Of a stretch of 64,000 bases of DNA, positions 1 through 64,000 are shown in pieces; the first letter of the stretch is position 1; every line of letters begins with the position of its first letter. A program made the position numbers and the translations under genes. This DNA comes from Nocardioides panacis (lineage in GTDB: Bacteria; Actinomycetota; Actinomycetes; Propionibacteriales; Nocardioidaceae). Under the pieces are notes generated by a model. That model saw nothing but the letters and a program-made list of their open reading frames with translations. It made no database searches and had not been told where the DNA came from. The stretch is taken from contig NZ_CP077062.1 in the NCBI RefSeq assembly GCF_019039255.1, forward strand, positions 1,612,001 through 1,676,000. The letters are read 5' to 3'.

Positions 1-1032
1 CCCGGTGGCCTTCAGCCGCGCCACCAGGCGGGCGACCTCCTGGTCGAGCACGAACAGCGCCTCGGCCCGCTGCCGGGTCAGCGCCCGGACGCCGTACCAC
101 TCGGCGGTGCTGAGCTCGGGGGCCTTGTCCATCGGGCGCGGCTTGTCGGAGATGTCGGCCTCGCTCGGGCCGCCGCCGACCGGGCGTCCGGACGCCCGGG
201 TGATCTGCCGGTCGAACCTGCCGCGCACCCACGTCGGCCGGGCCGGGGTGGCGATCCGGCTGAACCCGCCGTCGGTGCGCGCCACGTGGCTCGGGTCGCC
301 CTTCTCGCGCGGGCCCCCGAAGTGCGGTGCGACCGCCGAGAGGTAGAGGAAGAACGGCCGCGGCGAGCGGTGGTACTTCGTCACCAGGCCGCGGGCGAAG
401 CGGCCCAGCACGTTGGTCTGGTACTGGCCCTGGTGGGTGTCGTCGATGCGGCCGTTCACGTTGAAGATCGTGTGCAGGTAGTTGTAGGTGCCGCCCGAGC
501 GGTAGCCGCTGCCCGCGGGGCGCTCCACGGCGCCGTACCAGTCGGTCCAGCCGGCCGGGACGTAGTGGAAGGAGGGTCCGCCGGTGACCAGGGAGGGCTG
601 GGCGCCGTACCCGTTGAGGTACTTCCCGACGAAGCCGGTCTGGTAGCCGGCCTGGTGCAGCGCGGTGGCGATCGTCGCGTGGTCGTCGAAGGACTGGAAC
701 CCGTACGGGTCCTCGTGGGAGTAGACGTGGTGGTTGTGCGCGTAGCGGCCGGTCAGGAACGACGCGCGGGCCGGGCAGCACAGCGGGTAGGGGCTGAACG
801 AGTTGCGGAAGGTCAGCCCGTGCCCGACCAGCAGCCGGCGCACCGACGGCATGAAGCGCAGGTCGTCGGTGCGCATGTCGTCGGCCATCACCACCACCAC
901 GTTGGGCTTGGTGGAGGCCGCGGCGGCCGAGACCACCGGCGGCCCGCTCGGCGCGGGGTCGTCGGGGGTGAGGGCGAGCAGGGAGAGCAGCAGCGCGGCG
1001 GCGAGGGTCCCGAGAAGGAGCAGCCTGCGCAT
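1..1032 (-). CDS. Secreted sulfatase, C-terminus beyond window edge
   Basis: Sulfatase of the alkaline-phosphatase superfamily, hydrolysing a sulfate ester outside the membrane. The first 344 codons are present and the reading frame is still open at base 1. Residues 1-20 form a leucine-rich signal peptide ([20 protein letters not shown]). Residues 40-50 read NVVVVMADDMR, whose DD supplies metal ligands. A CCPAR motif near residue 84 fits the CxPxR signature whose Cys becomes formylglycine, so a formylglycine-generating enzyme should exist elsewhere in the genome. The conserved GK of FVGKYLNGYG follows. The start ATG shares one base with the stop of the deformylase gene (TGATG), so the two are translationally coupled. 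Substrate cannot be told. Confidence 0.9.
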   Translation of the reverse strand, partial: MRRLLLLGTLAAALLLSLLALTPDDPAPSGPPVVSAAAASTKPNVVVVMADDMRTDDLRFMPSVRRLLVGHGLTFRNSFSPYPLCCPARASFLTGRYAHNHHVYSHEDPYGFQSFDDHATIATALHQAGYQTGFVGKYLNGYGAQPSLVTGGPSFHYVPAGWTDWYGAVERPAGSGYRSGGTYNYLHTIFNVNGRIDDTHQGQYQTNVLGRFARGLVTKYHRSPRPFFLYLSAVAPHFGGPREKGDPSHVARTDGGFSRIATPARPTWVRGRFDRQITRASGRPVGGGPSEADISDKPRPMDKAPELSTAEWYGVRALTRQRAEALFVLDQEVARLVARLKATG

Positions 1033-1631
1033 CAGCCGGCGCCGACCGGCCAGCCCGGGGGGAAGTCCTCGGCGGCGCCGTCGGCCTCCTTGAACAGCCG
1101 CTTGCGGGAGCGCTTGTTCAGCCGGTCGCCGAAGACCGTGCCGTGGCAGTGGTCCGACTCGTGCTGGAGGCAGCGGGCGAACAGGCCGTCGCCGGCGAAC
1201 CGGACCGGCCGGCCGTCGAGGTCCTGCCCCTCGACCTGGGCGTACGACGGGCGCGCGCACGGCACGAACGCGCCCGGCAGCGAGAGGCAGCCCTCCTCGC
1301 CGTCGTCGAGGCGGCGGTCGCGCCCCTCGGGAAGGAACAGCTCGGGGTTGCAGACCACGCCCACGTGCCGGACGCCCTGGTCGTCGGGGCAGTCGAAGAC
1401 GAACACCGAGCGGTCCACGCCGATCTGGCAGGCCGCGAGGCCGACGCCGTCGGCGGCGTACATCGTGGCGACCATGTCCGCGACCAGCGCCCGCAGCTCG
1501 TCGTCGAAGGCGGTGACCGGCTCCTGGGTGCGGTGCATCACCGGCTCGCCCCACCGGGTGATCGGGCGCACGGTGCCGCCCTCCGGGAGGGCCGAAGAGG
1601 GGGTCGACGGGGCGTCGGACTGCTCGGACAT
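1032..1631 (-). CDS. def: Peptide deformylase
   Basis: Removes the formyl group from the N-terminal methionine of new proteins. All three family motifs are visible in the 199-residue product: [10 protein letters not shown] (motif 1, GxGxAAxQ), EGCLSLPG (motif 2, with the metal-binding Cys) and QHESDHCHG (motif 3, HExDH, with the two metal-binding His and the catalytic Glu). Length is normal for actinobacterial enzymes. The start is the ATG at 1631 (MSEQSD); the frame stays open far upstream, but that part runs antisense to the divergent acyl-CoA dehydrogenase. It is the upstream partner of the sulfatase in a two-gene unit and is divergent from the dehydrogenase pair across an 88-bp spacer. 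Confidence 0.95.
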
Positions 1632-1668
1632 GGCACAGAACCTAGCCGACGGGCCCGCGTGACCCGCG

Positions 1669-1709
1669 CCACGCCACGGTCCGTGGCGTGGTGTGTAACT
1701 CACAGTTAC
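1669..1709. promoter_or_regulatory. Two palindromes in the def / acyl-CoA dehydrogenase spacer
   Basis: The spacer between the divergent starts holds a perfect 11-bp inverted repeat, CCACGCCACGG-T-CCGTGGCGTGG (1669-1691), and 4 bp further on a second one, GTAACT-CAC-AGTTAC (1695-1709), which ends 10 bp before the dehydrogenase ATG. The second has the size and AT-rich arms of a TetR-family operator, a common regulator of acyl-CoA dehydrogenases; that assignment is inference because no regulator gene lies beside it. Confidence 0.6.
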
Positions 1710-1719
1710 AGTAAGTCGC

Positions 1720-3081
1720 ATGCCCGTCCCCCAGACGCCCCGCGGCCGCACCCGACGCCACGGGTTGACCTCCGGTGAGAAGCAGGACCCGATCGGCCTC
1801 GCCGTCGCGGTCCTGAACCGCCTCGCCCGGTCCTCCGCGCTCGACCGGTTCGGGCTGCGCGGGCCCACCGAGCGGGTGGTGTTCGAGGCGACCCGCACCG
1901 GCTTCCGCACGCTCGGCGCCGCCAGCCGCCCGTTCACCCGGGCCGGCTCGCGGCACGGCGCCCCCGCCCGGGTGCCCGCCGCGACCGGGGCCGGGCTCTT
2001 CGACCTGACCCCGACCGAGGACGAGCAGATGCTCGTCGACGTGGTCCGGGAGTACGCCGCCGAGGTGGTCCGGCCCGCCGCCGCGGAGGCCGACGACCTC
2101 GCCGCCGCCCCCGAGGCGGTCCTCAAGGCCGGCCTCGACATCGGGCTGCCGATCCTCGGCGTGCCCGAGGACCTCGGCGGGATCTCCTCCGAGCGGTCCG
2201 CGATGGCCGGCACGCTGGTCGCCGAGGCGCTCGCCCACGGCGACCTCGGCCTGGCCGTCGCGACGCTGGCCCCCGGTGCGGTGAGCACCGCCCTGTCGCT
2301 GTGGGGGAGCGACGAGCAGCAGGCGACGTACCTGCCGGCGTTCACCGGCGACGAGGTGCCGGCCGCCGCGCTCGCCCTGACCGAGCCCCGCCCGCTGTTC
2401 GACCCGCTCACCCCGGCGACCGTGGCGGTCGCGGACGGCGACGGGTACGTGCTGGACGGGGTGAAGTCGATGGTCCCGCGCGGCGCGGAGGCCGAGCTGT
2501 TCGTCGTCGGCGCCGAGCTCGACGGGGAGCCGCGGTTGTTCCTGGTCGAGTCCGGCACCCCCGGTCTGGTGGTCGAGGCCGAGCCGTCGATGGGGCTGCG
2601 CGGCGCCTCGCTCGCGCGCCTGGTGCTCACCGGCGTGCGGGTCGGCGACCTGGCCCCGCTGGGCGGCACCGAGGACTACCGCGAGTGCGTGCGGCTGTCC
2701 CGGCTGGCCTGGTGCGCGCTGTCGCTGGGCACCGCGCAGGCCGTCCTGGACTACGTGATCCCCTACGTCAACGAGCGGGAGGCGTTCGGCGAGCCGATCA
2801 GCCACCGGCAGAGCGTGGCCTTCATGGTGGCCGACATCGGCATCGAGCTGAACGGCATGCGGCTGGTGACCTACCGGGCGGCCTCCCGTGCCGCGCAGGG
2901 CAAGAGCTTCGCCCGCGAGGTCGCCCTGGCCCGTCGGCTGTGCGCCGAGAAGGGCATGCGGATCGGCAACGACGGGGTGCAGCTGCTCGGTGGTCACGGC
3001 TTCGTCAAGGAGCACCCGGTCGAGCGGTGGTACCGCGACCTCCGAGCGATCGGACTGATGGAAGGCGGGGTGCTGGTCTGA
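1720..3081 (+). CDS. Acyl-CoA dehydrogenase, first of a pair
   Basis: FAD-dependent alpha,beta-dehydrogenation of an acyl-CoA. The 453-residue protein has about 95 extra N-terminal residues before the helical domain begins near 100 ([20 protein letters not shown]). The middle beta domain is divergent: the usual ALTEP segment is present (near 221) but the glycine-rich FAD-contact stretch is weak. The C-terminal domain contains [16 protein letters not shown] and QLLGGHGF. It stops at LMEGGVLV, so the catalytic-type Glu is followed by only five residues and the usual flavin-contacting tail is missing. The stop overlaps the next start by one base (TGATG). Actinobacterial pairs like this often form heteromers in which only one subunit is catalytically complete; that arrangement is inferred here. 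Confidence 0.88.
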
Positions 3082-4308
3082 TGATCAACCTCGAAACGCC
3101 CAGGAAGTTCCGCCCCCTGATCGGCAACGCCCACCAGGTCGCGACGAACATGCTCCGACCCAGCTCGCGGAAGTACGACACCCTCGAGCACGCGTACCCC
3201 CAGGAGCTCGACATGCTCGCCGCGATGGTCGACGGGCTCTCCGCGTCCGGTGCGGCCAGCGGCGCCGGCGCGTCCGGCGTACGTCGCGGGGAGGACGACC
3301 CGGCCGCGAGGTCGAAGGACGCCGGCACCAGGAACGGCTCCCACCTCGCGTCCGTGCTGTCGATCATGGAGATGTGCTGGGGCGACGTCGGCCTGCTTCT
3401 GTCGATGCCGCGGCAGGGGCTCGGCAACTCCGCGATCGCCTCGGTCGCCAACGACGAGCAGGCCGAGCGGTTCAAGGGGGTGTGGGCCGCGATGGCGATC
3501 ACCGAGCCCGGCGTCGGGTCGGACTCGGCGAAGATCCGGACCACCGCGACCCTGGACGGCGACGACTACGTCCTCAACGGCGAGAAGATCTACGTCACCG
3601 CGGGGGGAGCGCTGCGACCACGTGGTCGTGTGGGCGACCCTCGACCCGGCACAGGGGCGGGCGGCGATCAAGTCCTTCGTGGTGCCCAAGGGCACGCCCG
3701 GCATGACCCTGGAGCGCCTCGAGCACAAGCTCGGGATCCGCTCGTCGGACACCGCGGCGTTCCGCTTCGTGGACTGCCGGGTGCCCAAGGAGAACCTGCT
3801 GGGCGACCCCGACGTGGACACCCAGCAGGGCTTCGCCGGCGCGATGGCCACCTTCGACAACACCCGCCCGCTGGTCGCCGCGATGGCCGTCGGCTGCGCC
3901 CGGGCCTCGCTGGAGCTGACCCGCGAGCTGTTGGAGGAGGCCGGCGTCGTCATCGACTACGACCGCCCCGCGCTCACCCAGTCGGCGGCGGCCGCGACGT
4001 TCCTGCAGCTCGAGTCCGACTACGAGGCGGCCTACCTGCTCACGCTGAAGGCCGCCTGGATGGCCGACAACGGGCAGCCCAACTCGCTGGAGGCCTCGAT
4101 GGCCAAGGCGAAGGCCGGCCGCACGGGCAGCGACGTGACGCTCCGCTGCGTCGAGCTCGCCGGCAGCATCGGCTACAGCGAGCACGACCTGCTCGAGAAG
4201 TGGGCCCGGGACTCCAAGATCCTGGACATCTTCGAGGGCACCCAGCAGATCCAGCAGCTGATCGTGGCCCGCCGGCTGCTGGGGTTGTCCAGCACCCAGC
4301 TGAAGTAG
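3081..4308 (+). CDS. Acyl-CoA dehydrogenase, second of a pair (frameshifted)
   Basis: Second subunit-like acyl-CoA dehydrogenase, about 409 residues if joined. The N-terminal part carries [20 protein letters not shown], the canonical FAD-contact segment. The frame breaks at a run of six G at 3602-3607. Dropping one G restores [14 protein letters not shown] and continues to the natural C-terminus, which has the catalytic Glu in [19 protein letters not shown]. Unlike its partner this one has the complete tail, so it is probably the catalytic subunit. The ATG overlaps the stop of the preceding gene. The indel is best read as sequencing error because the protein is uninterrupted on both sides. 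Confidence 0.85.
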
Positions 4309-4337
4309 GCCCGCGCTCCACACCGTCGCCACTGGCC

Positions 4338-4500
4338 TCACCGCCGCCTGCGGTACCGGACCTCACCGGTGGGCAGCCGCTGGAGGTCGAAGGCGCCGTC
4401 GTGCGCCCGGCGGTGGTGGAAGCCGCAGAGCGGCACGGCGTTGTGGAGGTCGGGCACCTGCGGGACGCCGCCCAGGACGACCGCGATGATGCCCGGGCAC
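4338..4500 (-). pseudogene. C-terminal remnant of a DUF222/HNH nuclease
   Basis: A minus-strand stretch of about 45 codons resembles the end of a DUF222/HNH (13E12-type) protein. It contains [16 protein letters not shown], matching the C-terminal His-rich half of the HNH fold, and ends in [13 protein letters not shown]. The complete gene of this family at 30283-31557 ends in a very similar HLPTGQIQFHRRT. Nothing recognisable of the N-terminal DUF222 domain precedes it; the frame upstream is antisense to the plus-strand membrane protein gene. It fills most of the 270-bp space after the dehydrogenase pair. Confidence 0.6.
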
Positions 4501-4577
4501 GTCGACCCCGTCGCCGGCGGCCGTGACGGGCGGCGCCGAGCCGCCTCCGGTGCATGACGGTCAACAGGGCGGGCACG

Positions 4578-5189
4578 ATGAGCCGCATGAAGCTCTACGC
4601 CGACGGCCCCGCCCGTCGCACCCGTCAGATGCTCGGCGACGTGCTCCTCGTGCTCTGGGTGGCGCTCTGGATCCGGCTCGCGCAGGTGGTGCACGACGCG
4701 ACGCTGGCGCTGGCCACCCCCGGGCACAAGATCGAGGCGGCCGGCGGCGGACTGGCCGACCGGCTCCGCGACGCCGGGTCCGCGGTCGGCGACGTGCCGC
4801 TGGTCGGCGACCAGGTGCGCTCGCCGTTCGACGGCGCCGGCCGGGCGGCCGACCAGATCGCCGCCGCGGGCGCCTCGCAGGTCGCGGCCGTCGAGCACCT
4901 CGCGCACTGGCTCGGCCTCGCCGTGGGAGCGCTGCCGATCCTGCTCGTGGTGCTGGTCTACCTGCCGCTGCGCTGGCGGTTCGTCCGCGAGGCCAGCGCC
5001 GGACAGCGGTTCATCGACTCCAGCGCCGACCTCGACCTGTTCGCGCTGAGGGCGATGTCCCGCCAGCCGATGCACCGGATCGCGCGGATCAGCGCCGACC
5101 CCGTGCGCGCGTGGCGGGAGGGCGACCCGGACGTCGTACGGGCCCTGGCGGTGCTGGAGCTCAAGGAGGCGGGGCTGACCCCGCCGTGA
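4578..5189 (+). CDS. Membrane protein of unknown function
   Basis: Hypothetical protein of about 203 residues. One hydrophobic segment lies near the N-terminus (MLGDVLLVLWVALWIRLAQV) and a second near residue 125 (AVGALPILLVVLVYLPL), with an Ala/Gly-rich probably extracytoplasmic section between them and a basic, probably cytoplasmic tail. The start at 4578 (MSRMKLYADG) is preferred to 4554 because the first eight codons of the longer form look non-coding. No catalytic motif is seen. It is followed 34 bp later by a small gene on the same strand. Confidence 0.75.
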   Translation: MSRMKLYADGPARRTRQMLGDVLLVLWVALWIRLAQVVHDATLALATPGHKIEAAGGGLADRLRDAGSAVGDVPLVGDQVRSPFDGAGRAADQIAAAGASQVAAVEHLAHWLGLAVGALPILLVVLVYLPLRWRFVREASAGQRFIDSSADLDLFALRAMSRQPMHRIARISADPVRAWREGDPDVVRALAVLELKEAGLTPP

Positions 5190-5223
5190 GTGTGCTCCCG
5201 CCACACCTGGGTACGGCGGCCCC

Positions 5224-5436
5224 ATGAGCGACAACAGCGACCTGAGGAACGAAGAGGACAACGAGGCAGTGCAGGCGGTCGTGGACCGGGTGCTGTCCTA
5301 CCAGAGCGGTGCGCCGGCGGACACCGTGCGCAGCGAGCTCGAGAAGGGGCTGTCCGAGATCGGCGAGTCCCGCTCCGAGGAGTGGCTGACCGACAACGCT
5401 GCGCGGATCAGGGACGCGGACCCGGCCGGCGCCTGA
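5224..5436 (+). CDS. Small acidic hypothetical protein
   Basis: Seventy residues, strongly acidic (MSDNSDLRNEEDNEAVQAVV), predicted to be mostly helical with no membrane segment or Cys. Third-position GC is high and the frame lies between two same-strand genes, which supports real coding. Function unknown. Confidence 0.65.
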   Translation: MSDNSDLRNEEDNEAVQAVVDRVLSYQSGAPADTVRSELEKGLSEIGESRSEEWLTDNAARIRDADPAGA

Positions 5437-5484
5437 CCCCGGGCCGGGCGGTTCGCGGCGGGACCGGCAGGGCAGGATCGGGCC

Positions 5485-6810
5485 ATGGTGACCAAGGCCC
5501 AGACCAAGCGGCAGCAGCAGATCGTCGACGTGCTCGACGACGCGTTCTCCGACCTGATGACCGCCGACCCGCACGCCTTCCGCGTGAAGTTCCGCAAGAT
5601 GGCGGCCGACCCGTTCGCGTTCTACCGGGGCTCGGCCTGCCTGTTCTACGCGGACATGACCACGGTCAAGGACCAGTGGGCCGACGACCGGACCGGGCGG
5701 GTGTGGATCCACGGCGACCTGCACGCCGAGAACTTCGGCACCTACATGAACTCCCACGGCCGGATGGTCTTCGACGTCAACGACTTCGACGAGGCCTACA
5801 TCGGGCACTTCTCCTGGGACCTGCGCCGCTTCGTGGCCAGCCTCGCGCTGATGGGCTGGCAGAAGGCGTTGCCCGACGAGGCCGTCCGCGACCTGGTCGG
5901 GAGGTACCTCCGCGCCTACCTCGCGCAGGTCAGCCACTACGCCTCGGTGGCCGAGGACGACGACTTCGCGCTGCACCTGGAGAACACCGACGGACCGGTC
6001 AAGGACGTGCTGATCGCGGCTCGCACCGCCAGCCGGGTCGCGCTCCTCGACGGCATGACGAGGTTCGAGGACCACGTGCGCGTCTTCTCCGAGGACGGGA
6101 CGGTGCGGCGGCTGCCGAAGGCCGAGCGCCGCAAGGTCGAGAAGGCGTTCGCGGCCTACCTGGAGACGATCCCGGAGTCCAAGAAGTACGACCGGGCGCT
6201 GTTCTACGACGTGCGCGACGTCGTCGGCAAGTCCGGCTTCGGGATCGGCAGCGCCGGCCTCCCGGCGTACAACGTGCTCGTCGAGGGCTACAGCCAGTCG
6301 CTCGACAACGACGTCGTGCTGTCGATGAAGCAGGCCAACGTGCCGGCCGTGAGCCGGTTCGTGGACACCGCCTCGGTGGACCGGTACTTCGACCACGAGG
6401 GGCACCGCACGGTGGTCAGCCAGCGTGCCCTGCAGGTGCACACCGACCCGCTGCTCGGCTACACCAGCCTCGACGGCGTCGGGTACGTCGTCTCCGAGAT
6501 CTCGCCGTACGAGTTCGACCTGGACTGGGGCGAGATCAACGAGCCCGACGAGATGGCCTCCGTGGTGGCGAACCTCGGGCGCGCCACCGCCAAGGTGCAC
6601 TGCGCCTCCGACGCCGACAGCGACCAGGACCTCGTGGACTTCCAGACCGAGGACGCGATCGTCGCGGTGGTCGAGGGCCGCCGCAAGGAGTTCGTGGCCG
6701 ACCTGACCGACTTCGCGGTCAGCTACGCGCACCGGGTCCGCACCGACCACGCGCTGTTCGTCGAGGCGTTCCGCGAGGGCCGGATCGGCGGGGTGACGGC
6801 CACCGCGTGA
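5485..6810 (+). CDS. DUF2252 family protein
   Basis: 441-residue DUF2252 protein. The family has a kinase-like (APH-related) fold: the motif WIHGDLHAENFGT near residue 77 corresponds to the Brenner HGDxHxxN loop, and MVFDVNDFDEA about 20 residues later to the DxD metal-binding site. The N-terminal signature FRKMAADPFAFYRGSA is typical of DUF2252. No biochemical function is established for the family, so a phosphotransfer activity is only suggested by the fold. The ATG at 5485 follows a purine-rich GGCAGGATCGGG stretch. The SDR gene begins 40 bp downstream, so they may be co-transcribed. Confidence 0.9.
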   Translation: MVTKAQTKRQQQIVDVLDDAFSDLMTADPHAFRVKFRKMAADPFAFYRGSACLFYADMTTVKDQWADDRTGRVWIHGDLHAENFGTYMNSHGRMVFDVNDFDEAYIGHFSWDLRRFVASLALMGWQKALPDEAVRDLVGRYLRAYLAQVSHYASVAEDDDFALHLENTDGPVKDVLIAARTASRVALLDGMTRFEDHVRVFSEDGTVRRLPKAERRKVEKAFAAYLETIPESKKYDRALFYDVRDVVGKSGFGIGSAGLPAYNVLVEGYSQSLDNDVVLSMKQANVPAVSRFVDTASVDRYFDHEGHRTVVSQRALQVHTDPLLGYTSLDGVGYVVSEISPYEFDLDWGEINEPDEMASVVANLGRATAKVHCASDADSDQDLVDFQTEDAIVAVVEGRRKEFVADLTDFAVSYAHRVRTDHALFVEAFREGRIGGVTATA

Positions 6811-6850
6811 CCACCCGACCCCGACCCACCCACGACGAGGAGCACCCACG

Positions 6851-7690
<840 letters not shown>

Positions 7691-7693
7691 ACG

Positions 7694-8188
7694 ATGCCCG
7701 AGACCCAGCGGGAGCCGGTCCCGCGCACCGACACCGGCGAGCTCGACACCGCGCTGGCGTTCCTGGGGTTCGCGCGCGGCTGCGTGCTGAAGAAGGCGGA
7801 GGGCCTCGACGAGGAGCAGCTGCGCCGCCCGCTCGTCGACAGCGGTACGTCGATCCTCGGACTCGTGCAGCACCTCGCCGACGGCGAGCGCTACTGGTTC
7901 GGCTACCACCTGGCCGGCGTCGGCGGTCCCGACGACCGGGACTTCTCGATGGTGGTGCCGGCCGACCGGAGCGCCGAGGAGGTGCTCGCGGGCTACCGCG
8001 CCGCGATCCGCGACAGCGACGCCGCGATCACCGCGGCCGGCGACCCCGCCCGTCCGGTGGCCGTGCCGGTCGACGGCGAGCCGCTGTCGCTGCGCTGGGT
8101 GCTCGCCCACATGACCGGCGAGACCACCCGGCACGCCGGGCACGCCGACATCCTGCGCGAGCAGCTCGACGGGGCGACCGGACGCTAG
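7694..8188 (+). CDS. DinB/DUF664 family protein
   Basis: 164-residue four-helix-bundle protein of the DinB-like/DUF664 group, a metal-binding fold that includes thiol transferases. The three family His are visible: LVQHLADGERYW (about 57), LAHMTGETTRHAGHADILRE (about 138-149). It probably uses a low-molecular-weight thiol such as mycothiol, but the actual reaction is unknown. It sits 3 bp after the SDR gene and its stop overlaps the convergent maltokinase-cap gene by 4 bp. Confidence 0.85.
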   Translation: MPETQREPVPRTDTGELDTALAFLGFARGCVLKKAEGLDEEQLRRPLVDSGTSILGLVQHLADGERYWFGYHLAGVGGPDDRDFSMVVPADRSAEEVLAGYRAAIRDSDAAITAAGDPARPVAVPVDGEPLSLRWVLAHMTGETTRHAGHADILREQLDGATGR

Positions 8189-8799
8189 CCGCGCAGCCCG
8201 ACGAGCACGCCGGTGCCACCGGGCCAGGTGCCGGTGAGGACCTGGTCGGCCGCCACCTCGGTGCCGACGACGCGCACCAGCACCAGCTCCAGGTCGCCGG
8301 CGCGCACCACGGTCGTGGCGCCCGTGTCGCGGGCGGCGACCTCGGTGACGGCGGGGACCGCGGTGCCCGGTGCGCCGCTGCCGCTGACGTAGGCGCTGGG
8401 CTCGCGGGGCTCCCGGTGGCCGTCGACGTCGAGGACCTCCTCGACCTGGGTGCCTCCGGTGAGCACGGCCGACACCACGGCCGCCGCCCAGACCGGGTCG
8501 GCGGCTGCGTCGTACACCCAGCGGGTGCCGAGCACCGAGTGCTCGGTGGTGCCGACCAGGCGCTCCGCGGCGCCGGGCAGCTCCGCGGACCGGTAGGTGA
8601 GCGGCACGTGCAGCACCGTCCCGTCCGGGGCCCGGAGCAGGAACGTCTCGACGCCGACCTCGCCGGCGGGGTCGTCGAACCGGCAGGCGCCGAGCTGCTC
8701 GACGTCGCCGGGCCCGTCGTACCAGGGCCGGCCGGGGAGCCAGGCGTTCAGCAGGTCGAGCTTGCCGGGGGTCAGGGTCGCGTCGTAGATGAGAGCCAT
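8185..8799 (-). CDS. Maltokinase N-terminal cap-like protein
   Basis: 204 residues that resemble the N-terminal cap domain of mycobacterial-type maltokinase without the kinase domain. Recognisable pieces are MALIYDATLTPGKLDLLNAW at the start, FLLRAPDGTVLHVPLTYRSA and LGTRWVYDAAADPVWAAAV. Stand-alone caps are common in actinobacteria and their role is unknown. It lies 29 bp downstream of galactokinase on the same strand, so a link to sugar phosphorylation is plausible but inferred. Confidence 0.8.
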   Translation of the reverse strand: MALIYDATLTPGKLDLLNAWLPGRPWYDGPGDVEQLGACRFDDPAGEVGVETFLLRAPDGTVLHVPLTYRSAELPGAAERLVGTTEHSVLGTRWVYDAAADPVWAAAVVSAVLTGGTQVEEVLDVDGHREPREPSAYVSGSGAPGTAVPAVTEVAARDTGATTVVRAGDLELVLVRVVGTEVAADQVLTGTWPGGTGVLVGLRG

Positions 8800-8828
8800 G
8801 GCGCGAGCCTAGGTCCCGGGCGGTCGGG

Positions 8829-10019
8829 CTAGCGCAGCCGGCGGGCGCCCGGGCTGGGGGGCGCGGTGAGGAACGCGGGGGCGTCCCACCCGCGCCCGTC
8901 GTACGTCGCAGCCACCGCCGCCCGCACCTCGTCGACGCGCTCGTCCGGCACCAGGGCGATCGCCGAGCCGCCGAAGCCGCCACCGGTCATCCTGGCGCCG
9001 AGCGCCCCGTGCTCGAGGGCGACCTCGACCACCGCGTCCAGCTCGTCGCAGGAGACCTCGTAGTCGTCGCGCAGCGAGACGTGCGACGCGGTGAACGCCC
9101 GGCCGAGCGCCTCGAAGTCGCCGGCGCCGAGCAGGTCGACCGCCTCCTCGACCCGGTCGATCTCGGTGAAGACGTGCCGGGTCCGCCGCCGGACCTGCTC
9201 GTCCTCGAGGGACTCGAGCGCGGCGGCCTGGTCGGTCACGTCGCGCAGCAGCGCCACGCCGAGGATCCCCGACGCGGTCTCGCAGTCCCGGCGCCGCGCC
9301 TCGTAGCCGCCGTCGGTCAGCGAGTGCGAGGCGCGGGTGTCCACGACGAGCAGCGTCAGCCCGGCCGAGGCGGGGTCCCAGGTCACCTGCCGGCTCGACC
9401 AGTCGCGGCAGTCGAGCAGCAGCGCCGACGCGGCGCGGCCGAACAGCGCGATCGTCTGGTCCATGCCGCCGGTCGGTGCACCCGCGACGTCCTGCTCGGC
9501 GCGCATGCAGGCCTTCACGAGCCGGCCACGCAGGTCGTCGTCGAGGGTGCTCCCGGCCGCCTCCGCGACGGCGATGGCCACCGCGCACTCCAGCGCCGCC
9601 GAGCTCGACAGTCCCGCGCCCACGGGGACCCGGCTGTCCACCACGACGTCGAGGCCGCCGACGTCCCAGCCGTCCTGGGCCAGCGACCAGAGCACCCCGC
9701 CGGCGTACGCCGCCCAGCCGGTCGCCCGGCCGGGCCCGAACGACTCCAGGGGCCCGGCGAAGGTGTCCGCGGACTGCTTGCTGCGCAGCGTGACCGTGTC
9801 GTCCTCGCGCCGGCCCACCGCGGCGTACGTCGCGTGCGGCAGCGCCATCGGGAGGCAGAGCCCGCCGTTGTAGTCCACGTGCTCGCCGATCAGGTTCACC
9901 CGGCCGGGAGCCGTGAACACCCCGAGCGGGGCCCGCCCGTGCAGGTCGGTGAACTCGGCGGCGAGCCGGTCGGCGATGGCGTCCGGCTGACCGGGGTCCA
10001 GGTTCTCCACGGGCGTCAC
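8829..10019 (-). CDS. galK: Galactokinase
   Basis: GHMP-family kinase converting galactose to galactose-1-phosphate in the Leloir pathway. Of about 396 residues, the substrate motif GRVNLIGEHVDYNGG lies near residue 35, the ATP-binding motif VPVGAGLSSSAALE near 130, and the third motif MTGGGFGGSAIAL near 345. Two GTG starts are possible, 10019 (VTPVENL) and 10010; the reading frame extends further upstream but lacks conserved sequence. No galT or galE is adjacent. The following gene encodes a maltokinase-cap protein. Confidence 0.93.
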   Translation of the reverse strand: MTPVENLDPGQPDAIADRLAAEFTDLHGRAPLGVFTAPGRVNLIGEHVDYNGGLCLPMALPHATYAAVGRREDDTVTLRSKQSADTFAGPLESFGPGRATGWAAYAGGVLWSLAQDGWDVGGLDVVVDSRVPVGAGLSSSAALECAVAIAVAEAAGSTLDDDLRGRLVKACMRAEQDVAGAPTGGMDQTIALFGRAASALLLDCRDWSSRQVTWDPASAGLTLLVVDTRASHSLTDGGYEARRRDCETASGILGVALLRDVTDQAAALESLEDEQVRRRTRHVFTEIDRVEEAVDLLGAGDFEALGRAFTASHVSLRDDYEVSCDELDAVVEVALEHGALGARMTGGGFGGSAIALVPDERVDEVRAAVAATYDGRGWDAPAFLTAPPSPGARRLR

Positions 10020-10185
10020 TGTAGACGGGACTTCCGGAACTGCCGCGTGACCAACCGGTGGCGGCCTCGTTGTACGTCGTGCACAACGGCTCGCGCCCTG
10101 ACCGGGGGGCAAGACGCGACCGCCCGGACGGGGCCGTGCCGCCACGGCGGACGGCCCCGTTCGTCGCACCTGGGAGACTGGGTGC

Positions 10186-10563
10186 ATGACCGATGCACCC
10201 GACGAGCGGCTCGTCGAGCTCGCCCACCAGATGTTCGACCTGGCCCGGCAGGGAGAGGGCGAGCGGCTCGCGGCGTACGTCGACGCCGGCGTGCCCGTCG
10301 ACCTGACCGACGCCTCCGGCAACACGCTGCTGATGCTGGCGGCCTACCACGGGCACGCCACGACCGTCGCGCTGCTGGCCGCCCGCGGCGCCGACGCCGA
10401 CCGGGTCAACGACCGGGGGCAGAGCCCGTTGGCCGGCGCGGTGTTCAAGGACGAGCAGGACGTGGTGCGCACCCTCGTCGAGGCCGGCGCGGACCCCGAC
10501 GCCGGCACCCCCAGCGCGCGGGCCACCGCTGCGATGTTCGGGCGGCCCGACCTCTTCGGGTGA
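10186..10563 (+). CDS. Ankyrin-repeat protein
   Basis: 125 residues made almost wholly of ankyrin repeats: DASGNTLLMLAAYHGHATTV, DRGQSPLAGAVFKDEQDVV and a partial third. Likely a cytoplasmic protein-binding module. Small proteins like this are often found next to catalase or stress genes in actinobacteria, but no partner is evident here. A GGGAGACTGGG stretch precedes the ATG. Confidence 0.85.
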   Translation: MTDAPDERLVELAHQMFDLARQGEGERLAAYVDAGVPVDLTDASGNTLLMLAAYHGHATTVALLAARGADADRVNDRGQSPLAGAVFKDEQDVVRTLVEAGADPDAGTPSARATAAMFGRPDLFG

Positions 10564-10664
10564 GCGGTGACCGGGTTCACCACCCGTCCCCGGGGGTAGA
10601 CCCATCCGGGCGGCGCCGTGCGGCGAACCTCCCGGGAGACCACCCGATCTCTGAAAGGCTCCAC

Positions 10665-11984
10665 ATGACGCTCACCGACGCGCGCACGCCCGCCGCCGAC
10701 CCCGGGACGACCCGCGGGGTCGCCCACGAGATGGCCGCCGTGGTCACCCCGCTGTTCGGCGGGACCCTGCCGCTGCGGATCCGCGCCTGGGACGGCAGCG
10801 AGGCCGGCCCGGCCGGCGCTCCGACCGTCGTGGTCAACGACTCCGCCGCCCTGCGCCGGCTGGTCTACCGGCCCGGCGAGCTGGGCCTGGCGCAGGCCTA
10901 CGTCACCGGCGAGATCGACGTCGAGGGCGACCTGCTCGACGGCTTCCGCCGGGTGTGGCAGGCGGTCCGCGAGAGCGGTGCCTCGCCCCGGCTGACTCTG
11001 TCCACGGTGCTCGCCGGACTGCGGACGGCCAAGGGGCTCGGCGCCTTCGGCCGGCCGCCCGAGCCGCCCGCCTCCCAGGCCCGGCTGCGCGGCCGGCTGC
11101 ACTCGCTGACCCGCGACCGGGACGCGATCTCGCACCACTACGACCTCTCCAACGACTTCTACGCGCTGATCCTCGACCCGCACATGGCCTACTCCTGCGC
11201 GTACTTCACCCAGGACCCGGCCGACCCGACGTACACCGTCGAGGACGCCCAGCGCGACAAGCTCGACCTGGTCTGCCGCAAGCTCGGCCTGCACGAGGCG
11301 GGGCCGGGCCACCGGCACCTCGACATCGGCTGCGGCTGGGGCTCGCTGTCGCTCTACGCCGCCGAGACGTACGGCGTGCAGGTCGTCGGCGTCACCATCG
11401 CCAAGGAGCAGAAGGCGTTCATCGACGCCCGGATCGCCGAGCGCGGCCTGCAGGACACGGTGGAGATCCGGCTGCAGGACTACCGCGACGTCCCGGACGG
11501 CCCCTACGACACCGTCTCCTCGATCGAGATGGGCGAGCACGTCGGCCAGAAGAACTACCCCGTCTACACGAGCGGCATCCACCGGCTGCTCAAGGACGGC
11601 GGGCGTGCGCTGATCCAGCAGATGTCGCGCACCACCCGCCCCGGCGGCGGCCCGTTCATCGAGGCCTTCATCGCCCCCGACATGCACATGCGTCCGGTCG
11701 GCGAGACCGTGGACCTCATCGAGCAGGCCGGGCTCGAGGTCCGCGACGTGCACGCGCTGCGGGAGCACTACGTGTGGACCGTCGACGCGTGGTACCGCAC
11801 GTTCGAGGACAACTGGGACCGCGTGGTGGCGATGGTCGGCGAGGAGGTCGCCCGCGTGTGGCGGCTCTACCTCGTCGGCGGCGCGCTGGCCTTCGAGGAG
11901 GGCCGGATGGGCGTGGACCAGATCCTGATGGTCCGCCCGACGCTCTCGGGACGCAGCGGCCTCCCGCGCGTGCGCACCGTCTGA
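10665..11984 (+). CDS. Cyclopropane-fatty-acyl-phospholipid synthase family methyltransferase
   Basis: SAM-dependent enzyme that adds a methylene or methyl group across the double bond of membrane fatty acids. The 439-residue protein has an N-terminal lipid-binding domain (LAQAYVTGEIDVEGDL near 77), the ISHHYDLSNDFYALIL signature near 155, the SAM motif LDIGCGWGSLSLYAAE near 222 and SIEMGEHVG near 286, with the Glu expected to bind bicarbonate. The ATG at 10665 has a GAAAGG sequence 6 bp upstream. The stop overlaps the start of the DUF1295 gene (TGATG). In actinobacteria such enzymes make cyclopropane or 10-methyl fatty acids; which one cannot be decided from this sequence. Confidence 0.92.
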   Translation: MTLTDARTPAADPGTTRGVAHEMAAVVTPLFGGTLPLRIRAWDGSEAGPAGAPTVVVNDSAALRRLVYRPGELGLAQAYVTGEIDVEGDLLDGFRRVWQAVRESGASPRLTLSTVLAGLRTAKGLGAFGRPPEPPASQARLRGRLHSLTRDRDAISHHYDLSNDFYALILDPHMAYSCAYFTQDPADPTYTVEDAQRDKLDLVCRKLGLHEAGPGHRHLDIGCGWGSLSLYAAETYGVQVVGVTIAKEQKAFIDARIAERGLQDTVEIRLQDYRDVPDGPYDTVSSIEMGEHVGQKNYPVYTSGIHRLLKDGGRALIQQMSRTTRPGGGPFIEAFIAPDMHMRPVGETVDLIEQAGLEVRDVHALREHYVWTVDAWYRTFEDNWDRVVAMVGEEVARVWRLYLVGGALAFEEGRMGVDQILMVRPTLSGRSGLPRVRTV

Positions 11985-12814
11985 TGACCGACTTCCCGAC
12001 GGGGTCCTTCCTCGGCGCGGTGCCGTTCACCCTGCTCGCGGTCGTCGTGGTGCTCGGCGGCACCTTCCTGGTCGCGCTGCGGCTGGGCCGGCACGCCGTC
12101 GTCGACGTCTCCTGGGGCCTCGGCTTCGCGGCGATCGCGGTCGCGGCGTTCCTCGCCTCCGAGGGCGCGGGCGACGGGCTCATCAGCGGCTTCGCGCTGG
12201 TGCTCACCGTGGTCTGGGGCGTCCGGCTGGCGGTGCACATCGGGCTGCGCTCCCGCGGCCACGGCGAGGACCCGCGCTACGTCGAGCTGCTCGCCAAGGC
12301 CCCCGGCAACCCGCAGCTGTTCGCCCTGCGGCGCATCTACCTCACCCAGGGCGTGGTGATGTGGTTCGTGTCGCTGCCCGTGCAGGTCGCGATGTTCACC
12401 CAGGGCGAGGCCAACGCCGCGACCTGGGTCGGCGTGCTGCTCTGGGTGGTCGGCTTCACCTTCGAGACCGTCGGAGACCTCCAGCTCACCCGGTTCCGCA
12501 ACGACCCGTCCACCAGGGGCCAGGTGCTCGACACCGGGCTGTGGCGCTACACCCGGCACCCGAACTACTTCGGCGACGCCTGCGTCTGGTGGGGCCTGTC
12601 GCTCATCGCGTTCAGCGCCTGGCCGGGCGTCCTGACGATCCTCTCGCCGCTGCTGATGACGTGGCTGCTGGCCAAGGGCACCGGCAAGCCGCTGCTCGAG
12701 AAGGACATGGCCTCGCGCCGCCCCGGCTACGCCGAGTACGTCCGTCGTACCAGCGGGTTCGTCCCGCTGCCTCCCAAGAAGCACACCGTCGCACCCACAG
12801 GAGAAGCATCGTGA
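11984..12814 (+). CDS. DUF1295 membrane protein (steroid-5-alpha-reductase-like fold)
   Basis: 276-residue polytopic membrane protein with about six or seven hydrophobic segments and the C-terminal family signature YTRHPNYFGDACVWWG near residue 190. The family shares the steroid-reductase/isoprenylcysteine-methyltransferase fold. Coupling on both sides is tight: the ATG overlaps the stop of the fatty-acid methyltransferase and the stop overlaps the GTG of the peroxiredoxin (GTGA). This order suggests a role in modified membrane lipid synthesis, for example reduction of a methylene intermediate, but that is inference. Confidence 0.88.
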   Translation: MTDFPTGSFLGAVPFTLLAVVVVLGGTFLVALRLGRHAVVDVSWGLGFAAIAVAAFLASEGAGDGLISGFALVLTVVWGVRLAVHIGLRSRGHGEDPRYVELLAKAPGNPQLFALRRIYLTQGVVMWFVSLPVQVAMFTQGEANAATWVGVLLWVVGFTFETVGDLQLTRFRNDPSTRGQVLDTGLWRYTRHPNYFGDACVWWGLSLIAFSAWPGVLTILSPLLMTWLLAKGTGKPLLEKDMASRRPGYAEYVRRTSGFVPLPPKKHTVAPTGEAS

Positions 12815-13268
12815 AGACCATCGCCGAAGGCACCCGGGCCCCCGACTTCGAGCTGCCCGACGAGAACGGCAACCCGGTGCGGCTCAGCGTGGCGCTGGCC
12901 GACGGACCCGTCGTGCTGTTCTTCTACCCGGTCGCGCTGTCCGGCGGCTGCACCAAGCAGGCCTGCCACTTCCGCGACCTGGCCACCGAGTTCAAGGAGC
13001 TCGGCGCCCAGCGTTTCGGGATCAGCACGGACTCCGTGGCCAAGCAGAAGGAGTTCTCGGAGGCCAACGGCTTCGACTACCCGCTGCTGTCCGACGAGTC
13101 CGGGGAGGTGGCCACCTCGCTCGGCGTGGAAGCGGAAGTACATCACCCCCGTGGAAGCGCGCGACGTTCGTGATCGACACCGACCGGACCATCCGCAAGG
13201 TCATCGCCAGCGAGATGAACATGGACGTCCACGCGGACCAGGCGCTCGCTGCCCTCCGGGCCCTGTAG
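12811..13268 (+). CDS. Bcp-type peroxiredoxin (two frameshifts)
   Basis: Thiol peroxidase of the Bcp/PrxQ group, about 151 residues if joined. The first 105 residues read normally (APDFELPDENGNPVRLS). The active site GGCTKQACHFRD has peroxidatic Cys (GCT) and a second Cys five residues later, the PrxQ arrangement. The frame is then lost. Removing one G from each of two identical GTGGAAGCG sequences (13126-13134 and 13151-13159) restores LGVKRKYITPVKRATFVIDT and the C-terminus ending LAALRAL, the standard family ending. The GTG start overlaps the DUF1295 stop by 4 bp. The identical context of both indels argues for systematic sequence error. Confidence 0.8.
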
Positions 13269-14717
<1,449 letters not shown>

Positions 14718-14826
14718 CGCCACCCCCCAGCTGTAACGCGGGGTTATGGACGCTGAACCCCAGGTACGCCGCGTGCGAACCGTCCACACGGCGTGCGGAG
14801 CCGGGGTCGCGCGCCGCGCCACGCGG

Positions 14827-15447
14827 CTAGCGGCCGCGGGTGCTGGTGGCGCGGCGGCCGCGGACCACGCCGATGAACGCCTCGTACCGATCGTCGGTGG
14901 CGTCCACCGGCCAGGTCAGCCCGACCTTGGTGGTCGGCACGCCGGTCACCGGGACGGCGACGACGTCCTTGCGGTGGTGCAGCCGGGCCACCGACATCGG
15001 CACGATCACGATGCCGGCATCCGCGGCGACGCTCTCCACGGCCTCCCGCAGCGACAGCGTCGGCACCGGGTAGCGGCTGCCGTCGCGCACCTCCGCGGCC
15101 ACGTCGCGCCACTCCGGGACGTCGTCGGGGTCCTGCAGCAGGTGCTCGTCGGCCAGGTCGGCGACGTCGATCTCGGCGTACGCCGCGACGGGGTGCTCCT
15201 TGGCGACCACGACCACCGGCTGCTCGTCGTACAGCGGGATCAGGTGCAGGCCCTCGCGGTCGACGGGGAGCCGCACCAGGCACATGTGCAGCTCGCCGGC
15301 GCGGACCATCGCGACGCCGTCCCGGTCCTGGAGGGGCACCAGGTCGAGGGTGCGACGGGGCATCCGTTCGGACCACACCCGCGCCCACTTGTCGGGCATC
15401 ACGCCGGTCGCGAACCCGACCCGGAAGGCGCCCGCTTTGTCGTCCAT
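14827..15447 (-). CDS. LysR-type substrate-binding domain protein lacking the HTH
   Basis: 206 residues covering only the periplasmic-binding-like effector domain of LysR regulators: FRVGFATGVMPDKWARVW at the start, LDLVPLQDRDGVAMVRAGEL, and LREAVESVAADAGIVIVP near 130. The usual N-terminal winged helix is missing and no HTH-coding sequence lies upstream within the 27 bp before the divergent hydrolase. Free-standing versions are common in actinobacteria. It may act as an antagonist or ligand sensor; its function is not known. Divergent from the dienelactone hydrolase gene. Confidence 0.82.
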   Translation of the reverse strand: MDDKAGAFRVGFATGVMPDKWARVWSERMPRRTLDLVPLQDRDGVAMVRAGELHMCLVRLPVDREGLHLIPLYDEQPVVVVAKEHPVAAYAEIDVADLADEHLLQDPDDVPEWRDVAAEVRDGSRYPVPTLSLREAVESVAADAGIVIVPMSVARLHHRKDVVAVPVTGVPTTKVGLTWPVDATDDRYEAFIGVVRGRRATSTRGR

Positions 15448-15474
15448 GCGGCCAGCGTAGGCAACGATGGAGCC

Positions 15475-16215
15475 ATGAGCGCACTCGACTCCTGGTCACG
15501 CGGCAGTCACACCCACGACGGCACCACCCACCCGACCTACCGCAAGGGCAGCGGGCCGGGCGTCGTGATCATCCACGAGATCCCCGGGATGAGCCCGGAG
15601 GTGATCGGGTTCGCCGACGAGGTGGTGGCGGCCGGCCACACCGTGGTCATGCCGCACCTGTTCGGCGAGCCGGGTGCGCCCGCCACCGGGGCGCAGGTCG
15701 CCAAGGTGCTCCCGAAGCTGTGCGTGAACAAGGAGTTCACCAAGCTCGCGACGGGGGAGACCACCCCGGTCGCCGGCTGGCTCCGGTCGCTGGCCCGGGA
15801 CCTGCACGCCGAGCTCGGCGGACCGGGCGTCGGCGCGCTCGGGATGTGCTTCACCGGCGGCTTCGCGCTCGCGATGATGGTCGACGACTCGGTCGCCGCA
15901 CCGGTGCTCTGCCAGCCCAGCGCGCCGTTCGCGATCGGCAGGCGGCGCGGCGCCGACCTGAACCTCTCCCCGGCGGACCTGGAGATCGTCAAACGCCGCG
16001 CCGCCCAGGGCTGCTCGGTGCTCGGGCTGCGCTACCGGAAGGACCCGGCCACCGGGACCCGGTTCGACACCCTGCGCCACGAGCTGGGCGACAACTTCAT
16101 CGCCGTCGAGTTCGAGGGCAGGGGGCACGCCGTCCTCACCGCCCACCGCCAGCAGGAGGCCGTGGACCGGGTCCTCGCGTTCTTCGGCGAGCGGCTGACC
16201 GCCGCGGCGGGCTAG
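15475..16215 (+). CDS. Dienelactone hydrolase family protein
   Basis: 246-residue alpha/beta hydrolase. The nucleophile elbow GMCFTGGFALAM near residue 122 uses Cys, as in dienelactone hydrolases, and the catalytic His is in GRGHAVLT near 220. The N-terminal GVVIIHEIPGMSPEVIGFAD is also typical. It would open lactone rings in aromatic degradation, but no ortho-cleavage genes are near, so the substrate is unknown. The ATG at 15475 follows ACGATGGAGCC, giving a GGAG at close spacing. Its stop is 4 bp from the convergent lyase gene. Confidence 0.88.
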   Translation: MSALDSWSRGSHTHDGTTHPTYRKGSGPGVVIIHEIPGMSPEVIGFADEVVAAGHTVVMPHLFGEPGAPATGAQVAKVLPKLCVNKEFTKLATGETTPVAGWLRSLARDLHAELGGPGVGALGMCFTGGFALAMMVDDSVAAPVLCQPSAPFAIGRRRGADLNLSPADLEIVKRRAAQGCSVLGLRYRKDPATGTRFDTLRHELGDNFIAVEFEGRGHAVLTAHRQQEAVDRVLAFFGERLTAAAG

Positions 16216-16219
16216 CCGG

Positions 16220-17008
16220 TCAGTTCAGGACCCGCATGTCCGCGGGCACGCCCTCGCCCTGCTGCACGCCCTCGACGAGCTTGGCCAGCGCGGTCAGCGC
16301 GACGTTCTGGGACAGCGGGCCGAAGGAGACCCGGGCCACGCCGAGCTCGGCCTGCCGGGCCAGCGACGGGGTGCCGGGGATGGCGATCGTGGTCAGCCGC
16401 TGCGGACCGAACGCCTCGACCAGGGCGCTGATCTGCGCCTCGTCGAGCCGGCCGGGCACGAACACCACGGGGGCGCCGGCGTCGAGGAACGCCTTGCCGC
16501 GCTCGACGGCGTCGGCGAGCACCTCCGCCTTGTCCCGGTCACCGGCCTTGACGAACGCGTCGGTGCGCGCGTTGAGCACGAAGTCCGGCACGCCCTCGGC
16601 GGCCGCGGCCTTCATCACGGCCTCGACCTGGGCGACCGCCTCGGCCAGCGGCTTCATCTGGTCCTCGAGGTTCGCCCCGACGATGCCGACGCCGATGGCC
16701 TTGCGGATCGTCTCGGGGGCGTTGCCGTAGCCGCCCTCGAGGTCCGCCGACACCGGCAGGTGCGTCGCGGCGGCGATCCGGCCGACCTCGGCGATCATCT
16801 CGTCGACCGGGATGTTCTCGCCGTCCTCGTAGCCGCGGGAGGCGGCGATCGAGTGGCTGGCCGTGGCGAGCGCCCGGGTGCCCTCGACGCCGGTCACGAC
16901 CTGGGCGCTGATGACGTCCCAGACGTTGACGACGGTGAGCAGCTCGGGGGCCTGGTGCAGGGCGAGCAGGGTGCTGGCGCGGACGGCGGTGTCGGGCTTG
17001 TCGGTCAC
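16220..17008 (-). CDS. Isocitrate lyase/PEP mutase family protein
   Basis: 262-residue TIM-barrel enzyme of the ICL/PEPM superfamily. Visible motifs are VNVWDVISAQVV near 27, VSADLEGGYGN near 85 (metal-binding), and VGANLEDQMKPLAEAVAQVE. The KKCGH loop of true isocitrate lyases is absent, so it is more like the carboxyvinyl-phosphonate mutase or oxaloacetate-hydrolase-like branch. Start is GTG at 17008 preceded by GAAAGG. No neighbouring pathway suggests the substrate. Confidence 0.85.
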   Translation of the reverse strand: MTDKPDTAVRASTLLALHQAPELLTVVNVWDVISAQVVTGVEGTRALATASHSIAASRGYEDGENIPVDEMIAEVGRIAAATHLPVSADLEGGYGNAPETIRKAIGVGIVGANLEDQMKPLAEAVAQVEAVMKAAAAEGVPDFVLNARTDAFVKAGDRDKAEVLADAVERGKAFLDAGAPVVFVPGRLDEAQISALVEAFGPQRLTTIAIPGTPSLARQAELGVARVSFGPLSQNVALTALAKLVEGVQQGEGVPADMRVLN

Positions 17009-17080
17009 GAGGGGTGCCTTTCGTCGGTGGTGAGTGCTGCAACCCTCCTACCCGCCCCGGACATTCCCCCCACCTGTCCG

Positions 17081-18526
17081 TCAGGGCAGCATCGCGGCGA
17101 CGTCCAGCAGGTCCTCGGGCCTGCCCAGGTCGGGCAGCGCCGCGAAGACGGTGTGCACGCCGCGCTCCTCGAGCACCCGGTAGCGGTCCCGGTGCTGCGG
17201 GGGCGTGCCCGCGTGGTGCCTCCGGGCGTACGTCGCGGCCGCCGTGCGCCCGCGCAGCCGCTCGACCCGCTCCCACACGTCGTCGCGGTCCCGCCCCACG
17301 ACCGGCAGGTCGAGCACCGTGACGGCCACCTCGGCGGGGTCCCGGCCGGCCTCCTCGCAGTGCCGGCGCAGCACCGCGGCCTTCTCCTCCACGACGTCGA
17401 CGGGCACGTTGCAGCCGTCGGCGAGCCGGGCCGCGATCCGGAGCGTGCGACGCTCGCCGGCGCCGCCCACGAGCACCGGCACGTCGTGGACCGGCCGCGG
17501 GTAGCACGTGGTCTCGGGCAGGACGACCCGCTGCCCGTCGTACGGCCGGGTGCCGGTGGCCCACAGCGCGCGCATCGTCTCGATCGCCGTCTCGAGCAGG
17601 TCCAGCCGCTCGGCGGGCGGCGGGAACGGCAGCCCGAAGGCGAGGTGCTCGCGCTCCCACCAGCCCGCGCCGACGCCGCAGAACGCGCGGCCGCCGGAGA
17701 TCACGTCGAGGGTGGCGACGGTCTTGGCGGTGATCCCCGGCGGCCGGAAGGTGACGGGGGAGACCAGCGTGCCGAGCCGCAGCCCGGTGTCGAGCCCCGC
17801 CAGCAGGCCCAGGGTGACCCAGGGCTCCGGGATCGGCTCCCACGCCGTCCCCACCTGCGGGACCTGGATCAGGTGGTCCATCAGCGCGAGGCCGGCGAAC
17901 CCGGCCTCGTCGGCGGCGCGGGCGACCCCGGTGAGCCAGGCTGCCGGGTCCTCGCCCCAGGGGAAGCGCGACACCTGGAGCACGACGTCGAGCCCCGACC
18001 GGGGGCGCGGCGACCTTGTCTGCGGTCCCTGCGGGACGGGTGCGGCGGCCGGCTCGTCGGTGGTGACCGTCGCGACCCGGTCCCAGCCCTCGGCGTCCAG
18101 CGCGAGCCCGCGGAACGCCCGGAGCTGCTCGGTCAGCACCCGCGCGGGCACCGGCCGGTCCCGCGCCGCGTTCCTGCTGCGGCACAGGGCCGGCGGGGTC
18201 TCGAAGCCCACCGCCACCGCCGGCAGGCCGTGCGCCCTGGCCAGGTCGAGCCACTCCCGGCGTCGTACGACGTCGAGGCCCAGCGTGTCCACGACGGTGG
18301 TCAGCCCGCGCCGCACCCGCCCGGCGACGATCAGGTCCAGCAGCGCGAAGGCGTCACCGGAGGCGTCCAGGTCGTGGCGGCCACTGCCGACCACGCCGCG
18401 CAGGTCGTCGGAGGAGACGATCTCCGCGGACCGGAACCGCGCCTGCGCCCACGTCGACTTGCCGGCACCGGAGGCGCCCACGAGCACCACGAGCGCCGGG
18501 TCGGGGAGGGACGGGTCCTGCGCCAT
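17081..18526 (-). CDS. P-loop kinase fused to a luciferase-like (LLM) oxidoreductase
   Basis: 481-residue two-domain protein. Residues 1-165 are a polynucleotide-kinase-like P-loop domain: VLVGASGAGKSTWAQ (Walker A at 15-23), SSDDLRGVVG, and a lid with RNAARDRPVPARVL. After a Pro/Arg-rich linker near 175, residues 180-481 form a TIM-barrel flavin or F420-dependent oxidoreductase (GLDVVLQVSRFPWGEDPAAW, ALMDHLIQVPQ, LGTLVSPVTFRPPGITAKTV, GVGAGWWEREH). The fusion is continuous with high third-position GC, so it is not an annotation join. The combination suggests a kinase and an oxidoreductase acting on one metabolite, but neither substrate is known. Confidence 0.88.
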   Translation of the reverse strand: MAQDPSLPDPALVVLVGASGAGKSTWAQARFRSAEIVSSDDLRGVVGSGRHDLDASGDAFALLDLIVAGRVRRGLTTVVDTLGLDVVRRREWLDLARAHGLPAVAVGFETPPALCRSRNAARDRPVPARVLTEQLRAFRGLALDAEGWDRVATVTTDEPAAAPVPQGPQTRSPRPRSGLDVVLQVSRFPWGEDPAAWLTGVARAADEAGFAGLALMDHLIQVPQVGTAWEPIPEPWVTLGLLAGLDTGLRLGTLVSPVTFRPPGITAKTVATLDVISGGRAFCGVGAGWWEREHLAFGLPFPPPAERLDLLETAIETMRALWATGTRPYDGQRVVLPETTCYPRPVHDVPVLVGGAGERRTLRIAARLADGCNVPVDVVEEKAAVLRRHCEEAGRDPAEVAVTVLDLPVVGRDRDDVWERVERLRGRTAAATYARRHHAGTPPQHRDRYRVLEERGVHTVFAALPDLGRPEDLLDVAAMLP

Positions 18527-18625
18527 GCGGGCAGTCTGGCACCGGCGGCGGGCCCGGACCTCAAGAACGGGATCCGGACTGCCGAGACTTCCGACGGCCA
18601 GGCTCTACGTCCGGAGAGAGGCACC

Positions 18626-18808
18626 ATGATCGTCGACATCGAGAACGAGACGCTCAAGCAGGAGCTCCGCGAAGGTCTGCTGGAGACGGTCTCGTTCGGC
18701 AGCTTCTGCCGCGAGCTCGCCGGGGCCGGCCTCGACGCCGAGCTGCACGACCTCGAGGCGGCCGCCCAGGCGCTGCACTCCGCCGCCCTAGTCCACCTCG
18801 GCGCCTGA
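18626..18808 (+). CDS. Small hypothetical protein
   Basis: Sixty residues (MIVDIENETLKQELREGLLE at the start), predicted helical, no Cys and no membrane segment. A strong GGAGAGAG Shine-Dalgarno lies 6 bp before the ATG. It is divergent from the kinase-LLM fusion and stands alone before the aminopeptidase gene. Function unknown. Confidence 0.65.
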   Translation: MIVDIENETLKQELREGLLETVSFGSFCRELAGAGLDAELHDLEAAAQALHSAALVHLGA

Positions 18809-18879
18809 GGAACCGTATGTAAGGTGCAGACGTCGACGCGAGAGCCCCGTCGAGCCACCGGCACCGAAGCGGAGCAGCC

Positions 18880-20259
18880 ATGCATCAGCCAGCCCCTCGT
18901 CCCCACGACTCCACCCTCAGCGAGCAGCAGGCCCGGCTGACCGACGAGGACCTGGCGCGCTACGCCAAGGAGTTCACCACCTCCCCGCAGAACCGGCTGA
19001 TGCAGAACGCGGTCGCCCAGCGGCCGGTGACCGACGTCGCCCTGGACCGGGGCGTGGTCACCTCCATCGACACGACGGTCTCCCACCGGCTCACCGACCG
19101 GAAGGTCTCCGACCAGAAGAAGAGCGGCCGCTGCTGGCTGTTCGCCGGCCTCAACCTGCTGCGCACCGGCACCGCCGCGCGGCTGGGGGTCAAGGACTTC
19201 GAGTTCTCCCAGAACCACCTGCTGTTCTGGGACAAGATGGAGAAGGCCAACCACTTCCTCGAGTCCGTGCTGGACACCCGGGACCGTGACGTCGACGACC
19301 GGACCGTGGCGCACCTGCTCTCGACGCCGTCCGAGGACGGCGGCCAGTGGAACATGTTCGTCGCGCTCGTCGAGAAGCACGGCCTGGTCCCGCTCTCCGC
19401 GATGCCCGAGACGGAGTCGTCCTCGCACACCGCGCCGATGAACGAGGTGCTCTCGCAGGTGCTGCGCAAGGCGGCGCGCGACCTGCGCACGCTCGCCGAC
19501 GGCGGCGCGGACCTCGAGCGGCTCCGCGAGCACAAGGAGTCCACCCTGGAGGCCGTGCACCGGCTGCTGTCGATCCACCTGGGCACCCCGCCGCAGGAGT
19601 TCTTCTGGCAGTGGAGCGACGACGAGAAGAACTTCCACCGCGACGGCGTGCTCACCCCGCGGCAGTTCGCGGAGCGCTACCTCACCGTGCAGCTCGAGGA
19701 CTACGTGTGCGTCGTGCACGACCCGCGCCCGAGCAGCGAGCCGGGCCGCACCTACACCGTGGAGTACCTCGGCAACGTCGTCGGCGCGCCGCCGGTGGTC
19801 TACCTCAACGTCGGGATCGACCTGCTGCGCACGCTCGCGATGGACACCATCGTGGGCGGCGAGCCGGTCTGGTTCGGCTGCGACACCGGCAAGATGTCCC
19901 ACAGCGAGCTCGGCGTCTGGGACGCGGCGCTCTACGACTACGACGGCGTCTACGCGACCGACCTCTCGATGCCCAAGGCCGACCGGCTGGTCTACCACGA
20001 CACGCTCATGACGCACGCGATGCTCTTCGTCGGCGTCGACGTGCTCGACGGCGCGCCCCGCAAGTGGCGGGTGGAGAACAGCTGGGGCGACACCCGCGGG
20101 GACAAGGGGCTGTTCACGATGAACGACAGCTGGTTCGGCGAGTACGTCTTCGAGATCGCCGTACGGCGCGACGCGCTGCCCGCCGACCTGCGGGGAGCGC
20201 TGGACGCCGCACCGGTCGTGCTGCCCGCGTGGGACCCGATGGGCGCCCTGGCCCGCTGA
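18880..20259 (+). CDS. pepC: Aminopeptidase C / bleomycin hydrolase (peptidase C1B)
   Basis: Cytoplasmic papain-fold cysteine aminopeptidase of 459 residues, the normal family length. The active-site Cys is in QKKSGRCWLFAGLN near residue 84, the His in MTHAMLFVGVD near 380, and the Asn in VENSWGDTRGDKG near 400. It trims amino acids from peptides and in some species inactivates bleomycin. Actinobacterial homologues are scattered, so horizontal origin is possible. GGAG lies 8 bp before the ATG. Confidence 0.92.
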   Translation: MHQPAPRPHDSTLSEQQARLTDEDLARYAKEFTTSPQNRLMQNAVAQRPVTDVALDRGVVTSIDTTVSHRLTDRKVSDQKKSGRCWLFAGLNLLRTGTAARLGVKDFEFSQNHLLFWDKMEKANHFLESVLDTRDRDVDDRTVAHLLSTPSEDGGQWNMFVALVEKHGLVPLSAMPETESSSHTAPMNEVLSQVLRKAARDLRTLADGGADLERLREHKESTLEAVHRLLSIHLGTPPQEFFWQWSDDEKNFHRDGVLTPRQFAERYLTVQLEDYVCVVHDPRPSSEPGRTYTVEYLGNVVGAPPVVYLNVGIDLLRTLAMDTIVGGEPVWFGCDTGKMSHSELGVWDAALYDYDGVYATDLSMPKADRLVYHDTLMTHAMLFVGVDVLDGAPRKWRVENSWGDTRGDKGLFTMNDSWFGEYVFEIAVRRDALPADLRGALDAAPVVLPAWDPMGALAR

Positions 20260-20288
20260 GGGCCGGCCGCACCGGTCTCGCCCGGCGC

Positions 20289-20558
20289 CTACAGCTGTGG
20301 AACCGGCACGGGGCCGACGGAGGCCGCGCGACGCACCGCACCGAACGTGCTGCGGGCGCGCGCCAGCCGTTCGGTGAGCAGCCGTCGCGCCGTCGACTCG
20401 ACCAGCTCGTCGCGGGTGTCCGGGAAGTCCCGCATGGCGGGGAGCTCCCGGTCGGCACTGCGGATCGCGGTGCGCACCTGGTCCGGGCGCAGCGCGCCGG
20501 CGTACTCGAGCACCATGACGTCGCCCAGCAGCTCCGCCGAGGTCGGTGAGGATTCCAT
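20289..20558 (-). CDS. Small helical protein, possible three-helix-bundle family
   Basis: 89 residues. Starting at MESSPTSAELLG, the body (LRPDQVRTAIRSADRELPAM, then RDELVESTARRLLTERLARA) suggests three amphipathic helices and resembles small three-helix-bundle dimerisation proteins of actinobacteria; this likeness is only at pattern level. A longer start at 20582 is possible. It is 63 bp downstream of the MEDS-STAS gene on the same strand. Confidence 0.55.
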   Translation of the reverse strand: MESSPTSAELLGDVMVLEYAGALRPDQVRTAIRSADRELPAMRDFPDTRDELVESTARRLLTERLARARSTFGAVRRAASVGPVPVPQL

Positions 20559-20621
20559 CGCTGGAGTCTCCCGGCCGGCCACCGCGCCCCCCAGGGTCGA
20601 AGGTCCCGAACTGGTCGGGCG

Positions 20622-21410
20622 TCAGGCCAGCTCGAAGCTGTCGTCGTCGGGGCTCAGCAGGTGGCTCAGCACCCGGCCCCAGGCACGGTCCGGAGGCAGC
20701 CCGCACCGGACGTGACCGCCCCGCTCGCGGAAGCCGCGCGTGCCCTCGAGGAGGGCCTCGCAGGCGCCGGGGGTGAGCGCGTCGGCCTGGCGCAGGTCCA
20801 GGGCGAGGACCTTCTCCGTGCCGAGGTCCTCGGTCATCCGGTCCAGGGAGCGGGCCAGCAGCGCAGCGTTGGGCGTGCTCAGCAGCCCCTCGACCTGGAT
20901 GACGTGGTCCCGGTGCCGCAGGCTGAGGTCGGAGGCGCAGACCCAGTCCGGGTGCAGGCCGAGCGCGACGGCCAGCTGGTCGCGCCCGGTCGTGCGCCCG
21001 TCGTACTGGCACAGGACGGAGACCCGGCTGCGCCGGCACAGCCGGGCCAGGTCGTGCTCGAGGGCGCGGTAGGCGGCGGGGTCGAGGCGGCGGGCGACCG
21101 CGTCGGCGCGCACCGCCACCCGCACCCCCGCGAACCCCGCGGGGTCCGAGACCCGGCCGTCCCGGCACCCGTGCACGCCCCGGAGGTCCTCCAGCGAGAC
21201 GATCTCCAGTCGACCGTCGCGCCGCGCACGTTCGGCACCGAAGCCGCGGGCGACCAGGTCGGCGGTCAGCGCCTCCGCGCCGCGACCGTCCACGTCGACG
21301 TAGACGAGCAGGTCGTCGGTGGCCACGCCGGCCGCGAACCAGTCCGCGACGTAGCGCATCCGCTCACCCTCCGAGTGGTGCAACAGCAAGATGTGCCCCG
21401 TGCGATGCAT
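20622..21410 (-). CDS. MEDS sensory domain plus STAS domain protein
   Basis: 262 residues. The N-terminal two thirds is a MEDS (DcmR-like sensory) domain: GHILLLHHSEGERMRYVADW, a Walker-free RecA-like fold, with LLVYVDVDGRG and LCQYDGRTTGRDQLAVAL. The C-terminal third is a STAS-like domain (EKVLALDLRQADALTPGACE, RERGGHVRCGLPPD). Such proteins take part in redox or light-stress signalling beside sigma-factor regulators. The ATG at 21410 has AGGTGG 5 bp upstream; a GTG at 21446 is the alternative. It opens a group of stress-type genes. Confidence 0.8.
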   Translation of the reverse strand: MHRTGHILLLHHSEGERMRYVADWFAAGVATDDLLVYVDVDGRGAEALTADLVARGFGAERARRDGRLEIVSLEDLRGVHGCRDGRVSDPAGFAGVRVAVRADAVARRLDPAAYRALEHDLARLCRRSRVSVLCQYDGRTTGRDQLAVALGLHPDWVCASDLSLRHRDHVIQVEGLLSTPNAALLARSLDRMTEDLGTEKVLALDLRQADALTPGACEALLEGTRGFRERGGHVRCGLPPDRAWGRVLSHLLSPDDDSFELA

Positions 21411-21637
21411 CGCCACCACCTGACGCGGCACCCGCACGCGCCGCACCGTTTCCCCCGGACGTCGCAGTCTTCACCGGGCGGCGAACGGGGTCAATCACCC
21501 GTATGCGCGGATTCGCATGGGCCGTGCGCGCGGGGGAGGGCCAAGGTCCTGGCCCGAGGTGACCTCCGCGCCTGGCCCGGTCCCGCCGTCGGCACCACGC
21601 TGGACGGCACCGGAGCCGAGCTCGAGGGAGACCCGCG

Positions 21638-21823
21638 ATGACGACGATGACCGCGCTGCGCCTCACCGACTGGCAGCGCGAGGCCACCCTCCAGGACGTC
21701 AGCGCCGACGTGACGACGTTCCCGTTGGAGGAGGCGCCGGCCGCCGACGCGGGGCCGGCCGCCGGCGAGATCGTGGGACGCCCCGTGATCGTGCCGTTCG
21801 CGCGCTACTCGCCGGACCGATGA
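21638..21823 (+). CDS. Small hypothetical protein coupled to kinase gene
   Basis: 61 residues (MTTMTALRLTDWQREATLQD at the start) with no known domain. GGGAGA precedes the ATG at good spacing. Its stop codon overlaps the start of the following kinase by four bases (ATGA), which argues for a real, translationally coupled gene. Confidence 0.6.
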   Translation: MTTMTALRLTDWQREATLQDVSADVTTFPLEEAPAADAGPAAGEIVGRPVIVPFARYSPDR

Positions 21824-23346
21824 CGTCCGCCCTGCCGGGCCCGTACCTGGTGCTGCGCGAGACGCACTGCGCCGGCCTGCTGCTCGTCGGCGACCGGGCC
21901 CTGAAGTTCAAGAAGCCGGTGGACCTCGGGTTCCTGGACTTCTCCACCCGTCCGCTGCGGGCCGAGGCCTGCCGTCGGGAGGTCGAGCTCAACCAGCGGT
22001 TCTCGCCGGACGTGTACCTCGGCGTCGGGGAGGTGAGCCTGCCCGACGGCACCCGGGAGCCGATCGTGGTCATGCGCCGGATGCCCGACGACCGGCGGCT
22101 CGCGCACCTGGTCACCCGGGGCGTGGACGTGCGGGACGACCTCCGGGCCCTGGCCCGCCGGCTGGCCGCGGTGCACGCCGCCGGCCGGCGCCGCCCGGAG
22201 ATCGACGAGCAGGCCTCGCTGCACCGGCTGCGGGCCAGGTGGGAGGACAGCTTCCGGGTGGTGCGCGCGCACCTCGGCCCGTCCTCGCCGGGCGACGTCG
22301 CCGCCGCCGTCGACGAGGTCGAACGCCTGGCCACCCGGTTCCTGGACGGCCGGCAGGTCCTGTTCGACGGCCGGGTCCGGAGCGGCTGCGCGGTCGACGG
22401 GCACGGCGACCTGATCGCCGACGACGTGTTCTGCCTGCCGGACGGTCCGCGCGCCCTGGACTGCCTGGAGTTCGACGACCGGCTGCGCTTCCTCGACCGC
22501 CTCGACGACGCGTGCTTCCTGGCCATGGACCTCGAGCACCTCGGCGCCCCGGACCTCGGCCTGTTCTTCGTCGACCTCTACGCCGAGTTCTCCGGGGACG
22601 ACGCGCCGCCCGCCCTCGTGCACCACTACATCGCCTACCGCGCGTTCGTCCGGGCGAAGGTGGCGTTCCTGCGCGGGGACCAGGGTGTCGAGACCTCGGC
22701 GGAGATCGCGGCCTACCTCGGGGTCGCGCAGCGTCACCTCGCCGCCGGGGCGGTCACCCTGGTGCTGGTCGGCGGTCCGCCGGGCTCGGGGAAGACGACC
22801 ATCGGCTCGCACGTGGCCGACCGCCTCGGGATGGTCCTGGTCGGCTCCGACCGGGTCCGCAAGGAGCTCGCCGGCCTCGACCCGACCCTTCCGGCGGGGG
22901 CGGGCTTCGGCTCCGGGCTCTACACCGACGCCCACACCCGGCGCACGTACGCCGAGCTGCTGCGCCGGGCGGAGCTGCTGCTGGGGCGCGGCGAGTCCGT
23001 GGTCCTGGACGCCACCTGGACGCACGAGGACGACCGGCGGGCGGCCCGCCTGGCGGCAGAGCGGTCCCGGGCGGACCTCGTCGAGATCCGGTGCGCCACC
23101 GGCCCGGACCTGGCCCGCGAGCGGGTCGAGACCCGCCCCGCCGGACGGGACGCCCGCTCCGACGCGGACGCCGACGTCGCGACCCGTCTGCGCTCGGCGG
23201 CGGACCGATGGCCGGACGCCTGCCTCGTGGACACCTCGGGGCCCCTCGCCGGGTCCGTCGAGGACGCGGTCGCCGCGGTGCGTCCCGCCGGGGTCGTTCC
23301 GCGCCCCGGGCCGCCCCGGCGCCGTACGTTCGTGACGCCCGACTGA
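21820..23346 (+). CDS. Bifunctional APH-like kinase / AAA P-loop protein (Rv2004c type)
   Basis: 508 residues in two parts. Residues 1-330 are an aminoglycoside-phosphotransferase-like domain: LKFKKPVDLGFLDFSTRPLR at the ATP-binding lobe, DGHGDLIADDVFCLPDG as the catalytic loop near 195, and LECLEFDDRL-like DxD following. Residues 310-500 form a P-loop kinase: LVLVGGPPGSGKTTIGSHVA, then GSDRVRKELAG and VVLDATWTHEDDRR. This is the architecture of Mycobacterium tuberculosis Rv2004c, a dormancy-regulon member of unknown substrate. The start overlaps the stop of the small upstream gene. Confidence 0.88.
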   Translation: MTSALPGPYLVLRETHCAGLLLVGDRALKFKKPVDLGFLDFSTRPLRAEACRREVELNQRFSPDVYLGVGEVSLPDGTREPIVVMRRMPDDRRLAHLVTRGVDVRDDLRALARRLAAVHAAGRRRPEIDEQASLHRLRARWEDSFRVVRAHLGPSSPGDVAAAVDEVERLATRFLDGRQVLFDGRVRSGCAVDGHGDLIADDVFCLPDGPRALDCLEFDDRLRFLDRLDDACFLAMDLEHLGAPDLGLFFVDLYAEFSGDDAPPALVHHYIAYRAFVRAKVAFLRGDQGVETSAEIAAYLGVAQRHLAAGAVTLVLVGGPPGSGKTTIGSHVADRLGMVLVGSDRVRKELAGLDPTLPAGAGFGSGLYTDAHTRRTYAELLRRAELLLGRGESVVLDATWTHEDDRRAARLAAERSRADLVEIRCATGPDLARERVETRPAGRDARSDADADVATRLRSAADRWPDACLVDTSGPLAGSVEDAVAAVRPAGVVPRPGPPRRRTFVTPD

Positions 23347-23364
23347 CCCCGACTGACGCCCTGG

Positions 23365-26002
23365 TCAGCCGCGCGCCCGGACCTTCGCGTCCACGCAGAC
23401 CGGCCCGTCGTCGGTCACCATCACCGGGTTCAGGTCGAGCTCCTCGACCTCCGGGTGCTCGAGCACCCACCGCCCGAGCCGGAGGACCAGCTCCACCACG
23501 GCGTCCACGTCCAGCGCCCGACCGCCCCGGAAGCCGGTCACCAACGGCCAGGTCCGCAACGAGGCCAGCGCGGCCGCCACGTCGGCCCGGTCCAGCGGCG
23601 GCATCAGGAACACCTGGTCGTCCCACAGGTCCAGGCGGGTGCCCCCGCTGGCGACCATCACCAGGGGACCGAACGTCGGGTCGCGGGTCACGCCCAGCGC
23701 CAGCTCGGGTCCGGCGACCTGGCGCTGCAGGAGGACCGGGGCGTGCGGGTCCCGCGCCGCCTCCCGGACCGCGCGCACGGCGTCGGTCACCGCGCGGCGG
23801 GTGCGCAACCCGGTGCGGACCTGCCGGGCCTCGGTCTTGTGCACCAGCGCCGGGTCGGCGGACTTGACCGCGAGCGGCAGCCCGAGCCGCCGCACGGCCT
23901 CCGCGACGTCGCGGACGGTCCGGACCACGGCGTACGGCGCGGGCCGGACGCCCGCGGACGCGAGGAGCTCCTCGGCCTGCGCGGCGTCCAGCCACCGGCC
24001 CTCGCCCGATCCCGCGGACGACGCCGCGCGGTCCTCGGCGCCGACCGCCTCGGCGCGCAGCCGGACCCGCTCCGGGGCCGAGCGGAGCCAGGCGGCGTGC
24101 CGCTGCGCGTGGCCGAAGGACCGCACCGCGGCGTCCACGCTGCGGAACCGCGTCGCGCGCCGGCCGGGAGCGGGGGTCGACGTCCCGACGACGACGCTCA
24201 GGTACGGCAGCCCCGGCGCCTGGTCGAGGGCCGCCTCGAGCGCGGCCAGCGCCCCGTCGGTGTCGGTGACGGCGGTCGACGCGGTGATGACGAGCAGCGC
24301 GTCGACCTCGCCACTGCCGGCCAGGCAGGCGGCCGCCCGGCCGAAGCTCTCCGGCCCGGCGCCCGCACCGAGGTCCACCGGGTTGGCCACGCCGGCGGCA
24401 CCCGTCGCCACCGCCTCGAGGCGGCCCCGGGCGGCACCGGACAGGCCGGGGATCTCCACGCCCACGCGCTGGGCCGCGTCCGCGGCCAGGATCCCGAGCC
24501 CCCCCGGCGTTGCTCAGGACCCCGAGGCGGGGCCCCTGAGGGAGGGGCTGCTCGGTGAGCAGCGCCGCGGTGTCCACCAGGTCCTCGAGGTCCTCGACGG
24601 CGATCACCCCGGCGGCCTGGTACAGCGCCTGGAGCGCCCGGCTCGGGGTCGCGTGCGCCGCGGTGTGCGAGAGGCCTGCGCGGTGCCCGGCCGCCGAGCT
24701 CCCGCCGAAGACCACCAGGAGCGGCCGGGTCCGGCTGAACGAGGCGGCCAGCCGGGAGAAGGTCCGCGGGTCGTGGAACGACTCGAGGTACAGCGCAGCG
24801 GCCCGCACGTCCGGGTCGTCGTGCCACGCGGACAGCAGGTCGTTGCCCGACACGTCGGCCTTGTTGCCCAGCGACACGAAGGCGGCCACGCCCAGCCCCC
24901 GGTCCCGGGCGGCGTCCAGCAGGGCGACGCCGACGCCGCCGGACTGCGAGCCCACCGCCAGCGTCCCCGGTGCCGGCCGGACCGCCCCGAAGGTGGCGTC
25001 CAGCCGGGTGCCGCGCAGGTTGCTCAGCAGCCCGAAGCAGTTCGGCCCGACCAGGCGCATGTCGTGCGCCCGGGCCACCGCGGCCAGCCGCTGCTCCACC
25101 GCGGCGCCGCTCGCCCCGGTCTCGGCCAGGCCGGAGGTCAGCACCACGCACGTCCGGGCGTCCCGCTCCGCCAGCTGCCGCACCGTCACCTCGACCTCGT
25201 CGTGCGGCACCGCGACCACCGCCAGGTCGAGGCCGGTGGGGAGGCCGTCCACCGCGGGCACGCAGGAGACGCCCTCGACCGACAGCCCGGCCCGCCCGAC
25301 CGCGAAGACCGTGCCCGCGTAGCCGCCGCCCAGCAGGTTCTCGACCACCTCCCGGCCGACCCCGCCGCGCCGGCGGCTCACCCCGACGACGCCGATCGAG
25401 CGCGGCTCGAGCATCGGCCGCAGCGACGCGGCGCGGGCGTGCCGGTGCCGGGCGTCGGCCGCCTCGATCGCGGCGACGCCCAGCGTCAGGTCCAGGGAGA
25501 GCGAGAGCACCTCGTGGTCGCGCTGCTCGACCAGCCCGAACCCGAGGTCGTGGAACACGCGCAGCATCGCGCCGTTCTCGGCGAGCACCTCGGCGGTGAA
25601 CCGGTGCGTGCCCCGCGCCCGGGCGTCGTACGCCAGCCGCTCCAGCAGCACCGACCCGATCCCGACGCCGTGCAGGGACTCCTCGACCAGCAGCGCCACC
25701 TCGGCGTCCCCGCCCGGTACGTCGATCGTCGTCGCGACGCCGACCAGGTCACCCCGGCGCAGCGCCACCAGGGAGTGGGTCGCCGTGCCCGGCTCGCTGA
25801 TGCCGTCGACGAAGGACTGCGCCGCGGCGCGGTTGCCGGAGAAGAACCGCTTGTAGATGCTGTCGTCGCTGGCCCGCGCGTGCAAGGCGCGCAGAGCCGC
25901 GCGGTCGCCGGGGACCAGCGGCCTGACCACGATCGTGGTGCCGTCGGCCAGCAGGGCCGCGACGCCCTCGTCCAGGGTCCCCCGGGGCGCGGCCACGGTC
26001 AC
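23365..26002 (-). CDS. GNAT acetyltransferase / NDP-forming acyl-CoA ligase fusion (frameshifted)
   Basis: About 878 residues if joined. Residues 1-170 are a GNAT domain (YKRFFSGNRAAAQSFVDGIS, HGVGIGSVLLERLAYDARAR). Next come a CoA-binding domain (RSIGVVGVSRRRGGVGREV) and a succinyl-CoA-ligase-like region with GSQSGGVGVALLDAARDRGL. The C-terminus is an ATP-grasp domain (LPLAVKSADPALVHKTEARQ, ending VCVDAKVRARG). A run of seven C at 24499-24505 breaks the frame; removing one restores VLSNAGGLGILAADAAQ. Relatives either form acyl-CoA with ADP or acetylate acyl-CoA synthetases under redox or cyclic AMP control. GTG start overlaps the USP stop (GTGA), so the two are co-translated. Confidence 0.87.
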
Positions 26003-26472
26003 GCGCGGGCGGAGGCGTGGGAGCTCGGGTCACCGCTCGCCGGCCCGGCGGGTGGGTCCGGCAGCGGCACCAGGACGACCGGGCAGCCGGCGGACCGCTC
26101 GCAGAGGGCGGCCAGCGGCGAGGGGGGCGACCCCTGGCCGGCCCGGTTGCCCAGCACGAGCAGCGCGGCGTCCCGGGAGAGCCGCAGCAACGCGTCGCCG
26201 GGGGAGTCGGGGGCGACCACCAGGTGCGTCCGCCACGGCAAGGCGGCGCACTCCGACAGGGCGTCGCGCACCCAGTGGGTGGCCCAGGACCGGGCCACCG
26301 ACTCCCGGGTGGCGGCCAGGCCGCGCGGGGCGCCCTCGGTCGGCTCCGGCTCGTAGGCGTGCACCACGACCAGCGGCGCCTGCGTCCGCTGACTCTCCCA
26401 GGCGGCCCAGCGCAGAGCCTCGGCGGCGGCGTCCGTGCTCTCGATCCCCACCACGATCGGTGCGTGCGGCAT
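25999..26472 (-). CDS. Universal stress protein
   Basis: 157-residue single-domain UspA-family protein, starting IVVGIESTDAAAEALRWAAW. The C-terminal ATP-binding stretch is divergent: LLVLGNRAGQGSPPSPLAAL replaces the standard GxxGxxxxxxGS, although ERSAGCPVVLVP follows normally. It is the first gene of a two-gene unit with the GNAT/acyl-CoA ligase, a pairing that fits regulation of acyl-CoA metabolism under stress (inference). Confidence 0.85.
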   Translation of the reverse strand: MPHAPIVVGIESTDAAAEALRWAAWESQRTQAPLVVVHAYEPEPTEGAPRGLAATRESVARSWATHWVRDALSECAALPWRTHLVVAPDSPGDALLRLSRDAALLVLGNRAGQGSPPSPLAALCERSAGCPVVLVPLPDPPAGPASGDPSSHASARA

Positions 26473-26644
26473 GGCTCATCCTTCCCTCGGGCGTCCTGTC
26501 CGACCACGATGCGCCCGCCCTGCCGGGGTGCCCACCGTCGAGGGTCAGCACCGGTGAGGACGAAGGTCCCGTTCGTCCTCCGCGGATGAGGCCGGGAGGG
26601 CTCCGGGCCAGCAGGCTGGGCCGGGCACCGAGAGAGGAGCCACC

Positions 26645-26938
26645 ATGGGGTGCATCTTCGTCCTGATCGCCGGCCTGTTCCCCCGCCTGGCGCTGTTCAT
26701 CGTCTGGGTGGCCCGGCCCAAGATGGTGGACGCCGCCTTCGACACGTGGATCTGGCCGCTGCTCGGATTCCTCTTCCTGCCCTTCGCGACCCTGATGTAC
26801 GTGATCCTCTGGAGATCTGGCGGGCTCTCGGGCTGGGACTGGTTCTGGGTCGCGCTGGCCGCGTTCCTCGACCTCGTCCACTGGGGGAGCAGCTGGACGC
26901 AGCGGCGGACGGTGCCGGGCTACCCGGCGACCGCCTAG
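26645..26938 (+). CDS. Small membrane protein
   Basis: 97 residues with three hydrophobic segments (IFVLIAGLFPRLALFIVWVA, WIWPLLGFLFLPFATLMYVI, WDWFWVALAAFLDLVHWGS). It resembles a widespread actinobacterial family of small integral membrane proteins without assigned function. AGGAG lies 6 bp before the ATG. Confidence 0.75.
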   Translation: MGCIFVLIAGLFPRLALFIVWVARPKMVDAAFDTWIWPLLGFLFLPFATLMYVILWRSGGLSGWDWFWVALAAFLDLVHWGSSWTQRRTVPGYPATA

Positions 26939-26948
26939 GGACGCCGCC

Positions 26949-27122
26949 TCAGGCGACCCGCCGCAGCCGCCAGCCCGAGCACGCGGAGCACTTCTCGGCG
27001 AGGTAGAACAGGCCGTCGCGCGACTTCGCGTGCGCGATCGCCCGCGCGTCCAGGTTGTTGGCGTAGAACGTGTGCACCCCGGGGGAGCACTGGGCCGTCG
27101 TCCGGCCCGTCGTGGTTGTCAC
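26949..27122 (-). CDS. Small protein with a C-terminal CxxC
   Basis: 57 residues starting at GTG 27122 with AAGGAG 9 bp upstream. The sequence contains GVHTFYANNLDARAIAHAKS and EKCSACSGWRLRRVA. The CSAC pair near the end, with one other Cys, could bind metal. Function unknown; convergent with the membrane protein gene. Confidence 0.6.
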   Translation of the reverse strand: MTTTTGRTTAQCSPGVHTFYANNLDARAIAHAKSRDGLFYLAEKCSACSGWRLRRVA

Positions 27123-27223
27123 CGGTCGGTCTCCTTGTCGCACGAGCCCCGTGCCCCAGAGTTGCCCGATGGCGGGAGTCGAAACTAGGCGGTCCGCTCC
27201 CGACCACGCCCCGGCCCGCGGGG

Positions 27224-28111
27224 TCAGCCGCGACCGAGGAACTCCCGCAGCGCCGCGAGGGTGTCCTCGGGCGCCTCCTCGGCGAGGAAGTGGCCGCCCG
27301 GCAGCGCCTGCCCACGGACGTCCGCGGCGTACCCGCGCCACACCTCCAGGACGTCGTACGCCCGCCCGACGAAGCCCTCGCCGCCCCAGAGCACCAGCGC
27401 GGGGCACTCCACCCGCAGGCCCGCCGCGGCGTCCGCCTCGTCGTGCTCGAGGTCGATCGAGGCGCCGGCGCGGTAGTCCTCGCAGCTCGCCCGGACCACC
27501 TCCGGGTCGGCGAAGCACCGCACGTACTCCTCGACCGCCGCGGGGTCGAAGGCCTCGGTCCCGCTGCCGGCCGACCACTGGGCCAGCTTGCGACGCAGGA
27601 AGTAGCCCGGGTCGCCGCCGATCAGCCGCTCGGGCAGGTCGGGCTCCTGGGCGAGGAAGAACCAGTGGTAGTAGGCCTGCGCCAGGGCCCGGTCGACGTG
27701 ACCGAACACGTGCCGGGTCGGCACGATGTCGAGCAGCGCCACCCGGGTCACCGCCTCGGGCCGGTCCAGGCACAGCCGGTGGGCGACCCGGGCACCCCGG
27801 TCGTGGCCGACGACGGCGAAGCTGTCGAAGCCGAGCGCGCGCATCAGACCGACCTGGTCCTCGGCCATCACCCGCTTGGAGTACGACGCGTGGTCGGCGC
27901 TCGACGCAGGCCGCGAGGAGTCGCCGTACCCACGCAGGTCGGAGAGCACCACGGTGTGCCGGTCGGTCAGCCCCGGGGCCACCCGGTGCCACATCAGATG
28001 GGTCTGCGGGTAGCCGTGCAGCAGCAGCACCGGCGGGCCGTCCCCGGCCACCGCGGCGTGGATCCGCGTCCCGGCGACGTCGACGTCCTGGTCTTCGAAG
28101 GTCTCGAGCAC
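27224..28111 (-). CDS. Alpha/beta hydrolase, haloacetate dehalogenase-like
   Basis: 295-residue alpha/beta hydrolase. Residues that define fluoroacetate/haloacetate dehalogenases can be read off. HGYPQTHLMWHRVAP forms the oxyanion-hole loop and DLRGYGDS follows. The nucleophile motif GHDRGARVAHR has Asp with the two carboxylate-binding Arg (D-R-G-A-R). The cap segment YYHWFFLAQ holds the His/Trp of the halide pocket and DYRAGA the third halide ligand Tyr. Catalytic His is in LPGGHFLAEE near 275. It would release halide from short 2-haloacids; an epoxide hydrolase is less likely because of the HW and DRGAR residues. Stand-alone gene. Confidence 0.83.
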   Translation of the reverse strand: MLETFEDQDVDVAGTRIHAAVAGDGPPVLLLHGYPQTHLMWHRVAPGLTDRHTVVLSDLRGYGDSSRPASSADHASYSKRVMAEDQVGLMRALGFDSFAVVGHDRGARVAHRLCLDRPEAVTRVALLDIVPTRHVFGHVDRALAQAYYHWFFLAQEPDLPERLIGGDPGYFLRRKLAQWSAGSGTEAFDPAAVEEYVRCFADPEVVRASCEDYRAGASIDLEHDEADAAAGLRVECPALVLWGGEGFVGRAYDVLEVWRGYAADVRGQALPGGHFLAEEAPEDTLAALREFLGRG

Positions 28112-28146
28112 GGGTCCTGCCTACCACCCTGGCGGACCAGCCACGG

Positions 28147-28648
28147 TCACGGTCCGGAGCCGGCCGCCTCGGTTCGCGGGATCCAGTCGTAGATCACCGC
28201 CGTGCGCAGCACCAGGTCCTGCACCGACCGCTGGGTCCGGCTCACCGCGCACCACAGCAGGCCGATCGGGAGCACCGCGCAGAACACCGCCCGGACGAAC
28301 GCGGTCAGGAAGTGCAGCCGTCGCCCCCGACGGGTCACCACCCGGAGCCCCATGACGTGACACCCGTAGGTGCGCCCGACGGTCGACCAGGCGACGGTCG
28401 CGTAGAGCACGTAGGTCACCAGCGCGCTCGTCACGGAGAGCAGGGCACCGACCTCGATGACCTGGAACCCGCGCGGGTTGAGCACGAACACCAGCCCGTT
28501 CACGGCCGCGTACGCCGCCACCAGCAGCGCCACCACGACCCCGGCGTCCACGACGTTCGCGACCACCCGGGTGACCACGCCGGCCCGGTGTCCCTGGTAC
28601 GGCCGCGCCTCGCGCGGGACGGGGGAGACGCCCTCCCCCCTCTCTCAT
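28147..28648 (-). CDS. RDD family membrane protein (frameshift near start)
   Basis: About 166 residues if joined. The RDD domain begins YQGHRAGVVTRVVANVVDAG and has three hydrophobic segments, ending SVQDLVLRTAVIYDW. The frame has no usable start between an upstream in-frame TGA and residue 25. Removing one base from six C at 28635-28640 links it to the ATG at 28648 (MREGEGVSPV), which overlaps the stop of the preceding repeat-protein gene as ATGA. That overlap supports the joined reading. Function of RDD proteins is mostly transport or unknown. Confidence 0.75.
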
Positions 28649-29388
28649 GAACGTGTCGTCGCTCCAGGGTCAGGTTGCTGCGGGACGCCCGACGCGGTCC
28701 GGCCGCGCCTGAGCCGGAGCCGGTCGATCGCCCGGCCGACCGCCTCGTCGCCGGAGATGCTCTGCATCCGGACACCGCGGACCGCCTCGGAGGCCACCGA
28801 GCCGGTCGACTCGCGGATGATCTCGGGGAGGTCGACCTCGGCGATCACGTTCTCGGCGATGCCGACCAGGTCGAGCCGGTCGATCACCGCGTCCAGGTCG
28901 AGCCGCTCCACCACGGCGTCCAGGTCGAGCCGCCGGGCCACCGCGTCGACGTCGAGCCGGGCGGCCGCCGCGTCGAGGTCGACGGCCGCGACCAGGACGT
29001 CGAGGTCCACGCGCTCGCGCACGATCTCGTTGAGGTCGAGGCGGTTCACCACCGCGTCGATGTCCACCTCGGCCACGACGCTGTCCAGGTCGACGTACCG
29101 CTTGACGAGGTCGGTCAGGTCGATCCGCCGCAGCACCGCCGCCGCGACGGCCGGGACCACGACGTCCAGCACGTCCGAGATGTCCTGCGCCAGCTCGTCG
29201 CGTCGTTCCTCGCCGCGTCGCACCAGCGCGGAGAGCCAGGTCCGCGGCTGGTAGCGCGGGTCCAGCAGCGGTGGGCTGAGCACCAGCCTCGCCACCGGCC
29301 GCGTCACCGCGCCTGCGCGGTGGCCCAGTCCGGCGGCCCGCGACCGGGCCGTCTCCGACAGGTTCCTCAGCTGCTCTGCTCCGTCCAC
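28645..29388 (-). CDS. Repeat protein with periodic D-x-D-A-V-V units
   Basis: About 247 residues from GTG 29388. Residues 75-190 are short imperfect repeats of about ten residues built on (L/V)D(L/V)DAVV, for example RLDLDAVVERLDLDAVIDRL. The repeated acidic/hydrophobic pattern suggests a solenoid or stacked helices. The N-terminus contains SPPLLDPRYQPRTWLSALVR and has no clear signal peptide. Its stop overlaps the start of the RDD membrane protein, so the two likely work together at the membrane. No function is recognised. The start is uncertain since the frame is open to 29703. Confidence 0.65.
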   Translation of the reverse strand: MDGAEQLRNLSETARSRAAGLGHRAGAVTRPVARLVLSPPLLDPRYQPRTWLSALVRRGEERRDELAQDISDVLDVVVPAVAAAVLRRIDLTDLVKRYVDLDSVVAEVDIDAVVNRLDLNEIVRERVDLDVLVAAVDLDAAAARLDVDAVARRLDLDAVVERLDLDAVIDRLDLVGIAENVIAEVDLPEIIRESTGSVASEAVRGVRMQSISGDEAVGRAIDRLRLRRGRTASGVPQQPDPGATTRS

Positions 29389-29514
29389 GGACCCAGGGTC
29401 GAGGAGTCCGCGGCCGGCTGCATCATCCCGGGCGGACGGGACCGCGCCGTGTCCCGCGCCGTCGAGCCGCCCCTCCCTGGACTGTGACCCCCAGGTGGGG
29501 CCACGCTCATAGGC

Positions 29515-29682
29515 ATGAGCCGTGCCCGTGTCCTCCTCTGTCGGCTGGGACTGCATCACTGGGTCGATGCGCACACCGACGAAGGGGACCGGTACGCGCT
29601 GTGCACGAAGTGCGGCAAGGACGACTACCGCGGCCGGACGGCCCCGGACGAGGGTCCGAACTGGCCCGGCAAGCAGTGGTGA
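29515..29682 (+). CDS. Small CxxC protein
   Basis: 55 residues: MSRARVLLCRLGLHHWVDAH, then YALCTKCGKDDYRG and a Trp-rich end. The CTKC pair with an upstream Cys and His looks like a small zinc-ribbon. Its stop overlaps the start of the following lipoprotein gene (GTGA). Confidence 0.6.
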   Translation: MSRARVLLCRLGLHHWVDAHTDEGDRYALCTKCGKDDYRGRTAPDEGPNWPGKQW

Positions 29683-30176
29683 GCCTCCGTCCGCGCGCCA
29701 CACCCGCCACGGTCGCGCTTCTCACGGCGGTCGTCGCCGTGGCTGCTTCTGGCTGCGCTCCGGGCGCCGGCACGGGGCGGCGGTCGAGCGTGCACGCGCC
29801 CGCATCGGGCGGACCGTGCCGAGACCCGAGAGGGGTTCCGGAGGAGCCCGCGGTCTTCGAGCCTCGGGACGGCAGGGCCGACCCCGCACAGCTCGACGCG
29901 TTCCTGGGTGCGACGGTGACCGCGGACAAGCACCCGTGCGTGTTCGTCCACGTCGCGCGGGCCGCGGAGCACTGGCGGGTGAGGTCCTTCTCGGTGAGTG
30001 TCTACCAGCGCAGGAACGCGCACTTCCACGGCTCGGCGCACGACCTGGACCACGCCTACCGAGCCCGCCACGTCGACCCCACCTGCGCGAGCGCCGAGGC
30101 AGCGATCGTCACGACAGACGGCCACCGGCGCGTCCGCTACGTCACCACGACCGGCATCGGCAACGGCGCGTGCTGA
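29679..30176 (+). CDS. Putative secreted lipoprotein
   Basis: About 165 residues from GTG 29679. The N-terminus ends in VVAVAASGC, a lipobox, so the mature protein would be anchored by Cys near residue 26. The rest (GATVTADKHPCVFVHVARAA, TCASAEAAIVTTDGHRRVRY) has no recognised domain but contains four further Cys that could form disulfides. Coupled to the small CxxC gene. Confidence 0.6.
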   Translation: MSLRPRATPATVALLTAVVAVAASGCAPGAGTGRRSSVHAPASGGPCRDPRGVPEEPAVFEPRDGRADPAQLDAFLGATVTADKHPCVFVHVARAAEHWRVRSFSVSVYQRRNAHFHGSAHDLDHAYRARHVDPTCASAEAAIVTTDGHRRVRYVTTTGIGNGAC

Positions 30177-30282
30177 CCGACGACGCTTCCCGGTAGTACC
30201 TCTCCCGGGTCTCTTCCGCGACGGCACGAGCTGATCGGCCGGTAGGTCCAGCGAGGCGAGATCGACCGTCCATGGGCCGTGT

Positions 30283-31557
30283 CTAGGTCCGTCGGTGGAA
30301 CTGGATCTGGCCGGTGGGCAGGTGGCTGGTGACGTAGCCGGGTGAGTGGGCCTTGCCGTGGTGGAACGCGCACAGCAGCCGACCGTTGACGACGCTGGTG
30401 GGTCCGCCCTGGGACCAGGGCTGGTCGTGGTGGGCGTGGCACCAGGCGGCCGGCCGGTCGCAGCCCACCGTGGTGCAGCCCCGGTCCCGGATGGTCAGCG
30501 CGGTGCGCTGGGCCTCGGTGTGCAGCCGGGTCCGCCGCCCCAGATCGAGCACCACCGACGGCGAGCCCAGGACCCGGCGCCAGACCGCGGGCACGATCCC
30601 GGCCTCGCAGGCCAGCTGCCGGGCTGCACCGGCCGACAGGGGCTGACCGGTGTCCAAGGTGGCGGTGCCGAGCCCGGACAGCAGCCGGTCGTAGTCCAGC
30701 AGCACCACCACGGTCGCCGACATCCCGCCGGCCACCGGCAGCCGGTCGGCCGGCACCCGCTCCAGGAGCCGGCAGAACGCCTCCCCCAGCCGCTCGGGCC
30801 GCGACAGTCTCACCCGGCTGTTTGGCTGGTGCTGGTGCTGGTGCTGGTGTCGGGGGTGGGTGAAGGCGTGCAGCATCTTGGTCAGCATCGCCGCGTGCAG
30901 CGCAGGGATCTTGAACCGGCCGGTGTGGCTGCCGTCCGGGTTCGCCGACAGCTGCAGGAACGTGGCCCGGGCCGCCGCGGCCTCCTCGGCCTCCAACCGA
31001 CGACCCTCGGCGAGATCGGCGGCGTCGGGGTCGATCACCTCCAAGACCCGCCGCCCCAGCACCTTCAGCGCCGCCGCGTCGAACTCGCCGGCCGCCCGCA
31101 CCAGGTGCGCCTCGGTCCGCCCCCGGTCCACCACCGACACTCCCTGCGGCAACGCCTGGATCGAACGGACGATCACCGTCGCCTGCGCCGGATCCACCCG
31201 CCCGGCCGCCAACGCGTCCCGGGTCACGTCGAACCCGGTATCCAACGCCACCGCAAGAGCCACCTCGGCGTGCGCGGCACCCCGGCTCCGCCGAGTGACC
31301 TGGGCCAGCCAGGCACCGGTCGAGGTCGCCGCCGAGTCCGCCGCCACGTCGTTGCGGTCCGCCGCAGCCAGCACCCGCAGCCGCAGCTCGGCCAGCCGGG
31401 CCTCGGCCCGAGCCAGCCCCACCACCACCGCGCGCTGCTCGTCCGGGGTCATCGACCACGCCGGCGCCGAGGCGAGCCCGTCCAGCACCTGATGCACCCG
31501 CGTGGAGAACCGGGCGATCGGATGCGCCTGGTCCTCGGTCCGGATGGTCGTCGACAT
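30283..31557 (-). CDS. DUF222 / HNH endonuclease (13E12-type)
   Basis: 424-residue protein. Residues 30-330 are the DUF222 region (GAWLAQVTRRSRGAAHAEVA), and the HNH nuclease is at the end: CTTVGCDRPAAWCHAHHDQP, then NGRLLCAFHHGKAHSPG with the zinc Cys and catalytic His. The ATG at 31557 (MSTTIRTED) is chosen because earlier codons have no similarity to the family. The middle contains PRHQHQHQHQPNS, coded by a six-base tandem repeat near 30826-30850, a possible length-variable spot. Members are abundant multicopy genes in actinobacteria, of unknown biological role; some behave as mobile elements. A fragment of a relative lies at 4338-4500. Confidence 0.88.
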   Translation of the reverse strand: MSTTIRTEDQAHPIARFSTRVHQVLDGLASAPAWSMTPDEQRAVVVGLARAEARLAELRLRVLAAADRNDVAADSAATSTGAWLAQVTRRSRGAAHAEVALAVALDTGFDVTRDALAAGRVDPAQATVIVRSIQALPQGVSVVDRGRTEAHLVRAAGEFDAAALKVLGRRVLEVIDPDAADLAEGRRLEAEEAAAARATFLQLSANPDGSHTGRFKIPALHAAMLTKMLHAFTHPRHQHQHQHQPNSRVRLSRPERLGEAFCRLLERVPADRLPVAGGMSATVVVLLDYDRLLSGLGTATLDTGQPLSAGAARQLACEAGIVPAVWRRVLGSPSVVLDLGRRTRLHTEAQRTALTIRDRGCTTVGCDRPAAWCHAHHDQPWSQGGPTSVVNGRLLCAFHHGKAHSPGYVTSHLPTGQIQFHRRT

Positions 31558-31664
31558 ACCCACCACGCTAAGAACAACCAGCCATCTCTTCCGAACACAC
31601 TTCCGGACCCGTGTACAAGCTGGAATTCGCCACGCTTGGGGACGAAAAGCGGCCGGAGCCGAGG

Positions 31665-33248
31665 CTACCGCTGGTACACCCGGACGTAGTCGATGACGTA
31701 GTCGCTGGCGCCCAGGGGGGCGCCGATGACCGGCTTCTGGTAGTAGGCCGGCATGCTGCCACCGACCTGCAGGTTGAGCCGGATGTTCATCGGGGTGTCG
31801 AACGTGTCGTCCAACCAGGGAACCGCGGAGACCGTCTTGGAGAAGACCAGCCGGTCGTCGACGTACCACTGAACCGAGCCCGGCTCCCGGTCGACTGCGT
31901 AGGTGTGCCAGTCGCTGAAGGTGCCGCTGGGCAGGACGTCCTCGTGACCGAACCTGGCCATGTCACCGTTGGTGGACTGGTGGACGGTCTGCACGGTGCG
32001 GTTGCCCATGCCACCGACGGCCTCCATGATGTCGAGCTCGCCCAGGCCGCTGTTCTCACGCAGCCAGAAGGCCGGCCACATGCCCTGGGCGGCGGGCAGC
32101 TTGGCGCGCATCTCGATCCGCCCGTACTGCCAGGCTGCCTTGCCGATCGTGTCGAGGTAGCCCGAGGTGTACTGCCGGGTGGTGGACCCGACGGTGTAGG
32201 ACTCCTTCAACGCTCGCAACGTCAGCGCCCCGTTGGAGACGAAGACGTTGTCGGGCCGCGCGGTGACGATGGACTCCTCGTTGTTGGCCCACGAGTTGTT
32301 CCGGACGTTCCACTTGCTGCCGTCGAGCGAGGAAAAGTCGTCGGACCAGACCAGGCGGTACCCGGCGGGCGCGGGAACCACCGGCGGAACCGGCGGCGGC
32401 GTGGGAGGCGGCGACGTCGGAGCCGCCCCAGCGGGAGCAGCCGTCGTCGGGGTCGAGCGGGTCGGCGGCGTGGAGACCTTGACGAGACGCGGGGCGCTCA
32501 CCACGAAGCTCCTGTGGGCCGGGAGGGCCCACGTCAGCATGTCAAGGTCCAACGTGGCCCCGGACGTCTTGGCCTTGTAGCGCACCGTCACGTGAGCCCA
32601 GCGCGACGCTGGGTGCCTCGCGTCGGCACCACGCCCCGCCACCGCGCGCCGGTGCCCCTTCTTGCTGCGCATCCACCTGCTCGCCACCGCGGAGCCGCGC
32701 TTCGTCGAACCGTCGTACTCCACGAGCCGGACACCCGAGGACACACCGGACCTGGTGGCTTTGAGCCACACGCTGGCCCGGTAGACGGTGCCGGCCCTGG
32801 TGGAGGCCACGGTGTTGGTCTTGTCGTTGAGCGCGAGCGTCCGCGCTCTGCCGGTGGTGTTCGTCACCTTGATCCCACGCCGGCCGTCGTGGCCGTCGAC
32901 GACCGACAGGCGACCGCCGGACCTCACCGTCCACGCCGAGGTGCCGTGGGCGAAGTTCGGGTCCTTCACCAGGTTCCTCACGGACGGAGAAGCGACGGCG
33001 AGGGGGAACACGGCACATGCGGTGGGTACGACGGCCGTGATGACCGCGACAGCCGCGGTTCCGCGACGTGCCCGGCGGCGCGCTGAGGACGTCCGGGGGC
33101 TGGTCGAGCGGGGGGGGGAGTGCGGCCGGCCGTTCGGCTGGTCGTGCTCAGGACGCTTCTGAGGCGCTGGAAAGGGGTCATGCTGGGCCACGGGTCTCGG
33201 TGCGGTTGTCGGTGCGCTCAACGATCCCGGCCGCGTCCTACCCTCCAC
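31665..33248 (-). CDS. Secreted glycoside hydrolase family 16 with N-terminal carbohydrate-binding-type domain
   Basis: Endo-beta-glucanase-type enzyme acting outside the cell. After a signal peptide (RRRARRGTAAVAVITAVVPT) comes a beta-sandwich of CBM4/9 style (NLVKDPNFAHGTSAWTVRSG), a Pro/Thr linker (TSPPPTPPPVPPVVPAP) and the GH16 catalytic domain. Its catalytic motif is GELDIMEAVG (ExDxxE), with MWPAFWLRE before it and a final DYVIDYVRVYQR. The N-terminus is uncertain. A GTG at 33248 gives an unusually long leader, whereas an ATG at 33181 would fit if the nine-G run at 33110-33118 has lost or gained bases. Likely substrates are laminarin-type or other beta-glucans. It lies just downstream of the glycosyltransferase operon on the same strand. 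Confidence 0.87.
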   Translation of the reverse strand: MEGRTRPGSLSAPTTAPRPVAQHDPFPAPQKRPEHDQPNGRPHSPPRSTSPRTSSARRRARRGTAAVAVITAVVPTACAVFPLAVASPSVRNLVKDPNFAHGTSAWTVRSGGRLSVVDGHDGRRGIKVTNTTGRARTLALNDKTNTVASTRAGTVYRASVWLKATRSGVSSGVRLVEYDGSTKRGSAVASRWMRSKKGHRRAVAGRGADARHPASRWAHVTVRYKAKTSGATLDLDMLTWALPAHRSFVVSAPRLVKVSTPPTRSTPTTAAPAGAAPTSPPPTPPPVPPVVPAPAGYRLVWSDDFSSLDGSKWNVRNNSWANNEESIVTARPDNVFVSNGALTLRALKESYTVGSTTRQYTSGYLDTIGKAAWQYGRIEMRAKLPAAQGMWPAFWLRENSGLGELDIMEAVGGMGNRTVQTVHQSTNGDMARFGHEDVLPSGTFSDWHTYAVDREPGSVQWYVDDRLVFSKTVSAVPWLDDTFDTPMNIRLNLQVGGSMPAYYQKPVIGAPLGASDYVIDYVRVYQR

Positions 33249-33250
33249 AT

Positions 33251-33459
33251 CCCCCCCTCGCGGACGGTTCTGCTGCAGGGCGGCTCGGCAACCACCCCGA
33301 CCGGGCGGGCCGCCTTACGGGCTGCGTCCCGTCGCCTCACCCCGATGCCGAAGATCTGGTCGGACGCACGCTCCTGTCTGGCTCCCCCCGCGACCCGACC
33401 GGCGCTGTGCTGCCCGAGCGGACAGGGGCGTGGTCCATGACTGGCAGACGCTGTTCCGG
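33251..33459. other. Intergenic space between GH16 gene and glycosyltransferase operon
   Basis: About 210 bp without a convincing gene. It should hold the GH16 promoter on the minus strand. No clear hairpin with a T-run was found after the operon's last stop. Confidence 0.4.
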
Positions 33460-34753
33460 TCAGGCTCTCAGCAGCGAGGTCATCTCGGCGTGCCGTCCGA
33501 GGTCCGTCTCCAGGGCCGACTGCCAGCCGGGGGAGTGGCGGTGCAGGTGCCGGTAGCAGCGGTGCAGGAACTCGACGCCCGCACAGGTCTCCAGGAGCGC
33601 GGCGTCGATCTCGGTGCCGGAGGCGCGGGAGTACGACGCCAGCAGTCCGTGGGCGACCGCCTGCTTGACGCGTGCCGGAAGTTCCCGCAGCGCGAGCTCC
33701 ACGAGGAACTCGGCGAGGTCCACCTCGGGGGGCCCGTGCACCATCGAGTCGAGGTCGACGAGCACGGGTCCTCGCGGTGACGAGACGAGCTGCGCGAGGT
33801 GGAAGTCGCCGTGCAGCGTGCGCACCCGCTCGTGGCGGGCCTCGCCGCGCCGCCTCGTCGTCGCGGTCACGACGTCGGCCACCACCGAGGTGATCGGGGG
33901 ATGGGCACGGACGAGCTTGGCCGCCTTCTTGTGCGTCTCGACGAGCAGGTCGTCGACGACGACGTCCCGCGTGAGAGGCACGGAGGATGCGTGCACGGCC
34001 GCGAGCAGCGCCCCGAGCGATGCCGTCGCCTCGGGCAGCTGGTCGGGCTCGACGGCGTCCGCCAGGGGGGTGCCCGGGGACCGCGCGGGTCCACAGCACT
34101 CCTCGGACCGGGTCCGCTGCCAGCGGCTCGGCGACCCGGAGCCCGTGTGACGGCTCCGACGCGGACCACAGTGCCTGGTGGCGGGCCCCGATGTCGGCGG
34201 TCGTGCCGTCTGCGAGGTGCTTGGCGAAGACGGCCGGTGCGCCGTCTCCCTCGACCTCGACCTCGAGGCGCAGCGTGGCGCTCGCCTCGGGCTGGTAGCG
34301 GACCACCGTCGTGCGCAGCCCGTCTCCCGGCGACGCCCCCAGCAGGTCGCGGACAGCCGGCGGCATGAGACCGGTAGCCAACCGGGGGTCGACCAGGGAA
34401 GGCAGCGTGGGGAGCCGTGGGTCCTCGGGGAACCGCCACACGACCAGGTCGAGCTCGGAGAGGTGCGCGCTCCGACCGTCACCGCGAGCCACTCGGTCCT
34501 GCTGCCAGGCCACCTGACTGGCGTCGCCCGCCGGGAAGCCCTTGACGTACAGCCTCACCGGGTCGGCGTCGTGCGAGGTGACGAGGTACGTCGCCCACCC
34601 CCGGCATCGCAGGGACTCCGGACGGAACGGATGCGTGAGCCGCGCGTCGAGCAGCCGCACCGTGGCCACCTCACCCGGTAGCCCGAGCCTGCCGCCGTGA
34701 CGCGCCAGGACGTCGGTCATCCACGCGACGTCAGTCAGGTTCGGGAGCCACAC
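33460..34753 (-). CDS. APH-fold phosphotransferase, last gene of operon (frameshifted)
   Basis: About 430 residues if joined. Kinase-like protein of the aminoglycoside phosphotransferase superfamily. The C-terminal half has the catalytic loop LHGDFHLAQLV, where the usual Asn of HGDxHxxN is Gln, and the metal site VLVDLDSMVHG. The N-terminal half includes WATYLVTSHDADPVRLYVKG. The break is in six G at 34065-34070; removing one gives AVPGHPLADAVEPDQLP. GTG 34753 with GAGGGGG upstream overlaps the preceding glycosyltransferase by 23 bp; an ATG at 34720 is the alternative. Probably a small-molecule or sugar kinase in the cluster rather than a resistance gene. Confidence 0.8.
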
Positions 34754-35941
34754 GCTGGCGCCCCCTCACGGCGGTCTCCGCGCTCCGTGCCGCCGACAGC
34801 GCCCGCAGCAGCTCCGACGTACGGGTGCGCCCGTCGAGGTCGAGAGGGACCGCGCGCGGAGTCCAGGCGAGGGCGTCGCGCACGGCGTCCTCGAAGGTCT
34901 GTGCCGAGAGTCGGGTCGGGTCGAGGACGCGCAGCGCACCGAGCCTCTCGAGCCTTCGGGCGCGGGCGGCCTGCTCGTCCTCCCGTCCCTCGCTGTAGGG
35001 CACGACGACGGCCGGTGTCGTGCAGCCGAGGATGTCCATCGTGGTGTTGTAGCCCCCCTGGCTCACCGACACGGCTGACGCTGCCATCTCGCTGCCGAGG
35101 TCGGGGAGGTAGCGCACCACCTCGAGCCCGGGCGCCCCCCGCCGCCCGGCTCGTGAGCTCGTCGACGACCGGGTCGGGGAGGAACGGTCCCGTCGCGATC
35201 ACGGTGCGCAGCCCGAGGTCGCGCCACAGGCGCGGCTGCGCCTCGACGGCCGCGCGGAACAGCGGCGCGCCGACCCGTCCGCCACCCGCCGACACGAGGA
35301 CCCGCCGCTCCCGCGAGGCCTCGCGGGTGCGGGAGCGGGGTGCACGGACGAATCCGGTGTAGTGCACGGGTACGCGCAGCGGGACGCTCGGACGGAACGT
35401 CTCCTCCAGGGTCGTGAACCGGGCGTCCGCGTGCACCAGCACGGCGTCGAAGTACGCGTTCGCCACCCTGCTCGCGCGGTCGTCGTGGCCCTGCTGGTCA
35501 CGTCGGCTGCTGACCAGGATGTCGCGCAGGCTGCAGGCGATGAAGGGGACGTGGCCGGCGGAGCGCGCGGCCTCCAGGAGCGGCATCAGCTCGCCCGCGA
35601 ACTTCCTGCGACCGAAGGGGAACAGCTCGATCAGCACCACGTCGGGGGTCGTGGCCCGGAAGCACTCCTGGATGATCGACCGGCGGAGCCGCAGAGCCCT
35701 CTCGACCGTGAACCGGTCGTCCCGGCTGACCAGGGCGTGGTCGCCGTCGAGACCCAGCGGCGGCAGGTGCACGACGTCGGTCGTGGGGGGGCTCGGGGAG
35801 CTCCGCGGGCCACGGCCCGCCGTTGAGGAGCGTGACGTCGAAGTCCTGCGCCAGGCCGTCGGCCAGGTGCATCGAGCGCACCAGGTGACCGAGCCCCGTC
35901 GTCTGCTGGCAGTGGAAGAGCAGACGTGGTCGCGTCGTCAC
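34731..35941 (-). CDS. GGYN-type glycosyltransferase (two frameshifts)
   Basis: About 402 residues if joined. GT-B enzyme resembling MurG/GT28: the N-terminal loop QTTGLGHLVRSMHLADGL and the C-terminal donor-binding motif SVSQGGYNTTMDILGCTTPA are both seen. Two breaks: seven G at 35785-35791 (correct reading PEPPTTDVVHLPPLG) and six C at 35135-35140 (correct reading SRAAGAPGLEVVRYLPDLG); each needs one base removed. Start GTG overlaps the upstream kinase stop (GTGA). The paralogue at 41562-42686 is the first gene of the same operon, so the cluster has two enzymes of this type. Confidence 0.82.
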
Positions 35942-37224
35942 CGGTCCGCCCCCTGGTGCCCGGCCCATCGCCGGGCCGTCGCCAGGACTCGCTCCAGGTC
36001 ACCGATCGTGGCGACGTCGACCCGGCTGATCGCGCGCGCCGCCCGCTCGACGAGCAGGGCCGCGGCGGCGTACCAGAGCAGGTCGGTGCGTGACGGCCCG
36101 TGCTGGTACGCCGCGAGCAGCGCCTCTGCGGCGGCCCGGGCCGTGTCGGGGTCGATGGGGTCACGCGGCCGCGGGCACCAGAGCCTGGCCAGCACGCCGC
36201 CGAGCTCGGCGGCGGCCGGTCCCGCGCTCGCCTCGTCGAAGTCGACGAGGCTGACGCCCTGGTCGTCCACCAGCACGTTCTTGGGGTGCAGGTCGCCGTG
36301 CAGGAGGACGCGCGCACCGGGTGGCGGTGCGGTCCTCAGCAGCTCGCGGACCAGCCCCTCGGTCACCGGGCCCAGGTCCGGTCGCGCGGCGCGGACCAGG
36401 CTCCCCGCGGCCACCAGCCGACCCGGATCCAGCCGCGTGAACGGCGCGAACCCGTGGATCGGCTGAGCGTGCAGCACCGACAGTGCGGCGCCGAGTGCCG
36501 CCATGGCCTCCGGGTAGGCGACCCGGTCCAGCTGGTGGAGCGGCCGACCGGGCGCGGGCGTGAACAACGCCAGGTGCTGGTCGGGCAGGTAGCCGATCGC
36601 ATCCGGCAGGCGCAGGCCGCCGCGCTCGGCGACCCCACGGCGCACGGCGCGCAGGAGGGCGACGCCGCGGCGGCCGTCGTCCCCGCTCTGCACCTTGGCG
36701 AAGCCGACCGTCGCCCCGCGCGCGTCCGCGCACCGGAAGGTGGCAGCCTTCTCCGGCGTGTACGCCTTCATCTCGCTCTGCGTCCACGGGGCACCGAAGA
36801 CGCTCCGGAGCCCCGGTGGCGGGCTGGTCAGCGCGCGAAGGCCGAGCAGCTTGCGGTCCTGCGGGAAGACCCAGAAGACGGTGCTCGTCTCCTCGTCGAA
36901 CAGCACCGACCCGGGATCGGCACCCTGGCGGACCGCGGCGTCGCGGGCGCAGCTGAACTGACCGGGGGCAGCGGCCGCCGGGAACATCCGCGCGCTCACC
37001 AGGAGGCCGCCCGGCTCGGGGCCGATGCGGTAGCTGGCCCGCAGGCTCTCGCCCCTGCGGTACTTCGCGCGGACCCGTTCACAGGTTCCGCTGCGATCGC
37101 CCGGGGCCCGGTCGAGCAGCCCGGCGAGCCGGGGGCCGACGACCCGGTCGTCGAGCAGGTCGTCGCGTCGCGGCAGCACAGGATCGGGGGCCAGGAGGAC
37201 CGTCTCCTGGGCGCTGCTGCTCAT
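35938..37224 (-). CDS. APH-fold phosphotransferase
   Basis: 428 residues, uninterrupted. Canonical kinase-like catalytic features: RVLLHGDLHPKNVLVDDQG near 305 (HGDxHxxN) and VSLVDFDEAS with the metal-binding Asp. The N-terminal 150 residues (AKYRRGESLRASYRIGPEP) contain the lobe that would bind ATP. Of the three kinase-like proteins in this cluster it is the only one with a fully canonical catalytic loop. Overlaps both neighbours by 4 bp (ATGA and GTGA). Confidence 0.85.
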   Translation of the reverse strand: MSSSAQETVLLAPDPVLPRRDDLLDDRVVGPRLAGLLDRAPGDRSGTCERVRAKYRRGESLRASYRIGPEPGGLLVSARMFPAAAAPGQFSCARDAAVRQGADPGSVLFDEETSTVFWVFPQDRKLLGLRALTSPPPGLRSVFGAPWTQSEMKAYTPEKAATFRCADARGATVGFAKVQSGDDGRRGVALLRAVRRGVAERGGLRLPDAIGYLPDQHLALFTPAPGRPLHQLDRVAYPEAMAALGAALSVLHAQPIHGFAPFTRLDPGRLVAAGSLVRAARPDLGPVTEGLVRELLRTAPPPGARVLLHGDLHPKNVLVDDQGVSLVDFDEASAGPAAAELGGVLARLWCPRPRDPIDPDTARAAAEALLAAYQHGPSRTDLLWYAAAALLVERAARAISRVDVATIGDLERVLATARRWAGHQGADR

Positions 37225-38585
37225 CGCGCCTCCTTCCGTCGGTCAGGGGAGTCCGCGTCGCCCGCCGCTGCGACCGGGCGGGCGTACAGCAACGAGGCCA
37301 TCCGCGCGGCGGCCGCCCCGGCGTCGAAGCGCTCGCGCACCGTCTCGCGTCCCCGCTTCGCCAGCTGTCGGGCCAGCTCGGGGTCCTTGATCAGCCGGTG
37401 CAGGGAGTCCGCGAGGTCGGTGGGGCGGTCGGGCTCGACGATCAGCCCGTTCACGCCGCCTCGCACCAGCTCGGTGATGCCCGAGACGCCCGTGGTGACC
37501 ACCGGGACGCCACAAGCCATCGCCTCGACGAGCACGTTCGGGATGCCGTCGCGGTCGCCGTCCTCGAGCACCCGGCACGGCAGTGCGAACACGCTGGCCC
37601 GCTGGTACTGCGCGAACAGCTCGTCCTGCGTCAACGACCCCGCGAGGGTCACCCGGTCCTGCAGGCCCGTCGCGCCCACCCGGGAACGAACCTGCTGCTC
37701 GTGGTCGCCGGACCCACCGACGATGACGGCCTCCAGGTCCACACCGCGGTCGCGCAGAACTGCGCACGCGTCCACGAACGTGTCCAGGCCCTTCTTGCGC
37801 ACCAGCCGCCCGACCGCGAGCAGACGGACGCGCTCGGGCTCCCGCCGTCGCACCCCCGCCGCGACGAGCGGCTCGAAGTCGGCGTTGAGACCGTGGTAGA
37901 CGACGTGCACCGGGGTCGAGGATCCGAACGACGTCAGGTGGGCGCGGTTGGCCTCGGTGCACGTGACGACGAACGAGGCGGCGTCCATCTTGCGTCGCAG
38001 GAGGCCGGCCGGGTTGCGCTCCTCGGTCCAGATGTCCTTCGCGTGCCCGGTGAACGAGAACGGGAGTCCGGTGATCGTGGAGGCCAGCCAGGTGACAGTG
38101 GTCGTGCCGTGCGCGAAGTGCGCGTGCAGCCGGACCACGTCGCCGCAGGCGTCGAGCCGGTCGGCCAGGTCGACAGCGAGGAGGAACTCCTTGAAGTAGA
38201 TCTTGCGGGGCGTGGCGAGGAAGCCGCGCCTGGCCCGGACCGCTTGGGCCAGTGCCTGCCCGGCGGCGTGCACCGTCCCCCTGGGGTGGCGGCGCGCCGT
38301 GCGCAGCAGGGCGGGCCGGAAGGCGGCCAGGTTGGCGCTCAGCCAGCGGAGCAGCCCGGTCGCGGACAGGGACGTCGTCTGCTGCAGGTAGTCGGGTCGG
38401 ACGCGGAGGCGTCGTACGACGTCGTGCTGGACCTCCTCGTTCCCCGCCTTCAGCACGTACAGGCGCAACGGCACCCCGAGTCGCTCCAGGCGGTAGATCT
38501 CGCTGGTGATGAACACCTCGGAGAGCCGCGGGTGACCCTTCAGCACGTAGGCCACCCGGCCGGCTTCCGCTGCCTGGTCACGCAT
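37221..38585 (-). CDS. GT4 family glycosyltransferase
   Basis: 454-residue retaining GT-B glycosyltransferase. It has VAYVLKGHPRLSEVFITSEI at the start, LHAHFAHGTTTVTWL and FSFTGHAKDIW in the acceptor domain, VGRLVRKKGLDTFVDACAVL at the donor domain, and the EX7E region in CRVLEDGDRDGIPNVLVEAMACG. The SEVFI/TFILNE-like start is typical of colanic-acid and exopolysaccharide transferases that act on lipid-linked sugars. The ATG overlaps the end of the previous GT4 gene by 8 bp. Confidence 0.9.
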   Translation of the reverse strand: MRDQAAEAGRVAYVLKGHPRLSEVFITSEIYRLERLGVPLRLYVLKAGNEEVQHDVVRRLRVRPDYLQQTTSLSATGLLRWLSANLAAFRPALLRTARRHPRGTVHAAGQALAQAVRARRGFLATPRKIYFKEFLLAVDLADRLDACGDVVRLHAHFAHGTTTVTWLASTITGLPFSFTGHAKDIWTEERNPAGLLRRKMDAASFVVTCTEANRAHLTSFGSSTPVHVVYHGLNADFEPLVAAGVRRREPERVRLLAVGRLVRKKGLDTFVDACAVLRDRGVDLEAVIVGGSGDHEQQVRSRVGATGLQDRVTLAGSLTQDELFAQYQRASVFALPCRVLEDGDRDGIPNVLVEAMACGVPVVTTGVSGITELVRGGVNGLIVEPDRPTDLADSLHRLIKDPELARQLAKRGRETVRERFDAGAAAARMASLLYARPVAAAGDADSPDRRKEAR

Positions 38586-39675
38586 GGACGACCTCCCGCG
38601 GACGGGCGTGCAGCAGCTTGAGACGTTCGACGACCCGACGGGTGCACGTCGCGAGGTCGAAGTGCTCCTCGACGTAGCGGCGCCCAGCGTTCCCCATCTC
38701 GGCGCGCAACCGTGGATCGGCGAGCGTGCTCAACGCGTCGGCGAGCGCGGGGGCGTCGGCCGGGGGCACGACCAGGCCGCTGCCCGCGGCGTGCACGGTG
38801 TCCCCGAGGACGGAGATGTCGGAGGCGACCAGCGGCCGACGACACGCCATCGCCTCGAGGGTCACGTTGGGCAGCCCGTCGCGGTCCCCGCTGCTGTCCA
38901 CGACCGAGGGCACCGCGACGACGTCGGCCCAGGCGTAGTCGTCGGGGAGGCTCTCGTGAGACCTGCGACCGGCGAGCTCCACCGTCCCGCCGAGCCCGTG
39001 GCGGTCGATGGACTCCTCGAGCGCCGGCTGCTCGACACCGGTGCCGACGATCCGCAGTCGCGCGGGGACCTGCAGTCGGTCGACCGCGTCGAGCAACGTG
39101 GAGAAGCCCTTCTTCTCGACCAGCCGGCCCACGGCCAGCACGTGCAGCCGCGCGTCGCCCACCGGGTGCCGGCGCGGACCGAAACGTGCGACGTCGACGC
39201 CGTGCGGGAGGAGGTACACCCGCGCACCGGGCAGCTCGACGTACCGCGCGACGTCGGTGTTGCACGCGATGACGCCGGCCGCGGCCCGGGCGCGACGAGC
39301 CAGCTCGGCCGGGGGGACCTTCCGGGCGTCGAGCGCGTGGACGCTGAAGCTGAAGCCCACCCCCAGGGCACCCGCCGCGCGGGCCGCGACCTCGGTCGGA
39401 CGATGGGCGAAGTAGCCGTGCACGCCCTGGACCCCCGCGTCCCCCAGGTCGTCGACCAGCTCCGACGCCTGGTTCACGGCATCGCCCGGGGGCAACGTCC
39501 GCAGCAGCGGCAGCAGCTCCTCGACGCCCGGTTGCGGCGCCTCCCCGTCGCCCGACTTCGTCGCGTAGACGCGGACCAGCACACCGGCGCGGGCGAGGGC
39601 GACGAGCTCCCCGACTGCGAACGTCTCGGACGTGCGCGGGAAGCCGCTCACCACGACAGCGAGGCGGGTCGTCAC
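38578..39675 (-). CDS. GT4 family glycosyltransferase
   Basis: 365-residue GT4 enzyme, a paralogue of the next gene: LAVVVSGFPRTSETFAVGEL at the start, VHGYFAHRPTEVAARAAGAL, VGRLVEKKGFSTLLDAVDRL, and DSSGDRDGLPNVTLEAMACR carrying the catalytic Glu pair. Start GTG 39675 overlaps the ABC transporter stop as GTGA. Because of the indel inside the transporter gene, the two genes appear in one continuous long frame; this is not a natural fusion. Confidence 0.9.
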   Translation of the reverse strand: MTTRLAVVVSGFPRTSETFAVGELVALARAGVLVRVYATKSGDGEAPQPGVEELLPLLRTLPPGDAVNQASELVDDLGDAGVQGVHGYFAHRPTEVAARAAGALGVGFSFSVHALDARKVPPAELARRARAAAGVIACNTDVARYVELPGARVYLLPHGVDVARFGPRRHPVGDARLHVLAVGRLVEKKGFSTLLDAVDRLQVPARLRIVGTGVEQPALEESIDRHGLGGTVELAGRRSHESLPDDYAWADVVAVPSVVDSSGDRDGLPNVTLEAMACRRPLVASDISVLGDTVHAAGSGLVVPPADAPALADALSTLADPRLRAEMGNAGRRYVEEHFDLATCTRRVVERLKLLHARPREVVHA

Positions 39676-41565
39676 GCGACGCCCCTCCCGCCGTCCGGAT
39701 CCGTCGTCGTCATGGGCGATCGACCGTCCCGTCGTCGGGGAGGAGCGCCCGGGGTCCCGAGCGGGTCCGGTCCCGGCCGGTCGGGCGGACGCGGGCTGCC
39801 GGTCAGCCCGCGGAAGGCGGAGTCCCGGCTGAGCAGCCGCTCCGGGGGGCCGTAGGCGACCACCCGCCCGGCAGCCATCACCGCGACCTGGTCGGCGGAG
39901 CGTGCGAGCTCGGTCGAATGGGTGATCAGGATCGTCGTGCGTCCCTCGACCAGACGGTTCAGCCCGGCCATCACCAACGCCTCGCTCCCCGCGTCCAGAC
40001 CGGTGGTCGGCTCGTCCAGCACGAGGACGGGGGGGATCGCGCAGCAGGACCCTCGCGATGCCGATCCGCTGGCGCTGGCCGCCGGACAGGCCCACCCCGC
40101 CGGGGCCGAGCAGGGTGTCGAAGCCCAGGGGCAGGGCCTCGATGAACGAGAGCGCCCCGGCGGCCCGGGCGACGTCCTCGACCGCCGCGAGGTCGGCGTC
40201 GGTGCCGTAGGCGATGTTGTCCCGGACGCTGCCGCTGAACAGGATGGTGTCCTGCAGGAGCACGCCGACCTGGTCGCGGACCCATCGCAGGGACAGCTCC
40301 CGCGCGTCCCTGCCGTCCACCCGGACCGCGCCGCGGCTGGGGTCGTAGAAGCGCGCGACGAGGGCGCCGACCGTCGACTTGCCGGCCCCCGACTCGCCGA
40401 CGAGAGCCAGCCGTGACCCGCTCGGCACGTGCAGGGTGACGCCTTCCAGCGCGGCTCGCTCCTTCGTGTACCGGAAGTACACGTCGTCGAGGTCGATGGT
40501 GCCGGCAGCGCGGTGGTCCGGCCTCTCGGAGTCGGTGTCGTCGGCCAGCACCGTGTCGGAGGACAGGATCTCGGCGATGCGCTCGAGCCGGGCGAGGGCC
40601 CGCGCTGCCCGGCTGGCCTGCTTCGCGATGTCCTTGAGCGGCTTGTACAGCTTGTTGGTGTAGGCCACGACCACGACGAGGTCGCCGGGGCTGATCCGCC
40701 CGTTCGCGACCGACAGGACACCGAGACTCAGGACCAGCGCGGTGGCCACAGCCCCGAGCACGTCCACCAGCGCCCCGAAGCGGGCTTCCACCCGGGAGCT
40801 CTCGACGCCGACCTTCAGCCGCTCGGCGCTCCGCAGCTGGACCCGGTCGTGCTCGAACCGCTCGGTGCCGAACGCCTTGATGACCTGCATCGCGGACAGC
40901 GCCTCGGTGGCGAGCGACGCGATCTCGCCCTCCTGGGCCCGCTGCGTGCGCGCCATCAGCCGGATCCGCTTCTGGTAGTGCGTGGTCGTCGCCAGCAGGA
41001 GCGGCGTGACCAGGAAGGCGACGAACGCCAGCAGGGGGTCGATCCAGAACATCACGGCGAACATGCCGACGAGCACGAGCGACGAGGACGCCAAGGTGCC
41101 GAGCGTCTGCGAGAAGAGGTCACCGACAGCGTTGACGTCGCCGGTCACCCGGGCGACGAGGTCACCGGTCGGGCGGTTCGAGTGGAAGACCAATGACAGC
41201 CGCTGCAGATGCTCGTAGGTGGCCGTCCGCAGGTCGTGGACGATCTGCTCGCCGGACCGGTTGAGCCAGAAGTCCGAGAAGAAGGTGGCCAGGGCGTCGA
41301 CCATCGCGATGCCGAGCACCAGGGCGGCGAGTCCCAGCAGCAGGGTGAGGTCGTCGCCGGTGAGCTCGAAGTCCGTGCCCCGCCCGGTCACCAGCTGGTC
41401 GATGGCGATCTTCAGCGGCCACGGTGCAGCGAGCTGGGCGAGGGTGAGCGCGACCGTCGAGGCGGCAGCGCCGGCGAGCGCACCCCAGTGGCGGCGTGCG
41501 TGACTCCTCAGCAGCCGCATCGTGGGGTTCCGCGGGCGTGCCGGGACGGTCTCCTCCGCACTCAT
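39672..41565 (-). CDS. ABC exporter, fused permease and ATPase (frameshifted)
   Basis: About 630 residues if joined; a type IV half-transporter of the MsbA/lipid-export kind. Residues 1-310 hold six membrane segments. The ATPase has Walker A GESGAGKSTV, Q-loop QVGVLLQDTILFSG, signature LSGGQRQRIG, Walker B VLVLDEPTTGLDAGS and H-loop ILITHSTELA. The break is between signature and Walker B, in seven G at 40029-40035; removing one gives RDPPVLVLDEPTTG. It would move a lipid-linked or other glycoconjugate across the membrane as a homodimer. Second gene of the operon, overlapping the first (ATGA). Confidence 0.88.
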
Positions 41566-42686
41566 CGCACGCTCCGTACGGCGCTGAGCGCCTGCAGCCG
41601 ACGCGCCGCGTTCAGGGCCCCGTCGAGGTCGATCCCGGCGGACTCGAGGGCGCCGTCGGAGAGGCTGCGGGGGTGCAGCCGGATGAGGGACGCGACCTCA
41701 CCGGGATCCGTTCCCGGATCGACGACGTTGGCGAGCCCCAGGCCGCCGAGCCAGTCGGCCCGGATGGCCTGCTCGCGGCGCGGCGTGCGGCGGGGCATCA
41801 GGATCGGCCGTCGTCCCGCGGCGAGTGCCTCGAGGGTGGAGTTGTAGCCGGCCATGCACAAGATCGCGTGGGCGCGCGAGAACCACCGCCCGCACGCGTC
41901 CAGGGGACCGACCACGCGCACTCGGTCGGACCCCAGCCGGCTGAGCTGGCGCAACGCGTCGGCGCCCGCGTACGGGCCGGGGGCGAAGAGACCGACCAGG
42001 TCGGCGCGGTGCCCGAGCAGTCGTGCGCCCATCTCGAAGACGGCGGCTCCGTCGCCACCGCCACCCGCCGCCACGACGAGGAGGTTGCCGTCCGAACGGC
42101 TCGGGCCCGGTCGTTCGACGACCCAGCCGCAGTAGTGCAGCGGAAGGCTGAGGCCGTACTCGACCTCGTGGTCGACGAAGTGCCGGCCTCCGTAGACCAG
42201 GACCTCGTCGTAGACGTTCCCGACGTCCGCCCACCCCCCGCCTCGCATCTCCTCCCGGACGATCGACGGCTCGTCCAGGACGTCTCGCAGTCCGAGCACG
42301 AGCGCGGACCCGAGCCCTCGCGCCAGGTCGAGGCCGGTCCGGAGCTCGCCCGCCGTGCCGTAGGGATGCCGGTCCACCACCACGACGTCGGGCCGCTCCT
42401 CCTCGACCAGGGTCGCGAAGATCCGCTCGCGTTCCCGCAGGGCGGCCCCGAAGGGAAGCTTCTCGTGGCGGTAGGACCCGTCCGCCGACTTGAGCATCGG
42501 CGGCACACGGTGCACGCGCACCCGGGCTGCCTGGCGCAACCAGCGCGGGCGCACCTCGACCCCCGTGACCAGGCTGACCTGAGCGGCCGGGTCGGTGTCC
42601 AGAACCGCGCGGGCTATCAGGCTGTTGCGACGAACGTGGCCGAGGCCGTAGCCGTCGTGCGAGTAGAAGAGATAGCGCGTGACCAC
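41562..42686 (-). CDS. GGYN-type glycosyltransferase, first gene of operon
   Basis: 374-residue GT-B glycosyltransferase similar in plan to MurG/GT28: N-terminal YSHDGYGLGHVRRNSLIARA and donor-binding AILCMAGYNSTLEALAAGRR. The GTG at 42686 is preferred because AGGGGGA lies 6 bp upstream; the frame extends to 42758 without conserved sequence. It probably uses a UDP- or dTDP-sugar. It is transcribed away from the divergent APH-fold gene across a 153-bp spacer that must hold promoters for both directions. Confidence 0.85.
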   Translation of the reverse strand: MVTRYLFYSHDGYGLGHVRRNSLIARAVLDTDPAAQVSLVTGVEVRPRWLRQAARVRVHRVPPMLKSADGSYRHEKLPFGAALRERERIFATLVEEERPDVVVVDRHPYGTAGELRTGLDLARGLGSALVLGLRDVLDEPSIVREEMRGGGWADVGNVYDEVLVYGGRHFVDHEVEYGLSLPLHYCGWVVERPGPSRSDGNLLVVAAGGGGDGAAVFEMGARLLGHRADLVGLFAPGPYAGADALRQLSRLGSDRVRVVGPLDACGRWFSRAHAILCMAGYNSTLEALAAGRRPILMPRRTPRREQAIRADWLGGLGLANVVDPGTDPGEVASLIRLHPRSLSDGALESAGIDLDGALNAARRLQALSAVRSVR

Positions 42687-42839
42687 GAGGGTCCCCCTCG
42701 TACTACCGCAGATCGCCCGAGGTCTGCTGGACGAAACGCTCCCCCCCAGAAAGCGCACTACCGGTTGGGATCTCCTTCATCGTGCGCCGCGACCCCTTCC
42801 GCGGCAACATCAATAGGTACTAGTCAGCTGGAGGGCGAG
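42687..42839. promoter_or_regulatory. Divergent promoter region of the glycosyltransferase cluster
   Basis: 153-bp spacer between divergent starts. It contains an AT-richer stretch (ACATCAATAGGTACTAGTCA, 42807-42826) just before the plus-strand GGAGG, and an AGGGGGA ribosome site for the minus-strand gene. No exact sigma consensus was recognised. Confidence 0.45.
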
Positions 42840-44076
42840 ATGAGCGGTGGAGCTGGGCCGTACCGAGGCAGGCTCGAGGTGCTGGCGGCCGGTGGCGTTC
42901 TCGAGGCCCAGCTCGACGCCTGGGCGGCGCGACGGTCAACCGACCGGCCCGGGCCGTGGCGGCGCGTCCGCGGCAAGCTGCGCCCGCAGCGCTCTCCCTG
43001 GGCCGTCCTGGTCTACGAGGCGGTGGGCGGTCCGACCGTCCAGGTCCGCCTGCTCGAGGACAGCGACCCGAGGGCCGACGCTGCGCGCGGCGCGCTGCGT
43101 GGCGGCGACCTGGGTCCGGTCGAGATCGTGTCCTGCGCGGCGGACCCGGCGCTCCCGGGACTGCCTGCGGTGCTGGCGGCGCTCGACCGTCCTCGGGTGG
43201 TGCGCTACCACCCGGGCAACCGCTGCACCGTCCACGGAGGGGCAGGATCGGCCGCCCGGTACGTCAAGGTCCAGGCCGAGGGCATCGACGACCAGCAGGG
43301 GGTGCGGGCGCGGTGGGCAGCCTCGCTGTCCGGAGCGCTGTCCTTCGCGGTGGCCGAGCCGCACGGCTGGGACGAGCAGACCCGGTCGAGCTGGTACGGC
43401 GTCGTGCCGGGCGGACCCGTGCATCCTCGACTTCTCGGGCCCCATGGTGCCCAGCTCGCACGTCAGGTGGGGGCGTCGCTGGGCCAGCTCGCGACGGCGG
43501 TGGTGCGGCCGCCCAGGAGGGTGGACGCGACGGACCAGCTGGCCCGGACCGAACGGGCGCTGGCGCGGGCGACCGCTGCCGCCCCTGCTCTGGCGCCCGG
43601 GCTGCGGAGAGCGTCCGACTCGCTCACCCGTGCCCACGACCGACTGGGCGCACGGCCACTCGTCCCGGCGCACGGGGCGGCGCACCTCGGGCAGTGGCTG
43701 GTGGACGACACCGGTCGGTTGGGTCTCGTCGACTTCGACCGTTTCGCGTGGGGTGAGCCGGAGTTCGACCTGGCCACCTTCGTCGTCGAGCTGGCTGGTG
43801 CGTCCGCGGGTCAGCCGACGGACGAGCTCGAGACGGCAGTCCTCGACGGCTTCCGTGCGGTCGCCGGCGCGCCGGACGAGCTGCGGCTGGCGATCTACGT
43901 CCTGCACCGGCAGCTGGCCCAGGTTGCCCGGACCGCCTGCGCGCTCCGTCCCGACGCCGAGGAGCGCGCCGCGCCACTGCTCGAGCAGCTGCAGCGCCCG
44001 CTGGACCGGCTCGCCCGGCAGCGACCGGGCGGCGACACGCGCACGGCGTCGCGGGGGACAGCCGGGGGGGACCTGA
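42840..44076 (+). CDS. APH-fold protein with degenerate catalytic loop (frameshift at end)
   Basis: About 411 residues. The fold is aminoglycoside-phosphotransferase-like: VVRYHPGNRCTVHGG, AARYVKVQAEG for the ATP lobe and LGLVDFDRFAWGEPEFDLAT with the metal-site Asp. The catalytic loop reads VPAHGAAHLGQWLVD where HGDxHxxN is expected, so both the catalytic Asp and the Asn are lost; it is probably a pseudokinase. ATG 42840 has GGAGGGCGAG upstream. The literal frame runs to 44237 through a terminator and a tRNA-like sequence. With one base removed from seven G at 44064-44070 it stops at 44076, which is preferred. Confidence 0.78.
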
Positions 44077-44158
44077 CCCCCGTGCGCCCGGCGGCTCGCC
44101 GGGTCGCGACCCGAGCAGGGTCTGCTCGTCGACGGAGACCATCGTCTGAAACGGAAAA

Positions 44159-44193
44159 CGCCCCACCGGCAGGCGCTGCCTGCTGGTGGGGCG
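44159..44193 (-). terminator. Strong intrinsic terminator
   Basis: A 16-bp stem with one G-U pair and a 3-base loop: CGCCCCACC-G-GCAGGC at 44159-44174 pairs with GCCTGC-T-GGTGGGGCG at 44178-44193. Read on the minus strand it is followed by CGTTTTCCGTTTC, so it ends minus-strand transcription, as expected 13 bp downstream of a tRNA 3' end. Confidence 0.8.
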
Positions 44194-44205
44194 AGTCCGA
44201 CTCAC

Positions 44206-44233
44206 TGGTGTCCGAGGGGGGGACTCGGACACC
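44206..44233 (-). other. tRNA-Leu-like 3' end, putative attachment site
   Basis: Read on the minus strand, this ends in the last bases of a tRNA: a C-rich T-arm strand, acceptor strand CTCGGAC, discriminator A and encoded CCA. The seven bases GTCCGAG that precede the C-run would pair with CTCGGAC, as the 5' acceptor strand of actinobacterial tRNA-Leu does; the body of the tRNA is missing. On the plus strand it forms a perfect 10-bp hairpin. An intrinsic terminator follows at normal tRNA spacing. With recombinase genes starting 450 bp away this looks like one end of an element integrated in a tRNA gene. Confidence 0.55.
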
Positions 44234-44277
44234 GTGAACCGGGCGATTGCCCATCTGACTCGAAGGAGTGGATGGGC

Positions 44278-44565
44278 ATGGAGGGCCTCCTAGGGATGGT
44301 CCGGTCGGTGCGGCGGTGGCTGGTGCATGCGGTCATCGTGCACCCTGGGCACCGCGAGGCGGAAGAGCCGGACGCGGATCCGTGTCCCGGCCGATGCTGC
44401 CACGGCAGGCCGGCCCGGGGCTGCGGAAACCGGACCGCGAGACCGGTCGGGTCAACCGGTCGTCTGGGGGTGACCGACGCGCGGGCACCCACTGCCAGCC
44501 GGGGTCCCGGACAGGTGGGCTGGCGGAGCCCCGCGGACGACCGGTGCCGCGATCGGGGCGCGTAG
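44278..44565 (+). CDS. Possible small protein
   Basis: Open frame of 95 residues starting MEGLLGMVRSVRRWLVHAV with AAGGAG 9 bp upstream. The N-terminal half looks codable (RRWLVHAVIVHPGHREAEEP), the rest is Arg/Gly-rich and may not be. Kept because of the good ribosome site only. Confidence 0.3.
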   Translation: MEGLLGMVRSVRRWLVHAVIVHPGHREAEEPDADPCPGRCCHGRPARGCGNRTARPVGSTGRLGVTDARAPTASRGPGQVGWRSPADDRCRDRGA

Positions 44566-44612
44566 CACCAAGCGAACGGCGGCGGACCGCGGCGGCGGCG
44601 GCCCGAGCCTCG

Positions 44613-44666
44613 GTGCGGTCGGTGCGGTCGGTGCGGTCGGTGCGGTCGGTGCGGTCGGTGTGGTCG
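44613..44666. repeat. 9-bp tandem repeat
   Basis: Six head-to-tail copies of GTGCGGTCG (44613-44666), five perfect and the last with one change (GTGTGGTCG). It lies 12 bp beyond the stop codon of the first recombinase gene and would encode Thr-Asp-Arg repeats if read on the minus strand, but no gene is supported there. Confidence 0.9.
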
Positions 44667-44678
44667 CGGACGGTCATC

Positions 44679-45825
44679 TCAGTCCTCGAGTCGACCGAAC
44701 GCACGCTCCGCGGCCACACACAGTTCGGCCCAGGACGGGTTGGTCAGGTACGGGCTGGAGATGCCGAACTGGCTCATGCTGTGGTTCATCCAGAAGCTGG
44801 ACAGGAAGGGATCCTTCGTCGCCTGCCGGATCCGGTCCGTCGAGGTGTGCCGCAGCCAGTGCGGGCTGACCCCGACGAAGGCACCGTCGGCACCGTAGGC
44901 CAGCTCCGCGGCAGCGGTGTGAAACAGGGTGTCCAGGTAGCGGCGGGTGACGGGTGCGCCATGTTGCTGCCTGAGCACGCGATCGGGTCCCTCTGTTGCG
45001 CCGCGTTCCCGTCCGAGCTCCAGGGCGCGGCGCAGCACGGAGCGGGCCACCGGGATCCGCTGCCCCTTCGCGTTCTTCTGGAATACCTGGATGGCGCAAC
45101 CCACCAGGTCGATGCCGTCGACGGTCAGCTGCAGGATCCCTTCGCGACGCGACCCCGACCGGATGAACAGATCCAGCAGCAGGAGGTCGAGGATCGGATC
45201 GCGGCGCCGAAGGCAGATCCACGCGCGGAGATTGGCCTCTTCCCGGGCATTGATCGGACGTCGGTTGTGCTGTTGCGGAGGCTTGCCGAGACCGTCTGTC
45301 GGACTTCGGCAGAGGTGTCCGTCGCGGACCGCCTCGCTGAAGAACCGATGCGTCGCCTCGGCGAAGTTGCGCGCCGCACCCTGGCCGTGATCGTCGGCGC
45401 GGTAGGAGGCCAGGGGGGCGTCCTGCCGCGCGGGCGGCCGCCACCTTGTGTGCCCCGGTCCTCTCCTTGATGGCGGCCTGGAGCACTTCGAGATCGCTGC
45501 GCCGCACCTTGCGAATCTTCCGGTGCCCGATCCCTCGCACAGCCGGGTAGGCAACGTGGTCGATCTCTTCCGCGGGCAGCCCGTCCAGCAGTCGGCGAAG
45601 CGAGACGTCGTTGGGGGGCTGACTCATCCACTTGGGGAGCCCGAGCCGGCGCCGAACGTCGCGCACCGTCCGGTTGCGTCGGTGGCGCTTCCTGGCTCGC
45701 TTCCGTTTCGCCCGGGCGATACGGTGCTGACGGTCCTGGTCCAGCCCGTGCAGCAGCGTCATCAGGTCGTGAGTCGCGACGGGCCCGGCCTCCGGCGGCC
45801 GGGTGCCTTCCGGCTCGGAGGTCAT
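44679..45825 (-). CDS. Tyrosine recombinase / phage-type integrase (frameshifted)
   Basis: About 381 residues if joined. The catalytic domain shows the first Arg in RSGSRREGILQL, the HxxR box in SPHWLRHTSTDR, and the Tyr in FGISSPYLTNPS. The N-terminal part has a basic stretch ARAKRKRARKRHRRNRTVRD and a SAM-like core-binding region (RNFAEATHRFFSEAVRDGHL). The break is in six G at 45413-45418; one base less gives ARAAGRPLASYRADD. ATG 45825 overlaps the end of the preceding small gene as ATGA. It sits at the left end of the accessory region beside the tRNA-like sequence, where an integrase would act. Confidence 0.85.
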
Positions 45826-46241
45826 GGCGACCACCATCCGAACCGGACGCCCTGCTTGCGGATCCGCTTGTCGACCGTGGCCGAGATCAGCCGGTGGTCG
45901 ATCACGACCAGTCGGCGCGTGGCGTGTTGGTACCGGACGACGACGCGTGGCGCTCCGTCGAGGTACCGCTCCCAGAGCAGCAGCCCCAGTGTCAACCGGC
46001 CCGCGGGGTCGATGAGGGGGCGGGCCGGTCGGGTCGGCAGGCAGTCGGGATCGGTGGTCAAGACGACCCAGCCCGGCTGCGCGGCGAACACGCGGGACGA
46101 CAGGGCGCTCTCTCGGACCGCGGTGGCCGTCGGACGGGGCAGGCCGAGGCGCAGGCGAGCGCTGGGGTCGACGGAGGCGACCGTGAGAAAACTGCGGGCT
46201 GCCTTGCGCGGCGCCGCGGCGTCGCGCTCGTCCCTGTTCAT
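45822..46241 (-). CDS. Hypothetical protein in recombinase module
   Basis: 139 residues with no recognised domain. The C-terminal half is likely beta-rich (LTLGLLLWERYLDGAPRVVV, RRLVVIDHRLISATVDKRIR). Its stop overlaps the recombinase start by 4 bp, so it is probably an accessory protein made with the recombinase. Confidence 0.65.
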   Translation of the reverse strand: MNRDERDAAAPRKAARSFLTVASVDPSARLRLGLPRPTATAVRESALSSRVFAAQPGWVVLTTDPDCLPTRPARPLIDPAGRLTLGLLLWERYLDGAPRVVVRYQHATRRLVVIDHRLISATVDKRIRKQGVRFGWWSP

Positions 46242-46251
46242 GCCTCAACCG

Positions 46252-46522
46252 TCACCCACAGGGGTGCGACCTGGGTATCGGAGGTCTGGCAATGTCCGCG
46301 AGTGACTTGAGTCGGTCGCTGGGGTCCGGGATCCACCACGTCCGGTTCGCCGGCGGCTTCATGCCTCCCCAGATGGGAGCGATGCTCCGCAGCTTGCCGA
46401 CTTTCCCCGGGGACGCCGAGGAGCGCCGCGAGAGCCCGAGCACCCTCGTCAGGTCTCGTCCGCGACAGCGCCCGGGGGTGCCCGAGCCAGCCGCCGGAAT
46501 GGGGAGACTGGCGGACCGCCAC
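46252..46522 (-). CDS. Possible small DNA-binding or excisionase-like protein (doubtful frame)
   Basis: Two overlapping minus-strand frames cover this stretch. One starts GTG 46522 and contains DEGARALAALLGVPGESRQA, which has the look of a helix-turn-helix start. The other contains KLRSIAPIWGGMKPPANRTW and stops at 46252. They join if one G is removed from GGGG near 46413. The join would give a 90-residue protein similar in size to excisionases, but the evidence is thin. Confidence 0.35.
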
Positions 46523-46534
46523 GTATCCGAGGTG

Positions 46535-47086
46535 CTAAGCGCGGTCGGCCCGTTGCACGCCCTGCCCCCAGGCGACTGCCTCGCGGCAAGCCGCGAGGGC
46601 GCGGTCGCTCAGCAGGAGTTCACAGGGATCCTCAGCGGACACCAGCTCGAGATGAACCTCCTGCTCGGAACGAGAACACATCACCAGTCCGGACTCAGGA
46701 TGACGCACGATCTTCCGCAGCTCGGCATCGTTGGTGTCGAGTCCCATCGCCGCGCAGTTGCTGCGCAGGTCGATCAGATGGACTCGCGGCGAGAAGCGCT
46801 CGCTGCTTGGAACGAGTTGGCGTGCCATGACCGTCAACGTCACGACCGTGCGCACGGCTCCGGCATGGGACAGCTGAGACACGAGCGTGCTGGGCAATTC
46901 CGGGCCCCGAGGTGTGGATCTGAAGACGCGCCGAAGGGTGCCCGGCTGGAGGCGGGTTCGAGCGGCCATCTCCTCGGCCCACCGGATCGCCACACTGAGC
47001 TGGTACTCCGCGAGGAGGCGTCGCACCAGCCGCTCGAACTGTTCGCGATCGGGCTCACCGTCACGCGGGGGAGGTTCACTCGTCAT
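46535..47086 (-). CDS. Hypothetical protein in recombinase module
   Basis: 183 residues from ATG 47086 with GGAAGG 6 bp upstream. The protein is mostly helical at first (EQFERLVRRLLAEYQLSVAI) and contains ELPSTLVSQLSHAGAVRTVV. No known domain is seen. It lies between the XRE regulator and the small excisionase-like frame on the same strand, so it is likely part of the mobility module. Confidence 0.65.
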   Translation of the reverse strand: MTSEPPPRDGEPDREQFERLVRRLLAEYQLSVAIRWAEEMAARTRLQPGTLRRVFRSTPRGPELPSTLVSQLSHAGAVRTVVTLTVMARQLVPSSERFSPRVHLIDLRSNCAAMGLDTNDAELRKIVRHPESGLVMCSRSEQEVHLELVSAEDPCELLLSDRALAACREAVAWGQGVQRADRA

Positions 47087-47520
47087 CGCTAGACCTTCCA
47101 GCTCCTCGTGTGCTGACGAGTACTTGGTAGCGCATCTCCTCGCCGAAGTTTCCGGGCGCAGACGGTGTCGGAGGGAGGTGGACCTGGAGGAGGGACCGAG
47201 GTTCGCCACGCTAAGTGGGCGCCCGTGGGCGCCTGTGGGCGCTTGTGGGCTGTCGTGGGCGCTCAACAAGACCGCGAGATCTATCCCTAAAAGTACGTTT
47301 TTGTAGCGGTGCCAGGACTGGCGAGCGTGAGTTGCGTCTGGCTGTCCGTTTGGCTGCGCCGTGGCGGTGTCGCGCCCGGGCTGACCGACCGGCTCGCCAG
47401 GATTGGTTTTCACGCACCGGCGTGTCGCCCGGGTATGACCTGTTGGATACAGCCTCCGGGGGACCGAAGGTGCCGGCAACGCCGGCCGTGCGGTGTCGTC
47501 CGACGTGGTTGGCCGGAACG
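47087..47520. other. 434-bp control-type region in recombinase module
   Basis: No gene is supported here; frames on both strands have poor codon bias. It contains five 10-bp tandem repeats (47215-47264) and then a short AT-rich patch (CCCTAAAAGTACGTTTTTGT, 47285-47304) unusual for this genome. It is a candidate promoter/operator or replication-type region for the module. Confidence 0.55.
47215..47264. repeat. Five 10-bp tandem repeats (iteron-like)
   Basis: Exact 10-bp period: GTGGGCGCCC, GTGGGCGCCT, GTGGGCGCTT, GTGGGCTGTC, GTGGGCGCTC. The GTGGGC core is constant in all five. The spacing of one helical turn is suited to cooperative protein binding on one DNA face. Confidence 0.9.
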
Positions 47521-47826
47521 TCAGGTGGCGCGCCCGTCGGGAGGTTTGCTGGGGAGCCGGCGAGGCCGGGTCGCACTGCCGAACGGATAGACGCCCACCA
47601 ACAGATCCACCAGGAGGACTTGGTAGGCATCCGCGAGAGAGACCAGCAACGGTATCGAGGGAAGCCTTCGCCCACGCTCGCAGTCAGAGATGTGCTGCTG
47701 GGAGGACCCGGTCAATCCCGCAACTTGGTCGAGTAGAAGCTCCGAGTCGATCCGCGCCTCGCGCAATCGCCGACCCAACTGGCGTGCGAGCAGCTGCTTG
47801 TTGCTGTCGCTCGTCCAGTCAGCCAC
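47521..47826 (-). CDS. XRE-family transcriptional regulator
   Basis: 101 residues with a helix-turn-helix of the Cro/CI type: LGRRLREARIDSELLLDQVA, then GSSQQHISDCERGRRLPSIP as recognition helix and following turn, and LLVSLADAYQVLLVDLL as the last helices. Probably controls the recombinase module and may bind the 10-bp repeats downstream; that pairing is inference. It starts 10 bp after the preceding gene. Confidence 0.8.
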   Translation of the reverse strand: MADWTSDSNKQLLARQLGRRLREARIDSELLLDQVAGLTGSSQQHISDCERGRRLPSIPLLVSLADAYQVLLVDLLVGVYPFGSATRPRRLPSKPPDGRAT

Positions 47827-47835
47827 GGGGGCAGC

Positions 47836-48535
47836 CTAACCATCCTCGGCCCGCGATGTGAGCATCGTGCGCCAGCTGGGCCGAGCGCGCCGAGCGACGC
47901 GCAATAGACGCGCCGAAGCGGGAAGCGCCAAGAAGGCCGGGACGCGGTCGGCGAACAGGGTCGCCAACTGGTCGACTGCGTCCCGGGCGATGCTGCGGTC
48001 GCGAGCGAGGGCCTCGAGGAGCTCTTCAACGGTCGTGTCGACGTCATCGAACACGTCGTCGATCACCGACGCCAGCGCCCGGATGACCTGGTCCCTGTTC
48101 AAGCCGATGACGGGCTCCGCCGCTGGTCGCACGTCGGCCCCGGCGGGGGCGCCAGCGCCGGAGCCGGGGGGCCCCCACTGAGGACGGGTGGGCCTGCTGC
48201 TCCATCCAGTCGATGATGCGCGTCGCCAGCACCTCCAGCGGGTAGGCGTCGCGCACCCGCAGGGGTGGGGTGTTCGGCGTCACCGGTGTCAACCACAACA
48301 GGGCGGGGTCGTCGCGGTCCCAGTGAGCGACCGCGATCCATGTAAGGCCGCCCCAAGCGGCGACCACCTGGTTGCCGGAGACGATCCGGCCACCCGGCAG
48401 CACGTTTTCGGCCAGTGTCCAGACTCCGTGCTCACCGCGTTGGTGAGGATCGGCCAGGACATCCGGCAGCGCGGCAAGTAGCTGGGCCGACCGGGTGAGT
48501 GGGCGCAGTCGTCTCGCCGGCTCCTCCTCAGTCAC
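47836..48535 (-). CDS. Hypothetical protein downstream of second recombinase (frameshifted)
   Basis: About 232 residues if joined. The N-terminal half reads EHGVWTLAENVLPGGRIVSG and LTWIAVAHWDRDDPALLWL; the C-terminal half is helical (LNRDQVIRALASVIDDVFDD). They are in different frames, meeting at six G plus five C (48166-48176); removing one base links SSVGAPGSGAGAPAGADVRP. GTG 48535 overlaps the recombinase stop by 8 bp, so translation is coupled. No known domain. Confidence 0.6.
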
Positions 48536-49472
48536 GGGGGCCGAAGAGTCGTTCGTACGCGGCGACAAGGTCATCAAAGGTGACCTTGGTGTAGCGACCG
48601 ATGACCCCGAGCTCGTCGGGGGAGTGGCCGGCGTAGGTGGCCGCCACCCGGATGTCCGCAACCGCCGCGATGTCGGCGAGAGTGGTGTGGCGGATCCAGT
48701 GAGCCCCAACGTCCAGGGGTTCGGTCCACCTGCAGTTTCGGTCGACGCGGTCGAAGATGACATTGAACCGACGGCGGGTCAGCGGGGTGCCCCTCTGGTA
48801 CCGGAAGACCGCATCCCCGGGCCGGTTGGCTCCCCGGGAGACAGCAAAGGCCTGTAGTCGGGTAAGGAGCTTCCTGCTCAAAGGGAGCTCGCGGGTGTCG
48901 CCGCCCTTCTCAGTCAATGTGACAAGGCAGTTGGTGAGGTCGAGGTGGTCGATGCACAGATTGAGGCATCCCTCTCGGCGAGCGGCCGTCTCGCGCAAGA
49001 ACTGCAGGAGCAGGGCGTCCAACTCCGGGTCAGCCGAGCCGTCCAGAGCGCCGCGCCAGATGTCGACAAGTTCGTGTTCGCGCAACGGACGTTCCGGCGC
49101 GGTCGCGCGGCGAGGTGCCGTCAGGTCGAGCGCAGGATTGATGGTGAGGTGGCCGGCGGCGACCGCGTACCGGAAGTAGAACCGCAGAGCTCTGACGCAG
49201 TTCTCGGCCGCCCCGCGTCCATACGAGTCAGGGTCGTAGGACCGCAGCAACCGACCTCTCTGACGGGCCATCTCCACCTTGCGAAGGCCCACCTCGTAGC
49301 GAGTCTGGTCCCGGAGCCGCTCCAGGTCCGGGAGTCGAACCTCCTCGAGCAGCCGGTGACCATGTTCTTTGGCAAGCAAGAGAATGCCGGGGCGATATGT
49401 CGGCAAGGACTTGGGGGACACCCGCGCCAGCACGGTGTCCGTCAGGTCAGACACGAGGCGGCCTTCCGTCAT
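48528..49472 (-). CDS. Tyrosine recombinase / phage-type integrase
   Basis: 314 residues from ATG 49472 (MTEGRLVSDL). All catalytic residues are visible: first Arg in TAARREGCLNL, HxxR in AHWIRHTTLAD, the second His in YAGHSPDELG and the Tyr in VIGRYTKVTF. The N-terminal core-binding part includes LRALRFYFRYAVAAGHLTIN. It is a distant paralogue of the recombinase at 44679-45825. Both face the same way and flank the same set of small genes. Confidence 0.88.
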   Translation of the reverse strand: MTEGRLVSDLTDTVLARVSPKSLPTYRPGILLLAKEHGHRLLEEVRLPDLERLRDQTRYEVGLRKVEMARQRGRLLRSYDPDSYGRGAAENCVRALRFYFRYAVAAGHLTINPALDLTAPRRATAPERPLREHELVDIWRGALDGSADPELDALLLQFLRETAARREGCLNLCIDHLDLTNCLVTLTEKGGDTRELPLSRKLLTRLQAFAVSRGANRPGDAVFRYQRGTPLTRRRFNVIFDRVDRNCRWTEPLDVGAHWIRHTTLADIAAVADIRVAATYAGHSPDELGVIGRYTKVTFDDLVAAYERLFGPRD

Positions 49473-49593
49473 ATCCGATTGTCTACTACGCTGTGAGCGT
49501 AGTAGCAAGCGCTCCGAGGTGGTGTCGCCGCCCCGCGAAGCCATCCCTGGTCTCAATCAGAGGTCGAGCACGCAGTGGAAGGGAGACCATGCG

Positions 49594-50223
49594 ATGAGCG
49601 ATGTCCCTCGTCCCGCCAGCGACTGCGTGCGGATGGCCGGGCCCGGGTTGGTCGTCATGGTCATGGACGCAGACGGCGTGGTGTCGCCGATCCACGGGAG
49701 CACGGCCTGGGGCGACGACGTCCAGGCGGGCCAGCTCTTCGGGCCGCTCTGGGTCTCACCCACCGTCTGCTGTCGCCTCGACCGGATCGCCAGCCTGCCG
49801 CACGTCATCCCCGTGTGGCTCACGTCCTGGCCCCCGGAACTCCGTCAGGTCATGTCCCCCTTTCCTGGTCACGATTGGCCAGACGCGGGACTCCGCGCCG
49901 ACCACACTAACGACGAGGGCGGTTGGTGGAAGTGGAACGTCTTGTGGCGCTGGCTCACCGATCACGACCGGATCGACAGGTTGGCGTGGTGCGACGACCA
50001 CCTCACGCCGACACACCTGGCGCAGGTGGGGCGTCGCAGCGACCCTGCCCGACCGCCAGAAGGTTACCCACCCGACCTCAACGAAGGTCCTGGACCCGCG
50101 GCGATCTGCAGGGACCTCAAGCTGCGGGGGATCACCCCGCTCCTCATTGCGCCGGAGACCACCACCGGTCTGACCCCGGCTCATGTCGAGGCCCTTGAGC
50201 GCTTCGTACGCGGCGACCCCTAA
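49594..50223 (+). CDS. HAD-like domain protein
   Basis: 209 residues from ATG 49594 with GGGAGA upstream. HAD features: motif I VVMVMDADGVVSP (DxDG), motif II IPVWLTSWPPEL, and late LAWCDDHLTP supplying acidic residues. It resembles the HAD-like proteins found alone or in RNA-repair fusions; phosphatase activity is possible. Divergent from the recombinase gene. Confidence 0.75.
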   Translation: MSDVPRPASDCVRMAGPGLVVMVMDADGVVSPIHGSTAWGDDVQAGQLFGPLWVSPTVCCRLDRIASLPHVIPVWLTSWPPELRQVMSPFPGHDWPDAGLRADHTNDEGGWWKWNVLWRWLTDHDRIDRLAWCDDHLTPTHLAQVGRRSDPARPPEGYPPDLNEGPGPAAICRDLKLRGITPLLIAPETTTGLTPAHVEALERFVRGDP

Positions 50224-50659
50224 CTGCAACGGTGGACGCGTCCGTCGGGCGACAGGGTGTGCCTGAAGGCTCGTCCACCAGGTCGAAGGAGCGCCGTCGC
50301 AAGACCGGACACAACACACGCACCCCCTTCGGCAACGTGCTGAGGGATGGCAGCAGGCCGCCGAACACCGCACCGCCAGGTTCCGACCCTCTGGAGCGCG
50401 CCAGACTCTTGTTGGCGCAACGTTGTGAACCAGTTGACCTGACTGGCGGTCCGCGTTGAGGAGCTCACGGGAACACCTGCGACAAGGTCCACGAAGATCG
50501 GTCTGGACCGGCTGGCGGGACGCAATGCTCAACCCAGCGGCAGCCGCGAGAGGCCCAACGACAGATGACCGCCACACCATGCGAGACCCACTCGGGTGTC
50601 TCCGGCGAGTCTCCGACAGAGGCGGACGCATACCGGGAAGCGCTGAGGAGAGTGCACAC
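50224..50659. other. 436-bp stretch without a convincing gene
   Basis: Codon bias is weak on both strands. A 75-codon plus-strand frame (50232-50459) contains SDPLERARLLLAQRCEPVDL and could be a small gene, but it lacks a ribosome site. The end of the stretch has AGGAG serving the next gene. Confidence 0.4.
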
Positions 50660-51076
50660 GTGAGCGTGGAACTGCCGGGTCGCGGCCGGCCGGCCGATGC
50701 TGGTACCGACAGACTGACCGACGGAATGTTCTTCGACCGGTCAGGCGCTCCGCTGACCCTGCGGGAACTCATTCGGCTGTTCTCCGACCCGGAGTACCGC
50801 TTCTTGGCACGCGACGTGGTGCCAACTCCCGGCGGTCGTGAGATCGAGGTGGTCACGGCGTGGCTCGGCATCGACCAACGCGCCGGCATCGGCGACACCG
50901 ATGCAGAGGGCGAGGGTGAGGGTGAGGACCAACCTGTCATCTTCGGGACCGTCGCGCGCGACCCGACCTGGACCGGCGGCCTCATCGAGGGCCTGGAATG
51001 GTGGGCGCGCACCGAATCGGAGGCACTGATCAACCACCGGCGCCTGCTCGCGAGGCTTAGTCAGCAGGGCGGCTGA
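50660..51076 (+). CDS. Hypothetical protein
   Basis: 138 residues from GTG 50660 with AGGAG 9 bp upstream. Readable pieces are FDRSGAPLTLRELIRLFSDP and GGLIEGLEWWARTESEALIN, with a short Glu/Gly repeat coded by GAGGGTGAGGGTGAG in between. No known domain. The frame is open upstream to 50456 but that part is poorly coding. Confidence 0.6.
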   Translation: MSVELPGRGRPADAGTDRLTDGMFFDRSGAPLTLRELIRLFSDPEYRFLARDVVPTPGGREIEVVTAWLGIDQRAGIGDTDAEGEGEGEDQPVIFGTVARDPTWTGGLIEGLEWWARTESEALINHRRLLARLSQQGG

Positions 51077-51229
51077 GGGTCGCTCTCGGTAACCGCCTCC
51101 CGCCTGCGCGGCCGACACCGGAAGATCATCCGCCGCGAGGCACGGTCTCTGGATGACTACGCGTCACTAAGATCGGGGGAGTCCGCCCTAGCGGCGGAAC
51201 CTGACCAGACACGACGACTGAGGGATCCG

Positions 51230-51403
51230 ATGGCGCTCGAGCGCAAGATGCTGCGTGACCAGATCAAGGAACTGGTCCTGGAGCGGATCCTCAACGGCAC
51301 CTACGAGCCGGGCGAGCGTGTCCACAGCCGATGCCCGGCGCCCGTCACAGAAGTCCACGAAACCGTGCTGAACCACGCTCTACATGTGCCCACAAGTGTG
51401 TAG
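51230..51403 (+). pseudogene. GntR-family regulator, N-terminal fragment
   Basis: The first 34 codons match the start of a GntR winged-helix domain (MLRDQIKELVLERILNGTYE, then PGERV). The expected recognition helix is missing; after about 51330 the sequence is unrelated and stops at 51403. A clear ATG at 51230 remains. The gene was cut by a deletion or insertion. Just after, an inverted repeat CTCTACA/TGTAGAG spans 51387-51407. Confidence 0.65.
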
Positions 51404-51586
51404 AGCCGCTCAGACAGGGTCGTGGAGGCGCCCAAATGCTTTACTTTGTCTGGATGCTGCGCCTGTAGAACTCCACGCCGCCCAACCGCTCGACCGAGCA
51501 ACGTTGCCGGCTGCCGCAGCACCGTTCAGGCGACGTTGACGTGCTGCGCTGCCGCCACGGCGCGCAGCAGCGCGTCGTCGGGCGGC

Positions 51587-53220
51587 TCACGTAGCGCTGC
51601 GTCGTCTCGGGCCGGCTGCGTGGTGACTGGGTTGGCGGCGCACGCGGACGACTGCGTGCACGACGTCGCGACGGGTGCCGTCCCCGTGCCAGTTCCCCGG
51701 AGACGGACACGACCTTGCGTGAGCCGGCGGTGGCGCGCTTCGACGCGGTCACCTGGACTCGCAGGACGTGTGAGGCGTGCGGAGCGGTCGGCAGCCGGAA
51801 CCCGGCGGTCGACCGGATCTGGCGCGTCACGTCCACCTGGCCCGAGAAGTACCGGACCGTCGTGCGGGACGGTGCCGCAGCGGCGCGGAACGTGAGGGTG
51901 CTAAGCGTGTTCCCGTCGTTGGCGACCTTCACCCACACCGACCGGGTGTGTCTCCGGCGGGCGTCGACGGTGACGGTCTGCTTCTTCCCCGTCAGGTTGT
52001 AGACGTTGTTCCCGACGAACCCCTGCGAGGCCGACCGGCGTGACACGAGTGCGCCGGGCCGTTGGTCGCTGGTCGCGATCACCACCGCGGCCGTGTTCGG
52101 GGTCCCGACCGCCAACGGTGTCCCGGCATCGGCACCAGAGCCAGCACCAGACGCAAGCTGTGCGGAGTCCAGCACGACCATGAACGTCTCGGCGCCCTCA
52201 CCAGACCCGTCGTTGATGATCGGGACGCTGAACTGTGCGCTGGTCTGTCCGGTCGCGAACCGGACCGTGCCGGAGGTCGACCGGTAGTCCCGTCCAGCGG
52301 CCGCGGCTTCCGCGTGGTACCGGACTGGTGGCGTGCCGGCGAGCTGCCGGGTCGTGTAGTGGGCGGTGACGGGTCGAGTTGCGTCACCGGCCCGGACCAC
52401 GGTGATCGTCGCCCGCCGGGCACTCTCCTGGACCCGGGGCGTGGTAGCCGTGAACCGGACCGACGGCGCCGTCGTCCGCGACACCGTCCAGACGCCACTG
52501 TCACCGACGGCGCCGTTCCCGTCGGCTGCGCGCACGAATGCTCCTCCGGGGAGGTCGACCAGTTCGGGGGCGGCCGCCGTCGGGTCGTAGACCACCGGAC
52601 GGCCCGCGCCGTCACCGGCCCGGGAGGACATCCCGTACACGAAGTCACCGCCGGCGACTTGAAGGGCTGCGCCGCCTTCCGGGCCGCTGATGGTGCCCAG
52701 GTCCAGCATCCGTGCGGACTGGTCCGCCAGGTCCAGGGAGAACGCGTGGCCGGACCCGCCGTACAGGGTGTCGCCGACGAGCGCTCCCGGAGTCGAGTCG
52801 TGAGCACCCGGTAGGACACCGAGGTCACGCATCACCGGATTCGCCGCAGCCAGGTCGTAGACGAACGCGTGCCGGTTCCCGGCCGCGGTCTGCGACCACC
52901 CAACAACCCGTGACCCGGAGACGTCCGTCGCTGTTCCGATCTTGCCGCCGAGGGTGCCCAGGTCACGCATCACCGGGTTCGCCGCAGCCAGGTCGTAGAC
53001 GAACGGGTGCTGGTCGCCGGTCGCAGTGGTGGAGTATCCGAAGACCAGGTTTCCCACGATCCGGATGTCGCCGGCGTAGGTTCCACCGAGGCTGCCCAGA
53101 TCACGCATGGCGGGGGACGCGGCGGCCAGGTCGTAGGCGAACGGACGCTGGCCGCTGACGGTGGAGCCGTAGCCGACCACGATGTTCCCGTCGATCCCGG
53201 CTGAGTCGTTGGTCAAGGTT
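51587..53220 (-). pseudogene. HAF-repeat / Calx-beta secreted protein, 5' end missing
   Basis: About 540 residues of an extracellular protein. Near the start are at least three HAF repeats of the form HPFVYDLAAANPVMRDLGTL. After them comes a Calx-beta domain (VRFTATTPRVQESARRATIT, YRSTSGTVRFATGQTSAQFS) and a C-terminal beta domain. No signal peptide or start codon exists: at about 53217 the reading frame runs straight into the opposite-strand nuclease sequence. Near the 3' end a frame change in CCCC at 51687-51690 would restore ELARDGTRRDVVHAVVRVR and a stop close to 51587; the literal frame runs on to 51441. Lost N-terminus marks a real rearrangement. Confidence 0.7.
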
Positions 53221-53811
53221 CGCGGCTGCGACATCCAGCGCGGCAAGTGGCGCTCCTACTACGACGGTGCGGTGACCAGGGACTCTACGAGCTTCGACAT
53301 CGACCATCTGGTGCCGTTGGCCGAAGCCTGGGACTCCGGTGCCCGGCGGTGGAACGCGGAGACCCGGAAACGGTACGCAAACGACCTCGGCGACCGACGC
53401 TCGCTGGTGGCGGTGAGTGCCTCCTCGAACCGGTCGAAGTCTGACCAGGACCCGGCCGAATGGATGCCCGACCTCGGCCAGTGCCAGTACGTGCGGCAGT
53501 GGGTAGCGGTCAAGATCCGCTGGACCCTGAAGGTGGACGCTGCCGAGAAACGAGCACTCCTGGCCCAGGCCAAGCACTGCGCGAACACCACGGTCACCGT
53601 CCGGCGTGCCGCGACCGGCCGCTCCTCCAGTGGTCCCGCAAGCGGCACCGCGCGCAGCCCCCAAGCGCCCGCGCCGTCACGCGGGTCCGATCCCCAGTTC
53701 AGCTACTGCTACCAGGCGATCGCAGCCGGCTACGGTCCCTACGTCCGAGGACGCGACCCCGAGTACGCCTGGTACACCGACAGCGACGGGGACGGCCGCG
53801 TCTGCGAGTAG
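53217..53811 (+). pseudogene. HNH nuclease with Excalibur domain, 5' end missing
   Basis: About 197 residues of a secreted nuclease. It begins mid-domain at RGCDIQRGKWRSYYDGAV, has the HNH core FDIDHLVPLAEAWDSGARRW and NRSKSDQDPAEWMP, then a linker and an Excalibur calcium-binding end (YAWYTDSDGDGRVCE). The signal peptide and first part of the domain are absent; upstream bases belong to the opposite-strand HAF gene. The C-terminal two thirds are intact with good codon use. Related nucleases are exported. Confidence 0.7.
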
Positions 53812-54001
53812 AGCCGACGACGCGGACCGTCCGGTGCAGGCGAAAGTTGTGAGCGACACCACGGGCACCACCCCCGGCCGTGGTGCCTGTTCCCCGGCGA
53901 AAGCCGATCCTTCGGGTGCGCACCCGCCGGTCACCTTGTGGCTCGCCGGCCCGCGCTCACCCAGCCACCGGCCGCCCCACCACAGAACCAGGAACTCCCG
54001 C

Positions 54002-54679
54002 ATGCGCAAGACCTTGCTCGCCGTCGCCCTCGCCGTGATCGCGTCGGTCCTCGTCGTCACCCCGGCCGCTGAGGCCGTCCAGCCCGTCCGCGTGATCCGC
54101 TGGGTCGACGGGGACACCGTCGACACGACCCGCGGCACCGTGCGTCTGATCGGCGTTGACACCCCGGAGCGAGGCAAGTGCGGATCCGCGGCAGCCACCC
54201 GCCTGGCCCGCGCGAGCGCACCGGCCGGCACCGTCATCGAGCTCGGCAACCCCACGAGTGTCCGCCACAAGGACCACTACGGTCGGCTGCTGCGCTACGT
54301 GAACCGGGGTGCCCGCGACCTCTCTGCGACCCAGATCTACCACGGAGCCTGGGCGCGGTACGACTCGCTCGACGGCTACCAGCACCACCCCCGCCAGGCC
54401 AAGTACCGCCGCCTGGACGCCGCCCACCGCAACTACTGCGGCCACCAGAACCCCGGTAAGACGTCGACGGCGTCCAAGCCGGCGTCGGGTGGCGCGGTGA
54501 GCGCACCGGTGACGCCGCGCGGCCACAACTGCCCGTCCTTCGCTCCCATCAAGGGCAACGCGCCCTCGATGATCTACCACCGCCCCGGGCAGGCGTACTA
54601 CAACATCACCACGCCCGAAGACTGCTTCCGCAACGCGGCCTCGGCCGAGGCGGCCGGCTACCGCGCAGCAAAGAACTGA
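54002..54679 (+). CDS. Secreted thermonuclease-like protein with sunset domain
   Basis: 225 residues. A signal peptide (KTLLAVALAVIASVLVVTPA) ends at AEA near 26. Residues 30-150 are a staphylococcal-nuclease-like fold: VIRWVDGDTVDT, VRLIGVDTPERG with Asp and Glu ligands, and a YGRLLRYV strand. The usual second catalytic Arg is present in these motifs. The C-terminal 50 residues (NAPSMIYHRPGQAYYNITTP, then EDCFRNAASAEAAGYR) are a sunset domain. It is an extracellular nuclease, intact, 190 bp after the truncated HNH-Excalibur gene. Confidence 0.88.
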   Translation: MRKTLLAVALAVIASVLVVTPAAEAVQPVRVIRWVDGDTVDTTRGTVRLIGVDTPERGKCGSAAATRLARASAPAGTVIELGNPTSVRHKDHYGRLLRYVNRGARDLSATQIYHGAWARYDSLDGYQHHPRQAKYRRLDAAHRNYCGHQNPGKTSTASKPASGGAVSAPVTPRGHNCPSFAPIKGNAPSMIYHRPGQAYYNITTPEDCFRNAASAEAAGYRAAKN

Positions 54680-54913
54680 GGCCACGTTTGGATGGTCGGT
54701 AGGCCACTGCGTCCGGTAACGTCGATGGCCTCACGAGCTCGAGGTCGTCAGGTCGGTGCAAGGAACCACATAGGCCGCGTGTGCCAGCAGAACCAGCCCG
54801 ACCCACTGCGGCGGGGGTAGGTCCCTGGCAGACTCCAGAGCGCCAGGGACCGAACCGGCCACCTGGTGCATCAACGGCGCTCGCCGACTAGCTTTCACCA
54901 CCAGGGGGACCCG

Positions 54914-55309
54914 TTGAACCGCGCCACCACCATCGCCGCCGCGACCGCGACCGCTACCGCAGCGGCGCTCGCGCTGAGCGCCGCGCCGGCACAGGCCGCG
55001 ACGTACTACGGCCGGACCGCGCGCAGCGTCGCCAGCCAGATCCACTGCGTCAACTTCGTCGGACACGGCGGCGGAGGCATCACCTACAAGGCGGGTGTCT
55101 GCTACCTGAACGGCAAGCGGGTCAACGTCATTACCTTCACCAACCGCACCCAGCAGCGGTCCTGGAACGCGGTTGCCAAGGCGGCATTCGGCACCGGGTT
55201 CTACTGGGGCAACGGGACTGGCGCACTCGTCGTGGCCAAGAACGGGAACCGCCCCGCTGCCGCTCTCGGCGCTCGCCGACTCCCGGGAACCGTCCAGCGC
55301 GGTCGCTGA
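54914..55309 (+). CDS. Small secreted protein
   Basis: 131 residues starting from TTG 54914, chosen because AGGGGGA lies 5 bp upstream and a signal peptide (TATAAALALSAAPAQA) follows at once. The mature part has two Cys in IHCVNFVGHGGGG and KAGVCYLNGKRVNVITFTN. No known domain. The last 20 residues are Arg/Pro-rich and may reflect a disturbed 3' end, because foreign gene fragments follow directly. Confidence 0.6.
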   Translation: MNRATTIAAATATATAAALALSAAPAQAATYYGRTARSVASQIHCVNFVGHGGGGITYKAGVCYLNGKRVNVITFTNRTQQRSWNAVAKAAFGTGFYWGNGTGALVVAKNGNRPAAALGARRLPGTVQRGR

Positions 55310-55325
55310 TCCGATACTCAGACCA

Positions 55326-55440
55326 CTCGGCCGCCGCGTCGTCGCGGTGGCTGGCGGCGCCGGGCACACGCTGGCCCTTACCTCCGACGGCGAGGTGACC
55401 GCGTGGGGCTTCAACGACTCCGGACAGGCCACGGTGCCCT
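55326..55440 (+). pseudogene. RCC1-repeat fragment
   Basis: A 38-codon island reads VVAVAGGAGHTLALTSDGEV then TAWGFNDSGQATVP, one complete RCC1-type repeat. Nothing before or after continues the protein. It abuts an opposite-strand gene fragment at about 55445, marking a recombination junction. Confidence 0.65.
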
Positions 55441-55444
55441 GCGT

Positions 55445-56020
55445 CTCCCGCACGCTTCGGACACAGCGTGCAGGTCGGGCAGGTTGGTGGTCTCCCACAG
55501 CAGGGTCTCGACGTCGGCTTGGGTTTGTTCGGGGGCGAACACGACGCCTGGGGTTCGCACGGTGCGCAGTTCCATGGGCCCGTCGAGGGTGAGGCCGACC
55601 GCGTACAGCACTGGTCCGGATCCATCGAGGCCGGCCACGAGAGCCACGGAGTGCACGGGTTGTCCGAACGGGCGAACCGTCACCGTGCTCGCTCTGGTGT
55701 GCGCGCGGAACGTGGGTGCGGCGCTGGCGAAGAGATGGGTGGGTGCTGTCGCGGCGGCCGAGGGGTCCGGGGCGGACGCGACCGCGCTGAGGAGCGCTGC
55801 GTGCAGGTTGACCTCTGTGCCGTCCGACCTGGAGGCAGACGCTCTGCCGGCAGCCGACGGCGACGTCGTGAGCGTTGACGAACAGCCTGCTGCGGTCCGT
55901 TGCTGGCGCTGGAACGCCCGGCAAGGGTTCGCGACCCTCGAACACGGCGGACCGGCCGGCCGCCAACACGAGCCCTGTGGGGTGCCAGGCAGCGATGAGG
56001 ACTGACACGGGCGGCAACAC
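55445..56020 (-). pseudogene. Hypothetical gene fragment, 3' end missing
   Basis: Starts at GTG 56020 (LPPVSVLIAAWHPTGLVLAA) with good codon bias. A frame change at CAGG near 55832 links CRQSVCLQ to SDGTEVNLHAALLSAVASAP. It then continues to TVTVRPFGQPVHSVALVAGL and ETLLWETTNLPDLHAVSEA, after which it meets the RCC1 fragment. No family recognised. The region just beyond its start (56080-56192, plus strand) carries another orphan gene end, RRQLYEFFVEVSTSVSGLAD. Confidence 0.5.
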
Positions 56021-56240
56021 TACGAGACCCGCAGCGTCGTCGGGAAGAACATGCGTTCAGGGCCGGACCGGTGCCACAGTGCACCGGCGTCAGCTGTACG
56101 AGTTCTTCGTCGAGGTGTCGACGAGCGTCTCCGGCCTGGCCGACGCGGACCTGCGGGGCGGGCGTGTCTACGATCCGCGCCCGTTTGCGTGAGGGTGGCG
56201 GGAGTGGCCGGCTCGACCCCAGCCCCGTGCGTAACGGGCT

Positions 56241-56310
56241 GATATGCTCACAGTAGCCCGATGGGAGGATATGCTCCCGTTACATTGATGGGAGGATATG
56301 CTCCCGTAAG
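56241..56310. promoter_or_regulatory. Three-box operator upstream of hipBA
   Basis: GATATGCTC occurs at 56241, 56268 and 56295, exactly 27 bp apart. The last two lie in perfect GGGAG-GATATG-CTCCC palindromes within a 23-bp near-identical repeat (56260 and 56288). The third touches the TAAGGAGG ribosome site of hipB. HipB antitoxins repress their own operon through tandem operators of this kind. Confidence 0.8.
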
Positions 56311-56319
56311 GAGGTGGTG

Positions 56320-56598
56320 GTGGTGGCACGTTCGTCGGTGCGGTCGCCTGCCGCTCTCGGGCAGGAACTCGCGCGTCTGCGGTACGACCACGGTCTCACC
56401 CAGGACGCCCTGGCGGATGCGTTGGGTGTCACCCGTCGTTACGTCTACGAGCTTGAGAGTGGCAAGCCGAACCTGTGGGCGGTCCGGCTGTTCGAGGTTC
56501 TGCGCGAGCTCGGTGCCCACCTGGAGGTCGTCTCGGCTGTCGCTGGCGACCCGAGTTCCGGTGGGCCGGAATCGACTGGTGAGCAGGTCGGGGAGTGA
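56320..56598 (+). CDS. hipB: HipB-type XRE antitoxin
   Basis: About 92 residues with an XRE helix-turn-helix: ALGQELARLRYDHGLTQDAL, LADALGVTRRYVYELESGKP, then LWAVRLFEVLRELGAHLEVV. Four GTG codons in a row follow the AAGGAGG; the third or fourth has proper spacing, so the exact start is uncertain by a few residues. It overlaps hipA by 4 bp (GTGA). It should neutralise HipA and repress at the three boxes just upstream. Confidence 0.85.
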   Translation: MVARSSVRSPAALGQELARLRYDHGLTQDALADALGVTRRYVYELESGKPNLWAVRLFEVLRELGAHLEVVSAVAGDPSSGGPESTGEQVGE

Positions 56599-57959
56599 CC
56601 CGCGAGGCGCTCGATGTCTGGCTGTACGGGACCCGGATCGCGCAGCTGCATGAGACCGTCCGCGGCCGGATTGGTCTCGCGTGGACCGCGGACGCCGTGC
56701 AACGCTGGGGCCGCGGTGCGCGGCTGCTGTCAGCGAAGCTGACGATCGGCACCGTCCCGGTGGACGTGTTGGTGGGTGCCTACCTGGATGGGCTGCTGCC
56801 CGAGGGCAGTGCCCGGGTCAACCACGCGCTGACCGCCGGCGTCGCTCCGGATGACACCTACGCCCTCATCCGGGCCTACGGGCGCGACACTCCCGGCGCG
56901 ACGATCTTCGTTCCCGCTGGTACCCCGGACCCGACGCGCGCGGGCCACTACGAGCCGTTGAGTGCCGGGCAGGTGGCTGAGCGACTGCGTCGCGCCGACG
57001 AGCACCTGCCGACCTCTCCGCGGGAGACCACCGAGTCCTCGACGCTGCCCGGCATGGTCCCCAAGGTCACCATTCACCGCGAGGGAGGTCAGTGGTTCTC
57101 GTGCAAGGAGGGTGCGCCCTCGACCTGGATCCTCAAGCGCTCCAACGACGCCGCACGTGAGATCGGTGACGTGGTCGACACCGAAGTGGCCTGCCTGACG
57201 CTGGCTCGTGAGATCGGGTTGACCAGCATCGACGCGGAGATCGTGGACTTCGGCGACGTCCGGGCGATCGCGGTCTCCCGCTATGACCGAGACGTTGCGA
57301 ACGGGAACGCCCGTCTCCACCAGGAAGACTTGGCGCAGGCGCTCGGGCTCAACACGCAGGACCCGAACCGCAAGTTCCAGTGGGGCTCGCGTATGCCGTC
57401 CCTGGTGCACGCCGCGGATGTGCTTCGTCTCGACGGTGGGAACCCGGACGCGCTGCTCCGACTGGTCACGTTCTCGTTCCTGGTCGGGAATACCGACATG
57501 CACGCCAAGAACATCTCCTTCCTTCGTCACGATGACGGCAAGGTGGCGCTCAGCCCCGCCTACGACATTGCGATGCACCTGCATCATGAGCGTGAGAACC
57601 GGCGCAGCGCGCTCGACGTCAACGGACGGAACCGCATCGACGAGTTGACGATCGCGGACGTGGTCGCCGAGGCGGAGCGCTGGGGTCTGCCGGCACGCCG
57701 TGCGGCGCGGGTGGTTGCCGAGACGACGCGTGCCCTCGATGGCGCGTTGCGGGGGCTGGACCGGGCACGGCACGGCGGTGTGCCGCCGCGCGCCTGGGAC
57801 CTGCTCGAGCGGCGCATTGCCGCCGCGGTGGCTGGCCTGCCCGGACCGGCAACACCCGCCCCGGCCGCGGGAGTCGTCGCTGGTGCGAGCGAGCGGCCCG
57901 CCGGTGCCGGCGTTGAGCCGCAGAGTGGCCGGCCGCGGGGCCCCCGCCGACCGCGCTGA
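56595..57959 (+). CDS. hipA: HipA-family Ser/Thr kinase toxin
   Basis: 454 residues. The N-terminal couple-HipA domain (LDVWLYGTRIAQLHETVRGR) includes PVDVLVGAYLDGLLPEGSAR. The kinase core contains LPGMVPKVTIHREGG, KRSNDAAREIGDVVDTEVAC and the catalytic region FLVGNTDMHAKNISFL (NxDxHxxN) with LSPAYDIAMH for the metal-binding Asp. HipA kinases slow growth by phosphorylating aminoacyl-tRNA synthetases in known cases. The C-terminal 45 residues are Pro/Ala/Gly-rich. Catalytic residues are intact, so the toxin should be active. Confidence 0.9.
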   Translation: MTREALDVWLYGTRIAQLHETVRGRIGLAWTADAVQRWGRGARLLSAKLTIGTVPVDVLVGAYLDGLLPEGSARVNHALTAGVAPDDTYALIRAYGRDTPGATIFVPAGTPDPTRAGHYEPLSAGQVAERLRRADEHLPTSPRETTESSTLPGMVPKVTIHREGGQWFSCKEGAPSTWILKRSNDAAREIGDVVDTEVACLTLAREIGLTSIDAEIVDFGDVRAIAVSRYDRDVANGNARLHQEDLAQALGLNTQDPNRKFQWGSRMPSLVHAADVLRLDGGNPDALLRLVTFSFLVGNTDMHAKNISFLRHDDGKVALSPAYDIAMHLHHERENRRSALDVNGRNRIDELTIADVVAEAERWGLPARRAARVVAETTRALDGALRGLDRARHGGVPPRAWDLLERRIAAAVAGLPGPATPAPAAGVVAGASERPAGAGVEPQSGRPRGPRRPR

Positions 57960-58005
57960 GGGGCGCGCCTGACGCCCGCAGTGCGGTCGGCAGTCTGCGG
58001 ACGAC

Positions 58006-58575
58006 TCAGGCGGCGTCGGTCGGCTGCTCCGGGCCGCTGTGTGCCGCTGCTTGGGCGTGACGCTCGAGGCGAGCGAGGATCGCAAGCTCGTAGGGGGGCG
58101 TCTGGTAGGTCAGACCGTACGGGTTCGGGCCGCGACGTGAGTAGGTTTCGGCCGCTGACGTCCACTTGGCCATGACTGCCTCGGCAAGCCCTGGACGGTC
58201 CTCGCGGGTGTCGTTGGTCCCGGCGTCGATGATGGCTTCGAGGGTGGCTGCGGGTCCGTGCGCGTGGACGATGTTGTAGACGTTCCACCAGACCTGTCCG
58301 AGCACGGGCGCCTGGGTGGTCAGCACGTATTCGACGCGGTCGTGCTCGTCGAGCTCGTCGTCGTAGAGGTAGCCGGGGAGGCCCGGGCTGGGGTAGTCGA
58401 CGTTATCGAGCCACGGACGGTAGCCCCACAGGATGGCGATGAGCCCGTACGCGACGTGCTTGTTGAAGGCCTCGTCCGCGTCGCTGTTGTAGGCCAGTTC
58501 GTCGAAGGCGTCGTCGAGCTCGTCGACGAGAGCGATGGATGCGGCAGACGCGGTAGTCGAGGGGGTGTTCGTCAT
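58006..58575 (-). CDS. Hypothetical protein
   Basis: 189 residues from ATG 58575. Acidic N-terminus (LVDELDDAFDELAYNSDADE) and a helical middle with YGLIAILWGYRPWLDNVDYP and VLGQVWWNVYNIVHAHGPAA. No domain is recognised. It lies convergent to hipA and could be an accessory or cargo gene of the island. Confidence 0.65.
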   Translation of the reverse strand: MTNTPSTTASAASIALVDELDDAFDELAYNSDADEAFNKHVAYGLIAILWGYRPWLDNVDYPSPGLPGYLYDDELDEHDRVEYVLTTQAPVLGQVWWNVYNIVHAHGPAATLEAIIDAGTNDTREDRPGLAEAVMAKWTSAAETYSRRGPNPYGLTYQTPPYELAILARLERHAQAAAHSGPEQPTDAA

Positions 58576-58701
58576 GTCGGAGGATGGTGCGTGTTGGCGG
58601 CGCCTTGGCAATCACCGCGCTACTCGAGTGGGACTGCTGACGTGAGGTGAAGCGTGAGCGTTTCCGTGCTCGCAGAGGGCGGGGGCACGACGGTACCGGG
58701 C

Positions 58702-59929
58702 TCATGCCCGCAGGCTGCCCTCGGCGACGAACTCCGTGTAGATGGCGTCCTCGTCTTCGCGTTCCAGGAGCACTGCCAAGGGGCCTGTGCCCGTCTTGCG
58801 TGCCGCGGCAGCGTCGAGCGCAGCGTCGAGCAGTCGTCGGGGCGGGCGGACGGACGGAATGGTGCGTTGGCTCGTGACGGCCGAGTCTGCCCACTCTTTC
58901 TGGTTGTCCAGGAGGTCGATCCAGGTGTCGGTGTCAGCGATGAACCCGAGATCGGCAAGTTGGTACACGGTTGCGGGAACCGATGCTCCATACCGGTCGG
59001 CGAGGGAGCGCGCTGCCCGGCCGGCCTTGGATGCTTGCGTGTCGAAGTCCGCCTGCGTGACCCTGCGCGTGTCGAGCATCTCGCCTACTCCGGCCGGGGG
59101 CAGGAGCAGGTGGGCTGCGAACGCACTCACACGGCGTTCGGTCAGGGTGCCGCTGGCCGGCTCGACCTCGTCTTCGTCGATCACGGGCCTGGGGTCTGCG
59201 AGGAGGTGGTGGCCGAGTTCGTGGGCGAGGGTGAACCGGACGTGTCCGGCGTCGAAGCTGGTCGACGCCACGATGACGGCCCGGTCCTCGGTGTGGGCGC
59301 AGAGCCCGTCGACGTCGGTGCCGAGGGGTGAGAGGACGACGTCGGTCGCGAAGTGCGTCTCGATGAGGTCGGGTAGGTCGCCGAGCTCGGCGTTTCCTAG
59401 GTTCAGGGTCTCGCGTACGAGTTCGGCCATCCGGCGTCCTTGTCGCTGGGCCTCTTGGCGGCTGCGCGGCGGTGCGGGGAACCCGGTCCTGATCTGTTCC
59501 ATGACCGCTTGCCCTGCGGCCGTCGGGACGGGCGCGTCGACTAGGCCTTGGTCTGCGAGTAGGTCCTCGACGTTCAGGACGGCGGCGGCTCGGACCTGGG
59601 CACCAGCGCTCTCTGCTGCTCCGTTGAGTCGGTGTGCAAGGGAGAACGTCGGGGTGGCCTTCAGCCCCAGGAGCCACTGCGGGGTTACCCGCAGGGCCTG
59701 GGCGAGCTTCGGCATCTCGCGCACGGAGATCCCGCGCGTCTCGCCCTCGATCTTGCTGACCTGGGTCTTGTCCAGGCCGAGGAACGCGCCAAGGTCGGCG
59801 CCAGAGAGCCCGACCTGGTTGCGTGCGGCACGCACGCGGGCCCCCACTCCCGGCAGCGTCTCGCGCGGGGGGAGGTGTGCGCCGGCGGCCGCGGTCGATG
59901 GTGCGGCGGGGCGTCTCGTTGCTGGTCAT
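58702..59929 (-). CDS. XRE regulator fused to ImmA/IrrE metallopeptidase (frameshift near start)
   Basis: About 408 residues if joined. An XRE domain at residues 30-90 (GLSGADLGAFLGLDKTQVSK) is followed by an ImmA/IrrE-type zinc peptidase with FTLAHELGHHLLADPRP (HExxH) near 230 and LTERRVSAFAAHLLLPP. Such proteins cleave or sense phage-type repressors during stress. ATG 59929 has AAGGAG at ideal spacing; the frame from it breaks in six G at 59867-59872, and one base less gives RTPPPRETLPGVGARVRAAR. Without that correction translation would have to begin at GTG 59847. Confidence 0.85.
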
Positions 59930-59982
59930 GCTGGTCTCCTTCGTCGAGCTGTCTCGACACTGTCCAAAGCTAGGCGACTATC

Positions 59983-60006
59983 GCAACTATTTCAACGGGC
60001 AGTTGC
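59983..60006. promoter_or_regulatory. Inverted repeat upstream of the XRE/ImmA gene
   Basis: GCAACT (59983-59988) and AGTTGC (60001-60006) separated by 12 bp, in an AT-richer patch 54 bp upstream of the ATG. A plausible self-operator for the XRE domain. Confidence 0.45.
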
Positions 60007-60014
60007 ACTCCCTG

Positions 60015-60462
60015 GTGTCAGTTGGTCGGCCTCTCTGGACCGACCAAGGCCCAGACGGCTCCACGCCCCTCGACCCCGACGAAATCGAGGGCATCGTCTC
60101 GTCCTGGGTCGCAACGCGCGGCGACCTCAACGAGGTCGAACAGGCCAACATCGTCAAAGCGCTCACCCCGCGCGCCGCTGCCGGGAGTGGGGGCCCGGAC
60201 GCCCGTCGCGAAGCCGCCTCTCATGCGGGACCCGACGCGGCTTTCCTACACCGCCCCGCACGCGCTCACCGTGGCCGCAGCCCATCGTGCGAACGGCCCT
60301 CATCGACTTCATCAAGTACGCGCACACCGACGTCAGGACAGCTGCTCGGGAGGTCCAGGACGCGTGGCGGAGCGGCGGCCTGTGCGACCTGATCGGTCGC
60401 TACCTAGGCACGGGTTCTCCAACCTGTGGTTCGCCGACCAGTACCGGTTATTCAGAGAATAG
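60015..60462 (+). pseudogene. Fic-family N-terminal fragment and following debris
   Basis: Residues coded at 60040-60170 read GSTPLDPDEIEGIVSSWVAT then RGDLNEVEQANIVKAL, the N-terminus of mobile-mystery-protein-B-type Fic proteins. The HPFxxGNGR motif and the rest of the Fic domain are absent. After 60190 another orphan protein end appears across three frames (LIDFIKYAHTDVRTAAREVQ, then FSNLWFADQYRLFRE), with at least two indels. The normal partner, an XRE-type protein A, is not adjacent unless the divergent XRE/ImmA gene took over. Confidence 0.55.
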
Positions 60463-60475
60463 CCAGCCTCTTAGG

Positions 60476-61670
60476 TTGTGCTATCGCCGAAATAACAGAA
60501 CCTATAGTTCCGGTCGCGCCCTACAGCGGCAGCGCTACAGGTGCACTGGACCCGACCAGGCTTTCCACCGGTTCACCCCTCCGCTACCCCGTGAGCGCAC
60601 CACTGACGGGGTCTGCGACGTGTGCGACGGCACCGTCCACGCGCACGCCGGACCTGTCGTCTCGCGCGGGTACAGGCACCGACTGCATCTGGTCGCGGAG
60701 GCTCTCGTGGCGGTCGGCCGCGGGGTGAGCTACACCCGGGCTGCGCAGCGGGCGCGAGTCGCGGCCGGTCGCGACCCGTTGGTCGGGGGGAGCTCGGGAC
60801 AGCTGGTGGCCGAGTGGGTCGACGCGTGGGCGCCGGTCATCCTGGCCGCCCACGCCGAGACCGAGCAGCCCGAGACCCTGGTGCTCGACTCGACGGACTT
60901 CTGGTGGACCAACCAACGCCCGCACCGGCATCCGACGCCGCGAGTTCGCCATCCTGGTGGCCTACGGCTACACCGGACCGGCTGCCGGCCGCATCTGGGG
61001 CATCCATGCCACACCCACGGCTCAAGGACGCGACTGGGTCCGGTTCCTGAGCAGCCTGAACCTGCCCGGACCACCCGCGAGCATCGTGGCCGACGACAAC
61101 CTGGCCATCGAAGCTGCGGTGCCTCGCATGTGGAGTCCGGCGCCTGGCCCGAGTCTGCCCCTGCCGTTCCTCTTCGCCTGCGAACATCACCTCCGCGAAC
61201 GCGCCAGGGACGCCCTCCAGGCCGACAACGCTCATGCTGGGTCCGGCCGCTGGATGCGGCGCCTGGACACGGCGTTCCGTCGTGACGAGGGCTGGGACGA
61301 GTTCCACCGGGCCACCAGCATCCTGGGCGCATCAGCCGCTTGGACCGCCAACAATGACGCCAAGCTGCGGCCGCAGACCTCGGTCCGTCACCTGCTGCCC
61401 GCGCACCGCTCTACGGCCGGCGCGGAGACCGCCGCCCACAGGCTCCGCAACCTCTACGAGCAGCGGTCGTTCTCGCTACGCAACGCGAACCGCACCAACC
61501 TGCTCCTCGGGCTGACGCGGCTGCATCTGAACAACCGCGACGATGTGAACGCCTACCACCGCATCCTGCGCCAAGCAGCTGAGGCTGGGCAGGGCAAACC
61601 TCGCCAGGGTCAGCGGCTCAACCGAGACCCGCGGGACACCAACGGTGACCCGCAGCCTTCCCTTCGGTAG
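60476..61670 (+). CDS. Transposase-like DDE protein (frameshifted)
   Basis: About 397 residues if joined. The N-terminus has a zinc-finger-like part (ALQRQRYRC ... VCDVCDG), then LVAEALVAVGRGVSYTRAAQ, typical of MULE/IS256-like actinobacterial transposases. Candidate acidic residues are in LVLDSTDFWW and ASIVADDNLAIEAA, with CEHHLRERARDAL after. The frame changes near 60920 (AACGCCCGCACC; one C less gives NQRRTGIRRREFAILVAYGY). No terminal inverted repeats or target duplications were found, so it may be an orphan gene. Start TTG 60476 is a guess. Confidence 0.65.
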
Positions 61671-61803
61671 GCCTGGCCTACGAGATGCGGTGCATCAGGA
61701 CGTCCTAGTCGAAGGACGCAACGTCCAGTGAGGCAGCTCCACTCCTGCGGGTAGCCACTCAGCCTTGGTTTTCGTGTGGCCGCCCGAACGTGCTGTCAGG
61801 CAG

Positions 61804-62193
61804 TCACGAGCAGCTACCGCCGCCGCCCCCGCAGTCACCGCCGCCGCCGAAACCGCCGCCGCCGAAACCGCCGCCCACCATGCCTGGTGAGCCATAAGGC
61901 ACGCTTCCGTTGTGGTCCTGGAGTGGCAAGACAACTGGACTCATGAGGAAGGCCCTGATGCCGATTGCGACCGGACCGGCCAACAGGACCGGCCCGGCGT
62001 AGGTCCAGCCGACCGTTGCGTATGCCGTGATGAAGCAGGCACACCAAGCAAGGGCCCCACGAAGAAGCGCCTTGGAAATGCGGCGGCGGGACACTGTGCC
62101 TGTGGAGGCTCGTGGCTCCTTCCATGAACTGAGTGTGCCACATGCGCGGCTCGGCGGAGGGGCGACGTGGGTGCCCTGAGTCATGCTGCACAT
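61804..62193 (-). CDS. Membrane protein with Gly-rich C-terminus
   Basis: Up to 129 residues. Two hydrophobic segments (LAWCACFITAYATVGWTYAG and VLLAGPVAIGIRAFLMSPVV) and a tail MVGGGFGGGGFGGGGDCGGG ending SCS. The N-terminal 33 residues before SRRRISKALLRGAL may be non-coding; a GTG at 62094 is then the start. Gly-rich Cys-containing tails like this occur at the end of TPM-type membrane proteins, but no TPM domain is seen. Confidence 0.5.
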   Translation of the reverse strand: MCSMTQGTHVAPPPSRACGTLSSWKEPRASTGTVSRRRISKALLRGALAWCACFITAYATVGWTYAGPVLLAGPVAIGIRAFLMSPVVLPLQDHNGSVPYGSPGMVGGGFGGGGFGGGGDCGGGGGSCS

Positions 62194-62238
62194 GGTGTCA
62201 ACCAGGGCGGCATCCGCGCCAGTCTTCTGCCCCCCCGA

Positions 62239-62490
62239 GTGCGTCCCATAGTCACACCGGAATCAGAGGGGGGCGGCCCTCGCCGTCTGGTCATCAGCAC
62301 CTCGTTCATGCTGCCCGTCCTGATGCTGCTCGTCGTCATGCTGCTTGTCCTCGTCCAGGCCGTGTCGCCCAAAGGTCGGCATCTGCCCGAGAAGTTCAAC
62401 CGTCTACTGGCGCTGGTTGCGACCTGGGGTCGGGTTCACCGCGTTCGTGAGCGCGTGGAGGAGCTGCTCGACGTCGTTTCCCCAGTGTGA
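62239..62490 (+). CDS. Possible small membrane protein
   Basis: About 83 residues with one strong membrane segment (FMLPVLMLLVVMLLVLVQAV) followed by a basic helix (GRHLPEKFNRLLALVATWGR). Third-position GC is high through the segment. The last 29 codons overlap the opposite-strand serine hydrolase, so the 3' end is doubtful. Confidence 0.4.
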   Translation: MRPIVTPESEGGGPRRLVISTSFMLPVLMLLVVMLLVLVQAVSPKGRHLPEKFNRLLALVATWGRVHRVRERVEELLDVVSPV

Positions 62491-63545
62491 GGTGACGACG
62501 AGGTCGCGGGCTGGGTCGACCCAGAGCAGGTGCCGGCCGCCGTTGCCGCGGGCACATCGCCCGGTTGCGGCGGCGGTCGACCAGACGGTCCGGTCGTCGT
62601 TGAGCCACCAGGACAGGCCGTAGTTCGCCTTGACCGGGCACGGTGTCCACAACTGGTCGATCCACGTGGAGGAGAGACCTGGCCGTGCCCCCAGGTGCCT
62701 CTGTGTAGGCACAGGTGTCCGATGCGGGCCAGGTCGAGGGCGCTGATCCACAGGCCACCGCCCCAGTGCGCACCCCCGGACACGACCGGTGTCAGCGCCT
62801 CGTCGGCGCCATCTGGGTCGTCTGGGTCGTCTGGGTCGTCTGCGTCGTCGAGGGTGATGCGGGAGTTGGGGTAGCCGTGCCAGGACCACGACGTCGACGC
62901 GCCGATGGGGTCCAAAATGCGTTCGCGGAGGACGTCCGGCAGGCTGCTGCGCAGCAGGGCGGTCAGGGCGAGGGCGGCCAGGTTCACGCGGACGTCGTTG
63001 TACGCCCACCCCGCCCCCGGTAGTCCGCCGGCTGACTCGGTGCCTTCCCGGGTGCTCTGGACGTCGACCGAGGTCGGTTTGCCCCACAGCTCCCCTTCCC
63101 ACTGGCTGGTCTGGTCGAGCAGGTGACGCCAGGTGACCAAGCGGCCGTGCGGGTTCGCGAGCTGTGGGAGGTCGACGCGCCGGGTCACCGGCTCGTCGAG
63201 GTGCAGCAGGCCGTCGTCGTGCGCGATGCCGGCGACGAGCGACAGGACGCTCTTGGTGACGCTGAACGCCATCTCCACGCGGGTCGGGTCGCCCCAGGAC
63301 GCGAGGACCGTCCCGCGTCGGACGACGACACCGCTGGGCCCGGCCCCATCCAGGAGCGGACCGAGCACGTCGCGGTGCGACGCATCCCCGACCTGGGTGG
63401 CAAGGTAGGACGCCATGTCGTCCACGCCGGCGACCGGGCGTGCTGCTTGCTCCGCCGCGGCGATCTCGACGGCGCCGAGGTCGACGCCCTCGAGGGGGTC
63501 GCCCAGCCAGACGTTCGCTGGGGCGCTGTCCTCGAGCGTCTCCAT
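62404..63545 (-). CDS. Serine hydrolase, class C beta-lactamase-like (frameshifted)
   Basis: About 380 residues if joined. Ser-x-x-Lys nucleophile in AFSVTKSVLSLVAGI near 100, the Tyr-x-Asn box in GWAYNDVRVNLAAL near 185, and a late SHWGNDVEQLL that corresponds to the KTG-type strand. No signal peptide, so probably cytoplasmic or an esterase-type relative of EstB. The frame breaks at five C, 62688-62692; here a base must be added (six) to link HRGTWGARPGLSSTWIDQLW, the opposite sign to most breaks in this window. A DDPDDPDDP stretch is coded by a 9-bp repeat near 62815. Start ATG 63545 follows GAAAGG. Confidence 0.8.
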
Positions 63546-63585
63546 GACCACAGCCTTTCCGTCTCGTGTCGGCGAGCGACGTGGG

Positions 63586-64000
63586 TCAGAGCGTTCTCGT
63601 CGTGACGAGGTTGGTGCCGTAGGGGGCTTCCTCACGGTCCGTCTCGATGAACCCGACCTTGGCCAGCACACGGCGGGAGGCGGTGTTCCAGTCCCAGACG
63701 GAGGCCCACAGCCGTTCGTACCCGGACGTTATCGCCCAGTCCAGGACCGCCCAGGATGCCTCGGTCGCGTATCCGTTTCCCCAGACCCGTCGTAGGAACT
63801 CGAACGCCAGCTCCGGTTCGTGGGCCCCGTGTCCACTGTCGACCAGGCCGCAGTAGCCAATGGCATCGCCGACGATCTTCCGTTCGACCGCGAGCAACCC
63901 GACAGAGGTGGGCTGGTTGGCGCGGATCGCGTCCTCGAACTCGGCGAGGGTGGGGTGTCCGTCCGTGTCGATGCGCCGGTGTGGCGGCACTCGTGGGTCG
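63586..64000 (-). CDS. GNAT acetyltransferase, N-terminus beyond window edge
   Basis: At least 137 residues of a RimJ/RimL-like N-acetyltransferase: LAFEFLRRVWGNGYATEASW holds the acetyl-CoA-binding loop (R/Q-x-x-G-x-G/A pattern), and WASVWDWNTASRRVLAKVGF the C-terminal strand and helix. The frame is open to base 64000 and lacks the expected N-terminal strand, so the start lies outside. Substrate unknown. Confidence 0.82.
   Translation of the reverse strand, partial: DPRVPPHRRIDTDGHPTLAEFEDAIRANQPTSVGLLAVERKIVGDAIGYCGLVDSGHGAHEPELAFEFLRRVWGNGYATEASWAVLDWAITSGYERLWASVWDWNTASRRVLAKVGFIETDREEAPYGTNLVTTRTL

Follow-up and report, generated by a model that had tools for sequence, protein, structure and literature searches.

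The window analysed here is a 64,000-nucleotide stretch of the Nocardioides panacis genome. Seven overlapping genes on its minus strand form an operon that encodes, in order, a MurG/GT28-like glycosyltransferase (MGT1), an ABC exporter, two GT4 glycosyltransferases (GT4A and GT4B), an APH-fold kinase candidate (APH1), a second GT28-like glycosyltransferase (MGT2) and a further APH-fold protein (APH2). The APH-fold gene APH3 is divergent from the operon. Adjacent genes meet at an ATGA (MGT1/exporter, 41565-41562), a GTGA (exporter/GT4A, 39675-39672), an 8 bp overlap (GT4A/GT4B, 38585-38578), an ATGA (GT4B/APH1, 37224-37221), a GTGA (APH1/MGT2, 35941-35938) and a 23 bp overlap (MGT2/APH2, 34753-34731). 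All of these junctions agree with the original prediction and, since the genes are co-directional and overlap, so does its single operon. A 995-aa ORF (38578-41565) was rejected as a true ABC-GT4 fusion; it joins the overlapping exporter and GT4A genes across a frame break.

The absence of polymerase, flippase and initiating transferase had also been claimed. Pfam matches for the eight genes, and for their counterparts in a second genome of the same genus (G001), include none of these Wzx/Wzy-locus components. A GH16 protein, predicted as a secreted enzyme directly downstream, exists (31665-33248, minus strand; PF00722, 1.7e-20) and adjoins the operon. Its membership of the module did not hold up: the gene is not adjacent to the module in G001, and it is probably a neighbour.

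MGT1 lies at 41562-42686 on the minus strand. Its conserved start is the GTG at 42686; a longer ORF begins at 42758. Alignment of the MGT1 family reveals the motifs YSHDGYGLGHVRRN, VLGLRDVLD and MAGYNS. Like GT28 enzymes of the MurG and diacylglycerol glucosyltransferase kinds, the family profile matches MurG (PDB 1f0k, 1e-9) and, weakly, the processive diacylglycerol beta-glucosyltransferase 9wde (0.0018), in both cases over the C-terminal half. MGT1 differs from these families in falling outside every Pfam family up to an E-value of 0.1, and it touches a single NCBIfam family, MJ1255, far under the cut-off (15.2 against 195.9 bits). Its AlphaFold model has a mean pLDDT of 84.6. GT4A (38578-39675, minus strand; 79% identity to G001) matches PF13692 (5.3e-28) and PF00534 (9.5e-27). 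The EpsE/WcaL-like GT4B (37221-38585, minus strand; 80% identity) matches PF00534 (7.1e-37) and, under its cut-off, NF041876 EpsE (1.6e-48). MGT2 (34731-35941, minus strand) contains two frame breaks. Its G001 orthologue matches PF04101 (Glyco_tran_28_C; 9.2e-13, 49 bits, cut-off 22) and sits in a clade separate from MGT1 in the MGT tree. This tree was made by a quick method without a mixture model and carries SH-aLRT support only; it omits proteins shorter than 250 aa and 42 loci, chiefly from alphaproteobacteria but including L036 and L053 (Chloroflexi).

The exporter (39672-41565, minus strand) is an MsbA-like protein with fused TMD and NBD. Its N-terminal piece matches PF00664 (ABC_membrane, 3.2e-49) and PF00005 (ABC_tran, 3.7e-22). 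The best NCBIfam match is MsbA (TIGR02203, 1.3e-89), and the fused architecture is that of MsbA-type flippases for lipids or lipid-linked oligosaccharides. However, the score, taken from the N-terminal piece only, is 301 bits where the model requires 602, and in some relatives the exporter is kinase-fused. Capsule export by Wzm/Wzt differs further, using a separate permease and ATPase. We also set aside an anti-phage defence system. PADLOC models, run against 9 proteins, matched only the ABC proteins (mad3, mad8 and AriA; best mad3 at 4e-30, for the G001 exporter), and these matches are taken as generic ATPase likeness.

Three APH-fold kinases had been proposed. APH1 (35938-37224, minus strand; PF01636, 1.7e-20; 66% identity to G001) has the complete set of active-kinase residues, namely Lys, catalytic Asp, Asn/Gln and the DxD Asp, with the motifs HGDLHPKN and DFD. 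APH2 (33460-34753, minus strand) has HGDFHLAQ and DLD; its C-terminal piece (PF01636, 2.1e-9; 3.5e-16 for the G001 orthologue) keeps the Asp, Gln and Asp of the set. Judged by these residues, APH1 and APH2 are putative kinases. The divergent third gene is present as claimed (APH3, 42840-44237, plus strand; PF01636, 2.4e-10; 71% identity to G001). Its frame runs from the ATG at 42840 and is open to 44237, with homology to G001 until about 44012. The predicted end at 44076 was wrong: it belongs to an ORF (42847-44076) in another frame, which has no homology. In the APH3 loop, HGAAHLGQ, Ala replaces the catalytic Asp, a change common to the three APH3 orthologues compared (window, G001 and G075). 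Thus, two of the three proteins keep kinase residues and APH3 is a predicted pseudokinase.

We counted the same residues in APH-fold proteins from the fetched loci, some of which may lie outside the operons. All four positions (Lys, Asp, Asn/Gln, Asp) were kept in 59 of 85 fully aligned domains, and one or two were altered in the other 26. Three proteins (L029_5, L049_3 and L065_3) were removed by hand before this count, and 8 incomplete domains reduced the total from 93. Class V lanthionine synthetase kinases (LxmK, NF038156) were rejected as the family of the module kinases: APH1 scored 25.9 and G001 APH2 30.6 bits, with a cut-off of 315, while 11 of 19 kinases matched the model at E-values up to 1 (best 5.3e-14). 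When a kinase profile (A2) was compared with the PDB, the best matches were an aminoglycoside phosphotransferase (4h05, 4.7e-17) and a corramycin phosphotransferase (8agy, 1.2e-13). That the nearest solved structures are antibiotic phosphotransferases counts against an envelope-glycan reading of the locus.

Four frame breaks interrupt the operon, at a C7 run near 40037 in the exporter, near 35800 and 35135 in MGT2, and near 34074 in APH2. Each coincides with a stretch of 6-7 C or G, and the corresponding G001 proteins are unbroken. Identity to G001 is similar on either side of the breaks (87 and 83% for the exporter; 87, 74 and 77% for MGT2; 75 and 70% for APH2). The window is richer in G or C runs of length 6, and of length 7 and above, than any of ten loci from relatives, though not in runs of 5. 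Two unrelated window genes also look split (Pfam matches of C-terminal parts, frames by eye), and the MGT of another module in the host genome (G000) likewise matches in two pieces. Hence, given the even identity, the excess of long G/C runs and the other split genes, assembly indels are likelier than decay of the operon, which we set aside.

All eight genes occur in G001, in the same order and unbroken, with 66-87% protein identity. The original prediction depended on gene order being conserved in some relative; it stands on this point, since the order is kept in G001 and, in variant form, far beyond. A contig scan confirmed 566 relatives, of which the best 80 were kept. The 110 fetched loci were annotated by means of an in-house gene caller together with labels from BLAST and HMM searches. 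Related modules were found in Actinomycetota, Verrucomicrobiota, one planctomycete and one acidobacterium. Several actinobacterial families show the order MGT-GT4-GT4-ABC-APH(-APH), as do the Verrucomicrobiota locus L089, a Planctomyces (L084) and, with one gene inserted, the Verrucomicrobiota locus L050; no MGT was called in L037. Of the 25 actinobacterial loci whose flanks each span 6.5 kb or more, some of them close relatives (e.g. L118-L121), 22 had ABC, GT4 and APH genes within 9 kb of the MGT. L036, apparently the same contig as L024 since the two are equally long, was excluded from the flank and residue counts, in which further duplicates are possible.

Kinases do not accompany the MGT everywhere: 52 Pseudomonadota loci, of which 12 had sufficient flank, and 3 Chloroflexota loci, of which 2 did, yielded no APH gene in its vicinity. 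Some such loci have a histidine phosphatase instead (L092 by Pfam; L047, L053 and L070 by motif, by eye). Companion genes in relatives encode a nucleotide-sugar dehydrogenase, an NAD epimerase, a heparinase II/III-like protein and a sulfotransferase. The host genome contains a further, different module at a distance of 2.9 Mb on the contig. Across this genome the UDP-glucose/GDP-mannose dehydrogenase domain gave a single hit, 3.0 Mb away on the contig, and nucleotide-sugar genes are missing from the window operon. Both this lack and the patchy occurrence of the kinases weigh against assigning the operon to an envelope glycan. In four loci (L009, L026, L034 and L035), and in L046 and L086 elsewhere in the MGT tree, exporter and APH domain form one protein, as Pfam confirmed for L009 and L086. 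From these sequences, the exporter-APH kinase fusion occurs in two separate lineages.

Taken together, the domains of the genes support the glycoconjugate assembly and export module originally claimed, and the operon probably makes and exports a sugar-based surface molecule. We consider it rather likely that the product is a cell-envelope glycan or glycolipid, anchored in the membrane, assembled on the cytoplasmic side and then flipped out. We infer the substrates, acceptor and phosphate as follows. The MurG-like MGT1 would start the chain by adding a sugar to a membrane acceptor; this would account for the lack of a sugar-phosphate initiating transferase in the operon. GT4A, GT4B and MGT2 would extend it to a short, defined oligosaccharide, so that no polymerase is needed. 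APH1 and APH2 would phosphorylate sugar hydroxyls, either on the chain as it grows or on its donors. Without the catalytic Asp, APH3 may bind the same kind of ligand and act as a scaffold, checkpoint or regulator. The MsbA-like exporter would flip the finished product outward, and relatives that carry both exporter and APH domain on a single polypeptide would physically couple phosphorylation or binding to export.

Alternatively, the kinases could make precursors. Like maltokinase and glucosamine kinase, they would phosphorylate a free sugar, which would become a nucleotide sugar for the glycosyltransferases, and the exported glycan would carry no phosphate. The kinase profile does match PDB maltokinases (5jy7, 4.5e-6), albeit outscored by the aminoglycoside and corramycin phosphotransferases. 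In the excerpt of the source describing glucosamine kinase, that enzyme has the loop HGDFHVGQ, in which Gln holds magnesium; Gln replaces Asn in the catalytic loop of maltokinase and glucosamine kinase (PMC6520443), as it does in APH2, whose loop resembles that of glucosamine kinase. The NCBIfam GlcN_kinase model matched 1 of 19 kinases (3.2e-4), and the maltokinase model 2 of 19 (0.013 or weaker). However, the helix motif of actinobacterial glucosamine kinases (Q-x2-RE-x2-YA-x3-LP-x-W) was found in none of the 87 proteins checked, 3 of them from the window, so membership of that family was rejected; gene context also differs from that of the actinobacterial enzymes. Furthermore, Pfam matches of the eight genes include no nucleotidyltransferase domain, and fusion to an exporter is not obviously expected for a free-sugar kinase. 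We regard precursor synthesis as unlikely.

APH-fold proteins alongside glycosyltransferases and an exporter could also belong to a natural-product cluster, in which an oligosaccharide antibiotic is kept inert inside the cell by phosphorylation and leaves through the ABC protein. The top PDB hits of the kinase profile fit this scheme. Conversely, similar gene order is found in several phyla, the host genome has two different modules, and catalytic residues are changed in the 26 domains noted above. Assignment to the aminoglycoside-resistance phosphotransferases was rejected, since APH1 scores 23.9 bits against the 205-bit NCBIfam APH(3') cut-off. An antibiotic product thus appears quite improbable. 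An ordinary locus for a wall polymer (teichuronic-acid-like or capsular) with odd accessories, its APH-fold proteins mainly binding proteins, has little chance of being right: dehydrogenase and epimerase neighbours in relatives and the altered domains would suit it, but Pfam identifies no polymerase or initiating-transferase domain in the eight genes, and the four catalytic residues are intact in most aligned domains.

Returning to the envelope glycan or glycolipid, the moenomycin phosphoglycolipid pathway is a comparable case, with several glycosyltransferases, ABC export and a uronic acid sugar. Unlike the module, it is not known to include APH-fold kinases. We found no published description of the module, nor its assignment to a characterised pathway, in an open-licence library of papers. 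Among the precedents found in print, the closest is the Bacillus ytaA(cotI)/cotS spore-kinase cluster, which, in the excerpt of the source, includes cotSA, ytcA-C and ytdA and links APH-like kinases to two related glycosyl transferases as well as to UDP-glucose dehydrogenase and epimerase genes (PMC2860764). The cluster is spore-associated, and its gene table as excerpted lists neither an ABC exporter nor a MurG-like transferase (PMC2860764). The same excerpt predicts several members of this kinase family to be pseudokinases and, in 2009, left the substrate open (PMC2860764). Of the CotS/BSK traits, clustering with GT4 genes is seen in the module; a UDP-glucose dehydrogenase is absent from the window operon and present in several relatives' gene runs. 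Unlike CotS/BSK spore kinases, the module kinases score far under the cut-off of the CotS model (TIGR02906, spore_CotS; APH1 10.2 bits, E 0.26, cut-off 172.7), and membership was rejected. The model matched 6 of 19 kinases at E-values up to 1 (best 0.0092). At 1e-3 it matched nothing across the whole host genome; 7 of 14 control genomes, B. subtilis included, did match.

The exporter of the module, together with the exporter-kinase fusions of relatives, would tie APH-fold kinases to an export-bound product. We tentatively propose, as a possibility we would not bet on, a widespread class of glycan export in which APH-fold kinases, active or degenerate, work on the glycan destined for export itself and gate its passage through an ABC flippase, in the extreme as a fusion with it ("kinase-controlled glycan flipping"). 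The module may offer a small, non-sporulation system in which to find the substrate of glycosyltransferase-associated APH-fold kinases. If our reading is true, members of several phyla would make this surface molecule.

Seven minus-strand genes overlap in the window, which occupies positions 1,612,001 to 1,676,000 of the single 4.90 Mb contig that makes up the host genome. In operon order they encode a MurG/GT28-like glycosyltransferase (MGT1, 42686–41562), an MsbA-like exporter (ABC, 41565–39672), two GT4 glycosyltransferases (GT4A, 39675–38578; GT4B, 38585–37221), an APH-fold protein (APH1, 37224–35938), a second MurG/GT28-like enzyme (MGT2, 35941–34731) and a second APH-fold protein (APH2, 34753–33460). 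A gene for a GH16 protein lies at 31665–33248. The original prediction placed a divergent APH gene at 42847–44076; that open reading frame is in a different frame from the divergent gene, APH3, and is without homology. APH3 begins at an ATG at 42840 and its frame stays open to 44237. To the right, from 44000 to 64000, GC content is 0.67–0.71, compared with 0.71–0.78 to the left, and gene calls turn short. Together with a HipA-like gene (56595–57959) and an XRE-type regulator (58702–59847), both named by eye, this suggests an island.

Three operon genes are broken. The ABC frame breaks near 40037, at a C7 run, the MGT2 frame near 35800 (C7) and near 35135 (G6), and the APH2 frame near 34074 (C6). 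Frames were left unmended and the pieces searched separately. For all three genes, both sides of the break are alike in identity to the unbroken proteins of G001, a genome of the same genus. Per 10 kb, the window has 1.41 runs of at least 7 G or C, compared with 0.5 for the G001 locus (L008) and 0–0.5 for nine other relatives' loci. Runs of at least 6 occur at 5.3 per 10 kb, compared with 0 to 4.0 in relatives' loci; for runs of at least 5 there was no clear difference between the window and those loci. The sign is not uniform, because L009 and L011, which lie elsewhere in the host genome, have 2.0 and 0.5 runs of at least 7 per 10 kb. An acyl-CoA dehydrogenase gene (3100–4308) and a CoA-ligase-type gene (23365–26000) also appear split across frames, as judged by C-terminal Pfam matches and by eye. 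Taken with the operon breaks, these genes point to homopolymer indels in the assembly, which would be the likeliest source of the operon frame breaks.

The same gene order, MGT-ABC-GT4-GT4-APH-MGT-APH with a divergent APH, is found in G001, where every gene is unbroken. The surroundings differ: the sole window match among the G001 flanking genes is a sulfatase, at 27% identity and far from the operon. Partial modules lie on short contigs of two other relatives, G075 and G004. With the host included, 6 of 39 genomes gave an APH1 match at E 1e-8 or better; strong matches were confined to G001 and G004, the latter a fragment. In a family sample, 10 of 197 genomes had MGT1 at 1e-10; in a class sample, the MGT profile reached 1e-20 in 15 of 296. 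Both counts include the host. The module has a patchy rather than universal distribution.

From 566 MGT1 relatives detected by scanning genome contigs, the best 80 were retained, and operon runs were tabulated for 110 fetched loci. Type A, the form in the window and in G001, is MGT-ABC-GT4-GT4-APH(-MGT-APH); L038, L039 and L041 share this form but lack the second MGT. Type B is MGT-GT4-GT4-ABC-APH-APH (L028–L031, L116, L118–L120, L122, L123, L127, L128) and type C is MGT-APH-APH-GT4-APH-ABC/APH(-APH) (L009, L026, L034, L035). An acidobacterial locus (L066) has ABC, APH and GT4 genes divergent from MGT. Of the actinobacterial loci, 25 have flanks of at least 6.5 kb on either side; in 22 of these, ABC, GT4 and APH genes lie within 9 kb. 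The exceptions are L042 (ABC only), L129 (none) and L130 (without ABC), the last from a genome with MGT1-ABC-APH on a separate contig (L117). No APH was found in 52 fetched Pseudomonadota loci (12 with enough flank) or in three from Chloroflexota (two with enough flank). In these phyla, some forms include a histidine phosphatase or a nucleotide-sugar dehydrogenase; others have a second MGT and, after it, a protein related to an L130 protein that resembles DUF2334 at 24.4 bits, below the cut-off of 26. L092 and other Ruegeria-type alphaproteobacterial loci, which are kinase-free, read MGT-GT4-GT4-histidine phosphatase-MGT2-deacetylase-like protein-methyltransferase; the labels of Methylobacterium loci join MGT2 and the deacetylase-like part in one protein. 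In a 78-row MGT tree, MGT2 forms its own clade (SH-aLRT 100) and the window MGT1 falls within a set of 13 actinobacterial rows (SH-aLRT 100).

The residue table shows that APH1 has all of the catalytic Lys, Asp, Asn and Asp. The C-terminal piece of APH2 has Asp, Gln and Asp; a kinase can be active with Gln in the Asn position, glucosamine kinase being an example (PMC6520443). In APH3 the catalytic Asp is Ala, a change shared with G001 and G075. Across the fetched loci we aligned 93 APH-fold domains from 84 proteins. The four residues are intact in 59 and altered in 26 (Lys in 14, Asp in 8, Asn/Gln in 6, two domains being altered at two places); eight are incomplete. Full and altered kinases are paired in a number of loci, including L028–L031, L116, L123 and L125; L118–L121, L127 and L128 have two full kinases. 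Repeated loss of the catalytic Asp, a trait like that seen here, is reported for Bacillus spore kinases (PMC2860764). Among solved structures, an aminoglycoside phosphotransferase and corramycin phosphotransferase come closest; maltokinases rank lower.

The host carries a second module, of type C, at 4.56 Mb (4560477–4572300; about 4400–16600 of L009). It has six APH-fold domains, one of which belongs to a 1080-residue fusion of ABC and APH. Its neighbours, named by eye, resemble inositol-phosphate synthase and a GH38 mannosidase. Single proteins joining exporter and APH domain occur in L009, L026, L034, L035, L046 and L086, with Pfam backing in L009 and L086; the MGT tree places L046 and L086 apart from the loci of type C. 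In L094, ABC and APH are neighbouring, separate open reading frames. Double-APH proteins of 684–756 residues occur in L009 (7122–9299), L026, L034, L035 and L094. Domain 1 has Gly or Ala at the catalytic Asp and domain 2 has His at the Asn/Gln place; by sequence these are conserved, putative twin pseudokinase-like proteins.

Searches of open-licence PubMed Central papers listed none that we could recognise as a description of the module. The closest published arrangement that came up is the Bacillus ytaA/cotS cluster. The window system resembles a remote relative of that cluster, with an exporter, but its kinases fall outside the CotS family by the CotS model.

Relatives' loci encode a nucleotide-sugar dehydrogenase (L029; TIGR03026 above cut-off), an NAD epimerase and a heparinase II/III-like protein (L130) and a sulfotransferase (L086). 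These companions hint at a uronic-acid-containing glycan, a hint that bears on the window only indirectly. In the host genome the dehydrogenase domain has one match, 3.0 Mb from the window along the contig, and heparinase II/III has none. The L086 operon (13484–19159) reads MGT-GT4-GT4-ABC/APH-sulfotransferase-APH-APH, which suggests that the product of that lineage may be sulfated. What the data show is the anatomy, conservation, residues and fusions; the phosphorylated group, the acceptor, the sugars and the order of steps are inferred. The mechanism we favour is one in which MGT1 would start assembly on a membrane acceptor, GT4A, GT4B and MGT2 would extend the product, the APH-fold proteins may phosphorylate or bind it, and the ABC protein would flip it.
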